A stretch of DNA of 42,065 bases, from the IMG/VR virus record IMGVR_UViG_3300017760_001552, positions 1 to 42,065 of that record. One strand, 5' to 3'. The notes under the pieces are model-generated. The model was not told the origin of the DNA. It did not search any database and was given only the letters and a program-made list of their open reading frames with translations. The position numbers and the translations under genes are program-made. This document shows, one piece after another, positions 1 through 42,065 of the stretch (its first letter is position 1; each line of letters starts with the position of its first letter). The stretch is from a virus.

Positions 1-441
1 TATATTAAATTTGATGTTGAAAGTCAAGTTAAAAAATATGGTAGACAAATCAATCAGGATACGTTAAAATGGTGGGGAGAACAATCTAAAGATGCTCAAA
101 GGCAACTAAAGCCAACTGAGCTTGATGTAGATATTGATCAAGCAATACCATTTATCAATACCCATACAAAGAAAAAGTTAGATAAAGTTTATACTCGTGG
201 TAATACATTTGATCCTATTATTATAGATTATATTGCCGAACAGTGTAAGCAAATCGTACCTTGGCCACATTGGGTTGTTCGTGATACTAGATCAATGATC
301 GAAGGTATGTCTTGGGGTATTGATCTAAGAAATGGATTTATACCAGAAGGTTTGGAATCTGTGTTTGTCGCACATGATCCACAGCATGATATTGTTATGG
401 ATGTGATGAGACTACAGACACTAGCATTAGCGTTAGGATAG
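1..441 (+). CDS. dexA: DexA-like 3'-5' exonuclease (C-terminal part)
   Basis: The reading frame is open from the first base of the window and stops at a TAG at 439-441, so only the last 146 residues are visible and the start lies outside. The visible part contains YTRGNTFDP and, further on, RDTRSMIEG. Both resemble the conserved blocks of the T4 DexA/Rv2179c-like DEDD exonucleases, which degrade DNA or RNA from the 3' end. The first catalytic Asp-Glu block should lie upstream of the window. It sits directly before a glutaredoxin and the clamp-loader/RegA block, so it belongs to the replication region. The family call rests on remembered motif similarity to T4 DexA. Confidence 0.8.
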   Translation, partial: YIKFDVESQVKKYGRQINQDTLKWWGEQSKDAQRQLKPTELDVDIDQAIPFINTHTKKKLDKVYTRGNTFDPIIIDYIAEQCKQIVPWPHWVVRDTRSMIEGMSWGIDLRNGFIPEGLESVFVAHDPQHDIVMDVMRLQTLALALG

Positions 442-444
442 ATT

Positions 445-708
445 ATGGATAGATTGACTTTATTTACTAAAGATAGATGTGTATATTGCCACATGCTACA
501 AGAAAAACTTGATATGTGGAATATAGAATATGTAATATTAAATAACCACCCTTTACCGGATGGTCATACAACATACCCTCAGTTATATTATAGAGATACT
601 GATGTGCAAAAAGGCGCATCAACAGATGTGACTGAAGCAGTTCTTTTGGAAAGAATGGAGCGCGTAATGTGGCCAGGTATGGACGGAGGTATTGAAGATG
701 TCCGTTAG
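445..708 (+). CDS. Glutaredoxin-like protein
   Basis: This is an 87-residue protein with an N-terminal strand (LTLFTKDRC) followed by the redox motif CVYC at residues 12-15. A TYPQLYY segment at about residues 44-50 supplies the cis-proline expected of a glutaredoxin fold. T4-like phages carry such proteins (NrdC/Grx) as electron donors for ribonucleotide reductase, and this phage has nrdA and nrdB further downstream. The ATG is 3 bases after the dexA stop. The 3' end overlaps the gp62 start by 11 bases, so the genes are probably cotranscribed. The specific electron partner is inferred. Confidence 0.82.
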   Translation: MDRLTLFTKDRCVYCHMLQEKLDMWNIEYVILNNHPLPDGHTTYPQLYYRDTDVQKGASTDVTEAVLLERMERVMWPGMDGGIEDVR

Positions 709-1084
709 CCCTTTTGATTATCTAAACTCTATTAACTTTACTAAGCAAGACATCATGATGGATGATCAAGCTGAGAAAGGTTATGCACCATTTATGGTCA
801 ATCGTGGCTTATCTTACTTTCCAGACACAGTTGCTTTTGCTAATGAGATGAATAGGTATCACCACCTAGACAATCGTCTACAATTTGACTTTCTTATAAA
901 TATCACTAGAAAGCGGAAACGCTTTTCTAAATGGGCTAAGGCTCAACCTGAAAGTGATATTGATGCTGTCAAAGTGTATTATGGATACAGTAATGAGAAA
1001 GCTAGGCAAGCTTTGACACTATTATCACCTGAACAAATAAAAATTATAAAAACAAAGGTGAGTAAAGGTGGAAAAAGAAAATAA
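698..1084 (+). CDS. 62: Sliding-clamp loader small subunit (gp62-like)
   Basis: This 128-residue protein resembles the short marine T4-like version of gp62, the small subunit that works with gp44 ATPase to load the gp45 sliding clamp. The NRGLSYFPDTVAFANEMN stretch near residues 33-50 is typical of the family, and regA follows immediately, as in T4 (44-62-regA-43). The ATG at 698 is preferred over an in-frame TTG at 692 because GGAGG lies at 685-689 with suitable spacing. T4 gp62 is longer (187 residues), so this is a reduced form. Genes 44 and 45 are not in the window and would be expected nearby or upstream. Confidence 0.82.
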   Translation: MSVSPFDYLNSINFTKQDIMMDDQAEKGYAPFMVNRGLSYFPDTVAFANEMNRYHHLDNRLQFDFLINITRKRKRFSKWAKAQPESDIDAVKVYYGYSNEKARQALTLLSPEQIKIIKTKVSKGGKRK

Positions 1085-1481
1085 TATAGTTGAGTGGACT
1101 CCAAGTGATATGCTTGAGATTGTCCTCAACGAGCCAGATGACTTTTTAAAGATTAGAGAAACATTAACACGTATTGGTGTTGCTAGTCGTAAAGATAACA
1201 AATTATTTCAATCGTGCCATATTCTACATAAACAAGGTAGATATTTTATAGTGCACTTTAAAGAACTATTTTTGCTTGATGGCAAAAAGAGTAATCTGGA
1301 AGAGAATGACATTGGTAGAAGAAATACAATTGCGACACTTATGTCGGATTGGGGTCTTGTAAGTATACAAGGCGAACAAAATCCAAAACCAGTTGCACCT
1401 CTCAGACAGATTAAAATTATCCCATTTAAAGATAAAGATAAATGGGAACTATGTCCGAAATATAATATCGGAAACAAATAG
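1068..1481 (+). CDS. regA: RegA translational repressor
   Basis: The protein closely parallels T4 RegA, an RNA-binding repressor that blocks ribosome access to early phage mRNAs. Visible family blocks are LNEPDDFLKIRETLTRIG, LFQSCHILHKQGRYFIVHFKE and a C-terminal W-LCPKYNIGN. The GTG at 1068 gives 137 residues and overlaps gene 62 by 17 bases. T4 RegA starts at the equivalent of the ATG at 1110 (MLEIVLNEP), so the shorter form is possible, although no good ribosome binding site precedes it. In T4, gene 43 follows regA directly; here hsp20 and two small genes are inserted between them. Confidence 0.92.
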   Translation: MEKENNIVEWTPSDMLEIVLNEPDDFLKIRETLTRIGVASRKDNKLFQSCHILHKQGRYFIVHFKELFLLDGKKSNLEENDIGRRNTIATLMSDWGLVSIQGEQNPKPVAPLRQIKIIPFKDKDKWELCPKYNIGNK

Positions 1482-1488
1482 ACTAGCT

Positions 1489-1509
1489 GCTATTCTGAAA
1501 ATGAATAGC
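1489..1509 (+). other. Stem-loop after regA
   Basis: GCTATTC at 1489-1495 and GAATAGC at 1503-1509 form a 7-bp stem with a 7-base loop, just after the regA stop. No T run follows, so it is probably not a classical terminator. It may protect or process the regA message. Confidence 0.45.
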
Positions 1510-1516
1510 TGTAGTT

Positions 1517-1524
1517 TATAAATA
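1517..1524 (+). promoter_or_regulatory. T4-type late promoter element before hsp20
   Basis: An exact TATAAATA, the T4 late-promoter -10 element, lies 57 bases upstream of the hsp20 ATG in a 99-base intergenic gap. Late transcription by a gp55-like sigma factor is inferred by analogy with T4. The octamer is expected several times by chance in 42 kb of AT-rich DNA, so its intergenic position is the main support. Confidence 0.5.
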
Positions 1525-1580
1525 CTATTGTAGTGCCGTAAGGGCTACGAATCATTCTTGCTGTTAAAAGGAGAAAAAAT

Positions 1581-2051
1581 ATGACAGGCATGAAAACACT
1601 ATTCCCCTCTTCCGCCTTTGTGGGCTTTGATCATCTATTCAACGAATTAGAATGGACAACAAAGCATGCACAAGATCACTATCCCCCGCATAATATCATC
1701 AAAACTAGTGAGGAAGATTACCTCATTGAGATTGCTGTTGCTGGATTTAGTAAAGAAGGTATTGAAGTCGAATATCACCAGCGAACGCTTACTGTAACAG
1801 GTGAGCATAAAAAGCAGGGTCGCGATTACATTCATCGTGGAATTTCCACTAAGAAGTTTAAGCGAACCTTTCGACTGTCTGAGAACGTAGAAGTTCATGG
1901 AGCAGATATTCAAGATGGCATTCTAGCAGTAGAACTGAAATATGTCATCCCAGAAGATCAGCGTCCTCGTAAAATCAATATTGGTCAAAACGAGGAACAA
2001 AATGACACAACTAATACTAATACAAGCCAACTACTTACAGAAAGCAATTAG
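1581..2051 (+). CDS. Hsp20 / alpha-crystallin small heat-shock protein
   Basis: This 156-residue protein carries an alpha-crystallin domain at roughly residues 35-135. Characteristic segments are YLIEIAVAGFSKEGIEV, LTVTGEH and a late DIQDGILAVEL block, as in IbpA/IbpB. Small heat-shock proteins are ATP-independent chaperones that hold unfolded proteins, and they are common in marine T4-like phages, where a role in virion assembly is suspected. A good Shine-Dalgarno (AAAGGAG) precedes the ATG and a TATAAATA element lies upstream. The 3' end overlaps the DUF1127 gene by 50 bases in another frame. Confidence 0.93.
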   Translation: MTGMKTLFPSSAFVGFDHLFNELEWTTKHAQDHYPPHNIIKTSEEDYLIEIAVAGFSKEGIEVEYHQRTLTVTGEHKKQGRDYIHRGISTKKFKRTFRLSENVEVHGADIQDGILAVELKYVIPEDQRPRKINIGQNEEQNDTTNTNTSQLLTESN

Positions 2052-2232
2052 CGCTCTGTTTGATCTATTTAAAGACGCAAACTCAACACGCAAGGGCATA
2101 TCAGAAGCTAGGAAAACTATGAAGGAGCTAAATAAGCTAACCGACAAAGATTTACTAGATATTGGTTTATGCCGTGGAGACATCTACAACGTTGCTCATA
2201 ATAAGACCGACGATTTAAGGAGACGTTTCTAA
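2002..2232 (+). CDS. DUF1127-like small protein
   Basis: The ATG at 2002 follows GAGGAA, giving a 76-residue protein. Its C-terminal half contains LNKLTDKDLLDIGLCRGDI, the hallmark of DUF1127, a family abundant in alphaproteobacteria and linked there to RNA and phosphate or stress metabolism. The N-terminus is embedded in the last 50 bases of hsp20. The stop TAA overlaps the next start as TAATG, so the two small genes are translationally coupled. Acquisition from an alphaproteobacterial host is inferred from family distribution. The molecular role here is unknown. Confidence 0.75.
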   Translation: MTQLILIQANYLQKAISALFDLFKDANSTRKGISEARKTMKELNKLTDKDLLDIGLCRGDIYNVAHNKTDDLRRRF

Positions 2233-2402
2233 TGACTGAAGCAGTAATGAAATATGCCTTCGCACCGGTAGGTGGACTCTTTAGTGGATTTAATAGCTTC
2301 TTTCTATCACTAGGAAAAGCAAGAGCAGCATCTGAGCTTCATAGAATGGGTTACCATGAAGAAGCAAAGTATCTAATGCTGACTGATAATAAAGACTTGT
2401 GA
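2232..2402 (+). CDS. Small hypothetical protein, coupled to DUF1127
   Basis: A 56-residue open frame starts in a TAATG overlap with the DUF1127 gene and has AAGGAG upstream. The C-terminal half (RAASELHRMGYHEEAKYLM) resembles short helical segments found in small alphaproteobacterial proteins. The N-terminal half is hydrophobic and glycine-rich (APVGGLFSGFNSFF). I do not recognise a family. A terminator follows 16 bases after the stop, so this is the last gene of the operon. Confidence 0.6.
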   Translation: MTEAVMKYAFAPVGGLFSGFNSFFLSLGKARAASELHRMGYHEEAKYLMLTDNKDL

Positions 2403-2418
2403 ATAAAAATAAAAGATT

Positions 2419-2448
2419 AAAAAAGGGGGTTTACAGATCCCCTTTTTT
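2419..2448 (+). terminator. Rho-independent terminator before gene 43
   Basis: AAAAAAGGGG (2419-2428) pairs with CCCCTTTTTT (2439-2448) around a 10-base loop, giving a perfect 10-bp stem that ends in six Ts. It closes the dexA-hsp20 operon. The loop contains the -35 hexamer of the next promoter. Confidence 0.85.
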
Positions 2449-2458
2449 GGTATATAAT
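2430..2458 (+). promoter_or_regulatory. Sigma70-like promoter for DNA polymerase gene
   Basis: TTTACA at 2430-2435 and TATAAT at 2453-2458 are separated by 17 bp. The -35 box lies in the loop of the preceding terminator, so terminator and promoter overlap physically. The predicted transcript starts about 20 bases before the gene 43 start. Confidence 0.82.
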
Positions 2459-2484
2459 ACCAACATATATTATGGAGATACTCA

Positions 2485-4977
2485 TTGTCATTCTACACTT
2501 CTGTTAATCGTTACGGCAACTCTTTACTTTATCGTGGATATAATGACACTGGTCATGCAATAAGTAAACGTATTAAATACGAACCAACATTATATTTGCC
2601 TTCTAAGGAATCTGACACAAAATATACTGGTCTTGATGGATCACCTCTTAAAGCCATGAAGTTTGGCAAGATGTCAGAGGCAAAAGAATTTATTGATATG
2701 TACAAAGAAGTGCCAGGATTTAAAATCTATGGTAATACTAACTATGTACAACAATTCATAGAAGAAAGATTTCCAGACAACATCAAGTTTAATCCTAGCC
2801 ACGTTAATGTGGTTAACTTTGATATTGAGGTTGCTTCTGACGAAGGCTTCCCTCGCCCAGAGGAAGCTGCCTATCCTGTAATCTCTATTGCTCTCAAGTC
2901 AAGTCTATCTGGTGTCTACCAAGTGTGGGGTCTTGATGACTATGACTTTGAGAAAACAGAACTTGATATGGGTGATGATCTCATCCAGTACCACCGCTGT
3001 TCGTCAGAGGAAGAATTACTGGCTAAGTTTCTAGGCTATTGGCATAAGAATTGTCCAGACATTATTACTGGTTGGAATATACGTTTCTTTGACGTTCCGT
3101 ATCTGGTGAATCGCATTGCGAGAGTAGGTAGTGCCGAGGCAGTAAAAAGACTAAGCCCATGGAATTTAGTGAACGAGAGAAATGTCACCGTCATGGGTAG
3201 ACCTCAGCAAGGCTTTGAAATTGTTGGTATCCAGCAAGCTGATTATATTGAATTGTTTAAGAAGTTTGGTTATGCATATGGCACACAAGAATCATATAAA
3301 CTAGACCATGTTGCCAATACTGTACTCGGCGAGAAGAAATTATCATATGAAGAATTTGGTAATCTGTTTACTTTGTACGAACGTGATCACCAGAAGTTTA
3401 TTGACTATAATATTAAAGATGTTCAGCTAGTACAACGTATCGATGATAAGATGGGGTTGATCGAACTCTGTATGACTATGCAATATAAAGGTGGTGTTAA
3501 CTTATCAGATACCTTTGGTACTACTGCGATATGGGATTCAATCATCTGTCGAGAGTTGGCTCAGAGCAACATTATCATTCCGCCATCTAACCAGAATATT
3601 AAACAACCTTATCCTGGTGGTTATGTTAAAGATCCAGATATTGGTTTCCACGAGTGGGTGGTTTCTTTTGACTTAAACTCACTATATCCAAATCTTATTG
3701 TCCAATATAATATGTCACCAGAGACACTTATGCCAGGTTTAACAACTCAGGGTGTCGAACATTATCTACATGGACCAGCTACTGATGATGAACATTGTGT
3801 AGCCGCCAACGGTGCTAGGTTCTCCAAGTCTAAACAAGGTGTATTGCCTAAGATTATTATTGACTATGGTAATGAGCGTAAGGCTGTTAAGAAAGAAATG
3901 CTCAAGACAAAGCAAGCCTATGAAAAGGCACCTACTTATGAGCTTGAGAAAAAGATTAACCAACTTGAGAATAGACAGATGTCTGTCAAGATCCTACTCA
4001 ATTCTCTTTATGGTGCATTAGGCAATAAACACTTTAGATACTTTGATATGAGAATGGCTGAGGGTATCACACTATCTGGCCAGTTGTCTATCTTGTGGGC
4101 TGAGAAAGCAATCAACCAAGAGATGAACAAGATACTTAAATCTGATGATAAAGATTATGTGATTGCAATCGATACAGATTCACTTTATATTAATATGGCA
4201 CCTATTGTAGATCAACTTAAACCTACAGATCCAGTCAAGGCTCTGGATAAGATATGTGCACAACACTTTGAGTCTGTCCTAGAGAAATCATATGCTGATT
4301 TGTTTACTAAGATGAATTGCTTTGATAATCGTATGGTAATGGAGCGAGAAGTGATTGCTGATCGTGGTATATGGACTGCTAAGAAAAGATACATCTTAAA
4401 TGTACATAACTCAGAGGGTGTGCAGTATGACGAGCCTAAACTCAAGATCATGGGTATTGAGGCTATTAAGTCATCCACCCCTATGGTTGTAAGAGATAAG
4501 TTTAAAGAAATATTCTATATTATTATTGATGGTGACGAACGTAAGGTGCAGAAGTATATCGAAGACTTCCGCAATCACTTTAAAACTTTACCAGTTGAGC
4601 AAGTATCCTTTCCACGTGGTGTGTCTAATATTACTAACTGGCATGACAATCAGAAGATATACAAAAAAGGCACACCAATTCATGTTCGTGGTTGCTTGCT
4701 ATATAATCATACGATTAAAGGATTATCTCTTGATAAAAGATATGGCTTAGTTCAGAATGGAGAAAAGATTAAATTCTGTTATCTAAAATTGCCTAACCCT
4801 ATTAAAGAGAATGTAATTGCATTCCCTGATTATCTACCTGAAGAGACAACCCTACATAAATATGTTGACTATGATAAACAATTTCAGAAAACATTTATCG
4901 ACCCAATTACACCAATTCTGGAAGCTATTGGTTGGTCAGCAGAGGATCAAATGACTTTGGAGGACTTTTTTGTATGA
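2485..4977 (+). CDS. 43: Family B DNA polymerase (gp43)
   Basis: This is the 830-residue replicative polymerase with a proofreading exonuclease. Exonuclease motifs are FDIEV (residues 112-116), a WNIRFFD block and YNIKD. Polymerase motifs are DLNSLYP (A), KILLNSLYG (B) and DTDS (C). All catalytic acidic residues appear present, so it should be active. T4 gp43 has 898 residues; marine relatives are similarly shorter. The start is a TTG at 2485 with GGAG at 2474-2477; no in-frame ATG fits the family N-terminus. It has its own sigma70-like promoter and overlaps the next gene by ATGA. Confidence 0.97.
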   Translation: MSFYTSVNRYGNSLLYRGYNDTGHAISKRIKYEPTLYLPSKESDTKYTGLDGSPLKAMKFGKMSEAKEFIDMYKEVPGFKIYGNTNYVQQFIEERFPDNIKFNPSHVNVVNFDIEVASDEGFPRPEEAAYPVISIALKSSLSGVYQVWGLDDYDFEKTELDMGDDLIQYHRCSSEEELLAKFLGYWHKNCPDIITGWNIRFFDVPYLVNRIARVGSAEAVKRLSPWNLVNERNVTVMGRPQQGFEIVGIQQADYIELFKKFGYAYGTQESYKLDHVANTVLGEKKLSYEEFGNLFTLYERDHQKFIDYNIKDVQLVQRIDDKMGLIELCMTMQYKGGVNLSDTFGTTAIWDSIICRELAQSNIIIPPSNQNIKQPYPGGYVKDPDIGFHEWVVSFDLNSLYPNLIVQYNMSPETLMPGLTTQGVEHYLHGPATDDEHCVAANGARFSKSKQGVLPKIIIDYGNERKAVKKEMLKTKQAYEKAPTYELEKKINQLENRQMSVKILLNSLYGALGNKHFRYFDMRMAEGITLSGQLSILWAEKAINQEMNKILKSDDKDYVIAIDTDSLYINMAPIVDQLKPTDPVKALDKICAQHFESVLEKSYADLFTKMNCFDNRMVMEREVIADRGIWTAKKRYILNVHNSEGVQYDEPKLKIMGIEAIKSSTPMVVRDKFKEIFYIIIDGDERKVQKYIEDFRNHFKTLPVEQVSFPRGVSNITNWHDNQKIYKKGTPIHVRGCLLYNHTIKGLSLDKRYGLVQNGEKIKFCYLKLPNPIKENVIAFPDYLPEETTLHKYVDYDKQFQKTFIDPITPILEAIGWSAEDQMTLEDFFV

Positions 4978-5657
4978 ACTATGTATTTGATGTTGACGGA
5001 ACTCTAACGCCTAGCCGTGGAGAAATGGATAAAGAGTTTGCAAATTGGATGGAGCACTTTACAACTCACAATGCTTGCTATCTGGTGACTGGTAGTGATC
5101 GTGTAAAAACTAGGGAACAAGTACCTGCAAGTGTTTATGATTCTTGTATGAAAGTATTCCAATGTTCAGGTAATCATATCTTTGAACAGAATAGAGAAAT
5201 TCATAAAGACGAATGGGTATTATCTCATAAACAAAATCTTTTCTTATTAGATAAGTTGCATTCATCTCAATACGGAATAAGAACAGGGCAGCACTTTGAT
5301 CATAGACCTGGATTATGCAACTTCAGTGTTGTAGGTAGAAATGCTGGTCCATATCAAAGACAAGATTATATTTGGTTTGATGAAATATTTGAAGAGCGCT
5401 CTAATATTGCAAAGGAGTTTAATAAGAAGTTTGGTAAGGAAGTGCGAGCTACTGTAGCTGGAGAAACTGGTCTTGATATTACTCCAGTTGGTAAAGGTAA
5501 AGCACAGATCCTTAAATGGTTAAAAGGTCCTATCACATTTTTTGGTGATAAGACTATGGAAGGTGGCAATGATTATGATCTTGCTGCAGCACTAGAATTT
5601 AAAAATGTAAATCAAGTAGATGATTGGAGACACACTTGGAAAATCTTGTCGAATTAA
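4974..5657 (+). CDS. Phosphomannomutase-like HAD phosphatase
   Basis: The ATG at 4974 overlaps the gene 43 stop (ATGA), giving 227 residues. The N-terminus has the HAD nucleophile motif FDVDGTLTPSRG, and motif IV near the C-terminus reads FFGDKTMEGGNDYDL. This combination is the signature of the eukaryotic-type phosphomannomutase (PMM2-like) family of HAD enzymes, which interconvert mannose-6-phosphate and mannose-1-phosphate. At 227 residues it is close to the family length (about 245). With the nearby UDP-sugar genes and glycosyltransferase it may supply an activated sugar, but simple phosphatase activity cannot be excluded. Confidence 0.75.
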   Translation: MNYVFDVDGTLTPSRGEMDKEFANWMEHFTTHNACYLVTGSDRVKTREQVPASVYDSCMKVFQCSGNHIFEQNREIHKDEWVLSHKQNLFLLDKLHSSQYGIRTGQHFDHRPGLCNFSVVGRNAGPYQRQDYIWFDEIFEERSNIAKEFNKKFGKEVRATVAGETGLDITPVGKGKAQILKWLKGPITFFGDKTMEGGNDYDLAAALEFKNVNQVDDWRHTWKILSN

Positions 5658-5935
5658 TTAAACAATGGCATCACGACCGCAATCTAATTGAGGGTTCTAC
5701 TGATAAAGATCAGTACCTTAAACTTATACAAGAGGCTGGTGAACTATCAGATAGCATCTGTAAGGGTAAGGATATCCGTGATGATATTGGTGATATGATG
5801 GTGGTTCTAATTAATATTATGGCTCGTAATGAGTTATCTATGGATGAATGTCTACAAGTAGCATATGATGATATCAAAGACCGTAAGGGTAAAATGATTG
5901 ATGGCGTTTTTGTGAAAGAAAGTGATTTACAATAG
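5636..5935 (+). CDS. mazG: MazG-like nucleotide pyrophosphohydrolase
   Basis: The preferred start is the TTG at 5636, because GGAG at 5626-5629 is well placed; an earlier in-frame TTG at 5624 lacks a Shine-Dalgarno. The 99-residue product has the all-alpha NTP-PPase motifs EAGELSD and, 10 residues on, DDIGDMMVVL, giving the ExxE...DxxD metal site. MazG proteins hydrolyse (d)NTPs to monophosphates, and phage versions are thought to adjust nucleotide pools or ppGpp-type signals. Its start lies inside the preceding gene. A promoter for the next operon begins within its last codons. Confidence 0.85.
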   Translation: MENLVELIKQWHHDRNLIEGSTDKDQYLKLIQEAGELSDSICKGKDIRDDIGDMMVVLINIMARNELSMDECLQVAYDDIKDRKGKMIDGVFVKESDLQ

Positions 5936-5954
5936 GCGCTAAATATGTTATAAT
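5926..5954 (+). promoter_or_regulatory. Sigma70-like promoter before glycosyltransferase
   Basis: TTTACA at 5926-5931, a 17-bp spacer and TATAAT at 5949-5954, with TGT directly before the -10 (extended -10). The -35 box overlaps the mazG stop. The ATG of the glycosyltransferase is 25 bases downstream. Confidence 0.82.
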
Positions 5955-5978
5955 GGTTTTATATATTATGGAGTACAC

Positions 5979-6920
5979 ATGACTAACTACAGCCAACCAA
6001 AATATCCAATCTATATTATCTCTAAAGGTAGGGCGGACTCTCGCCTTACTTCTAAGACATTGGATGAATTAAATGTGCCGTATCATATTGTTATCGAAAA
6101 AGATGAGTATGATGCTTATGCAGAAAACATACACCCTAGCAAAATTCTTACATTGCCTGATGGATTCCGAGAGGATCCTGAACTAGCTCTTGGTGATGCT
6201 GCAGGGCGAGTTGGTGGTAGTATACCAGCAAGAAATTTTGTATGGCAGCATGCTATATCAACTGGTGCTAAACGTCACTGGATTATGGATGATAACATTC
6301 GTCACTTCTATCGTGTACACCAGAATAAGAAAACTATTGTAACTAATGGTAATGTGATCCGTGCTTGCGAAGAGTTTACTGATCGCTTTACTAATGTTGC
6401 AATGTCTGGTATGAATTATCAATACTTTGTGCCAGCATCTCAAAAGAAAAGACCTTATACACTTAATACTAGGGTTTATTCTTGTATTCTACTGCGTAAT
6501 GATCTACCGCACCGATGGCGTGGTAAATATAATGAAGACACAGATTTAAGTCTGCGTATTCTAAAAGATGATCATTGCTCTATTCTTTTTAATGCATTTG
6601 TTTGTGGTAAGATGACTACCCTAGTTATGGGTGGTGGCAATACAGACAATGTTTATATTGATGGTGATAATCGCCGTACCTTTGCAGAAGCACTTAAAGA
6701 ACAACATCCGGATATTACAGAAGTTGTTTGGCGCTACAATCGTTGGCATCATCATGTAGATTATTCTGGCTTTTCTAAGAATAAACTTATATTTAGAGAT
6801 GACTATGAAAAGAAAGCTGGAGTCAACGAGATGGGTATGGAAATGGTCAGACTTACTAAAGATCAACATATCAAACATAAAGAAACATTTGGAAATACAG
6901 AGGATAGATATTATGGCTAA
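5979..6920 (+). CDS. TET-associated-type glycosyltransferase
   Basis: The 313-residue protein begins YPIYIISKGRADSRLTSKTL, continues with IPARNFVWQHA and has RHWIMDDNIRHFYR near residues 98-112, where DDN is the likely metal/nucleotide-sugar site of a GT-A fold. A second acidic pair, YNEDTDLSLRIL, follows at about residues 184-195. This pattern matches what I recall of the TET/JBP-associated glycosyltransferases of phages, proposed to glycosylate oxidised bases in phage DNA. No TET/JBP oxygenase is recognised in this window, so the acceptor is uncertain. It overlaps the next gene by 8 bases. Confidence 0.72.
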   Translation: MTNYSQPKYPIYIISKGRADSRLTSKTLDELNVPYHIVIEKDEYDAYAENIHPSKILTLPDGFREDPELALGDAAGRVGGSIPARNFVWQHAISTGAKRHWIMDDNIRHFYRVHQNKKTIVTNGNVIRACEEFTDRFTNVAMSGMNYQYFVPASQKKRPYTLNTRVYSCILLRNDLPHRWRGKYNEDTDLSLRILKDDHCSILFNAFVCGKMTTLVMGGGNTDNVYIDGDNRRTFAEALKEQHPDITEVVWRYNRWHHHVDYSGFSKNKLIFRDDYEKKAGVNEMGMEMVRLTKDQHIKHKETFGNTEDRYYG

Positions 6921-7218
6921 ATCAACAGCATCAAGTTTATTTGTACTAGATGGTACAGAAGAAGAATGGAACGTACAACACTGGGAAGATATGCCAGCGT
7001 TTGACCAACCGGACCTAGACATCTATGGTTCTATGAACATTGCATTTAGAACAGAGCAAGACTTTATTAAATTTCGTCAACTGATTGAACAGCCTAGTAT
7101 TTCTATTCGATCCCGTGGTGTCTATTATCCAGCTCGTGGCGAGAATGATGCCACCCTATTGCGTTGGATGGATGAAGACACTACGGAGAAAGCAAATGTA
7201 TCAACTGACGATATTTAA
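6913..7218 (+). CDS. Conserved phage protein, possible DNA-modification partner
   Basis: The ATG at 6913 overlaps the glycosyltransferase stop and gives 101 residues. The block NVQHWEDMPAFDQPD followed by FRTEQDFIKFRQLIEQ resembles a small domain I recall beside or fused to ParB-like or DNA-methylase proteins in phages. No catalytic residues are obvious. Tight coupling to the glycosyltransferase suggests a joint role, perhaps DNA recognition. Function is not established. Confidence 0.55.
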   Translation: MAKSTASSLFVLDGTEEEWNVQHWEDMPAFDQPDLDIYGSMNIAFRTEQDFIKFRQLIEQPSISIRSRGVYYPARGENDATLLRWMDEDTTEKANVSTDDI

Positions 7219-8128
7219 AAGCCAGTTTGACAACAAGACACATCGTCAAATTGAAATTCAAACCTGGGATCAGTTCAAGGATTTTTTGTTCAAGTTATCC
7301 CAAGCACCTAAGAAAGGTAAGAAAGATGCTGAGCTTATTTCACCAGCTGTATATACGGATGGTACTACAAGAGCCAACAAAAATGTATTACATTGGGCAA
7401 ATTGGGCTGCTGTTGATGTTGATGATTATGTCTTCGAGGGGAATTTAGAAAATGTATTACGTTCTCGTTTTGGTAAGTATAATTTTGTTTGTTATAGCAC
7501 TGCTAGCAGCACGGACGATTTACCGAAGTTCAGACTTGTCTTTGACCTTGGCAGAAAGATTGTCGCAGAAAATATCAGAGGTTTCTGGCACGCCCTTAAC
7601 AAAGAGCTTGGTGAAATTGGAGATTCGCAGACTAAAGACCTATCAAGGATGTATTATATCCCTGCAGATTATGCTGGTGCTAACAACTTTTTCTTTAGTA
7701 ATACTGGCGATTGCCTTGATGTGGATGCCCTTATGGCTGCCCATCCCTATGACGATAGGCAACATTCCACTTCCTTTTTAGATAGATTGCCAGACGAGTT
7801 AAAAGAACAAGTCTTATTATATAAAAAGAATAAATTAAACAATCACGATTATAAATGGTCTGGTTATCGTGACTGTCCGTTCTGGCCAAAAGATTTGGCT
7901 GGTGAATATCTAACCATATCAGACACTGGTTGGTATTCTAAGATGTATGCTATTATGGTTAAGATAGCAGGCAACGCAACATACAGAGGCTATCCTATAT
8001 CATCAACACAGATTGCTGAATTATGTAAACAGTTTGATGTAGAGAATGGTAACTGGTATGAGAACCGCCCATTGGAGACTGAAGCCGATAGGGCCCTTGA
8101 GTATATTTACAGAAATGGAACACTATAA
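7196..8128 (+). CDS. PrimPol/AEP-like putative primase
   Basis: The ATG at 7196, with GGAG 7 bases upstream, gives 310 residues. NWAAVDVDDY (about residues 71-80) supplies a DxD-type acidic motif, followed by CYSTASS, PKFRLVF and DLSRMYYIPA. These resemble archaeo-eukaryotic primase/PrimPol proteins of phages and plasmids, in which DxD binds metal and a conserved S-R segment binds nucleotide. T4 uses a DnaG-like gp61, which is not seen in this window. A role in priming is inferred, and a replication-initiator (Rep-like) role is the alternative. Confidence 0.5.
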   Translation: MYQLTIFKSQFDNKTHRQIEIQTWDQFKDFLFKLSQAPKKGKKDAELISPAVYTDGTTRANKNVLHWANWAAVDVDDYVFEGNLENVLRSRFGKYNFVCYSTASSTDDLPKFRLVFDLGRKIVAENIRGFWHALNKELGEIGDSQTKDLSRMYYIPADYAGANNFFFSNTGDCLDVDALMAAHPYDDRQHSTSFLDRLPDELKEQVLLYKKNKLNNHDYKWSGYRDCPFWPKDLAGEYLTISDTGWYSKMYAIMVKIAGNATYRGYPISSTQIAELCKQFDVENGNWYENRPLETEADRALEYIYRNGTL

Positions 8129-8265
8129 TGAAAGCACAAAGAATTGCTAAATCTCAAAAAGCACGTATCCGTCGTAAAAAATTAAAGGTTATTCTTGAAG
8201 AGAAGACCGAAAGATTGTATGCAAAAATGAGAAGGGCACGTAGGTCTCGATCATGCAAACAATAG
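8128..8265 (+). CDS. Very basic 45-residue peptide
   Basis: The ATG overlaps the preceding stop as TAATG. The 45 residues include about 19 Lys/Arg (for example ARIRRKKLK and MRRARRSR) and essentially one charged helix, suggesting nucleic-acid or ribosome binding. I recognise no family. It overlaps the next gene by 13 bases, so translation coupling supports it being real. Confidence 0.5.
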   Translation: MKAQRIAKSQKARIRRKKLKVILEEKTERLYAKMRRARRSRSCKQ

Positions 8266-8447
8266 TTTGGCTCACAATTTTATTGGCTCTTTGTACGATA
8301 TCCATAACTTGGGCGTATCAAACATATCTAAATGGTATGACTCGTCATAAAAAATTAGAATATTCGGTAAAGGTTCTGGTTATATGTGTAAGCATATTCC
8401 AAGGCTTACTGGTGATATTACAAATCTTAGTATTAATGATAGTGTAA
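8253..8447 (+). CDS. Small membrane protein, two predicted helices
   Basis: A 64-residue protein with a hydrophobic segment at residues 3-22 (TIVWLTILLALCTISITWAY), a short polar loop with basic residues (TRHKKLEY), and a second hydrophobic segment at residues 40-64. Holin-like topology is possible but it lies in an early region far from the lysis genes, so the role is unknown. Its stop overlaps the TGTAACA palindrome. Confidence 0.5.
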   Translation: MQTIVWLTILLALCTISITWAYQTYLNGMTRHKKLEYSVKVLVICVSIFQGLLVILQILVLMIV

Positions 8448-8460
8448 CAAATATGTTACA
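8443..8460. promoter_or_regulatory. TGTAACA-N4-TGTTACA palindrome
   Basis: TGTAACA (8443-8449) and TGTTACA (8454-8460) form a perfect inverted repeat with a 4-base spacer, 46 bases upstream of a -35 box. Related boxes recur upstream of other early promoters here. An operator or activator site is inferred. Confidence 0.5.
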
Positions 8461-8506
8461 ATATCGCATTAAATACAAAAAAAGTTAAAAAAAGTAAAAA
8501 AAACAC

Positions 8507-8567
8507 TTTACATCTGTGTTTGTTTGTAGTATAAGAGTTATAGAAACAATAACTAAGGAATTATATT
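8507..8567 (+). promoter_or_regulatory. Early promoter-leader cassette A
   Basis: TTTACA (8507-8512), 17-bp spacer, TATAAG (8530-8535), then a leader containing TAGAAACAATAACTAAGGA whose AAGGA serves as Shine-Dalgarno. The element is preceded by an A-rich tract. Near-identical cassettes lie before the genes at 16012 and 41766, with a more divergent one before 26499. Confidence 0.82.
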
Positions 8568-8930
8568 ATGTCAAACTCAAACGTATTTTCATCAAACATG
8601 GAATTTTCAACTACTAAATTCGATAACTTCTATAAAGCTACTAACTCAATTTCACCTTGTTACTTAGAGCAAGTAGCATGTGTTGGTTGGGTTGCTTCTT
8701 ATGAAGATCCTAAGTGGAAGCAAACAGGTCTATCATATGAAGATGCTGTTGCAGAATTTGGTTTTAAGAATGTTAAAGCTAAACCTAATGGTTGTGTTAA
8801 CGGAGATTGGTTAATCGAAGTTAAAGATGGCTTCACATCTGATGAAAAGGAATTCGATACTCCTACACAAGCAATTGCTTGGTTAGAAACTAAGGTTCCT
8901 TTTTCAATGAAACTAGCAGAATTTATATAA
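8568..8930 (+). CDS. Hypothetical early protein
   Basis: A 120-residue acidic protein behind a strong early promoter and ended by a terminator, so it is a single-gene transcription unit. Segments YLEQVACVGWVASYEDPKW and FTSDEKEFDTPTQAIAWLE look like a compact alpha/beta domain with no motif I recognise. High early expression of a small protein suggests a host-takeover role, which is inference only. Confidence 0.7.
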   Translation: MSNSNVFSSNMEFSTTKFDNFYKATNSISPCYLEQVACVGWVASYEDPKWKQTGLSYEDAVAEFGFKNVKAKPNGCVNGDWLIEVKDGFTSDEKEFDTPTQAIAWLETKVPFSMKLAEFI

Positions 8931-8937
8931 TTCAACT

Positions 8938-8963
8938 GAGAGGGTTTACAAAGCCCTCTCTTT
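8938..8963 (+). terminator. Terminator with promoter -35 in its loop
   Basis: GAGAGGG (8938-8944) and CCCTCTC (8954-8960) form a 7-bp stem with a 9-base loop and a short T tract. The loop holds TTTACA, the -35 box of the next promoter. Confidence 0.78.
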
Positions 8964-8973
8964 ATGCTATAAT
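8945..8973 (+). promoter_or_regulatory. Sigma70-like promoter overlapping terminator
   Basis: TTTACA (8945-8950), 17-bp spacer, TATAAT (8968-8973), with TGC before the -10. The 3' arm of the terminator stem forms part of the spacer. It drives the gene starting at 8999. Confidence 0.82.
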
Positions 8974-8998
8974 GTTTACAAACTTGGAGATTTATATT

Positions 8999-9514
8999 AT
9001 GAGAAAACCTTCTATTGAAATTGCAATTAAAAAAGCTGGTACTTACCTTGGTTACTTTACAATTGCTGAGCACACCACAAACGTCAGCAATGATAAACCT
9101 TCTCGCACATTTGAGAAATTGGTTTTTACTAAAGCTGATGGTATGGAAACACGTGACTATAAAGCAATGGGTGATATTGTATATGGTATGTATGTTAACG
9201 ACAGCTTGGTCAAGATTGGTAAAGCTGGATCAACAAATGGTTGGGCTGGGCGTATCGGTACATATGGTGTCGATCCTAAAGGCGAAGCAACCAATCGTAA
9301 GATCATTACTCATCTAAAAGAAGATTTCACATATGAAACTCGTGTTGATGTTTATGGTATCTCAGTACCACGTGTACACTCAGAATACTTTTGCCCAGTA
9401 ACTAATGGCACTGTATCTATTGATCTACCTCGTAATCATCAGGTAGAAACTCACTTAACAGCAGAAGCAGAAGCTGAGGGTATCGACCTTATGTTCTGTA
9501 CGCAGAAAGTTTAA
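8999..9514 (+). CDS. Hypothetical protein, possible GIY-YIG-like fold
   Basis: The ATG at 8999 follows TTGGAG; an upstream in-frame ATG at 8972 overlaps the promoter -10 and is unlikely. The 171-residue product contains DIVYGMYVNDSLVKIGKAG followed by an Arg (GWAGRIGTYG), which is reminiscent of the GIY-YIG/T5orf172-type core. The likeness is weak and catalytic residues are not clearly placed. The unit has its own early promoter and leads into the next gene after 3 bases. Confidence 0.6.
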   Translation: MRKPSIEIAIKKAGTYLGYFTIAEHTTNVSNDKPSRTFEKLVFTKADGMETRDYKAMGDIVYGMYVNDSLVKIGKAGSTNGWAGRIGTYGVDPKGEATNRKIITHLKEDFTYETRVDVYGISVPRVHSEYFCPVTNGTVSIDLPRNHQVETHLTAEAEAEGIDLMFCTQKV

Positions 9515-9517
9515 ATT

Positions 9518-9910
9518 ATGACAAAAATAATATCACAATCAGCACCTCTATTCGATAATGAAGAAGAAACTGTCGTATGGGATTCAGCTAACACACCTGA
9601 CTGTTGTAACTGCAAAAGTTATAAAAGAGGTGGTAGGGAAGAAGCCATTGGTGTTCGTAAAGCTGAACTTCATGTATCAATTGAAGATGCTTTAAAAATG
9701 AAAAAGCGCAAACATGCATTTAAAAGAATTAAAAATGTTGATGATGAGACATGGGAGAGAATGAAAAAAAGTGGGCCTAGACCTCCGGAACTCGACCGTC
9801 GTGAAATATATTGTTGCATTGTTTGTGTTAATGCCTTTTATGGAGGACAAAGAATTCAAAAAGAAAAGTATCAATGGGAAGCTGAAGGCGCACTTACTCT
9901 TGGTCAGTAG
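9518..9910 (+). CDS. Hypothetical protein with Cys pairs
   Basis: A 130-residue protein with CCNC near residue 30 (TPDCCNCKSYKRGG) and CCIVC near residue 101. Together these could bind one zinc ion. The middle is a basic helical segment (KMKKRKHAFKRIKN). It follows the previous gene by 3 bases, so it is cotranscribed. No family is recognised. Confidence 0.6.
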   Translation: MTKIISQSAPLFDNEEETVVWDSANTPDCCNCKSYKRGGREEAIGVRKAELHVSIEDALKMKKRKHAFKRIKNVDDETWERMKKSGPRPPELDRREIYCCIVCVNAFYGGQRIQKEKYQWEAEGALTLGQ

Positions 9911-9956
9911 AAATTTTGATTGCGCTATATACAGTGCGTACAAAGAAAGGTAAAAT

Positions 9957-10781
9957 ATGAAAAAGATTGCTATCGTTGGTCATGGTTATGTCGGTAAGGC
10001 ATGCGAATATGGCTTTAATACTAAAAAGAATAAGATCCAGTTGATTGATCCATTTCTCTATAATAATTCTGTTGACGATATGACTGATGTCGATGTGTCA
10101 TTTGTCTGTGTTCCCACACCGTTTGGTGATGATGGTCAGATAGATGCCTCCATTGTTGTTGATGTCACAAACAAACTTATTGAGAAAACTACTGGTCTGA
10201 TTGTAATTAAGTCAACAGTTATCCCTAGTATTGTAAAAGAACTAAGCACTAAGAATAGCCGAGTGATTTACAATCCAGAATTTCTAACTGAGCGTAATGC
10301 TCTTGAAGATTTTGTAAACCCACCTATGCATATATTTGGTGGTGAAGGTAAGTCTGTAGACACCCTTGAGAATTTATATAATAAGTTCAGTCGTTGTAAG
10401 CCAGCCCCTGTATATAAGATGGCTGCACAAGATGCCGCTTTTGTAAAGTATGGCATTAATAGTTTTCTTGCCACTAAAGTTATGTGGTTCAATCAATATA
10501 AGGAGTTAATTGATAGTCATGGAGCCGATTACGATAATATTATTACTGCTGTTGGCACTGATCCCAGGATTAGTCACAGTCATACTCAGGTTCCTGGTCC
10601 TGATGGTCGCAGTGGTTTTGGTGGTGCTTGTTTCCCCAAAGACACAAATGCTTTATCTTCATTTGCTGGAGCAGATCACCTCTCTATTCTAAAGTTAGTT
10701 ATTGCAGAGAACAATAGTGTGCGTTCTCAATATGAATTAGACGCCAGAGAAAAAGAGCAGAATGTTGTTTACATATCTTAA
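9957..10781 (+). CDS. UDP-glucose/GDP-mannose dehydrogenase-like, short
   Basis: The 274-residue protein has an N-terminal Rossmann motif (IAIVGHGYVGKA), the family block YNPEFLTERNA, a central helical domain, and GFGGACFPKD with the catalytic Cys near residue 226. Such enzymes oxidise UDP-glucose to UDP-glucuronate or GDP-mannose to GDP-mannuronate with NAD+. Typical members have about 390-430 residues. Here only about 48 residues follow the Cys, so the C-terminal nucleotide-sugar-binding domain is mostly missing. The next gene is a UDP-glucuronate epimerase-like enzyme, which supports a sugar pathway. Substrate is inferred. Confidence 0.85.
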   Translation: MKKIAIVGHGYVGKACEYGFNTKKNKIQLIDPFLYNNSVDDMTDVDVSFVCVPTPFGDDGQIDASIVVDVTNKLIEKTTGLIVIKSTVIPSIVKELSTKNSRVIYNPEFLTERNALEDFVNPPMHIFGGEGKSVDTLENLYNKFSRCKPAPVYKMAAQDAAFVKYGINSFLATKVMWFNQYKELIDSHGADYDNIITAVGTDPRISHSHTQVPGPDGRSGFGGACFPKDTNALSSFAGADHLSILKLVIAENNSVRSQYELDAREKEQNVVYIS

Positions 10782-10796
10782 TTGGTGTGTTATAAT
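10768..10796 (+). promoter_or_regulatory. Sigma70-like promoter before epimerase
   Basis: TTTACA (10768-10773), 17-bp spacer, TATAAT (10791-10796), extended by TGT. The -35 lies within the last codons of the dehydrogenase gene. The ATG at 10818 has AAGGAG upstream. Confidence 0.82.
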
Positions 10797-10817
10797 ACAA
10801 TATATAAGGAGAATTAA

Positions 10818-11777
10818 ATGGCACATGTAATGATTACTGGTTGCGCTGGGTTTATTGGTTATCACCTAGCACAATCTCTACAAGATGACGGACACACGGT
10901 GTCTGGCTTTGATAACTTTAACCACTATTATGATGTTAGTCTAAAAAATGCTAGGGCAAACAATTTGCGTGAACGTAGTATTGAAGTATCATATGTTGAT
11001 CTAAAAGACTTAACTGGTCTTACTGAATTTATGAAACGACATAAACCAGATATTGTAATGCATCTTGCAGCATATGCCGGTGTACGACACTCGTTAGAAG
11101 AACCACAAACATACATTGATAATAATGTGACTGGTACTCAAAATCTAATCGAAGCTTGTAACGCCGCTGGTGTTGATCAAGTTGTTTATGCTTCTACATC
11201 ATGCACTATGGCTGGTAATGAACTACCATGGAAAGAAGACGAGAAATGTGGTTATCAATTAAACCCATATGGCTTTACTAAGTTTACTAACGAGTCACAG
11301 TTTATGTCTAGTTCAATTACCAAGACAGTTGGTCTTCGCTTCTTTACTGTTTATGGTCCATGGGGTCGCCCTGATATGGCACTATTTGACTTTACTAAAA
11401 ATATTGTGGCTGGTGAGCCTATTCAACTATTTAACTATGGTGATATGATCCGTGACTTTACATATGTTGATGATATTGTACAAGGCATTAAGATTGTTCT
11501 TGAAGATACTCAAAAACGTAATGGTGACAAATATGATACTATCTTTAATATTGGTTATGGTGAACAAGTCAAGCTTGTTGATTTTGTAGATCATATCGAA
11601 ACCAATCTTGGTCGTGAAGCTATCCGTGATCTAGTGCCTATGCATCCTGCAGATACACATGCCACTTGGTCTGATACTACTAAACTGCAAGCACTTGGTT
11701 ATAAACCAACTACACCTATTGATGTTGGTGTAGAAAACTTTGTAAGTTGGTATAAGGAGTATTATAATGTCAACTAA
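10818..11777 (+). CDS. NAD-dependent epimerase (UDP-glucuronate 4-epimerase-like)
   Basis: This is an extended SDR of 319 residues, close to the family length. It has the NAD-binding TGCAGFIG at residues 7-14, the active-site YGFTK (YxxxK) after an STSC segment, and the RFFTVYGPWGRPDMALF block, which is characteristic of UDP-glucuronate/galacturonate epimerases. It probably converts UDP-glucuronate to UDP-galacturonate. The dehydrogenase immediately upstream could make its substrate. It overlaps the following small gene by 11 bases. Confidence 0.86.
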   Translation: MAHVMITGCAGFIGYHLAQSLQDDGHTVSGFDNFNHYYDVSLKNARANNLRERSIEVSYVDLKDLTGLTEFMKRHKPDIVMHLAAYAGVRHSLEEPQTYIDNNVTGTQNLIEACNAAGVDQVVYASTSCTMAGNELPWKEDEKCGYQLNPYGFTKFTNESQFMSSSITKTVGLRFFTVYGPWGRPDMALFDFTKNIVAGEPIQLFNYGDMIRDFTYVDDIVQGIKIVLEDTQKRNGDKYDTIFNIGYGEQVKLVDFVDHIETNLGREAIRDLVPMHPADTHATWSDTTKLQALGYKPTTPIDVGVENFVSWYKEYYNVN

Positions 11778-11916
11778 GTCGGCAGCAGATCGTCTCATGG
11801 AAGGTGCTTGTGAATATCACGGCATCTCTATGAAAGAACTGCACCAACGGATTACTGTTGGTGGAGAAAATCTAATGCATCAATATTATTTGTGGGCATT
11901 CCCAGATGGCTGGTAA
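11767..11916 (+). CDS. Small hypothetical protein (49 aa)
   Basis: The ATG at 11767 lies inside the epimerase 3' end with AAGGAG upstream, and the frame ends 11 bases into the cytidylyltransferase gene. Both overlaps support translation coupling. The peptide contains MEGACEYHGISMKELHQR and an aromatic C-terminus (YYLWAFPDGW). No family is recognised. Confidence 0.6.
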   Translation: MSTKSAADRLMEGACEYHGISMKELHQRITVGGENLMHQYYLWAFPDGW

Positions 11917-12340
11917 GAAAACTGGTATCACAGCATCTACATTTGATTTACTTCACGCAGGGCATGTTGCTATGCTCCGTGAGGCTAAATCTCAATGTGA
12001 TTATCTAATCTGTTGTTTACAGATTGATCCTTCTGCAGATAGAAAAGAAAAGAATGCACCAATTCAAACTGTTGTTGAAAGATATACACAACTTGCAGCT
12101 GTTAGATATGTTGATGAGATTATTGTATATGCGTCTGAACAGGACTTACTAGATATATTGCAAATGTATCCAATTGATGTTCGCATCCTTGGTGACGAAT
12201 ATAAAGAAAAAGATTTTACTGGTAAAGATATATGTCGACAACTCGGCATTGATTTATACTTTAACAGCAGAAATCATCGGTTCTCAAGTACAGACTTGAG
12301 GACTCGCGTATGTGAAAATAAAGGAAAGAAATCTACATGA
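11906..12340 (+). CDS. Cytidylyltransferase-like protein
   Basis: The 144-residue protein has TFDLLHAGHVAML at residues 12-24, containing the HxGH nucleotide-binding motif, and FSSTDLRTRV near the end, corresponding to the ISTT-type motif. This is the small TagD/HldE-C class that transfers CMP, AMP or similar to a phosphorylated alcohol or sugar. It follows two sugar-nucleotide genes and overlaps uvsX by ATGA. The substrate (glycerol-3-phosphate, heptose phosphate or another) cannot be told from sequence. Confidence 0.83.
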   Translation: MAGKKTGITASTFDLLHAGHVAMLREAKSQCDYLICCLQIDPSADRKEKNAPIQTVVERYTQLAAVRYVDEIIVYASEQDLLDILQMYPIDVRILGDEYKEKDFTGKDICRQLGIDLYFNSRNHRFSSTDLRTRVCENKGKKST

Positions 12341-13374
12341 GTATAATGGACAAACTCAAGAAGAATAGTAAACTGAAAAACACTGAGGTGCTATCAGAAT
12401 CAAGTTTCTTCAACAGTAAAGAAATGGTACCGACTTCGGTTCCCATGGTTAACGTAGCCTTATCTGGCTCAATGGATGGTGGCTTGGCTCCTGGTCTTAC
12501 AGTATTAGCTGGACCATCCAAACACTTTAAGACATCATTTGCTTTACTTATGGCTGGTGCTTATCTTGAAGCACATAAAGATGCAGTAATGCTATTCTAC
12601 GATTCAGAGTTTGGTTCACCTCAAGCATACTTCCAACAATTTGGTATTGATACCTCACGTGTACTGCATACACCTATTACCAATGTAGAAGAATTAAAGT
12701 TTGATCTTATCTCTCAACTTGAAGGTATTAATAAGAAAGATAAAGTAATTGTTGTTATAGATTCAATTGGCAACCTAGCATCTAAGAAAGAAATGGATGA
12801 TGCTATTAATGAGAAGTCTGTTGCAGATATGTCTCGTGCTAAACAGCTAAAGAGTTTGTTCCGTATGTGTACACCATATCTGGCTATGAAAGATATTTCT
12901 ATGCTTGCTGTTAACCACATCTACCTAGAGCAAGGCTTATTCCCTAAAGCTATTGTATCTGGTGGTACTGGCATCTATTACTCAGCTAATGATATTTGGA
13001 TTATTGGTCGCCGTCAGAATAAGACTGGCACAGAGGTTACTGGTTATGACTTTGTTATTAATGTTGAGAAGTCTCGGTCTGTTAAAGAGAAATCAAAAAT
13101 CCCTATCTCAGTATCGTGGGAAGGTGGCGTAGAACAATATTCTGGTTTGTTAGAAGTTGCTCTTGCTGGTGGCTTTGCTCAGAAACCAAGTAATGGTTGG
13201 TATGAAGGTGTTAATCCAGCAACTGGTGAAATTCTTACTAAGAAATCACGTATGGCAGATACACTTCAACCAGAGTTTTGGTCACGTATTTTAGGCGAGA
13301 CAACCTTTAAAGAGTTTGTCAAACATCAATTTACTATTGGATACAAAGCGGAGGTAGAATTAGATGTTGAGTGA
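12337..13374 (+). CDS. uvsX: UvsX RecA-like recombinase
   Basis: The 345-residue protein has a Walker A motif GPSKHFKT at residues 59-66, a Walker B VIVVIDSIG, and the central DNA-binding region typical of T4 UvsX. It forms filaments on single-stranded DNA for strand exchange, recombination-dependent replication and repair. The length is slightly less than T4 UvsX (about 390). Gene order uvsX-hypothetical-41 matches what I recall for marine T4-like phages. The start overlaps the previous stop (ATGA). Confidence 0.95.
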   Translation: MSIMDKLKKNSKLKNTEVLSESSFFNSKEMVPTSVPMVNVALSGSMDGGLAPGLTVLAGPSKHFKTSFALLMAGAYLEAHKDAVMLFYDSEFGSPQAYFQQFGIDTSRVLHTPITNVEELKFDLISQLEGINKKDKVIVVIDSIGNLASKKEMDDAINEKSVADMSRAKQLKSLFRMCTPYLAMKDISMLAVNHIYLEQGLFPKAIVSGGTGIYYSANDIWIIGRRQNKTGTEVTGYDFVINVEKSRSVKEKSKIPISVSWEGGVEQYSGLLEVALAGGFAQKPSNGWYEGVNPATGEILTKKSRMADTLQPEFWSRILGETTFKEFVKHQFTIGYKAEVELDVE

Positions 13375-13654
13375 GAATACAGATTTTGAATTAATCCCAG
13401 GAGATGATGATGCTTGGGCAGTCCGTATTCTTAAAGGCGAGTTTATTGAAACTTGTATTGCATTTGGAGAAATTAAAGTTGATGGCACAGATAAAGATCC
13501 TCTGATGTCATTTAACTTTGGTGTAATTGAAAGCCCTGACGAAGACCTTGATAGTTCAAATAATGCTTTACAAACTCTCGCTGGTGATATATTATACTCA
13601 ATAATGCTTAACGCTATAGAAAAAGATGAACTAATCACAAGGGAAAGTAAATGA
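13364..13654 (+). CDS. Conserved hypothetical between uvsX and 41
   Basis: A 96-residue acidic protein overlapping uvsX by 11 bases and gp41 by 4 bases. Blocks WAVRILKGEFIETCIAFG and LMSFNFGVIESPDEDL resemble a small protein I recall at this position in T4-like marine phages. Its conserved place in the recombination/helicase operon suggests a replication accessory role, but no biochemical function is visible. Confidence 0.75.
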   Translation: MLSENTDFELIPGDDDAWAVRILKGEFIETCIAFGEIKVDGTDKDPLMSFNFGVIESPDEDLDSSNNALQTLAGDILYSIMLNAIEKDELITRESK

Positions 13655-15015
13655 ATATTGAACAGGTTATCCTTCGCAATCTTTTGGTTGATGAAAAGTA
13701 TATGCGTAAAGTATTGCCTTTTGTTCAACCAGAATACTTTGAAGGTGTCTACAAAAATCTATTTAAACAGGTTGGTAAGTTTGTTGCAAAGTATAACAAA
13801 CTGCCAACTCTGGAATCTTTTAAGATTGAACTAGATGAAGCAGATGGTTTCTCAGATGAGCACTACAGACATGCAGTAGAAATTCTACCAGAAATTTTCA
13901 AAGAAGAAGAAATTGACCAAGAATGGTTAGTTGATAAGACTGAGAAGTGGTGCCAAGATAGGGCTGTACATAATGCAATTATGGAATCCATTACAATTAT
14001 TGATGGTAAACACCCATCTTTATCAAAGAACGCCCTACCTGACTTGCTCACAAAGGCTCTGGGTGTCACCTTCGATACACAAATCGGTCATGACTATATT
14101 GAAGATTTCCAAAAACGGTTTGACTTCTATCATACAGAAGAAGAAAAAGTGCCATTTGATCTGGAGATGTTTAATAAGATTACCAAGGGTGGCTTGCCTA
14201 ACAAGTCTCTTAATATTGCACTAGCTGGTACTGGTGTTGGTAAGTCTTTGTTTATGTGTCACATGGCAGCTGCAGCTATGGAGATAGGCAAGAATGTATT
14301 GTATATCACTATGGAGATGTCAGAAGAAAAGATTGCCGAACGTATAGATGCAAATATTCTTAACATACCAATTGATCAACTTGATACTTTATCTCAATCA
14401 ATGTATGCTGAAAAGATTGCCAAGGTTAAAAAGTCTACCAATGGTAAACTAATCGTAAAAGAATATCCAACTGGTTCAGCTAATGCATCACACTTCAGGG
14501 CACTACTCAATGAACTTAAACTAAAGAAAAAGTTTGTACCACAGATGATCTTTATTGATTATCTAAATATCTGTTCTAGTGCTAGAATGAAAGCCATGGG
14601 AGGATCAATTAATTCTTATACATATATTAAAGCCATTGCAGAAGAAATGCGTGGGCTTGCAGTCGAGTTCAACGTACCGATTGTCTCTGCAACACAAACG
14701 ACGAGGTCTGGTTTTGGTAACTCAGATGTTGGGCTTGAAGACACGAGTGAGTCTTTTGGATTACCCGCTACAGCAGACTTAATGTTTGCACTTATATCAA
14801 CAGAAGAATTAGAACAGCAAGGGCAACTATTAGTTAAACAATTAAAGAATAGATATAATGATCCAACTTCTAATAAGAGATTTGTTGTTGGTATTGATAG
14901 AGCAAAGATGCGCTTGGTAGATGTAGATAATTCAACCGAGGGTCTTGTACAAGATGTGCCAGTGTTTGACAACTCTAAAGCACAAGACAAATTTAACAAC
15001 TTTAAAATGGATTAA
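13651..15015 (+). CDS. 41: Replicative DNA helicase (gp41, DnaB-like)
   Basis: The 454-residue protein has an N-terminal helical region and a RecA-like C-terminal motor. The Walker A motif AGTGVGKS is at residues 192-199, followed by YITMEMSEEKIAERID and the Walker B-like QMIFIDYLNI. It would form the hexameric 5'-3' helicase of the replisome with gp43, UvsX and the clamp loader. Length matches T4 gp41 (475). It overlaps the upstream gene by 4 bases and is followed by thyX after 3 bases. Confidence 0.95.
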   Translation: MNIEQVILRNLLVDEKYMRKVLPFVQPEYFEGVYKNLFKQVGKFVAKYNKLPTLESFKIELDEADGFSDEHYRHAVEILPEIFKEEEIDQEWLVDKTEKWCQDRAVHNAIMESITIIDGKHPSLSKNALPDLLTKALGVTFDTQIGHDYIEDFQKRFDFYHTEEEKVPFDLEMFNKITKGGLPNKSLNIALAGTGVGKSLFMCHMAAAAMEIGKNVLYITMEMSEEKIAERIDANILNIPIDQLDTLSQSMYAEKIAKVKKSTNGKLIVKEYPTGSANASHFRALLNELKLKKKFVPQMIFIDYLNICSSARMKAMGGSINSYTYIKAIAEEMRGLAVEFNVPIVSATQTTRSGFGNSDVGLEDTSESFGLPATADLMFALISTEELEQQGQLLVKQLKNRYNDPTSNKRFVVGIDRAKMRLVDVDNSTEGLVQDVPVFDNSKAQDKFNNFKMD

Positions 15016-15018
15016 TAA

Positions 15019-15681
15019 ATGCAAGTAAAAATTGTAGGCTACACTCAACCACCTGAAGGCGCTTTTATTGGATTAGATAATGTACAAGACATTATTGCAT
15101 ATTGTGCAAGAGTATCTAACCCTAGTAATCAAATTAATCAAGAGACTGCACCTAAATTACTTGCTTATCTTTCTAAACATAAACACTGGTCTCCCTTTGA
15201 AATGGCATCTGCTACCTTAGAAGTAGAAACGACACGTGATATTGCACGTCAGCTATTACGACATCGTTCTTTCTCTTTCCAAGAGTTTTCTCAAAGATAT
15301 GCAGATCCAAGGGATATGGAAAATACATTTGTATTGCGTGAAGCCCGTCTGCAAGATCCTAAGAATCGCCAGAATAGTGTTGATGTAGATGATCGTGAAC
15401 TAGAAACTATGTGGCAGATTAAACAACAGATGGTTATTAATGCATCTAAGGAAGCATATGCTTGGGCTATTGATAATGGTATTGCTAAAGAGCAAGCCAG
15501 AGCAGTCTTGCCAGAGGGTAATACAATTAGCCGTTTATATGTTAACGGAACTATTCGTAGCTGGATCCATTATGCTGAACTAAGATCATCTAATGGTACT
15601 CAAAAAGAACACATGGAATTGGCTATTGCCATTGCCGAAGCTATCTCTAAAATTTATCAACCAATAAAGGAGTATGTTTAA
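15019..15681 (+). CDS. thyX: Flavin-dependent thymidylate synthase
   Basis: The 220-residue protein carries the ThyX signature RHRSFSFQEFSQRY at about residues 75-88, and the downstream RSWIHYAELRSSNGTQKEH block that contributes FAD/dUMP contacts. It methylates dUMP to dTMP using methylene-tetrahydrofolate and FAD. Many alphaproteobacteria and marine phages use ThyX instead of ThyA. It sits directly after the helicase, supporting dTTP supply during replication. Confidence 0.95.
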   Translation: MQVKIVGYTQPPEGAFIGLDNVQDIIAYCARVSNPSNQINQETAPKLLAYLSKHKHWSPFEMASATLEVETTRDIARQLLRHRSFSFQEFSQRYADPRDMENTFVLREARLQDPKNRQNSVDVDDRELETMWQIKQQMVINASKEAYAWAIDNGIAKEQARAVLPEGNTISRLYVNGTIRSWIHYAELRSSNGTQKEHMELAIAIAEAISKIYQPIKEYV

Positions 15682-15893
15682 TGGGTCGTAAACTAAGCAC
15701 TTGGGAAGCACCACCAGGCAGAGGTCATTGTGAAGTGCATTTTGATTATAAAGAAGAATATGCATATATCAAATACTTTGATGCAAATGGTAAGCAATTC
15801 TTTATTGAAGAGTTCCCTAATAAGGCTATTGGTTATGTCGAAGATGCTGCAGAGAATTGGACCCTTGGTATTAAGAAACTAACCAATATGTAG
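15681..15893 (+). CDS. Small hypothetical protein
   Basis: A 70-residue protein that starts on the last base of thyX (TAATG overlap). It contains HFDYKEEYAYIKYFDANG and FIEEFPNKAIGYVEDAAENW, probably a small beta-rich domain. No family is recognised. It is the last gene before an early promoter cassette. Confidence 0.65.
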   Translation: MGRKLSTWEAPPGRGHCEVHFDYKEEYAYIKYFDANGKQFFIEEFPNKAIGYVEDAAENWTLGIKKLTNM

Positions 15894-15899
15894 TAAATA

Positions 15900-15906
15900 T
15901 GTAACA
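15900..15906. promoter_or_regulatory. TGTAACA half-site
   Basis: A single TGTAACA lies 46 bases before the -35 box at 15952, the same distance as the palindrome before cassette A. The matching second arm is not clear here. Confidence 0.35.
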
Positions 15907-15951
15907 CTATTAGTTATTTTATAAAAAAATTAAAAAAAGTTAAAAAAACAC

Positions 15952-16011
15952 TTTACATCTGTATTTGGATATGGTATAAGAGTTATAGAAACAATAATTA
16001 AGGATTATAAA
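15952..16011 (+). promoter_or_regulatory. Early promoter-leader cassette B
   Basis: TTTACA (15952-15957), 17-bp spacer, TATAAG (15975-15980) with TGG before it, then a leader almost identical to cassette A (AGAAACAATAATTAAGGA). It drives the small gene at 16012 and probably the lysin after it. Confidence 0.82.
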
Positions 16012-16233
16012 ATGACAAATGTATATACAGTTTACGGAAATGATGACGGCGTAATAGGTGTTTACGGTAGCTGGAAAAAAGCTACTGTTGCTGCAATGGA
16101 TTACTGTGGTGATAATGCAGTTGAAGATCGTACTGATTACTCAATGGGTGATGACAAAGATCGCCGTTGGGATACTAGGTTCTTTGACGGTGATTCATCA
16201 GGTGCTAGTATATCTCGTTGGTTTGTAGAATAA
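16012..16233 (+). CDS. Small hypothetical early protein
   Basis: A 73-residue acidic protein behind cassette B. NVYTVYGNDDGVIGVYGSWKK opens the domain and the C-terminus is ISRWFVE. No motif is recognised. Leader similarity to the other cassettes suggests coordinated early expression. Confidence 0.65.
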   Translation: MTNVYTVYGNDDGVIGVYGSWKKATVAAMDYCGDNAVEDRTDYSMGDDKDRRWDTRFFDGDSSGASISRWFVE

Positions 16234-16237
16234 GGTT

Positions 16238-16690
16238 ATGAAAAATATGCTATCAACATCTATGAGTGTATTGTGCTTATTTGGCATTGTGTCTTGCTAT
16301 AGTGTTCTTAATCATGAACAAACTACAGAAGCACAATGCATGGCATTAAATATATACCGTGAAGCCAGAGGAGAAAGTATTGAAGGGCAATATGCAATTG
16401 CTCACGTTACTTTAAACCGAGTTGCTTCAACTAGATGGCCTGATAGCATATGTGATGTTGTATATCAACCTTACCAATTCAGCTGGACGCATCAGATCCG
16501 AGATCAGAAACCTAGAGGTAATGCTTGGGCAGTTGCTAAACAAGCGGCAGCTCTTGTTCTATCTGGTGAACATAAAGATAATACTGGTGGAGCCGACCAC
16601 TACCATGCAGACTATGTTAATCCTTACTGGTCTAAAGACATGGATTTGACTACTACTATCGGCACACATTTATTCTATAAGGCAAGATAA
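16238..16690 (+). CDS. SleB-type cell-wall hydrolase (putative endolysin)
   Basis: The 150-residue protein has the Hydrolase_2/SleB signature LNIYREARGESIEGQYAIAH with its catalytic Glu, then FSWT and a terminal HLFYKAR. SleB-type enzymes cleave peptidoglycan glycan strands. The N-terminus (residues 4-20) is hydrophobic and ends IVSC at residues 17-20, which fits a lipobox or a signal-anchor segment, so export may not need a holin. It is separated from the spanins by 20 kb. The start follows the previous gene by 4 bases; expression from an early-type promoter is unusual for a lysin. Confidence 0.82.
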   Translation: MKNMLSTSMSVLCLFGIVSCYSVLNHEQTTEAQCMALNIYREARGESIEGQYAIAHVTLNRVASTRWPDSICDVVYQPYQFSWTHQIRDQKPRGNAWAVAKQAAALVLSGEHKDNTGGADHYHADYVNPYWSKDMDLTTTIGTHLFYKAR

Positions 16691-16968
16691 TGAAAGATAT
16701 TGATTATAAATTTAATGAAGGTAATCTAATTGCCGAGTTTAAGAAATACATTGATTCGACATATGGTGGGCACTATGCTCAAAATAAGTTTCAATCAACA
16801 GAAGTGATTATCGAAAGAGGTCACGGAACTGGTTTCTGCATGGGTAATGTAGATAAGTATTCAAACAGATATGGTCGTAAGGGCACTAAAGCAGATGCTC
16901 GTAAAGACCTTATGAAAGTGTTGCATTATGCTCTCATACAGTTACATATCCATGATAACGATTTGTAA
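16690..16968 (+). CDS. DUF3310-like protein
   Basis: A 92-residue protein whose core GTGFCMGNVDKYSNRYGRKG followed by ARKDLMKVLHYAL matches the GNxxKYxxRxGxK-DLxKxxxY pattern of DUF3310, a domain in phage proteins that include the T7 gp1.7 nucleotide kinase. Nucleotide-kinase activity is possible but not shown by this short domain. Its ATG overlaps the lysin stop (TAATG). Confidence 0.6.
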   Translation: MKDIDYKFNEGNLIAEFKKYIDSTYGGHYAQNKFQSTEVIIERGHGTGFCMGNVDKYSNRYGRKGTKADARKDLMKVLHYALIQLHIHDNDL

Positions 16969-16981
16969 CATATATGTAACA
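16964..16981. promoter_or_regulatory. TGTAACA direct repeat upstream of tmRNA
   Basis: TGTAACA at 16964-16970 and again at 16975-16981, spaced by TATA, an 11-bp period. It is the same box found as palindromes at 8443 and 25736. It overlaps the stop of the previous gene. Regulatory role inferred. Confidence 0.45.
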
Positions 16982-16986
16982 CTTTT

Positions 16987-17035
16987 GGAGAAACTTTCTC
17001 CATAAACTAATTTAGACTGATCTTTGGTCTAAATA
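16987..17035 (+). promoter_or_regulatory. Inverted repeats and late-like element before tmRNA
   Basis: GGAGAAA (16987-16993) and TTTCTCC (16995-17001) form one inverted repeat; TTTAGAC (17011-17017) and GTCTAAA (17027-17033) form a second. TCTAAATA at 17028-17035 differs from the late consensus TATAAATA by one base and would start transcription near the presumed 5' end of the tmRNA precursor. No clear sigma70 promoter is seen. Confidence 0.35.
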
Positions 17036-17039
17036 AAAT

Positions 17040-17101
17040 GTAAACGATGAAGCAACGTGAACACATACTGGACTGGGGGGCAGTACCCCACAGCTCCACC
17101 A
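17040..17101 (+). ncRNA. ssrA: tmRNA acceptor piece (permuted, two-piece tmRNA)
   Basis: This is the 3' half of a tmRNA encoded upstream of its coding half. It ends CAGCTCC plus ACCA (17091-17101). The T arm has stem TGGGG/CCCCA (17074-17078/17086-17090) and a 7-base loop GGCAGTA. CAGCTCC pairs with GGGGCTG at the 5' end of the coding piece (17219-17225), including a G-U at the third pair, the alanine identity element of tmRNAs. GGAC before the T stem matches the E. coli layout exactly. The loop lacks the usual TTC, a deviation I recall for alphaproteobacterial two-piece tmRNAs. The 5' end is approximate. Confidence 0.88.
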
Positions 17102-17121
17102 AAATCACTTAGGAGATTACA

Positions 17122-17211
17122 ATGATTAAATGGATTATTAATTCGTATAACAATTGGATGGCTAAGAAAGAAGCAGAGGTACCAAAATACCTAGCTGGTA
17201 CTGGTGAGTGA
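17122..17211 (+). CDS. 29-codon ORF in the tmRNA intervening segment
   Basis: An ATG at 17122 with AGGAG at 17111-17115 opens 29 codons ending in TGA at 17209-17211, filling nearly all the DNA between the acceptor piece and the coding piece. The peptide has an aromatic N-terminal half (MIKWIINSYNNWM) and a polar half containing AKKEAEVPKYLA. No family is recognised. In bacterial permuted tmRNA genes this segment is excised as a spacer. A well-placed ribosome binding site suggests it may be translated, but at this length chance is possible. Confidence 0.5.
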   Translation: MIKWIINSYNNWMAKKEAEVPKYLAGTGE

Positions 17212-17218
17212 TTTTGAT

Positions 17219-17395
17219 GGGGCTGAACTAGGATCGACAGGTGTCGTAGTGAAGTGGAGTTTACCGGATGATCGCGTATAGATCAACTAAACTAAATGCA
17301 AATGAAAATTTCGCACCATCTGGTTACGCCCTAGCGGCATAACACAGGGAGCTGGCCACTTGCTTAGCAACAGAAAAGTGGCATTAACTATTCAT
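17219..17395 (+). ncRNA. ssrA: tmRNA coding piece with tag ANENFAPSGYALAA
   Basis: The piece begins GGGGCTGA and carries the tmRNA D-arm signature GGATCGACAGG at 17231-17241. The tag frame runs from a GCA resume codon at 17298 to TAA at 17340-17342 and encodes ANENFAPSGYALAA, ending in the ALAA degron read by ClpXP-type proteases. The loaded alanine would precede this. A 7-bp stem GCCACTT/AAGTGGC (17355-17361/17376-17382) follows the stop. The 3' end is uncertain but must lie before the ATG at 17414. Function: ribosome rescue and tagging of truncated proteins with SmpB. Confidence 0.92.
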
Positions 17396-17413
17396 CAATA
17401 TAAGGAAATTAAG

Positions 17414-17782
17414 ATGAAAATTGCACTAACAGCAGCAGCCCTAGTATTGGCTGCATCTACAGCATCTGCTGGAGACCTAAACATTGGTGGCCAAACTATT
17501 TCAGCCGGCGGTGAATTTGATATGAACTATACAACTGGTACCGAACTGTGGGCTTTGGATTTTACTCCTAAGGCAGGTCTTAACGCCTTCGGTGTAGATT
17601 TCTCAGTAGATACAACATTTGATGTTCTATCTTTGAATGATGCATCTAAAGACGCATTTACTGGTCTTGACTTTGTAGCTGGTTATACACTAGGTGGCGG
17701 TCTTCGTACTTACACTGAAGTTAGCACAAACTCAGACCTAGAATTTGGTGATGTGACTATGGGCGCAACATTTAACTTCTAA
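17414..17782 (+). CDS. Secreted beta-barrel-like outer-membrane protein
   Basis: The ATG at 17414 has AAGGA upstream. The 122-residue product has a clear signal peptide (MKIALTAAALVLAASTASA, cleavage after residue 19). Alternating hydrophobic strands, many Gly residues and a terminal Phe (MGATFNF) follow, as in small outer-membrane beta-barrels recognised by the BAM machinery. Mature length of about 103 residues would allow only a few strands, so it may oligomerise or be a porin fragment. It lies 71 bases after the tmRNA tag stop. A role in altering the host surface (for example superinfection exclusion) is speculation. Confidence 0.75.
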   Translation: MKIALTAAALVLAASTASAGDLNIGGQTISAGGEFDMNYTTGTELWALDFTPKAGLNAFGVDFSVDTTFDVLSLNDASKDAFTGLDFVAGYTLGGGLRTYTEVSTNSDLEFGDVTMGATFNF

Positions 17783-17819
17783 TAAATACGAATAAGGGTT
17801 GCTTACTTAATAAGCACGT

Positions 17820-17848
17820 GAGGAGCCATGGTTAGCTCCTCTTTTTTT
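17820..17848 (+). terminator. Rho-independent terminator
   Basis: GAGGAGC (17820-17826) and GCTCCTC (17835-17841) form a 7-bp stem with an 8-base loop, followed by seven Ts. It ends the tmRNA/beta-barrel unit. A second small hairpin (TGCTTA/TAAGCA) lies just upstream. Confidence 0.88.
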
Positions 17849-17850
17849 AT

Positions 17851-17858
17851 TATAAATA
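17851..17858 (+). promoter_or_regulatory. T4-type late promoter element before desaturase
   Basis: An exact TATAAATA lies 3 bases after the terminator T run and 19 bases before the desaturase ATG. The same terminator-then-TATAAATA layout occurs at 27690-27724. Confidence 0.58.
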
Positions 17859-17877
17859 GGGATAGGAGAGGTGTATT

Positions 17878-18516
17878 ATGATTCTTTTTATTTCTGTCGT
17901 ACTAGGGCTTTTGTGGTCACAAGTTATATCACACTTTGGTGCGTCAATACTATTACATAGACATTATTGCCATAAACAATTTGAGGTACCTAAATGGTTT
18001 GAAGCCCTAGGTCTTTCAATGTTAATGGTCGCTTGTATTAGAACACCTATTGGTTGGATTGCTTCTCATAGAATGCATCATAAACATTCTGATAGTGAAA
18101 AAGATCCACATTCTTGGAAGCATGTAGGATACTGGAAAGTTTTATTTACGACTTGGAATATAAGAAAAATATCTCCAAAATATTCTCGTGACTTGTTTAA
18201 GAACCCTATGTTGGTATTTTGTCACCACCACTGGTTAAAAATTCTTATCATTACAAATATAGTATCATTTATAATAAGCCCATACTTTTGGCTTGCTTTC
18301 TGTGCAATACCATTTGTATTTGCAAAAGTAGGATTTGGTTTATTAAATACTGTTGGTCATAATGAAGAAGGTGGTAGTGATGTCGCATGGCTAAATCTTT
18401 TTATTGCAGGTGAAGGTTATCATAGACAACATCATCTTAATTGGAAACAAGTCAGATTGCATAAGTGGGATACAGCAGGTTGGATTGCTGAAAAATTATT
18501 TGTTAAAGGAAAGTAG
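17878..18516 (+). CDS. Fatty-acid desaturase (acyl-CoA/acyl-lipid type)
   Basis: The 212-residue membrane protein has the three histidine boxes of di-iron desaturases: HRHYCH near residue 27, HRMHHKH near residue 63, and GEGYHRQHH near residue 180. Hydrophobic stretches lie at residues 1-20, 40-55 and 120-150. Such enzymes insert a cis double bond into acyl chains of membrane lipids. Canonical bacterial members have about 270-320 residues, so this is a short form, but all His boxes are intact. It starts the oxidoreductase island, and the next gene begins at the following base. Confidence 0.9.
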   Translation: MILFISVVLGLLWSQVISHFGASILLHRHYCHKQFEVPKWFEALGLSMLMVACIRTPIGWIASHRMHHKHSDSEKDPHSWKHVGYWKVLFTTWNIRKISPKYSRDLFKNPMLVFCHHHWLKILIITNIVSFIISPYFWLAFCAIPFVFAKVGFGLLNTVGHNEEGGSDVAWLNLFIAGEGYHRQHHLNWKQVRLHKWDTAGWIAEKLFVKGK

Positions 18517-19119
18517 ATGAAGAAAACTCAATTACCATCCATAATGAAACTAAATGTTAATATAGATTTAGATTTACTTAGAGATAATTGTAACACCCTT
18601 GCTGAAAAGTTTGTTGATGTAAGAACAGCAAATCCAGGGCTTTGTATGAATCATGAAGACCTTGTAAAAGATGTTTACGATAACTTCGAACAGATCAATC
18701 TTACAACACCATCAGAGATACTACCTCACACAACATCTATTAAGGAACGCTTGAGACGCAGAGAAGAACATTTATATAATGTAGCAACCGAGGATTATAC
18801 TGGTAGTTATATTGAAAAGATAGTTACACAGTGTAAAGCACCAGCATCTCGTATTCGTATTACTAAACTTGCACCAGGTAAAACTATTCCATTCCATGTG
18901 GACTATGATGTATCCTATGCGGTACGTTGTATTGTACCCATCTATGGTGATAATAACACTGTTAATCTGTTTAGACGAGACAATAAGGTTGAGGCATATA
19001 ACCTTAAGTGTGGAACTGCCTATTTTTTAAACATCGGCTATCCCCATGCAGTAGTTAACATGAGTGACAAACCACGAATTGCTTTAATGTTTAGTTTGGA
19101 TGGTACAGATGACTTGTGA
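18517..19119 (+). CDS. 2OG-Fe(II) oxygenase, aspartyl-hydroxylase-like
   Basis: The 200-residue protein ends in a double-stranded beta-helix domain. FHVDYD gives the iron ligands H127 and D129, GYPHAVVN gives H177, and KPRIAL gives R187 for 2-oxoglutarate. The layout resembles aspartyl/asparaginyl beta-hydroxylases, which hydroxylate peptides or amino acids. All expected ligands are present, so it should be active. It directly abuts the desaturase and overlaps the next gene by 20 bases. Substrate unknown. Confidence 0.8.
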   Translation: MKKTQLPSIMKLNVNIDLDLLRDNCNTLAEKFVDVRTANPGLCMNHEDLVKDVYDNFEQINLTTPSEILPHTTSIKERLRRREEHLYNVATEDYTGSYIEKIVTQCKAPASRIRITKLAPGKTIPFHVDYDVSYAVRCIVPIYGDNNTVNLFRRDNKVEAYNLKCGTAYFLNIGYPHAVVNMSDKPRIALMFSLDGTDDL

Positions 19120-19897
19120 TAGTAAACAGTATTATAACAAGTCACACCTTTGGCCTATTGCACGTGAAGTACAAATAAAGGGTCACAAGATATTCTACGA
19201 TCAAGAGTTTACTGAACAATCTTACATTGATTATATGAAAGGCTTTGGAGAACTTGAACGACATGAGTTGTTTATGAATTCAAAGGAAGTGCCAGAACTA
19301 TTTTATGTTACTGATAAACGAGATGAGTCTGGACAGAAAATTGGTATGTTCGGTGGTGGCGAATTAGGCTGGCACTCTAATGGTAATAGCAGGCACAAAA
19401 TAGATAAGATATTAATCAGCCTTTATTGTGTAGAAGGTGATCCTAATACTACATTATCTATATGTAATACCTCAGATCCTTTCTATGACTTGTCTGAAGA
19501 GGATCAGGAATACTTTAAGAATATAGTGATTAGGCTTAAATTTAAAAATAATACAATGTATGAGTTAGATGATAACGATCCAGAACTTGAGTTTATGAGT
19601 AAGAACAAAGGTTCTATTCGACCGCTAGTCGGTAGACATCCTCATACAGATAAGTATTATTTTTATTTTCCCTACCATTTTATTTGTAGAGCATGGCATG
19701 GGAAAACTCGCATAGATCATAATGAGCTTATTGAAAGATTAAAACCCATTATCTTTCAGAGCAAATATCAGACACATCATATCTTCCAAAAAGGTGATAT
19801 GCTTCTAATGGATCAATTGACTTCTCTGCACAGACGAACACCTGTGATGGGAGACCGTATGTTATGGAGAGCTGCAGGTGACTATTCGAAAATCTGA
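19100..19897 (+). CDS. TauD/TfdA-like oxygenase with HxN motif
   Basis: The 265-residue protein has the TauD-like order: ELGWHSNG (H92, N94), LTSLHRRTP (distal H244) and MLWRAAGDY (R257 for 2OG). The usual HxD/E iron motif reads HSN, so the carboxylate ligand is replaced by Asn. A paralogous domain in the gene at 20783 has the same change. TauD enzymes hydroxylate sulfonates, herbicides or amino acids; loss of the acidic ligand occurs in 2OG halogenases (as Ala/Gly), so the chemistry may be altered. An internal ATG at 19109 is an alternative start. Confidence 0.78.
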   Translation: MVQMTCDSKQYYNKSHLWPIAREVQIKGHKIFYDQEFTEQSYIDYMKGFGELERHELFMNSKEVPELFYVTDKRDESGQKIGMFGGGELGWHSNGNSRHKIDKILISLYCVEGDPNTTLSICNTSDPFYDLSEEDQEYFKNIVIRLKFKNNTMYELDDNDPELEFMSKNKGSIRPLVGRHPHTDKYYFYFPYHFICRAWHGKTRIDHNELIERLKPIIFQSKYQTHHIFQKGDMLLMDQLTSLHRRTPVMGDRMLWRAAGDYSKI

Positions 19898-20786
19898 ATT
19901 AAGAAACTTTCCATATGTAAATGTACCTAGGTTTAAGTCTGTAGAAATATTACTGTTGGCTCAGACAGCGGCAGATACATATTTTAGCAGAGGTTCTGGG
20001 CAAGCAACAAAAGAACTAGATCACGTTGAGGCTACACATAGGCATTGGGTAAGCCCTATGATTGATCTATCAGATTTTCCATATTGTTATTATACTCACG
20101 GTGTTACTGATGCCATACATCATTGGGAAATGACAGATAAAAGACCATGGCAGAAATTATGTTATGGCGAATATGAATATAGAGATATAATAGGTTCTAA
20201 AGGATCCGTTACTTGTGATGTGCCAGGGCAGTACATGGATAAAGAAACTCACAGAGCTGCACTACCTGGTGTAGTTGATCCTAATAAGCCTTTATATATC
20301 TCAACACCTTCTGCGGCAGATGGTAATATATTTAACGCTCCTGTTGATAGTTGGAAAAACTCACCACCAGTTATATTAGATTGTACTTATGTATCATCCA
20401 CTGCTATTAAAACAATAGAAGTACCTAAGACAACTGAGCAAGTGTTCTTTTCTTTCTCTAAAGGTTTTGGTCTTATTGGTAGTAGATTAGGATTAGTCTA
20501 TACTAAAGAACCACACCCTACTCTACATAGATTAAAAGAATATGAGAACTGGAATTATAGTGGTGTAAGAACGATGCAGCTTTTAATGAATAACTTTGCT
20601 GTAGATTCCATGCATACAAAATATAAAGATAAGCAACTTGCCATTTGTAAAGAATACGATTTTACACCTTCTGATTGCTTTTACCTTGCAACTACACATG
20701 ATAGATACTATACAAGACGCAGACGAATGCGTTGGAATGATTCTGCTAGAATATGCTTAACACCTTTATTTGAGGATTACTTATGA
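19878..20786 (+). CDS. PLP-dependent aminotransferase-like protein
   Basis: A GTG start at 19878 (GGAG at 19867-19870) gives 302 residues overlapping the previous gene by 20 bases. FSFSKGFGLIGSRLG has the Schiff-base Lys at K195 in a class I/II aminotransferase context, and ILDCTY supplies D168 and Y171 expected near the PLP ring. HGVTDAIHHW at about residues 74-83 resembles the small-domain phosphate-binding segment. Typical members have about 380-420 residues, so this is short. It may transaminate or decarboxylate an amino acid made or used by the neighbouring oxygenases. Confidence 0.72.
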   Translation: MTIRKSELRNFPYVNVPRFKSVEILLLAQTAADTYFSRGSGQATKELDHVEATHRHWVSPMIDLSDFPYCYYTHGVTDAIHHWEMTDKRPWQKLCYGEYEYRDIIGSKGSVTCDVPGQYMDKETHRAALPGVVDPNKPLYISTPSAADGNIFNAPVDSWKNSPPVILDCTYVSSTAIKTIEVPKTTEQVFFSFSKGFGLIGSRLGLVYTKEPHPTLHRLKEYENWNYSGVRTMQLLMNNFAVDSMHTKYKDKQLAICKEYDFTPSDCFYLATTHDRYYTRRRRMRWNDSARICLTPLFEDYL

Positions 20787-22249
20787 CTAAACAATTGATG
20801 GATTATACACAGGTAGAGCTTGAGCAATTAACTCAAAAGATTTTAGAGAATGGTCATGCGGTTTTACATGATCAAGATTTAACAAGACAACAACTTGTAG
20901 AAACTTGTAGTCGTTTTGGAGAAATTGAAGAATTGGATTATTTTATGAATCCAAAGGATAGCCCTCAGATAAGTATTGTGTCAGGTAAGGTTGTCGATGG
21001 TAAAGCATTAGGCATGTTTGGACCTACTGAGCTTGAATGGCATGCCAATGGTACTGGTAGATATAACTTTGATGAAATTTGTGTAGGATTATATTGCGTA
21101 GAAGAATGTATTGATACAGTACTGTCGTTGGTAGATCAGTGTAGAGCGTTTGAAGAACTACCAGAGAAAGAAAAAGAGTATTATCGAGCTATTGATATTC
21201 ATCTTGATAATTCTGGACCACGTGCCAGAATATGGAGAAATGATGGAGAGTATTCAAAAGCATATAAAAACCAAGGTGAACAAAATTTTAGAATTGGTCA
21301 AGAACACTACAAAGAAAAGTTGGATCGTAGACCTTTAGTTGCAAAGCATCCAGTGTCTGGTCGTGAATACTTTTATCCTATGTTTATTTACTTAACAAAA
21401 GCATGGCATAATGGTGTAGAGATAGAGGACTTTGAACACTTCTATGAAATTTTAAATAGTAAAATTACCAGATCAAAATATATGAGTCACCATGTGTTTA
21501 GAAAAGGCGATCTACTCTTTATGGATCAGCTCACTACAAGTCATAGAAGGTCTGCTGTTAAGAATAAAGACAGACAACTATGGAGAACAGCATTTGATTA
21601 TAAGAAAACATCAAAGCAGATACCATGGCCAGAGATTAAAACAAAAATAGAGAATGGTCAGAAAGTGCCTCTGAAGGAAGATTATGAATTTAGTGATATG
21701 GCTTATCTTGATTCACCAGAAGCATATGAGCTATTTGAAACTCAAGCAAATATTATTATAGAAAAACAGTGTAAAGGTATTGTTGATGTTGGCTGTAGAC
21801 ATGGACCAGTATTAGATATATTACACTCAAAGGGCTATACTGATTTTGAGTATATGGGATTTGATACTTCTAAAGAGCCTATTGATATAGCAACAGAAAA
21901 GTGGAAAGATCATAGTAATATAGAATTTAGATGTGAGAGTTGGAATGATCCAGACTGTTTCTTTGTTGACTTTGATGTAGATCAAGTGATATGGAGCGGT
22001 GTATTACTATACAGACCAGATGATCACTTTGAGTTCTTTGATAAGATTACAAATAAATTATACTCAAGCCCTAATGCTATCATACAAGAACCTATGCCAT
22101 GGCAAAGACACTGGAAAGCTGGTCTTATTCTAAACACTATTGCAGATAGTATGGAAGAATATAAAGATGCATATAAAGAATTTAAAGAATATAAACTCGA
22201 CCTTGATATATTTGCTGGTCGCAGATTAGTTGCGGATGTTACATTATGA
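20783..22249 (+). CDS. TauD-like oxygenase fused to SAM methyltransferase
   Basis: The 488-residue protein has two domains. Residues 1-275 match the upstream TauD-like gene, with ELEWHANG (H87, N89), distal H254 in TTSHRRS and R268 in QLWRTAFDY, so again HxN in place of HxD. Residues 310-488 are a class I SAM methyltransferase, with motif I IVDVGCRHGPVLDIL at 333-347 and MGFDTS as motif II. The fusion implies sequential oxidation and methylation of one substrate. It overlaps both neighbours by ATGA. Confidence 0.82.
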   Translation: MTKQLMDYTQVELEQLTQKILENGHAVLHDQDLTRQQLVETCSRFGEIEELDYFMNPKDSPQISIVSGKVVDGKALGMFGPTELEWHANGTGRYNFDEICVGLYCVEECIDTVLSLVDQCRAFEELPEKEKEYYRAIDIHLDNSGPRARIWRNDGEYSKAYKNQGEQNFRIGQEHYKEKLDRRPLVAKHPVSGREYFYPMFIYLTKAWHNGVEIEDFEHFYEILNSKITRSKYMSHHVFRKGDLLFMDQLTTSHRRSAVKNKDRQLWRTAFDYKKTSKQIPWPEIKTKIENGQKVPLKEDYEFSDMAYLDSPEAYELFETQANIIIEKQCKGIVDVGCRHGPVLDILHSKGYTDFEYMGFDTSKEPIDIATEKWKDHSNIEFRCESWNDPDCFFVDFDVDQVIWSGVLLYRPDDHFEFFDKITNKLYSSPNAIIQEPMPWQRHWKAGLILNTIADSMEEYKDAYKEFKEYKLDLDIFAGRRLVADVTL

Positions 22250-22830
22250 TATTAGCACTCAGTACCTCACAAGCATCTAACAGTCTCAACTACAGAGGGC
22301 TAAAACTACTCAGCTGTGATTTTGATAGAATAGATTGCTTGGCTGACTATGATATACCTGTAGTAAATGTTAATGGTATGGACGCAGATATACCTAAAGA
22401 TGTTGCTGCTGTATTTCTTATGATGCATCAGTTTGATAAGTTTGTGTTTGCAATACCAGAGTTTACTGGAATGATGAGTTCAAGTACAAAGAACCTATTA
22501 GACTGGGCTGTTGTAATATCAAATATGAATTTAGATCATGGTAAAGGATACCCTTGGACTGATAAACACGTCATACTTCTCACCTTTACTCCGAGTGGAA
22601 AAGAAGGTGGTGGCAGACATATGGAACAGACTAAAGATATATTTAAAAAACTTGGTGCAAATGTTGTATATACAGATGTATCTACATATGGTTGGCATCA
22701 TGTTATACCAGATAACCAAGAACACTTTACTGAGATGTCTGATAAGATAAACAACTATCTACTATATAAAGCAGATAATAAAGAGTATTTTAAAAACAAA
22801 TATAATGATTGGAATGAAAAATGGGATTAG
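22246..22830 (+). CDS. NADPH-dependent FMN reductase-like flavoprotein
   Basis: The 194-residue protein starts MILALSTSQASNSLNYRG, the phosphate-binding segment of flavodoxin-fold reductases, and has FAIPEFTGMMSSSTKNLLDW at about residues 68-87, the characteristic second block. Such enzymes pass electrons from NAD(P)H to FMN or quinones. Within the island it may supply reduced flavin or keep iron reduced. It overlaps its neighbours by 4 and 10 bases. Confidence 0.82.
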   Translation: MILALSTSQASNSLNYRGLKLLSCDFDRIDCLADYDIPVVNVNGMDADIPKDVAAVFLMMHQFDKFVFAIPEFTGMMSSSTKNLLDWAVVISNMNLDHGKGYPWTDKHVILLTFTPSGKEGGGRHMEQTKDIFKKLGANVVYTDVSTYGWHHVIPDNQEHFTEMSDKINNYLLYKADNKEYFKNKYNDWNEKWD

Positions 22831-23225
22831 AAACTAAAGGTTTGTACATACTTAAAGATGATGATTATGTACCTTATAATTTACCAATGGGTAAAGTGAT
22901 TTTATGTGGTGTGCCTGGAGCATTTACACCAGGCTGTACTAAAAGACATCTGCCAGGATTTGCAAAGAATTTAGACAAGTTAGATGCTAAGGTTGTGTTT
23001 GTTGCGGTTAATGATCCGAGTGTCATGCATGCATGGAATGTATTATATGGTCATCCTCACATTGATGCAGTCGCAGATCCATTAGCTGTATTCAGTAAAT
23101 ATATGGGTAAGGATGTTGACTTTGGTGATTATATGGGTATTAGATGTAAACGATATGCTATGCTTATAGAGGATGGTGTATTTGTAAAAGAATATGCAGA
23201 TCCGTTTATTGAAGGTGTATTATGA
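22821..23225 (+). CDS. Peroxiredoxin (Prx5-like)
   Basis: The 134-residue protein has VPGAFTPGCTKRHLPGF, containing the PxxxTxxC peroxidatic active site (Cys near residue 39), and VNDPSVMHAWN typical of Prx5-type enzymes. It reduces peroxides with a thiol donor. Prx5 proteins usually have about 160 residues, so it is slightly short. It may protect against peroxide from uncoupled oxygenase turnover, which is inference from the neighbourhood. ATGA overlap with the next gene. Confidence 0.85.
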   Translation: MGLETKGLYILKDDDYVPYNLPMGKVILCGVPGAFTPGCTKRHLPGFAKNLDKLDAKVVFVAVNDPSVMHAWNVLYGHPHIDAVADPLAVFSKYMGKDVDFGDYMGIRCKRYAMLIEDGVFVKEYADPFIEGVL

Positions 23226-23887
23226 TACCAGGCATTGCAGAGTATGTAGATGTTGATCCTCAGCATGAATTATTACTTGACCTGTATGAAAAAGTAAAAG
23301 GTGTAAGGGCTGGGGAGGACTTTAATGTTTTTGGTAAGACACCATTTGAGAGTTATTCGTTAGAATATAATATGACTGGTAAGGATACTGGTTATGAAGA
23401 AATATATGACCCTATCTTATCTCAGCACAGAATGGTACATCCACATTATCAGTTTAGATCAACTGGATTTAATACTGCTGATAGTACAGAGAAAGATGTA
23501 TTCCCTCATACCGACATAGATCAGAATAGAGAACACAGTCAAGGGTACAATATCATATATCCTGTGCTTGGAGCAAGTCGTTTAGATTATTATGAAACAC
23601 TAGAAGACGAAATATGCCTACCTGAAAAGAACGCTCAAGGATATTATTACTATCATGAGTTTAAAGCTCAGAGTCAGATGGGTCAAGGCACGCCAGAGTT
23701 TGAAAAGTTTTTAGCTGATCGTAAGATTGGTGAGATCATTATTGATAAGCCTTGTCTTATTGATACAGAAGTAATGCATAGAGTAATTATTACAGAGGCA
23801 CCCAGATGTGCATTTGTGACAAGATGGAATAATATACCACCTATTGACTTCCATTCGTTTAAAGAAAGAGTTGAGTCTATATTATGA
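23222..23887 (+). CDS. 2OG-Fe(II) oxygenase-like protein
   Basis: The 221-residue protein has FPHTDIDQ (H96, D98), a long insertion with Tyr-rich YYYYH, then DTEVMHRV (H186) and APRCAFVTRW (R195). This is a complete HxD...H...R facial triad plus 2OG-binding Arg. It does not match a subfamily I can name. It is coupled to both neighbours by ATGA overlaps. Substrate unknown. Confidence 0.72.
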   Translation: MIPGIAEYVDVDPQHELLLDLYEKVKGVRAGEDFNVFGKTPFESYSLEYNMTGKDTGYEEIYDPILSQHRMVHPHYQFRSTGFNTADSTEKDVFPHTDIDQNREHSQGYNIIYPVLGASRLDYYETLEDEICLPEKNAQGYYYYHEFKAQSQMGQGTPEFEKFLADRKIGEIIIDKPCLIDTEVMHRVIITEAPRCAFVTRWNNIPPIDFHSFKERVESIL

Positions 23888-24366
23888 ACTGGCAAACATC
23901 ATATACTATAAATGATGATTTAAAAGAAAAAATATCTAATATATGCAATAAAAAATTAGAAGGTGAGCCAGACGATCAAGAAGTATGGCATAGAACATCT
24001 CATATAACTTTAAATTCCTACACGTGGTCCTTTTATAAAGCAGAGGGGCTTAACGAAGTTAAGGAACAACTTAAAATAATTACAGGCTTAGATACAATAT
24101 ATGAGCATGGATATACATGTATATGGAGATACAACCAAGAGTTTCCAAAGTGTCCAATACATATAGATCATGAAGCTCAACATAAAGGATCTCTTTGTAT
24201 ATCTTTGTCTGGGTACCATAATATATTTTTACATGATATAAAAACAAAAGAAAAACTAGAAAAGATTACTGTGAAAGATAATAGTATTATGTTTATAAAC
24301 AACTCAAAGTATTATCATAGCGTAGAAGGTAACGGCGATCTGTGGATACTAGGAGTAAAGAAGTGA
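23884..24366 (+). CDS. 2OG-Fe(II) oxygenase-like protein, no obvious 2OG Arg
   Basis: The 160-residue protein has PIHIDHEA (H93, D95) and YYHSVEG (H145), consistent with a cupin-type iron site. The position expected to carry the 2OG-binding basic residue reads GDLWILGV and lacks Arg or Lys. It may use another residue or be a non-2OG cupin. It is the fourth oxygenase-like reading frame on the + strand here, counting the fusion as one, after those at 18517, 19100, 20783 and 23222 it is the fifth domain. ATGA and GTGA overlaps tie it to its neighbours. Confidence 0.6.
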   Translation: MNWQTSYTINDDLKEKISNICNKKLEGEPDDQEVWHRTSHITLNSYTWSFYKAEGLNEVKEQLKIITGLDTIYEHGYTCIWRYNQEFPKCPIHIDHEAQHKGSLCISLSGYHNIFLHDIKTKEKLEKITVKDNSIMFINNSKYYHSVEGNGDLWILGVKK

Positions 24367-24917
24367 GAATAGTTCCGTATATAAAAGATTCAAAGCCTAC
24401 TTATGAGGAACCAGATCAATGCCATGATGCCTTTCTGCAACTACAGGTAGAGAAAGACACTGATAGATTATCAGACAACTATTCTTATAAAAATTTAAAC
24501 TTAGATAGAATGGTAATGTTTAACTTTGTATTTGATGGAAACAATCCAGTTTTATGTTCAGGTTGCGAGACCATATATCCTGGTGTTGTAAGAGTTATGT
24601 CTAGGTATTACCATTATAAAAATTATAGAACAGATGGTACGTCTATGTTTGAGAAGGTGGATAACTTTAAGGAGCTAAATTACTGTGTCGACAACCTTGA
24701 TGCTCCTCTTATAATTTGGACACGTGAATTCAGTAAAGGTTTCTTTACTAAACTCAAAAGAGCACGCCCTGATATATTTGAAGATTGGCAAGTGTATCCA
24801 GATAAACTACAGATAGGAAGCCCACCTTTAAAGAAAGCAAATAATCTACAGTATGTATTTTATAAAGGCGATATTAACTATCTGCGCAACCCACAATATG
24901 AAGACGGTACTCCATAG
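24363..24917 (+). CDS. Hypothetical protein of the oxygenase island
   Basis: The GTG at 24363 overlaps the previous stop (GTGA) and has AGGAG at 24351-24355, giving 184 residues. Blocks MVMFNFVFDGNNPVLCSGCE, GVVRVMSRYYHYKNYRT and YVFYKGDINYLRN suggest an alpha/beta domain, possibly acetyltransferase-like, but I cannot assign it. It is the last + strand gene of the coupled chain, and its end overlaps the convergent gene by 44 bases. Confidence 0.65.
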   Translation: MRIVPYIKDSKPTYEEPDQCHDAFLQLQVEKDTDRLSDNYSYKNLNLDRMVMFNFVFDGNNPVLCSGCETIYPGVVRVMSRYYHYKNYRTDGTSMFEKVDNFKELNYCVDNLDAPLIIWTREFSKGFFTKLKRARPDIFEDWQVYPDKLQIGSPPLKKANNLQYVFYKGDINYLRNPQYEDGTP

Positions 24918-25311
24918 AAGCATTTACAAATGTATGTTTCTTTCTGGTGTCGACTAGATAGTGAGAACCATCTGCCGGATACCTGCTTACAACATCATCT
25001 ATAACAAAAAAGTTATTCTCGTTAGTAAGTAATGGTATATGCATTCTTTGAGTAGGGTCACGGTGATATGTGTAGCATGACTTAGGTGCTAACTTCATAA
25101 GCCTTGATCTATACATTCCTAATGAATCTAATACAGAATTAGTATATGGCAGATCATATGCATATACATTAAAATCTTGTTCTGTATTAACCAATTTGGT
25201 CAGACGACCTTCCCCACCAACATTATCTTTTGTAACCTGTAAGGACAATTGTTCTTCATACTCAGGTAAGCCCTGTAGTTCTAATAGTATATGTTCTATG
25301 TCTATGCGCAT
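24874..25311 (-). CDS. 2OG-Fe(II) oxygenase, aspartyl-hydroxylase-like
   Basis: The start at 25311 (MRIDIEHIL) overlaps the upstream SDR stop by 10 bases and gives 145 residues. MKLAPKSCYTYHRD carries H83 and D85, KKHTFVN has H126, and EYRLHIVG has R136, a full facial triad with 2OG Arg. It resembles the C-terminal domain of the protein at 18517 but lacks the N-terminal extension. It forms a two-gene minus-strand operon with the SDR, converging on the island. Substrate unknown. Confidence 0.76.
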   Translation of the reverse strand: MRIDIEHILLELQGLPEYEEQLSLQVTKDNVGGEGRLTKLVNTEQDFNVYAYDLPYTNSVLDSLGMYRSRLMKLAPKSCYTYHRDPTQRMHIPLLTNENNFFVIDDVVSRYPADGSHYLVDTRKKHTFVNASMEYRLHIVGCADS

Positions 25312-25724
25312 ACTGTTAATTCTTTCACATTGTATTCTTGAATAAGAACCCATTCGATAACATCTATCACATAATCTAAAGGCATCTTTTCAACATCTTT
25401 ATGTGCTGATCTTTCAGTATCAAAGTAACCAAAGTTCAGACACGTTGTTTTCTTACCAGCTATGAACAACTGGTTATTAGCTTCTCGTAAGGCTCTTTTC
25501 TCTACAGCATATTTGTGTAGATATGTAAAATCACTTGCGTGAGATCCTATGTTAATGATACGTTTATTAAGAGCTGCTGCTTTGTATAGCATATCTACTT
25601 GTTCAAAGCCATCATGTTTACAATTAATGAATATATCGCATTCTTCTAATGTAGATACAGTATCATATTTTTGTTTTAATGCTTCACCTAGACCTCGTCT
25701 AGTACCAGTAATATAAAATTTCAT
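25302..25724 (-). CDS. Minimal short-chain dehydrogenase/reductase
   Basis: The 140-residue protein starts KFYITGTRRGLGEAL, containing the NAD(P)-binding TGxxxGxG. It has Ser61 in INIGSHASD and Tyr72/Lys76 in KYAVEK, the Ser-Tyr-Lys catalytic set. Classical SDRs have about 250 residues, so this is a strongly reduced form with the segment between the cofactor strand and the active site shortened, yet all key residues remain. GAGG precedes the start. It is upstream of the minus-strand oxygenase, suggesting joint action. Confidence 0.78.
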   Translation of the reverse strand: MKFYITGTRRGLGEALKQKYDTVSTLEECDIFINCKHDGFEQVDMLYKAAALNKRIINIGSHASDFTYLHKYAVEKRALREANNQLFIAGKKTTCLNFGYFDTERSAHKDVEKMPLDYVIDVIEWVLIQEYNVKELTVCA

Positions 25725-25735
25725 CTTCGCCTCAT

Positions 25736-25753
25736 TGTAACATATTTGTTACA
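25736..25753. promoter_or_regulatory. TGTAACA-N4-TGTTACA palindrome
   Basis: TGTAACA (25736-25742) and TGTTACA (25747-25753) form the same 7-4-7 inverted repeat seen at 8443-8460. It lies in the divergent region between the SDR (minus) and an early promoter (plus), 26 bases before the -35 box. Confidence 0.52.
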
Positions 25754-25779
25754 CATTTGTATTATTATCAAATAAACAC

Positions 25780-25808
25780 TTTACAACCATATTTAGTTGT
25801 GTTATACT
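25780..25808 (+). promoter_or_regulatory. Sigma70-like early promoter
   Basis: TTTACA (25780-25785), 17-bp spacer, TATACT (25803-25808) with TGT before the -10. The leader TTATATCAAATAACGGAG is related to but diverged from cassettes A, B and D. Confidence 0.78.
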
Positions 25809-25835
25809 ACTTATATCAAATAACGGAGATACATT

Positions 25836-26015
25836 ATGATTAAAGTAAATGATATTCAAGACGCTCTATTAGTAGAGGATCTTATTCAAGGTGTGATCAG
25901 ACGAGCTGATGGCTGTTCTAAAGAACACGTATTAATAGAGCTTGATATGATTTGTACTACTCTTCAAAAAAATGTAACTCGCATCGAAAGCGAAATGGAA
26001 AAGGAAGCTGTATAA
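25836..26015 (+). CDS. Small hypothetical early protein (59 aa)
   Basis: The ATG at 25836 has CGGAG upstream and follows an early promoter. The 59-residue product is helical and charged (VEDLIQGVIRRADG, NVTRIESEMEKEA), possibly a coiled coil. The stop and the next start overlap as TAATG. No family recognised. Confidence 0.65.
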   Translation: MIKVNDIQDALLVEDLIQGVIRRADGCSKEHVLIELDMICTTLQKNVTRIESEMEKEAV

Positions 26016-26410
26016 TGTATACTTACACAACTGATTTATTTTCTGATCTTCATAAAGATGTTTATGGATATCGTCCTCGTGGTGAAGCTATGGATGAGTG
26101 GAACTCTCGTACTCCTCGCCAGAAGAATGAGCTATATAATGCTCTTTGTGATGAGCTTGAAGCAGTTACTCAAGATGATGAGCGGCGTGCTGCTCGTAAT
26201 GTGTTTGAGTTCACTGGTGAAATACTTGATATGATTGAGCTAGGTGCTAAAGACAGAGAAACTGCTCTGCGCTGGATGACTCAAGAGGATAAGTTTTATT
26301 CTGAGCAATGTGTATCTCACTGGGTCTGGTCTCGTGGCATCTTGTTTACTGACTATGGTAAGCAGTTGGTTAAAGACCTTATGAACATTGTCGAGATAAA
26401 AGCAAATTAA
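26015..26410 (+). CDS. Conserved phage hypothetical protein
   Basis: The ATG at 26015 is coupled to the previous stop and gives 131 residues. LFSDLHKDVYGYRPRGEAM near the N-terminus and a later LFTDYGKQLVKDL are patterns I recall from many tailed-phage hypothetical proteins of marine and enteric phages. Acidic residues dominate the helical middle. Function unknown; location after an early promoter suggests early expression. Confidence 0.72.
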   Translation: MYTYTTDLFSDLHKDVYGYRPRGEAMDEWNSRTPRQKNELYNALCDELEAVTQDDERRAARNVFEFTGEILDMIELGAKDRETALRWMTQEDKFYSEQCVSHWVWSRGILFTDYGKQLVKDLMNIVEIKAN

Positions 26411-26433
26411 TTGAAAAAAAATCAAATTAGTTG

Positions 26434-26498
26434 TTTACATCTGTAATTGGATGTGTTATACTAATTTTAGAAACAAAAAATGGAATGGAGATTATATA
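26434..26498 (+). promoter_or_regulatory. Early promoter-leader cassette C
   Basis: TTTACA (26434-26439), 17-bp spacer, TATACT (26457-26462) with TGT before it, then a leader with TTTTAGAAACAAAAAATGG. Upstream AAATTAGTTG is shared with cassette D at 41690. It drives the DUF932 gene. Confidence 0.8.
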
Positions 26499-27473
26499 AT
26501 GGCACATGAAGTAGAAATGATTGATGGTGTGGCTCAAATGGCTTTTGTTGGTGATACACCTTGGCATGGTCTTGGTACTCAAGTTCATAATGACTTGAGC
26601 CCTTTGCAGATGATGCAGAAAGCTGGTCTTGATTGGAACGTCAAGAAAGTAGATGCTTTTATCAATGTAGGTGATGAGCAAATCAAAACAGGACAACAAG
26701 CACTTGTTCGTTCTTCTGATAACTCAATTTTAACAAATGTAGGCAAAGGTTGGAATCCTGTTCAGAATGAGCAAGCATTTGAATTCTTTGCAGAATATGT
26801 GGCAGCTGGAGATATGGAAATGCATACAGCTGGTTCACTCAAGGGTGGTCAGCAAGTCTGGGCTCTTGCAAAGATAAAGGAATCTTTTGATGTATTTGGC
26901 GATGATACTGTTGAGTCTTATTTACTTTTTTCTAATCCCCATCAGTATGGCAAATCTATTAATGTTAGGTTTACTCCTGTACGGGTTGTATGTAATAACA
27001 CCCTCACAATGAGCCTAGAAAGCAAAGCTGATCGTGCTGTTGCTGTAGGTCACCGAACAGAATTTAATCCTGATATGGTTAAAGAGCAACTAGGCATTGC
27101 ACATGAGAAGTTTGCCAAGTATAAAGAAATGGCTCAGTTCCTTGGATCACGTAAGTTTAAAGTTGAAGATTTGTTGAACTACTATAACAATGTGTTCCCT
27201 CATACTCACACACCTAATAAGGTTTCTGAAGTAAAAGCTAAAGAGGAAATGTCTCGTACAGCTCAGTTATGTTTAGATAACTTAGAAACACAACCTGGAG
27301 CACAGTATGGTGAAGGCTCATGGTGGCAGGCATTTAATTCTGTTACTTATGTTACAGATCACTTACAGGGTCGCAATGCAGAGAATAGATTGCACAGCCA
27401 GTGGTTTGGACAGAACCAGCTTCGTAAAGTAAAAGCAGCAGAGCAAGCAGTCAAGTTTGCTCTGGCTGCCTAA
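26499..27473 (+). CDS. DUF932 phage/plasmid protein
   Basis: The ATG at 26499 has GGAATGGAG upstream and gives 324 residues. The N-terminus MAHEVEMIDG and GDTPWHGLGTQV are typical of the DUF932 (TIGR03299) family, found in many phages and plasmids. FTPVRVVCNNTLTMSL is another family block. Its biochemical role is not known. Strong early transcription is implied by the cassette. It is followed 11 bases later by a small gene and then a terminator. Confidence 0.87.
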   Translation: MAHEVEMIDGVAQMAFVGDTPWHGLGTQVHNDLSPLQMMQKAGLDWNVKKVDAFINVGDEQIKTGQQALVRSSDNSILTNVGKGWNPVQNEQAFEFFAEYVAAGDMEMHTAGSLKGGQQVWALAKIKESFDVFGDDTVESYLLFSNPHQYGKSINVRFTPVRVVCNNTLTMSLESKADRAVAVGHRTEFNPDMVKEQLGIAHEKFAKYKEMAQFLGSRKFKVEDLLNYYNNVFPHTHTPNKVSEVKAKEEMSRTAQLCLDNLETQPGAQYGEGSWWQAFNSVTYVTDHLQGRNAENRLHSQWFGQNQLRKVKAAEQAVKFALAA

Positions 27474-27484
27474 GGAGATATATC

Positions 27485-27667
27485 ATGCAACTTGTAAATG
27501 ATAATAATGATGCTGAGTTAGTTGCCGTTAAAGCAACTAACGACGATGCAGTCACCATTGGAAAAATGGTTGATAACATGAATAGGTCTCTAAAAGATGA
27601 TGGATATGCCTATAGGTATATTACTGATCTTATTGGTGATAGGATTTATATCCGACAACTCGTATAA
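27485..27667 (+). CDS. Small hypothetical protein (60 aa)
   Basis: A 60-residue acidic protein with AAGGAG at its start. It contains DAVTIGKMVDNMNRSLKDDG and ends in DRIYIRQLV. No family recognised. It is the last gene before a strong terminator. Confidence 0.6.
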   Translation: MQLVNDNNDAELVAVKATNDDAVTIGKMVDNMNRSLKDDGYAYRYITDLIGDRIYIRQLV

Positions 27668-27689
27668 TATTAACTTTCTCCCTTAACTG

Positions 27690-27714
27690 AGCCACCTTCG
27701 GGTGGCTTTTTTTT
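27690..27714 (+). terminator. Strong rho-independent terminator
   Basis: GCCACC (27691-27696) and GGTGGC (27701-27706) close a stable TTCG tetraloop, followed by eight Ts. A-T closure extends the stem by one pair. Confidence 0.93.
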
Positions 27715-27716
27715 AT

Positions 27717-27724
27717 TATAAATA
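27717..27724 (+). promoter_or_regulatory. T4-type late promoter element before capsid-cargo cluster
   Basis: An exact TATAAATA lies 3 bases after the terminator T run and 27 bases before the first gene with a capsid-targeting N-terminus, where late expression would be expected. Confidence 0.65.
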
Positions 27725-27750
27725 CTAGCAAATAATATCTGGAAAAGAGT

Positions 27751-28716
27751 ATGAAAACATTTAAAGGGTTTATAACAGAAATGGCTTCTTTATCTCCAAA
27801 AGAAATGGTAAAATACAAATGGCGTATTGAGGTATTTCTTCGCAAGTATAAATCAAAGGATAAGAAAGAACGCACATTTGAATTAGCAAAAGGTAGTAGT
27901 AAAGTTACCTTTAAATATGAGCCAAAGGTAGCTGCAGTTGTAGCTAAAGGGAATCAAGCTACACTCAGAGATGTTCGTCTAACCGGTGATGATGGTAAAA
28001 CGTATAGAATTAGTGCACTCGGAAAAACTGCAGAGTTTGGTGGTAAGGGTGCTGGATCCGGTACAGCTAAAGAAGATGCTGAACTTGCAAGCTTGCGTAA
28101 ACAATTAAATGATATTCGTACTAAAACAGCTATGGGTTATGTTCCTATAAAAGTTGGTAAAAAGATTTATAATGTTGCAGCTACTGAGACAACACCTGGT
28201 GTACCAAAGTCTGACTTCCATTTAATTGATGTTGATGGTAAAGAATGTGTTTGGATTTCTCATAAAGATGGTAAAGGTCCAAAAGACTTCCAACAATGGG
28301 GCGGTATCTCAAAGAGATCAGAACCTACGATTCACAATCATAAAGAAGTACAAGCATTTATTAATGATTTAAAAACACAATATCCAGATGGCTTACCACG
28401 TGCCACTTCTTTATATCGCAAGATTAAAGATAAGAAATTAAAAAATCTAAGTGTATATGGTAACCAATATGGTAGAGCACTAGGGCGACAGAATACTTCT
28501 ATCCTTATTCAAGGACCAGTAAAGCTGGTTAAGAAAGGTAGAGCATACGAATTCCAATCTAACCATATCCATTATAACGGAGATAAGGTTGACGATTTAG
28601 GATTTGAGCCTGTGTTATCAGCTATCTATAAAGGTGATCGTAGTGATGCTGGAGTAAAAGGTACTAGAATAGTAATCATGCCAATTCAAGGCAGAAAATT
28701 TAAAGGAACAGTTTAA
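27751..28716 (+). CDS. Head-cargo protein with capsid-targeting N-terminus
   Basis: The 321-residue protein starts MKTFKGFITE, close to the T4 internal-protein targeting sequence MKTYQEFIAE, where the prohead protease gp21 cuts after I/L-x-E. The remainder is basic. KSDFHLIDVD followed by ECVWISHKDG at about residues 148-170 could be a D...(D/E)xK-like nuclease core, but this is weak. HNHKEVQAFINDL follows. It heads a late operon of similarly tagged proteins. Packaging is inferred by analogy with T4 IPI-III and Alt. Confidence 0.68.
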   Translation: MKTFKGFITEMASLSPKEMVKYKWRIEVFLRKYKSKDKKERTFELAKGSSKVTFKYEPKVAAVVAKGNQATLRDVRLTGDDGKTYRISALGKTAEFGGKGAGSGTAKEDAELASLRKQLNDIRTKTAMGYVPIKVGKKIYNVAATETTPGVPKSDFHLIDVDGKECVWISHKDGKGPKDFQQWGGISKRSEPTIHNHKEVQAFINDLKTQYPDGLPRATSLYRKIKDKKLKNLSVYGNQYGRALGRQNTSILIQGPVKLVKKGRAYEFQSNHIHYNGDKVDDLGFEPVLSAIYKGDRSDAGVKGTRIVIMPIQGRKFKGTV

Positions 28717-28937
28717 TGGCTTGGGTAGCAATAACAAATAATACAGGTTGGCAATACAATAACGCACCAGCAGATCCTGGTGTAGGTAGCCCTCTTCGAC
28801 CACTGTGGCAAAAACAAACTAATGGTATTAGACAATTTAAAAATGGTACAGAAGTATATGTTGAGGTTCGTAAAGTAGGCGATACTAATAGAACCAGAGG
28901 TGAGATGAGCAAATCTTTTTGGGATAGTCGAACTTAA
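28716..28937 (+). CDS. Small virion-region hypothetical protein
   Basis: A 73-residue protein whose ATG overlaps the previous stop (TAATG). It has a Trp/Asn-rich start (MAWVAITNNTGWQYNNAPAD) and polar C-terminus. It lacks a targeting sequence. I recall similar W-Q-Y-N-rich small proteins in marine phages without known function. Its position in the head-cargo block suggests a structural role. Confidence 0.6.
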   Translation: MAWVAITNNTGWQYNNAPADPGVGSPLRPLWQKQTNGIRQFKNGTEVYVEVRKVGDTNRTRGEMSKSFWDSRT

Positions 28938-28940
28938 CAC

Positions 28941-28969
28941 TTTACTTATTAAAACAAATATGGTATAAT
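28941..28969 (+). promoter_or_regulatory. Sigma70-like promoter abutting ligase-like start codon
   Basis: TTTACT (28941-28946), 17-bp spacer, TATAAT (28964-28969) with TGG before it. The ATG of the next gene is at 28976, only 7 bases after the -10, so the transcript would be leaderless or nearly so. Confidence 0.72.
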
Positions 28970-28975
28970 CCAAGT

Positions 28976-30202
28976 ATGATAACATTTAAAGAAACACTTA
29001 CTGAGCAAAAGAATACTCACATGACACACATCGAGGATAAGGTTCTCTATGGTGGTGTTAAGGGTACTCGTGAAGCTATCTTCGCCCTAAGAGATATGCG
29101 AGACATGCTAGGTGGTAAACACGCTGGTAGTGTATCAGTAAAATGGGATGGAGCACCTGCTATCTTTGCTGGTACAGATCCCCGTGATGGTAAATTCTTT
29201 GTTGCTAAGAAAGGTATCTTTAATAAGAACCCTAAGGTATACAAAACTAAAGCTGATGTAGATGAAGACACAAGTGGAGACCTAGCTGTTAAGCTCAAAG
29301 AGGCTCTTAGATATTTGCCTGCATTAGGTATTAAAGGTATTGTACAGGGCGACTTTTTGTTTAGCTCTGGAGATGTAAAGAAGGAAAAAATTAATCGTGA
29401 AGCGTATCTCACTTTCCATCCTAATACTATTGTTTATGCTGTCCCTGTGGCAAGTGAATCAGCAAAAGCCATTAAAGCAGCCAAAATTGGTGTCGTATGG
29501 CATACCACATATACAGGTAACGACTTTGCCTCCCTTAAAGCTAGTTACGGAGTCAACGTGTCTGCTTTCAAGTCTACAAAGAATGTCTGGTCACAAGACG
29601 CCATGCTAAGAGATATGACAAAGTTTACTATGTCAAAGAAGGAAACAGATGAAGTTAATAAGTACCTCAGTGAGTGCGGTAAGCTATTCAACCAAATCTC
29701 CAGTAGCACACTCAAAGAACTTGAATCAAAGCAAGACCTTGCACAACTCATCGAACAGTTCAACAATAAGTATGTTAGAAAAGGACAGATTGTCAAGGAT
29801 ACATCACGGCATACTGCCATGCTTATACGTTGGATCAAACTTAGGTTTGGTAAAGAAATTAACAAAAGAAAGTCGGAGAGAGGTAAAACCACTCAACGAG
29901 ATAAGTTAAGTGCGACACTTGAATTCTTTTCAGATAAGAATAAAGCAAATCTAATAAAAATGTTTGAATTACAAAAGTTAATGGTACTTGCTAAATTAAA
30001 ACTTATAAATAGACTTAACCAGTTGAGTATGACTAAGGCTTTTGTTAAAACCAAAAACGGATTTAAAACCGTTGGGGCAGAAGGCTATGTTGCAATCGAC
30101 AAACTTGGTGGTGATGCAGTGAAAATCGTTGATCGTATGGAGTTTTCATACAACAACTTTTCACCCAATGTTGTTAAAGGATGGGAAAAGGCAGGTAAAT
30201 AA
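28976..30202 (+). CDS. Polynucleotide-ligase-like head-cargo protein
   Basis: The 408-residue protein starts MITFKETLTE, a capsid-targeting-type sequence with a gp21-like site. VSVKWDGAPAIF has KxDG at residues 56-59, the adenylylated-lysine motif I of the DNA/RNA ligase and capping-enzyme superfamily. KGIVQGDFLF (about 120-129) and IGVVWHTTY (about 171-179) are candidates for motifs IV and V. I recall related phage proteins grouped as DUF6267. It may seal or modify nucleic acid inside or on exit from the head. The start is 7 bases from a promoter -10; M16 at 29021 is an alternative start that would omit the targeting sequence. Confidence 0.68.
   Translation: MITFKETLTEQKNTHMTHIEDKVLYGGVKGTREAIFALRDMRDMLGGKHAGSVSVKWDGAPAIFAGTDPRDGKFFVAKKGIFNKNPKVYKTKADVDEDTSGDLAVKLKEALRYLPALGIKGIVQGDFLFSSGDVKKEKINREAYLTFHPNTIVYAVPVASESAKAIKAAKIGVVWHTTYTGNDFASLKASYGVNVSAFKSTKNVWSQDAMLRDMTKFTMSKKETDEVNKYLSECGKLFNQISSSTLKELESKQDLAQLIEQFNNKYVRKGQIVKDTSRHTAMLIRWIKLRFGKEINKRKSERGKTTQRDKLSATLEFFSDKNKANLIKMFELQKLMVLAKLKLINRLNQLSMTKAFVKTKNGFKTVGAEGYVAIDKLGGDAVKIVDRMEFSYNNFSPNVVKGWEKAGK
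30004..30011 (+). promoter_or_regulatory. Possible internal late promoter element
   Basis: An exact TATAAATA inside the ligase-like gene, 192 bases before the next ATG. It could give extra late transcription of the basic cargo gene, but a chance match in AT-rich coding DNA is as likely. Confidence 0.25.
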
Positions 30203-30565
30203 ATGAAGAATTTTAAGACATTCTTAGAAGAAGGCTCAGGCGTTGACGAAGCGCTATCTATTATGCAGCGAAGAAAAAAGGCTATTAGTCTTCGCAAGAA
30301 CAAAGCTAAGTTAGCTATTGGTCGCAAAAAAGCCGCAAATAAAATAGCAAGTCACGGCGTGTTAAAGAAGCGTGCTCAAAGAGCAGCAAGAAACCAGATG
30401 GTTCGTAAGATTACTAAGGGTATTGGAAAAGGTGATCTAACTAATGCTCGTAAAGCCGAAATGGAAAAACGCTTAGATAAGATGAAACCACGTATTAATC
30501 GAATAGCAAAAAGATTAATTAAAGATGTTCGCAAAAAAGAAATCGCAAGGAAACGTGGTAAATAA
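30203..30565 (+). CDS. Highly basic head-cargo protein
   Basis: The 120-residue protein starts MKNFKTFLEE, a capsid-targeting sequence with an L-E-E cleavage site. The remainder is dominated by Lys, Arg and Ala (for example RRKKAISLRKNKAK and LIKDVRKKEIARKRGK) with few hydrophobics, as expected for a DNA-binding internal head protein such as T4 IPIII. After cleavage the mature protein would bind packaged DNA. ATG immediately follows the preceding stop, and its own stop overlaps the next start. Confidence 0.72.
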   Translation: MKNFKTFLEEGSGVDEALSIMQRRKKAISLRKNKAKLAIGRKKAANKIASHGVLKKRAQRAARNQMVRKITKGIGKGDLTNARKAEMEKRLDKMKPRINRIAKRLIKDVRKKEIARKRGK

Positions 30566-31695
30566 TGAGCGTCCCAAGTTTTAGTCAGTATCTAGTTGAA
30601 GAGGAAAGGTCCGTTTACTTTACGTTCGGACGAATGAATCCTCCTACGATTGGTCATGAAAAGTTATTGAATTCACTAGCAGCTAAAGCTGGAAGAAATC
30701 CATATCGTGTATACCTATCACAATCTCAAGACAAGTCAAAGAATCCTCTAATGTATATGGATAAGATTAAGATTGCAAGGAAGATGTTTCCTAAACATGC
30801 AAGACAAATTCTTATTAATAAGAAAGTTAAGTCTGCCATGGATGTGGCAGTTGCTTTATATAATGAAGGCTTTAAACAGCTTGTTATGGTTGTTGGTTCA
30901 GATCGTATACGTGAGTTTGATATTCTATTAAATAAATATAATGGTAGTAAAGCTCGTCACGGGTTCTATAACTTTGAGAAAATTACAGTATTATCCGCTG
31001 GAGAAAGAGACCCTGATGCTGAGGGTGTCTCTGGTATGTCTGCATCTAAGATGAGAGCTGCAGCTAAAGCAAATGACTTTACTTCATTTGGTCAAGGTTT
31101 ACCTAGAGCAATATCTAACAGTGATGCTAAGAAACTATTTAATAGCATTAGAACTGGTATGAATATTAAGGAAGAAGCATCATTTAAAAATCATGTTGAA
31201 CTTGCTTCAGTATCAAAAGAGCGTGAAGCCTTTGTTGCTGGTGAGTTATTCAGAGAAGGTGATGAGGTTATTATTAAGAAAACTGATGAAGTTGGTACTA
31301 TTACAATGTTAGGTGCTAACTATGTAATCGTAGAGACAGCTGATCGTAAGACACGTCAATGGTTAGATTCAGTAGAAAAGATTGTCGAAGAAGCTAAGTA
31401 TGACTATGGTACAGATGCTTCAGTAAAATATATTAAGAAAACTACACCTGGCCAAAATGAAAAGAAGAATGCAGAAGATCCTGATATTGGTGATCGCAAA
31501 GGTTCTCAGCCAGTCAATTATCATAAAGGGCTCAAGAAGTCAACTAAGGTTGCACGTGATGCTCACTTTAAAAAGAATGCTAAGAAAGCTGATGATGATA
31601 AAAGTGCTTACACACCGGCACCTGGTGATAAAAAAGCTAAAACTAAGCCTAGTAAGTATACAAAAAGATTTAAGCAAATGTTCGGAGATGATTAA
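30565..31695 (+). CDS. Nucleotidyltransferase-like head-cargo protein
   Basis: The 376-residue protein opens with SFSQYLVEE, a variant targeting sequence. Residues 17-200 form a nucleotidyltransferase: FTFGRMNPPTIGHEKLL has the TxGH motif (residues 28-31), and GVSGMSASKMRAA (residues 154-166) matches the ISTT/SGTxxR motif. This is the NMN adenylyltransferase/cytidylyltransferase fold, which joins AMP or CMP to a phosphate. A small beta domain (GTITMLGANYVIVET) and a Lys-rich tail ending KYTKRFKQMFGDD follow. The combination of targeting sequence and enzyme suggests packaging for delivery; substrate unknown. Confidence 0.7.
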   Translation: MSVPSFSQYLVEEERSVYFTFGRMNPPTIGHEKLLNSLAAKAGRNPYRVYLSQSQDKSKNPLMYMDKIKIARKMFPKHARQILINKKVKSAMDVAVALYNEGFKQLVMVVGSDRIREFDILLNKYNGSKARHGFYNFEKITVLSAGERDPDAEGVSGMSASKMRAAAKANDFTSFGQGLPRAISNSDAKKLFNSIRTGMNIKEEASFKNHVELASVSKEREAFVAGELFREGDEVIIKKTDEVGTITMLGANYVIVETADRKTRQWLDSVEKIVEEAKYDYGTDASVKYIKKTTPGQNEKKNAEDPDIGDRKGSQPVNYHKGLKKSTKVARDAHFKKNAKKADDDKSAYTPAPGDKKAKTKPSKYTKRFKQMFGDD

Positions 31696-31931
31696 TGTTA
31701 AAATTTAGCCAATATATTAGTGAAGATGCTGGCAAGTCTCTTGCGGACAAAGCTGCAAAGTCTGGATACAGTGTAGGCAAACTTAAAAAGATTTATAATA
31801 GAGGCGTAGCTGCTTGGAAAACTGGCCATCGTCCTGGGACCACTCCTCAACAATGGGGTCATGCAAGAGTAAATGCATATATTGTTAAAAAGAAATCAGG
31901 TAAAAAACTTAATCACGATACGGATTTATAA
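31695..31931 (+). CDS. DUF5824-like head-cargo protein
   Basis: The 78-residue protein starts MLKFSQYISE, a targeting-type sequence, then has KAAKSGYSVGKLKKIYNRG and WKTGHRPGTTPQQWGHARVN. The second block is the core of the DUF5824 family, as I recall it, found in phage and algal-virus proteins. A start within the previous stop (TAATG) indicates coupling. Function unknown; likely a small packaged basic protein. Confidence 0.72.
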   Translation: MLKFSQYISEDAGKSLADKAAKSGYSVGKLKKIYNRGVAAWKTGHRPGTTPQQWGHARVNAYIVKKKSGKKLNHDTDL

Positions 31932-31933
31932 AA

Positions 31934-33199
31934 ATGGGTAAACAAAGAGAAGCATTTGGACGTGCTAGGTTCAATCAACTATTAAAGAAAAAAGGCATCG
32001 ACACTAATAAGATGCATTCAGACAACGAAAAAGATGCAGCAGCAGCTAAGAAAAGAAAAGATGCAGCTGGAAAAGATTTAGCATCTTTTAGAAAGCAAAC
32101 TGGTATCACTTCTGAATCCGTAAATGAAGGTATTCTTAATAAAAGTACCTATAAGAGCAAGCTTGCTTGGTTTAAGGCACATAAAGAATTAAAAAAGATG
32201 AGAACATCGGTGGCTCCTGAAAAACAGAAAGCCTACAGAAACCTTCTAAATATGTTCTTTCATACATTAGACGATTTTGATCCAAAGATGATGGATAGAT
32301 GGAACACTAAAACTTCTAATAAAAATAACCTTGGTAATGATTCAGTTGCTGATCTAAGATTTGAATTAAAAGATATTTTAGGAAAAGATGCAGGTAAAAT
32401 TATGGAATCGGCAGAACCGATAAATGAAAAAAATTACTTTGGCCACAAAGTTGATCCAGGTAAGTTTGCTACATACATGAAATTCGTAAAAATAAATAAA
32501 CTTGAAGAACCAACTGTTCGCATGATTCAGCAAATGGTTTTTGATGAAAAGGGCAAAAGGCTCTCGACTCCTATGCAATACATGTTAGATAGGTTAAAGC
32601 AAGACCTAAAGAATCCAAAGTATAAACAAGCTTTAAAATTATGGAATGATGCTAGGCTTAATGAATCTGTTTCAGTTAATATAGATGAAGCACTGACTAT
32701 GGTATCTCGTAAGCCACACCCTACAGGTGGTCATATTGTTACCCTTAAAGATAAAGACGGCAAGAAAGTTGTTCGTCATTTACATAAAGGTAAAGTAAAG
32801 ACACTATCTAAAGAAGAAACTGAGCTTGATGAAAAGCGTAACATTAAAATCGCCAAGAGTGGTAAAGGCGAGAGAATGGTTAACAAGCAAGAGCTAAGAA
32901 CATACCTTCAGATGGGCTGGAAAGAAGTCAAAGAAGGCAATGGCCTTTGGGCAAACATTGCTGCTAAGAAAGCACGTGGAGAAAAGATGAGAAAGAAAGG
33001 TGCTAAAGGCGCACCTACAGATGCTCAGATTAAACATGCTCAAAGCACAAGTGAGAGTGTTGAACCTATTACTGAATTAACTGCAAAAGAAAAGCAACTT
33101 GTTAATCAAATGTATGATAAAAAAGGCAATCTAACACCACTTGGTAAGAAAGTTTTTAATCATAACAAGAAGCCTGGTGACAAGGGTTATGTAGAATGA
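31934..33199 (+). CDS. Multi-segment virion protein with repeated protease-like sites
   Basis: The 421-residue protein consists of basic segments joined by acidic linkers ESVNE (61-65), ESAEPINE (158-165), NESVSVNIDE (243-252), ETELDE (295-300) and ESVEPITE (374-381). Most linkers end in an I/L-x-E tripeptide, the T4 gp21 prohead-protease specificity, so it may be cut into several peptides. One segment (about 260-290) has HPTGGHIVTLKDKDG and HLHKG. It lacks an N-terminal targeting sequence itself but directly follows the DUF5824-like gene, which has one. Confidence 0.62.
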   Translation: MGKQREAFGRARFNQLLKKKGIDTNKMHSDNEKDAAAAKKRKDAAGKDLASFRKQTGITSESVNEGILNKSTYKSKLAWFKAHKELKKMRTSVAPEKQKAYRNLLNMFFHTLDDFDPKMMDRWNTKTSNKNNLGNDSVADLRFELKDILGKDAGKIMESAEPINEKNYFGHKVDPGKFATYMKFVKINKLEEPTVRMIQQMVFDEKGKRLSTPMQYMLDRLKQDLKNPKYKQALKLWNDARLNESVSVNIDEALTMVSRKPHPTGGHIVTLKDKDGKKVVRHLHKGKVKTLSKEETELDEKRNIKIAKSGKGERMVNKQELRTYLQMGWKEVKEGNGLWANIAAKKARGEKMRKKGAKGAPTDAQIKHAQSTSESVEPITELTAKEKQLVNQMYDKKGNLTPLGKKVFNHNKKPGDKGYVE

Positions 33200-33483
33200 A
33201 AAGTTTTAAGAGATTCACTGAAGGACGTGGAGCTGATGGCAAAGGCCATTACAGAGCTACAGAAAAAGGTGCTGGTCTCACTCAAAAAGGCAGAGATGCT
33301 ATTAATAGAAAAACTGGTAGCAACTTAAAGGCTCCAGTTACAGGTAAAGCAAAAGCTGGTAGTAAAGCAGCTGGCCGTAGGAAATCATTCTGTGCACGTA
33401 TGGGCGGAATGAAAGGTCCTATGAAAGACGAAAAAGGGAGACCTACTCGTAAGGCTATGTCGCTCAGAAGATGGAAGTGTTAA
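33196..33483 (+). CDS. DUF6321-like basic head protein
   Basis: The 95-residue protein starts MKSFKRFTEG, a variant of the targeting sequence (FTE instead of I/L-x-E). The C-terminal half RRKSFCARMGGMKGPMKDEK followed by MSLRRWKC matches a conserved phage domain I recall as DUF6321, with two invariant Cys (CARM and terminal WxC). It overlaps the previous gene by ATGA. Basic, small and probably virion-associated. Confidence 0.68.
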   Translation: MKSFKRFTEGRGADGKGHYRATEKGAGLTQKGRDAINRKTGSNLKAPVTGKAKAGSKAAGRRKSFCARMGGMKGPMKDEKGRPTRKAMSLRRWKC

Positions 33484-33486
33484 GTT

Positions 33487-33768
33487 ATGGCAGATGTAGA
33501 CTGGAAGAAACGCCTCGACAGAATCGAAGAAAAGATGGATAAGATGAGTGAAGTCTTAATATCTTTGGCTCGATTCGAAGAAAAGATGGATGCTTATAAC
33601 GAATATAGAGAACGTTCATGGGAACGAATGAATAAATTCTCAACTAAATTGGATAATATTGAAAAGAAGTGTGACGATAATGCTCGCACCGTACATACTA
33701 TAAATAAACTATTCTGGGTAGCAATCGTTGCTATCGGGAGTGCAATCGCAGCTCAACTTTGGATGTAA
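33487..33768 (+). CDS. Coiled-coil protein with C-terminal membrane helix
   Basis: The 93-residue protein has heptad-like charged helices at residues 5-65 (RLDRIEEKMDKMSEVL, TKLDNIEKKCDDN) and a hydrophobic C-terminus (LFWVAIVAIGSAIAAQLWM). This tail-anchored layout resembles XhlA-type or holin-accessory proteins. It lies between head-cargo genes and 3 kb before the spanins, so a lysis role is plausible but not shown. Confidence 0.58.
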   Translation: MADVDWKKRLDRIEEKMDKMSEVLISLARFEEKMDAYNEYRERSWERMNKFSTKLDNIEKKCDDNARTVHTINKLFWVAIVAIGSAIAAQLWM

Positions 33769-33778
33769 GGAGACACAA

Positions 33779-34867
33779 ATGAGCGACATAATGTCAAAGT
33801 TGGCGGCTAGATATGCTGAAGTCAACGAAAATAAAAAAATGACTAACCAAAAGGCCCTATCTAAAGCGTCTGCGGCAACACCTGCAGGTAAAGCTGCAGT
33901 AACATTACCTAAGGCACCTTGGGATAAAAAGAAAGAATCAAAAGAAGCCATGGATCCTGTCGATAAAAAGGAACTAAAAGGCAAGCATAAAGATCGTGAT
34001 GACACAGATATTGATAACGATGGCGATACAGATTCATCAGATAAGTATCTACATAAACGTCGTAAAGCTATCTCTAAGAAAATGGATGAAGCTGAAGATA
34101 AAACAACGCCTTGTCCTAAATGTGAAGGTTCTATGGAAAACCATTCTAAGGATTGTCCATCTGAAAAAGAAGCTAAATCAAAAGATGATACAGCTGTGAT
34201 GAATCCTGGCAAGGGTAAAGAAGAACCCAAAATGGAAAAGAATGAGTCATATACATTTAAACAACTTGAAGCTATGTCTATCGAAGATTTGGATTCTCTA
34301 TCAGAATCAATGGATAATGAGCAACTAGATGAGATCCTCGGCACACTAGCCAAAGGTGCAGCTAGCCTTGCAGGTAAAGGTGTAAAGAAAGCTGTTAATA
34401 GATTTTCTGTTTCTGGCAGAGCTGATGCTGCTCAAGCAAAGCTAAAGAAAATGACAAAGAAAAGAAATGATAGAAATCGTTTGAATAAAGCCAAAGCAGG
34501 TATTAGTAAACTTAGGGCAACAAAACCCGTGAGTGCAAGACCTCTTGCTGCAGGTGTAAAGGAAGGTAATGAAATGGCAGAACCAAAATGGCCAGTATAT
34601 GCACGTATCTTAGAAAAAGCAATGGCTCCTAAGAAAGATGCAGAAAAACCTGAAGAGATTGATGCTAAGGATTCAAAATCTTCAAAAGACTTTGTTGATG
34701 ATCACGAAAAAAGTGATGATAAGAAACAAGGTGATAAAGTTGATATCGCAGTAGCAATCAAAAAGAATGCATCTGCTTTAGCTAACCCAATGAAAGCTGC
34801 ACCACTTCGCCCTGGTGATAACAAGCAAGGTGATAAAGTAGCTGATAAACCCGAAGGAAAAATGTAA
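33779..34867 (+). CDS. Virion-region protein with EF-hand-like loop and Cys/His cluster
   Basis: The ATG at 33779 with AAGGAG upstream gives 362 residues. DTDIDNDGDTDSSD at residues 76-89 is an EF-hand/dockerin-type calcium loop followed by a basic helix (KYLHKRRKAISK), and CPKC...H...C at residues 112-126 could bind zinc. A LDE tripeptide at 183-185, a gp21-like site, precedes a basic Ala/Lys/Arg-rich segment (186-260). The C-terminus has KKQGDKVDIAV and the repeated DNKQGDKVADK. Comparable DxDxDGD proteins occur near head genes of marine T4-like phages as I recall. Function unknown, probably head-associated. Confidence 0.62.
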   Translation: MSDIMSKLAARYAEVNENKKMTNQKALSKASAATPAGKAAVTLPKAPWDKKKESKEAMDPVDKKELKGKHKDRDDTDIDNDGDTDSSDKYLHKRRKAISKKMDEAEDKTTPCPKCEGSMENHSKDCPSEKEAKSKDDTAVMNPGKGKEEPKMEKNESYTFKQLEAMSIEDLDSLSESMDNEQLDEILGTLAKGAASLAGKGVKKAVNRFSVSGRADAAQAKLKKMTKKRNDRNRLNKAKAGISKLRATKPVSARPLAAGVKEGNEMAEPKWPVYARILEKAMAPKKDAEKPEEIDAKDSKSSKDFVDDHEKSDDKKQGDKVDIAVAIKKNASALANPMKAAPLRPGDNKQGDKVADKPEGKM

Positions 34868-35224
34868 ATGATTAAAGCCCCAGGCTGGTGTCCAAATGCT
34901 ATTCCAACTCTGAAAGGTTGGAAGCATCATGTAAGACCAGAAATTCTTAAACCTGCTAAACTTACTCAAGAACAAATCGATGAGTATAATGGCGATACTG
35001 CTCAAGTGTTGATAGAAGCCGAACCAGCTCCTATCGCACCTACAGCTACTATGCTGTCATCTAATGATAAAATCTATGTAGATGTTGATGATATTGATGG
35101 TATGGAAGGTATGAGTAAAGCTGAACTTGAAGAAGTTGGTCGCGAACATGGTATTGAACTTGACCGTAGGAAGAGTAGAAAAACTTTGATAGATACTTTG
35201 AAAGGCGCAATGCTAAAAGATTAA
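34868..35224 (+). CDS. Conserved structural-region protein with SAP/HeH-like C-terminus
   Basis: The 118-residue protein starts MIKAPGWCPNAIPTLKGW, continues KLTQEQIDEYNG, a pattern I recall from phage structural proteins, and ends in a helix-turn-helix-like segment MSKAELEEVGREHGIELDRR that resembles SAP/HeH DNA-binding motifs. The middle (PAPIAPTAT) is a flexible linker. The ATG follows the previous stop directly. Confidence 0.62.
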   Translation: MIKAPGWCPNAIPTLKGWKHHVRPEILKPAKLTQEQIDEYNGDTAQVLIEAEPAPIAPTATMLSSNDKIYVDVDDIDGMEGMSKAELEEVGREHGIELDRRKSRKTLIDTLKGAMLKD

Positions 35225-35240
35225 CAAAGTTTGGGATATC

Positions 35241-35603
35241 ATGAATATTGAATTGACTGAGGATAACCTTCCTCTGTATGCAGCAAAACATTACTATAAT
35301 CCACTTGGTGCAGATCACGATGAATTCATAGAGGACCTTAAAAGGTTTAAATATGTAAAGAGATTGGTGAATAGGTATATTGAGACAGGCTATCTTGCAG
35401 ATCGCCTTATTCTAAATCATCTTATCGTGCTTCACAATGTGTTTGGTGTTAAACCAACAGTTGAGATGTTAAAGATAAGATTAGATGATCCTCAATGGCC
35501 TATCATCAAACCTTTTATATTATATTTAAGAATGATTGATAATACAGAAATAATTGATGTAACTATGGACGAGACTGTAGTACAGGCACTAAGGAATATT
35601 TAA
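35241..35603 (+). CDS. Conserved T4-like phage protein
   Basis: The 120-residue protein has YAAKHYYNPLGADHDEFIED, LKRFKYVKRLVNRY and LILNHLIVLHNVFG, blocks I recall from a protein conserved near the structural genes of marine T4-like phages (DUF7207-like). Mostly helical, no catalytic motif. It is followed directly by the next gene (ATG right after the stop). Confidence 0.7.
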   Translation: MNIELTEDNLPLYAAKHYYNPLGADHDEFIEDLKRFKYVKRLVNRYIETGYLADRLILNHLIVLHNVFGVKPTVEMLKIRLDDPQWPIIKPFILYLRMIDNTEIIDVTMDETVVQALRNI

Positions 35604-36164
35604 ATGGGACTTTTATCAAGAGCAGGTGATCTAGTTTACACCCTGAGGTTTCTCAGGTTGCTCACTACGCCGTTTGATAAAACTACAGCATTTGAGTTGG
35701 GTCTTATTGATGAAAAAGGTAAGAAACTTAAAAAGCCTGAAACAAAAGATGAAAAGGGAGCCTATAATACATTCCATAGGCTAGTATTTAATATTAAGAA
35801 ACTAATCCCTGGTAAGAAAATTGGTTCTTATGCAGCTGCTCTTTACTTAATGAAAGAGAAATATGGCGTAAATAACTTTGATAAGATTTTAAGAGAAAGT
35901 AATATTGATCCACTCGATCTATTAGCTGAAAATAATGAATGGTTTATGTTAGAACAAAAGCAATTGTCGCCAGGTGTTTATAGAGTAAATGGTGATAAGG
36001 TTCTAAACAAGAACTGCGAAGAATTGGTAAAGACAAGAGATCAGGTAAGGATACCAGAGAACTGTTATCCTGTTGGTGATGTATTAGGTTTAGACATCTA
36101 TGAAGTGACACATTTAAAATCTATGCAGAACATATACGTTACTGCAGGGGAACTAATCAGATGA
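35604..36164 (+). CDS. Conserved T4-like phage protein
   Basis: The 186-residue protein starts with a hydrophobic helix (TLRFLRLLTTPFDKTTAFEL), then has TFHRLVFNIKKLIPGKKIGS followed by YAAALYLMKEKYG. These match a protein that accompanies the previous gene in marine T4-like phages as I recall. Function is unknown; gene order near virion genes suggests a structural or assembly role. It overlaps the next gene by ATGA. Confidence 0.66.
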   Translation: MGLLSRAGDLVYTLRFLRLLTTPFDKTTAFELGLIDEKGKKLKKPETKDEKGAYNTFHRLVFNIKKLIPGKKIGSYAAALYLMKEKYGVNNFDKILRESNIDPLDLLAENNEWFMLEQKQLSPGVYRVNGDKVLNKNCEELVKTRDQVRIPENCYPVGDVLGLDIYEVTHLKSMQNIYVTAGELIR

Positions 36165-36343
36165 AGAAAAAAGTTAAAGAGGATGCACCAACAAATTCAA
36201 TAGCACATGGTGGTGTTGATATGGCTCCTAATACAGGTCCAAGAGTAAAAGAAATATCTGTAACAGATAAGCGCAGAAGAAAGGATAAACATCCGGTTCT
36301 ACTTAAAAGGTTCCGTAAGTTTATAAACCATCAAGATGATTAA
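36161..36343 (+). CDS. Small conserved hypothetical protein
   Basis: A 60-residue basic protein with NSIAHGGVDMAPNTGPRVKE and a Lys/Arg-rich C-terminus (DKRRRKDKHPVLLKRF). ATGA overlap with the gene before and an 8-base overlap with the spanin after. No function assigned. Confidence 0.6.
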   Translation: MKKKVKEDAPTNSIAHGGVDMAPNTGPRVKEISVTDKRRRKDKHPVLLKRFRKFINHQDD

Positions 36344-36782
36344 ACTTTACATCGCACTTTTTATTCTTAGTATGATGGCTGCTGTTGGTTATGCTGGAAA
36401 ATATTACTATGATACCACACAAGCAACGATAGCTACACTGAGAGAGAATAATGTCAAGCTAGTAAATGTAGCGGAAACTCTACAGAATACAGTTGAGACT
36501 ATGGAAGCTGATGCTAAAAGAAATGAAGAATTAAATCGTAACCTTAGTAAGAGGTTACAGCAATCGTCAAAACACCTTGATAAACTAAGAGGCGTCTTGG
36601 CTAAAATTGATCTAACTATGGAAGCAATCCAAGATCCAGAAGGCTTGGAAGAAAGAGTGAACAATGCGGTTAACAGACTTATCAAAAGAATTGAAAGCGA
36701 AACATCTCCTGATCCTATCACCGCTGATGCTGATGGGGTGTCTGGGAAGTCAAGCGGAACCGATAGTAGCAGTAAAGACTGA
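36336..36782 (+). CDS. Putative i-spanin (Rz-like)
   Basis: The 148-residue protein has an N-terminal signal-anchor helix (residues 3-20, LYIALFILSMMAAVGYAG) followed by a long coiled-coil region (residues 30-120, with VAETLQNTVETMEADAKRNE) and a polar C-terminus. This is the layout of Rz-type inner-membrane spanins, which fuse inner and outer membranes at lysis. A lipoprotein gene is nested in its 3' end in another frame, as in Rz/Rz1 pairs. No sequence homology is claimed; the call rests on topology and gene arrangement. Confidence 0.72.
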   Translation: MIKLYIALFILSMMAAVGYAGKYYYDTTQATIATLRENNVKLVNVAETLQNTVETMEADAKRNEELNRNLSKRLQQSSKHLDKLRGVLAKIDLTMEAIQDPEGLEERVNNAVNRLIKRIESETSPDPITADADGVSGKSSGTDSSSKD

Positions 36783-37059
36783 ATACGTCGAACAAAGAAT
36801 TCCTATTCAAGAAGCACCTAAAGGTGTTAACTTTCCACCTGTGGAATGGTTTATCTTGACGCCTGATAATATAGAAGCAAAGATTGCTGAGATCGAAGCA
36901 TCTACTGGTTCAGCTGTACTCTTTGCCATTACACCAAAAGGATATGAAAACCTTGCAATTGGTATTGGTGATCTTCGCAGATACATTAAAGATGAGCAAG
37001 CAATAGTTGGTTACTATGAGGAAGCACTAGCTCCTGAAGAGCCTGCAAAAGAAGAATAG
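36664..37059 (+). CDS. Putative o-spanin lipoprotein (Rz1-like)
   Basis: The 131-residue frame starts inside the i-spanin gene and overlaps it by 119 bases. Its N-terminus MRLTDLSKELKAKHLLILSP precedes LMLMGC, a lipobox with the lipidated Cys near residue 26. The mature part is Pro/Glu-rich. Rz1 proteins are usually shorter (40-90 residues), so this is long and may have an extra function. Together with the i-spanin it would form the spanin complex in the periplasm. Confidence 0.72.
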   Translation: MRLTDLSKELKAKHLLILSPLMLMGCLGSQAEPIVAVKTEYVEQRIPIQEAPKGVNFPPVEWFILTPDNIEAKIAEIEASTGSAVLFAITPKGYENLAIGIGDLRRYIKDEQAIVGYYEEALAPEEPAKEE

Positions 37060-37096
37060 ACTGTTTCAAAAAAAGATACAATATTTAGAAAATAAT

Positions 37097-37103
37097 TGTT
37101 ACA
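37097..37103. promoter_or_regulatory. TGTTACA box before nrdB promoter
   Basis: A single TGTTACA 18 bases upstream of the -35 box at 37122. It is related to the operator-like boxes at 8443, 15900, 16964, 25736 and 41652. Confidence 0.35.
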
Positions 37104-37121
37104 TTTTACTACATTTAGCTA

Positions 37122-37203
37122 TTTACAAGAAACCGGATATGATATATAATACTACCTAATGAGATAAGGTATTTCCCTTATTCATATTTTCACGGAGTAA
37201 TAT
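37122..37203 (+). promoter_or_regulatory. Promoter and 5' leader of nrdB
   Basis: TTTACA (37122-37127), 17-bp spacer, TATAAT (37145-37150). In the leader, ATAAGG (37164-37169) can pair with CCTTAT (37176-37181) within the first nucleotides of the transcript. GGAG precedes the ATG at 37204. Confidence 0.75.
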
Positions 37204-38175
37204 ATGCTATTTACGGAGCAAATCGCACGAAAGCCCGACCTCTATCCTTGGACCAAACAATTCATAGAGGCCATATGGCAAGGCTTTTGGACACCAGAGG
37301 AGTTCAACTTTCGGTCCGACTATTCACAATTTAAAAATGATCTTACACCAGCAGAGCAACAAGTTGTTGTTAAGACAATGTCTGCTATTGGCCAGATTGA
37401 GATTGCAGTAAAATCTTTCTGGGCTGATGTAGGCAATCATTTACCACATCCATCAATTAAAGACTTAGGTTATGCAATGGCCAACTCAGAGGTTATCCAT
37501 AATATGGCCTATGAGAAAATTCTTGATGTGCTACATCTTACACACGTATTCGAAGAGAACCTTAATGTAGATGTAATCAAAGGGCGAGTTAATTACTTGC
37601 GCAAATATAATAAAAAAGTTTATAAAGACGAACGTAAACAATACATTTATTCCATTATGTTGTTTACACTCTTTGTTGAAAATGTAAGTCTGTTTAGTCA
37701 ATTCTATATTATTATGCATATGAACCGTAACAAAGCAGTAATGAAAGATTGTGCTCAGCAAGTACAATATACTCGCAATGAAGAGATGCTACACGCACAA
37801 GTAGGTATTAAACTAATTCAAACTCTCCGTGAAGAATACCCTGAGTTGTTTGATAAAGAATTGGAAGCACGTGTACAACAAGAATGTATAGATTCACTTA
37901 AAGCAGAAAGCAAAGTGATTGATTGGATTATGGACGGACATTCCGCACCAGGTCTGAGTGCTGATATTCTTAAATCATTTATTGCAAAGCGCATGGCAGA
38001 TTCAATTGATGCTATTGGTTTTGATAATAGTGAAATTAAGTATGATCAAGAACATATTGATCAAACATTCTGGTTCGATGAAGAACTATATGGAGCCAAC
38101 ATGACTGATTTCTTCCAGAAACGTCCTGTTGAATATGCAAAAGGTCAAGGCATTTCTGCTGACGACCTATTTTAA
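37204..38175 (+). CDS. nrdB: Ribonucleotide reductase small subunit
   Basis: The 323-residue protein is a class I R2 subunit. NSEVIHNMAY carries Glu-x-x-His plus the Tyr at the radical position, and VQYTRNEEMLHAQ gives the second ExxH pair. It forms the di-iron tyrosyl-radical cofactor that starts deoxyribonucleotide synthesis in NrdA. Length is slightly less than E. coli NrdB (376). Small-subunit-first order and the 10-base gap to nrdA indicate one operon, driven by a sigma70-like promoter. Confidence 0.95.
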   Translation: MLFTEQIARKPDLYPWTKQFIEAIWQGFWTPEEFNFRSDYSQFKNDLTPAEQQVVVKTMSAIGQIEIAVKSFWADVGNHLPHPSIKDLGYAMANSEVIHNMAYEKILDVLHLTHVFEENLNVDVIKGRVNYLRKYNKKVYKDERKQYIYSIMLFTLFVENVSLFSQFYIIMHMNRNKAVMKDCAQQVQYTRNEEMLHAQVGIKLIQTLREEYPELFDKELEARVQQECIDSLKAESKVIDWIMDGHSAPGLSADILKSFIAKRMADSIDAIGFDNSEIKYDQEHIDQTFWFDEELYGANMTDFFQKRPVEYAKGQGISADDLF

Positions 38176-38185
38176 GGAGTAGATA

Positions 38186-39829
38186 ATGGGCTTTGAATGG
38201 GCTAACGATGAGTCACGGGTATTTTTATCCCGTGGCTACATTGACGGAAATATGACTGTCGAAGAAAGAGTAAGAAATATTGCTCAGACAGCAGAGATAA
38301 TTTTAGATAGTGAAGGTTTTGCAGACAAGTTCTATGACTATATGAGTCGTGGTTTCTATTCTCTGTCATCTCCTGTATGGTCAAACTTTGGTACTAAGAA
38401 AGGTTTACCTATTTCTTGTAATGGTGTCTTTATTAATGATAATATGGAATCCATTCTAAAGAAAACTGCAGAAGTTGGTATGCAGACTAAGATGGGCGCA
38501 GGCACTTCTGGCTACTATGGTGCGCTTCGCCCACGGGGTGAGCCAATTAAATCTGGTGGAACTGCTGATGGACCTGTACACTTTATGAACTTAACCGAAA
38601 CAACAGTTGATGTTGTGGCACAGGGTAATGTTCGTAGAGGATCCTTTGCTGGCTATCTTGATATTGAGTCGCCAGATATTATGGAGTTCCTAGAGTGTCG
38701 TGAGGAAGGTTCTTCTATTATTAATATGAGCCTAGGTGTTTGTATTGGTGATGAGTGGATGCAATCCATGATTGATGGAGACGGAGATAAGAGAACCCTA
38801 TGGGCACGTATCTTGCGTAAACGTCGTGAGAGTGGATACCCTTATCTGTTCTTTAAAGATACAGTAAATGATAGTGCACCACGTGTCTTGCGTGATAACA
38901 ATATTAAAATCTGGGCATCTAATCTATGCTCTGAAATCTGCCTACCTTCTAATGAAGATGAATCATTTGTTTGTAACCTAGCATCTATGAACTTGTTAAC
39001 ATATGACGAGTGGAAAGATACAGATGCTGTCGAGACAATGATCTATTTCTTAGATGCTGTTATGGAAGAATATATTGATAAGACACAAGGCATTCCGTTT
39101 ATGGAGTCTGCATATAACTTTGCACTTCGTTGGCGTGCTCTTGGCTTAGGACAACTTGGTTGGCATTCTTATCTACAATCTAGTATGATTCCGTTTGAGT
39201 CATTTGAAGCTCATCTTAAAGCAACAGAAATCAGTAAATTTATTGATGAGCGTGCTAAGTTAGCATCACAAGAACTAGCAGAAGAATATGGTGAACCAGA
39301 AGGTATGCTAGGATATGGTATGCGCAATCTTACTACTTGTGCTATTGCTCCTACTACAAGCTCATCATTTATTCTAGGTCAGGTATCACCATCTATCGAA
39401 CCATTGGCATCTAATTACTTTACTAAAGACTTGGCAAAAGGTAAGTTTACTTATCGTAACCCATATCTAAAGAAAGTATTAGAACTACATGAGAAAGATG
39501 ATGTTGAAACTTGGACGAATATTCTTAAACACGGTGGTTCTGTACAGCAACTAGACTTCTTGACTGAGAATGAAAAGAATGTATTTAAAACATTCTCAGA
39601 AATCTCACCATTGGTTATTGTTCAACAAGCAGCTGCAAGGCAGAAATATATAGACCAAGCACAAAGTTTAAACATTCTAATCCACCCTGATGTACCAGCT
39701 AAAGATGTAAATGCATTGATTATAGAAGGATGGAAACTAGGTGTAAAAACATTCTATTATCAACGATCAGCTAACCCTGCTCAAGAATTGGTAAGAGATA
39801 TTATGAATTGTGCAGCTTGTGAAGCATAG
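38186..39829 (+). CDS. nrdA: Ribonucleotide reductase large subunit, compact
   Basis: The 547-residue R1 subunit contains NLCSEICLP (active-site Asn-Cys-Glu), GLPISCNGVF and FVCNLASMN (redox Cys pair), and a C-terminal CAACEA for reduction by glutaredoxin or thioredoxin. E. coli NrdA has 761 residues; the missing N-terminal ATP-cone means it probably lacks dATP overall-activity inhibition, as in several phage enzymes. The catalytic set is complete. Confidence 0.95.
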   Translation: MGFEWANDESRVFLSRGYIDGNMTVEERVRNIAQTAEIILDSEGFADKFYDYMSRGFYSLSSPVWSNFGTKKGLPISCNGVFINDNMESILKKTAEVGMQTKMGAGTSGYYGALRPRGEPIKSGGTADGPVHFMNLTETTVDVVAQGNVRRGSFAGYLDIESPDIMEFLECREEGSSIINMSLGVCIGDEWMQSMIDGDGDKRTLWARILRKRRESGYPYLFFKDTVNDSAPRVLRDNNIKIWASNLCSEICLPSNEDESFVCNLASMNLLTYDEWKDTDAVETMIYFLDAVMEEYIDKTQGIPFMESAYNFALRWRALGLGQLGWHSYLQSSMIPFESFEAHLKATEISKFIDERAKLASQELAEEYGEPEGMLGYGMRNLTTCAIAPTTSSSFILGQVSPSIEPLASNYFTKDLAKGKFTYRNPYLKKVLELHEKDDVETWTNILKHGGSVQQLDFLTENEKNVFKTFSEISPLVIVQQAAARQKYIDQAQSLNILIHPDVPAKDVNALIIEGWKLGVKTFYYQRSANPAQELVRDIMNCAACEA

Positions 39830-39838
39830 GAGAATAAA

Positions 39839-39991
39839 TTGAGCAGTAAACACCACGAGATAGAATGTCCAATGTGTGAGGCACATTGTTTTATCGAAGT
39901 AAGAAATTCGGAAGACTTTCCAGAACACTGTCCAATGTGTGGGCACCCTGTCGGCATAGATGAGGATATGTTTGAGGATTTAGAGGACTAA
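39839..39991 (+). CDS. Small zinc-ribbon protein
   Basis: A TTG at 39839, preceded by AGGAG with good spacing, opens 50 codons that end one base before the next ATG. The peptide contains two CPMC knuckles (residues 10-13 and 31-34), giving a four-cysteine zinc ribbon, and an acidic tail (DEDMFEDLED). It lies between nrdA and a Fe-S carrier. Possible roles are transcription modulation or metal handling; none is shown. Confidence 0.7.
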   Translation: MSSKHHEIECPMCEAHCFIEVRNSEDFPEHCPMCGHPVGIDEDMFEDLED

Positions 39992-40273
39992 ATGTTAACA
40001 GTAACAGATGCAGCAAGAGAATACTTGGCAAGTGTAGGTAAACCTAACGTATCACTTTCCGTAAAAGGCGGTGGCTGCTCTGGTTTCCAATACGAGTGGG
40101 GAACTACCGATAAAAAACCTACAGTAGAAAATCTATGGCTGGATCCAATGGCAGAAATGTTTGTATTTGGATGTGAAGTAGATTATATCACTGAACTAGG
40201 TGGTAGTTATCTTACAGTTAAGAACCCTAATGCCACTGCTAGCTGTGGATGCGGAGAATCATTTGCTGTATAA
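39992..40273 (+). CDS. A-type iron-sulfur carrier (IscA/HesB-like)
   Basis: The 93-residue protein has LSVKGGGCSGFQYEWG near residues 22-37 and SCGCGESF near the C-terminus, supplying the three cysteines that bind Fe-S clusters in IscA/SufA/ErpA. Usual length is about 105-120, so slightly short. Marine T4-like phages often carry such genes; it may keep host Fe-S enzymes active or help assemble metal centres during infection. Confidence 0.9.
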   Translation: MLTVTDAAREYLASVGKPNVSLSVKGGGCSGFQYEWGTTDKKPTVENLWLDPMAEMFVFGCEVDYITELGGSYLTVKNPNATASCGCGESFAV

Positions 40274-40276
40274 ATA
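40269..40276 (+). promoter_or_regulatory. T4-type late promoter element
   Basis: An exact TATAAATA overlaps the stop of the Fe-S carrier gene and lies 29 bases before the ATG at 40306. Late transcription of the next two genes is inferred. Confidence 0.48.
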
Positions 40277-40305
40277 GTTCTAAGAATACTTGAACTGGAT
40301 ATATT

Positions 40306-40758
40306 ATGTGGCTATTTGAAGAAGAAAATTTTAATCCCACCCCGGAGGCATTAGCCACTTGGGTGGGATTTGTATATGAAGTGAATGATACCGCTAACGG
40401 GAAAAAGTATATAGGCAAAAAAGGCTTCTGGTCTACACGTCGGTTGCAACCGTTAAAGGGTAAGAAAAGAAAAAGAGTAGTAAAGAAGGAATCTGATTGG
40501 AAGACATACTATGGTTCTAACGAGGAAATAAAGTTACTCGTTGAGGCGTCTGATCCAGAACGGTGGGAGAGGCGTATACTTAGATTATGTACGTCCAAAG
40601 GAGAAATGAGTTATTATGAAGCAAAGGAGCAGATTGAAAGAAATGTTCTCTTTGACGATTCATACTATAATGAATTTATTGGTTTAAAAATCCATGCCAA
40701 ACACGTTGGCCACCTAAAGGAGAAATTTATTGACGAACGGGACAAAGAGACAGAATGA
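40306..40758 (+). CDS. GIY-YIG-like putative nuclease
   Basis: The 150-residue protein has VGFVYEVND (GIY-like) and KKYIGKKGFW (YIG) at about residues 21-42, then SDWKTYYGSNEEIK at about 64-77, a pattern I recall in a conserved phage protein of this class. GIY-YIG enzymes cut DNA; in phages they include homing and recombination nucleases. The second half is helical and charged. It overlaps the next gene by 29 bases. Confidence 0.68.
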   Translation: MWLFEEENFNPTPEALATWVGFVYEVNDTANGKKYIGKKGFWSTRRLQPLKGKKRKRVVKKESDWKTYYGSNEEIKLLVEASDPERWERRILRLCTSKGEMSYYEAKEQIERNVLFDDSYYNEFIGLKIHAKHVGHLKEKFIDERDKETE

Positions 40759-40918
40759 GATATTCTATGCAGTCAAAGGTCACTTGATACCATTAACATA
40801 CACATCTAATGATATAGAAAGTATGTACAATAGTTATTTTAAAAGATTATGGAATAACCATGAGAGGCTAGTTAATTGCCAATTAGACTTTGAAGCCCTA
40901 TGGAAGAATGCAATTTAA
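40730..40918 (+). CDS. Small hypothetical protein, TTG start
   Basis: The TTG at 40730 has AAAGGAG at 40716-40722, a strong site within the previous gene, giving 62 residues. YTSNDIESMYNSYFKRLW and a C-terminal FEALWKN are helical. No family recognised. Its end overlaps the convergent nitroreductase by 4 bases. Confidence 0.58.
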   Translation: MTNGTKRQNEIFYAVKGHLIPLTYTSNDIESMYNSYFKRLWNNHERLVNCQLDFEALWKNAI

Positions 40919-41625
40919 AAATTTGTTATCTGTACATGCTTTTCAAATGTTGGGAAGGACCATAAGTCATCAAGATTTCCATTGCGGCGACTTTCTATTA
41001 GTATATCTCTGTTTAAGACATCTGGATGTGTTTTTCTGTCCATATTAGGATTTGGATAACCGATCCCAACAATACACTTTGCAAATGTGTTTTTAATACC
41101 TAATACATCACCTTCTCTAAATGCAGAACAACAGCCTGTTCTATATCCTAATAAATTGGCTGTAAGTAATAATTGACCTATAGCTATTCCTGTACCAATA
41201 TCCATTATTCTATTTTTAACTATATGAGTATACAGATCCTCTTTATGGGTCTCATCATCAACAATCATATGAGTTCTTGCTCTGGCTTTAGACTGATCCC
41301 AATCGTCACAGAAAGCTATTATTAAATTTGCATTTAGCTGAGAATTAGTTACACAGTATTCATCTGGTGTATCTCCATTACTACTTATAGGAATACTATC
41401 ATCATACACAGCAAAGTATTTTGTTCTGCTATACACTTCCTCTATTTTAGACTGGTTAGAAGACCAATATATTTTGTAATTAGTTTCATTCTGTTTCGTA
41501 GGTGCATATTGAATAGAGGAGAGCATCAAATCGATGTCTTCTTGTGGGATATTTACATCACGTTTCCAGTTTCTTTGACACGGATTAGTGTTTTTTATAG
41601 CTGAGAAAAGCTCATCTTTATCCAT
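40915..41625 (-). CDS. Nitroreductase-family flavoprotein
   Basis: The 236-residue minus-strand protein has QRNWKRDV and YAPTKQNETNYK near the N-terminus (FMN-phosphate contacts), MDIGTGIAIGQLLLTANLLG followed by TGCCSAF, and CIVGIGYPN, the usual nitroreductase order. These enzymes reduce quinones, nitro-compounds or flavin-dependent substrates with NAD(P)H and FMN. It is isolated on the minus strand, unlike most of the window; a GAGGA site precedes the start. Confidence 0.85.
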   Translation of the reverse strand: MDKDELFSAIKNTNPCQRNWKRDVNIPQEDIDLMLSSIQYAPTKQNETNYKIYWSSNQSKIEEVYSRTKYFAVYDDSIPISSNGDTPDEYCVTNSQLNANLIIAFCDDWDQSKARARTHMIVDDETHKEDLYTHIVKNRIMDIGTGIAIGQLLLTANLLGYRTGCCSAFREGDVLGIKNTFAKCIVGIGYPNPNMDRKTHPDVLNRDILIESRRNGNLDDLWSFPTFEKHVQITNF

Positions 41626-41651
41626 TATAGTCCTCTTTAGTGTATCTTTTA

Positions 41652-41658
41652 TGTTACA
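41652..41658. promoter_or_regulatory. TGTTACA box before cassette D
   Basis: A single TGTTACA 46 bases before the -35 box at 41705, the same distance as at 8443-8460 and 15900-15906. It also lies upstream of the divergent nitroreductase gene. Confidence 0.38.
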
Positions 41659-41704
41659 CTTTAGCGTTATTTTAAAAATAATTGTAAAAAAAGCAAATTA
41701 GTTG

Positions 41705-41765
41705 TTTACATCTATATCTATATGTGTTATATTGCTTATAGAAACAATAACTAAGGAACTACATT
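41705..41765 (+). promoter_or_regulatory. Early promoter-leader cassette D
   Basis: TTTACA (41705-41710), 17-bp spacer, TATATT (41728-41733) with TGT before it, then TAGAAACAATAACTAAGGA as in cassette A. It drives the last, truncated gene. Confidence 0.82.
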
Positions 41766-42065
41766 ATGAAATATTCAGTTTACCAAATCACTCTTTCAAA
41801 ATCAGATATCGCTGCTGTGAATGCAGAACAACCTAATTCAGCATATAAAGCTAAAAGAGATATGCAGTTTGACTTCGATGGCACAGGCATTGCTAATATA
41901 GCAGATGATGCTTGGACTGATGGTCATTATGGCAAAGTTTGTATGATCGAAGCTAACAGCATGGATCAAGTATTTCATATCGGTAATGTTGGCCCTGAGT
42001 CAGCTATCGACCGTGGTCCTTTTAACACATCTATGGCTTCTATCTCAGTTGGTGATATCATCGAA
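41766..42065 (+). CDS. Early hypothetical protein (3' end beyond window)
   Basis: The frame starts with ATG at 41766 behind cassette D and is open to the window end (100 codons visible). KYSVYQITLSKSDIAAVNAE, a DFDGTGIANIADDAWTDGHYG segment and ISVGDIIE are visible; the last resembles a phage hypothetical family I recall but cannot name. Function unknown; early expression is expected. Confidence 0.68.
   Translation, partial: MKYSVYQITLSKSDIAAVNAEQPNSAYKAKRDMQFDFDGTGIANIADDAWTDGHYGKVCMIEANSMDQVFHIGNVGPESAIDRGPFNTSMASISVGDIIE

Follow-up and report, generated by a model that had tools for sequence, protein, structure and literature searches.

Proteins with T4-type capsid-targeting leaders as probable head cargo in a marine T4-like phage

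Do neighboring genes of a T4-like phage that open with leaders like those of the T4 internal proteins encode cargo of the phage head? The window analyzed here is a 42,065-base IMG/VR fragment of a T4-like phage, with genes for DNA polymerase, UvsX, a gp41-type helicase, ribonucleotide reductase and others; the head module is not in it, and gp21, gp22 and gp23 are absent from the fragment. Megablast of the window against isolate phages returned no match. The nearest complete relative of the phage is C48C1 of the Kyanoviridae, with DUF6267 proteins that are 63.5% identical. A first-pass annotation had singled out six N-termini within positions 27751-33483, and all six open reading frames are present with these N-termini as written, on the + strand.

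The six proteins are all basic (pI 9.6-11.7). The family A protein (A; 27751..28716; 321 aa, pI 9.9) opens with MKTFKGFITE at 27751-27780 and belongs to phrog_13937, a phrog of unknown function. Next come the DUF6267 protein (B; 28976..30202; 408 aa, pI 9.8; MITFKETLTE at 28976-29005), which falls in the T4-GC71 family of cyanophages (PF19782, E=3e-101), and a small, very basic protein (C; 30203..30565; 120 aa, pI 11.7; MKNFKTFLEE at 30203-30232). The cytidylyltransferase/NMNAT-like protein (D; 30565..31695; 376 aa, pI 9.6; MSVPSFSQYLVE(E) at 30565-30600) represents the T4-GC190 family and phrog_3041/395. The DUF5824 protein (E; 31695..31931; 78 aa, pI 10.2; PF19141, E=1.8e-17) starts with MLKFSQYISE at 31695-31724, and the DUF6321 protein (G; 33196..33483; 95 aa, pI 11.4; PF19846, E=8e-24) with a degenerate tag, MKSFKRFTE, at 33196-33222. 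The same interval also holds two untagged genes, at 28716-28937 and 31934-33199; the second (+ strand) encodes a 421 aa protein with several internal [I/L/V]-x-E sites. A further untagged protein of the cluster (33779..34867, + strand), homologous to S-SCSM1_92 and S-SM1_191, is probably head material.

Mutagenesis in T4 has assigned residues 4 and 7 of the capsid-targeting sequence (CTS) to targeting and residues 8 and 10 to processing (PMC9026906). In the reference sequences, T4 IPII and IPIII begin with MKTYQEFIAE and T4 IPI with MKTFKEFTST... Inspection of the window leaders reveals F4 together with F/Y7 in A, C, E and G, the same aromatics at +2 in D, and F4 with T7 in B. The claim that all six follow the T4 pattern holds in exact register for A, C and E; B departs from it at position 7, and D, whose N-terminus at 30565 reads MSVPSFSQYLVEE, has its SFSQYLVEE part displaced by two residues. 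The gp21 site [I/L]-x-E ends the leader in A through E and is lacking in G. That sixth N-terminus, MKSFKRFTEG, is better described as a degenerate tag, with the targeting part kept and the cleavage part missing; relatives have a full tag, MLNFKKFISEENLEERGADGKG standing where the window has MKSFKRFTEGRGADGKG, and T4 IPI itself has FTST after its MKTFKE.

A strict pattern, ^M.{1,6}[FY]..[FYW][ILVM].E, was fixed in advance of the tests on the basis of published work on the T4 CTS. It matches four of 60 window genes versus 0.045-0.05 expected from N-terminal shuffles, and 0 of 3000 shuffles reach four. The exact T4 register is found in three window genes versus 0.006 expected; with T allowed at position 7, five genes match versus 0.066 expected. 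Away from the N-termini, the window's proteins contain a single occurrence of the core motif over 11,692 positions. A relaxed motif with hydrophobics at positions 4 and 7 lost specificity, with five virion and six non-virion matches in S-CREM2 (p=0.09), and the strict pattern was kept for that reason. The strict pattern also matches C48C1 uvsW, probably by chance.

Leader conservation was followed in 99 distinct leaders from those DUF6267 relatives that lie nearest to the window protein. Glu stands at the cut in 99/99 and I/L/V/M at P3 in 99/99, with F/Y at P7/P8 in 98/99; leaders of the Melnitz lineage give 56/56 for Glu, 56/56 for a hydrophobic P3 and 46/56 for F/Y at P7/P8. Other leader residues vary while the targeting and cleavage positions stay. 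Among homologues of B on viral contigs, 98 have strict and 33 near tags. A third DUF6267 lineage, comprising 82 P-HM2-like contigs, is untagged and starts with MSKNTH..., which corresponds to the residue after the cut. The DUF6267 proteins of S-SM1, Syn9, S-PM2, P-HM2, S-SZBM1 and S-CREM2 also have no tag, and in view of these untagged versions the idea that every phage packages its DUF6267 was rejected.

The other families vary in how often they carry the leader. Family A homologues at 55-63% identity are tagless and start with MANLS... aligned to window residue 11, and more distant ones (35-40% identity) are again tagged, with a different tag. The tag is variable in C (15 strict and 8 near among 154 homologues), strict in 160 of 167 homologues of D on viral contigs, and strict in 80 of 124 homologues of the DUF5824 protein, a few of which are fusions that open with the cytidylyltransferase tag. 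For the C48C1 homologue of D, the tag is masked by a wrong start codon, and an upstream GTG gives MIKNFSQYLLEE. Relatives of G carry MLNFKKFISE or ISFKKYMVE, and the homologue S-SZBM1_192 carries MKTFKQYITE. In L032, a homologue of the untagged protein at 31934-33199, the leader MKSFKSFRLDE is joined to the same body; the profile of this protein was contaminated by cytidylyltransferase sequences, and the matches it gave were discarded. The leader is separable from the mature part, with untagged A and B homologues starting at residue 11-12 and the fold of D beginning behind the leader. As judged from these alignments, the tag acts as a module whose gain or loss coincides with the predicted cut site.

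Published mass spectrometry on the virions of relatives agrees with packaging. For S-CREM2, 52 virion proteins are reported against a total of 219 genes (PMC10665884). Its strict matches, a SAM hydrolase, an APH-like kinase and a cytidylyltransferase, are virion proteins in 3/3 cases (Fisher p=0.013), and near-matches in the virion include gp13, gp136 and a Cas9-like nuclease with FASFMAE/A further in (slash, predicted cut). A distant S-CREM2 homologue of G, gp137, is a virion protein as well. Homologues of D from purified virions come from four phages and are tagged in 4/4: the cytidylyltransferases of S-CREM2 (MKNFSSFLTE/A) and S-SZBM1 (MRFRQFIIE/A), the T4-GC190 protein of S-SM1 (MKKFSAFLNE/A; virion protein, PMC3037559) and the NMNAT of S-SCSM1 (MKSFLQFLKE/A; labelled virion protein). 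The syntenic cluster of S-SCSM1 holds this tagged NMNAT and six more genes labelled virion proteins. So labelled are S-SCSM1_90, a distant homologue of family A, and S-SCSM1_92, likewise a distant homologue, of 33779-34867 (E=9e-6). S-SCSM1_89, 90 and 92 are virion-borne without a tag, and the tag is therefore not the sole way in. A kinase of S-CRM01 is cited in PMC10665884 as reported in virions; S-CRM01 leaders read MISFDQFLSE on the kinase and MKLFNQFFKE on the cytidylyltransferase.

Untagged DUF6267 was not detected in the S-CREM2 or S-SZBM1 virion proteomes, and the convincingly tagged S-SZBM1 191 and 192 and S-SCSM1 30 were not detected in their respective proteomes. Taken by itself, the S-SZBM1 proteome shows no enrichment (1/4 strict matches in the virion, p=0.45). 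With three genomes pooled, 5/9 strict matches are virion proteins versus 1.7 expected (P=0.013), a small test in which the S-SCSM1 virion total was roughly counted from the record.

The protease side of the system can be read in the same relatives. C48C1 encodes a head maturation protease, and the gp23 propeptides, positioned by analogy with T4, end in FLTE in C48C1, LLTE in S-CREM2, ILTE in S-SZBM1 and FLAE in S-SCSM1. In three of these four phages, gp22 is rich in [ILVFM]-x-E sites. Our literature search turned up no relative for which a neo-N-terminus behind the Glu had been reported; by analogy with T4, we infer gp21-type cleavage in the window phage. Head targeting with gp21-type removal, as proposed in the first-pass annotation, is the reading that fits the tests best: the leaders are conserved, tags come and go where the cut is predicted, homologues turn up in virion proteomes, and the capsid precursors of relatives share the cut motif. 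Packaging of the tagged proteins, as predicted by homology, is well supported.

What the cargo might do is suggested by two of the tagged proteins. The modelled fold of D reaches Z up to 14 against adenylyltransferases and Z 12-14 against PPAT/NadD/NMNAT, and the alignment sets the N-terminal end of bacterial adenylyltransferases against model residue 14-16, where the tag has just ended. The signature motifs (H/T)xGH and SxSxxR are present as TIGH and SASKMR, with G30, H31, S159 and R164 conserved. A PDB sequence search with D, using single sequences and profiles, returned no relative. On the model, we are confident in assigning D an adenylyltransferase fold close to PPAT, NadD and NMNAT.

For DUF6267, the conserved residues come first. 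Across 68 sequences with 32-69% identity to the window protein, K56, D58, G59, QGD124-126, E369, VAI372-374, K383 and DR386-387 are invariant or nearly so, and they stand in the order of ligase motifs I (KxDG), III, IV and V. Foldseek alone gave no significant match, and a PDB sequence search with single sequences and profiles found no relative. Ligase rows appeared only in a second-look structural alignment, where five RNA/DNA ligase entries align over residues 50-388 with Z of 6.5, 5.8, 5.4, 5.0 and 5.0; these values lie below 8, the tool's trust threshold, and count only in combination with the motifs. The rows sit among unrelated ones of up to Z 8.1, and the model, with a pLDDT of 73.6, is poor over residues 353-408. 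Provided that the alignment has no gap at its start, K56 falls on residue 148 of Trl1 and residue 260 of the S. solfataricus DNA ligase, which we take to be catalytic lysines, and on K87 of TbREL1. The latter is the adenylated lysine (PMC2100368). Compared with TbREL1, the Trl1 tRNA ligase and the S. solfataricus DNA ligase, DUF6267 is alike in the low-scoring fold matches, in a motif I lysine that aligns if the start is ungapped and in motifs III, IV and V, whereas it differs in Z values below 8, in the lack of a PDB sequence match and in a long helical insert. Based on its motifs, DUF6267 looks like a nucleotidyltransferase of the RNA/DNA-ligase type. Cyanomyoviruses are said either to be without a gp30 ligase or to carry one that has escaped recognition (PMC2984593), and DUF6267 stands out as a candidate for this missing ligase. 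At least five cluster proteins open with a T4-type tag, and two of them are probable enzymes.

Comparison with known systems places the cluster closest to T4 in its targeting. The window proteins and T4 IPI, IPII and IPIII are alike in leader length and spacing, in aromatics at 4 and 7, I/L at 8 and E at 10, and also in being basic products of clustered genes whose leader is present or absent as a unit. In contrast, the mature parts are without known sequence similarity, the window cargo is larger and partly enzyme-like, the cut consensus tends to [FYI][LI][TAS]E, and the phage is of marine Kyanoviridae type. T4 Alt is likewise a head-carried enzyme, trimmed by gp21 and ejected; Alt is an ADP-ribosyltransferase, whereas a ligase-type nucleotidyltransferase and NMNAT/PPAT-type folds are predicted here. 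The ejection proteins of the giant phages phiKZ and SPN3US are also head cargo cut after Glu by a prohead protease; they differ in their longer propeptides and another protease lineage, as described in the literature. The cyanophage virion cytidylyltransferase/NMNAT proteins (T4-GC190; S-SM1, S-SZBM1, S-CREM2 and S-SCSM1) are homologous to 30565-31695, all tagged and all detected in virions. The view of the cluster as a mostly undescribed set is only partly right, since such proteins are known from at least four cyanophage virions, with their entry route unexplained. A literature search, which had most subscription journals outside it, found no paper applying the CTS principle to cyanophages or these families and none naming a tag or packaging mechanism for the virion cytidylyltransferase/NMNAT. 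The targeting principle is that of T4 and the cargo is unusual; known beforehand were the virion cytidylyltransferases, lacking an entry mechanism.

Other readings of the leaders have to be weighed. The leaders may bind the scaffold core merely for head assembly, with the cargo structural or lost at maturation and inactive in the next host. The T4 core proteins gp22, gp67 and gp68 are cleaved by gp21 and for the most part eliminated (PMC9026906); gp67 and gp68 are absent from cyanophages (PMC2984593), and the basic proteins of the cluster could replace them. However, enzyme folds or invariant catalytic-type residues in two tagged proteins would be needless in a pure scaffold, and tagged cytidylyltransferases persist in mature virions, which leaves this reading improbable.

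We give still less credence to the idea that the virion detections are co-purified abundant proteins, with the leader serving elsewhere, for example in membrane or replication-complex targeting. Contamination by enzymes is allowed for by those who published the S-SCSM1 and S-CREM2 proteomes, and some tagged proteins go undetected; yet contamination would not select tagged proteins, as is seen for the S-CREM2 matches and the cytidylyltransferases alongside the absence of untagged DUF6267. The leader also agrees with the T4 CTS position by position and with the clade's own gp23 cut motif. Chance resemblance in Lys/Phe/Glu-rich proteins has next to no probability: the proteins are Lys-rich and uvsW supplies one probable chance match, but shuffles and internal positions predict 0.03-0.05 occurrences where four are seen, and this result and the invariance across the 99 leaders already contradict it.

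Head cargo remains the reading that we consider very probable, namely that the cluster encodes proteins docked by a tag, cut by a gp21-type protease, kept with the DNA and probably ejected. Each tagged protein would carry, when synthesised, an N-terminal capsid-targeting sequence of 9-13 residues. Its aromatics would dock the protein into the prohead scaffold core. A gp21-type head protease would then cut after the Glu of [I/L]-x-E, leaving the mature proteins among the packaged DNA. Such cargo would take in the cytidylyltransferase/NMNAT-fold enzyme and DUF6267, with its putative covalent-nucleotidyltransferase fold signature of RNA/DNA ligases. Ejection of internal proteins into the host is known for T4 only (PMC9026906, PMC9391042), and by this analogy the cargo would probably be delivered with the DNA and take effect within minutes of the start of infection.

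A further proposal is possible, if doubtful: a widespread marine T4-like branch may load and inject nucleotide-handling enzymes by means of an interchangeable 10-residue head tag. These would be an NMNAT-type enzyme and a nucleotidyltransferase of the ligase type, which may be the missing gp30 DNA ligase. Ahead of phage gene expression, such enzymes would close or mend the entering genome and replenish NAD or counter defences that consume it. A head tag would explain why relatives of the cytidylyltransferase recur in purified virus particles. It offers a mechanism for a puzzle of cyanophage proteomics, where cytidylyltransferase, kinase and SAM hydrolase in purified particles have been suspected contaminants, and it would provide a simple sequence rule for predicting head cargo in some of the ocean's most abundant viruses.

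Seven of nine consecutive genes in the syntenic cluster of cyanophage S-SCSM1 (ORF89-97; positions 1358-8307 of the comparison sequence L358) carry a virion-protein label. The C-terminal end of ORF93 in this phage is itself a CTS-like stretch, RTFKEFLEYIE. Virion presence is also reported for the Cas9-like nuclease gp12 of S-CREM2 (L009, 7704-10313), where a CTS-like FASFMAE|A lies ~20 residues past the annotated start. Clean tags also open S-SZBM1_191 and S-SCSM1_30 (MKSFKSFLSE and MKTFKQFMSE), which belong to a small, conserved protein family encoded within the structural gene region; mass spectrometry did not detect them.

Inspection of the cytidyltransferase gene in C48C1, the closest complete relative (L003, 13448-14857), reveals that the annotated start codon is internal and that the tag MIKNFSQYLLEE is encoded from an upstream GTG. 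S-PM2d138 (L192, 6992-8767) is a single untagged 591-aa protein fusing DUF6267 and cytidylyltransferase domains.

Within the window, genes resembling 2-oxoglutarate-dependent oxygenases, as judged by eye from sequence only, stand in a row at 19100-24366. The 421-aa protein encoded at 31934-33199 (+ strand) lacks a tag; its homologue in viral sequence L032 carries the CTS-like leader MKSFKSFRLDE. Several internal [ILV]xE sites are present in the window protein (SESVNEG, AEPINEK, SVNIDEA and EPITEL), and these motifs could represent protease sites.
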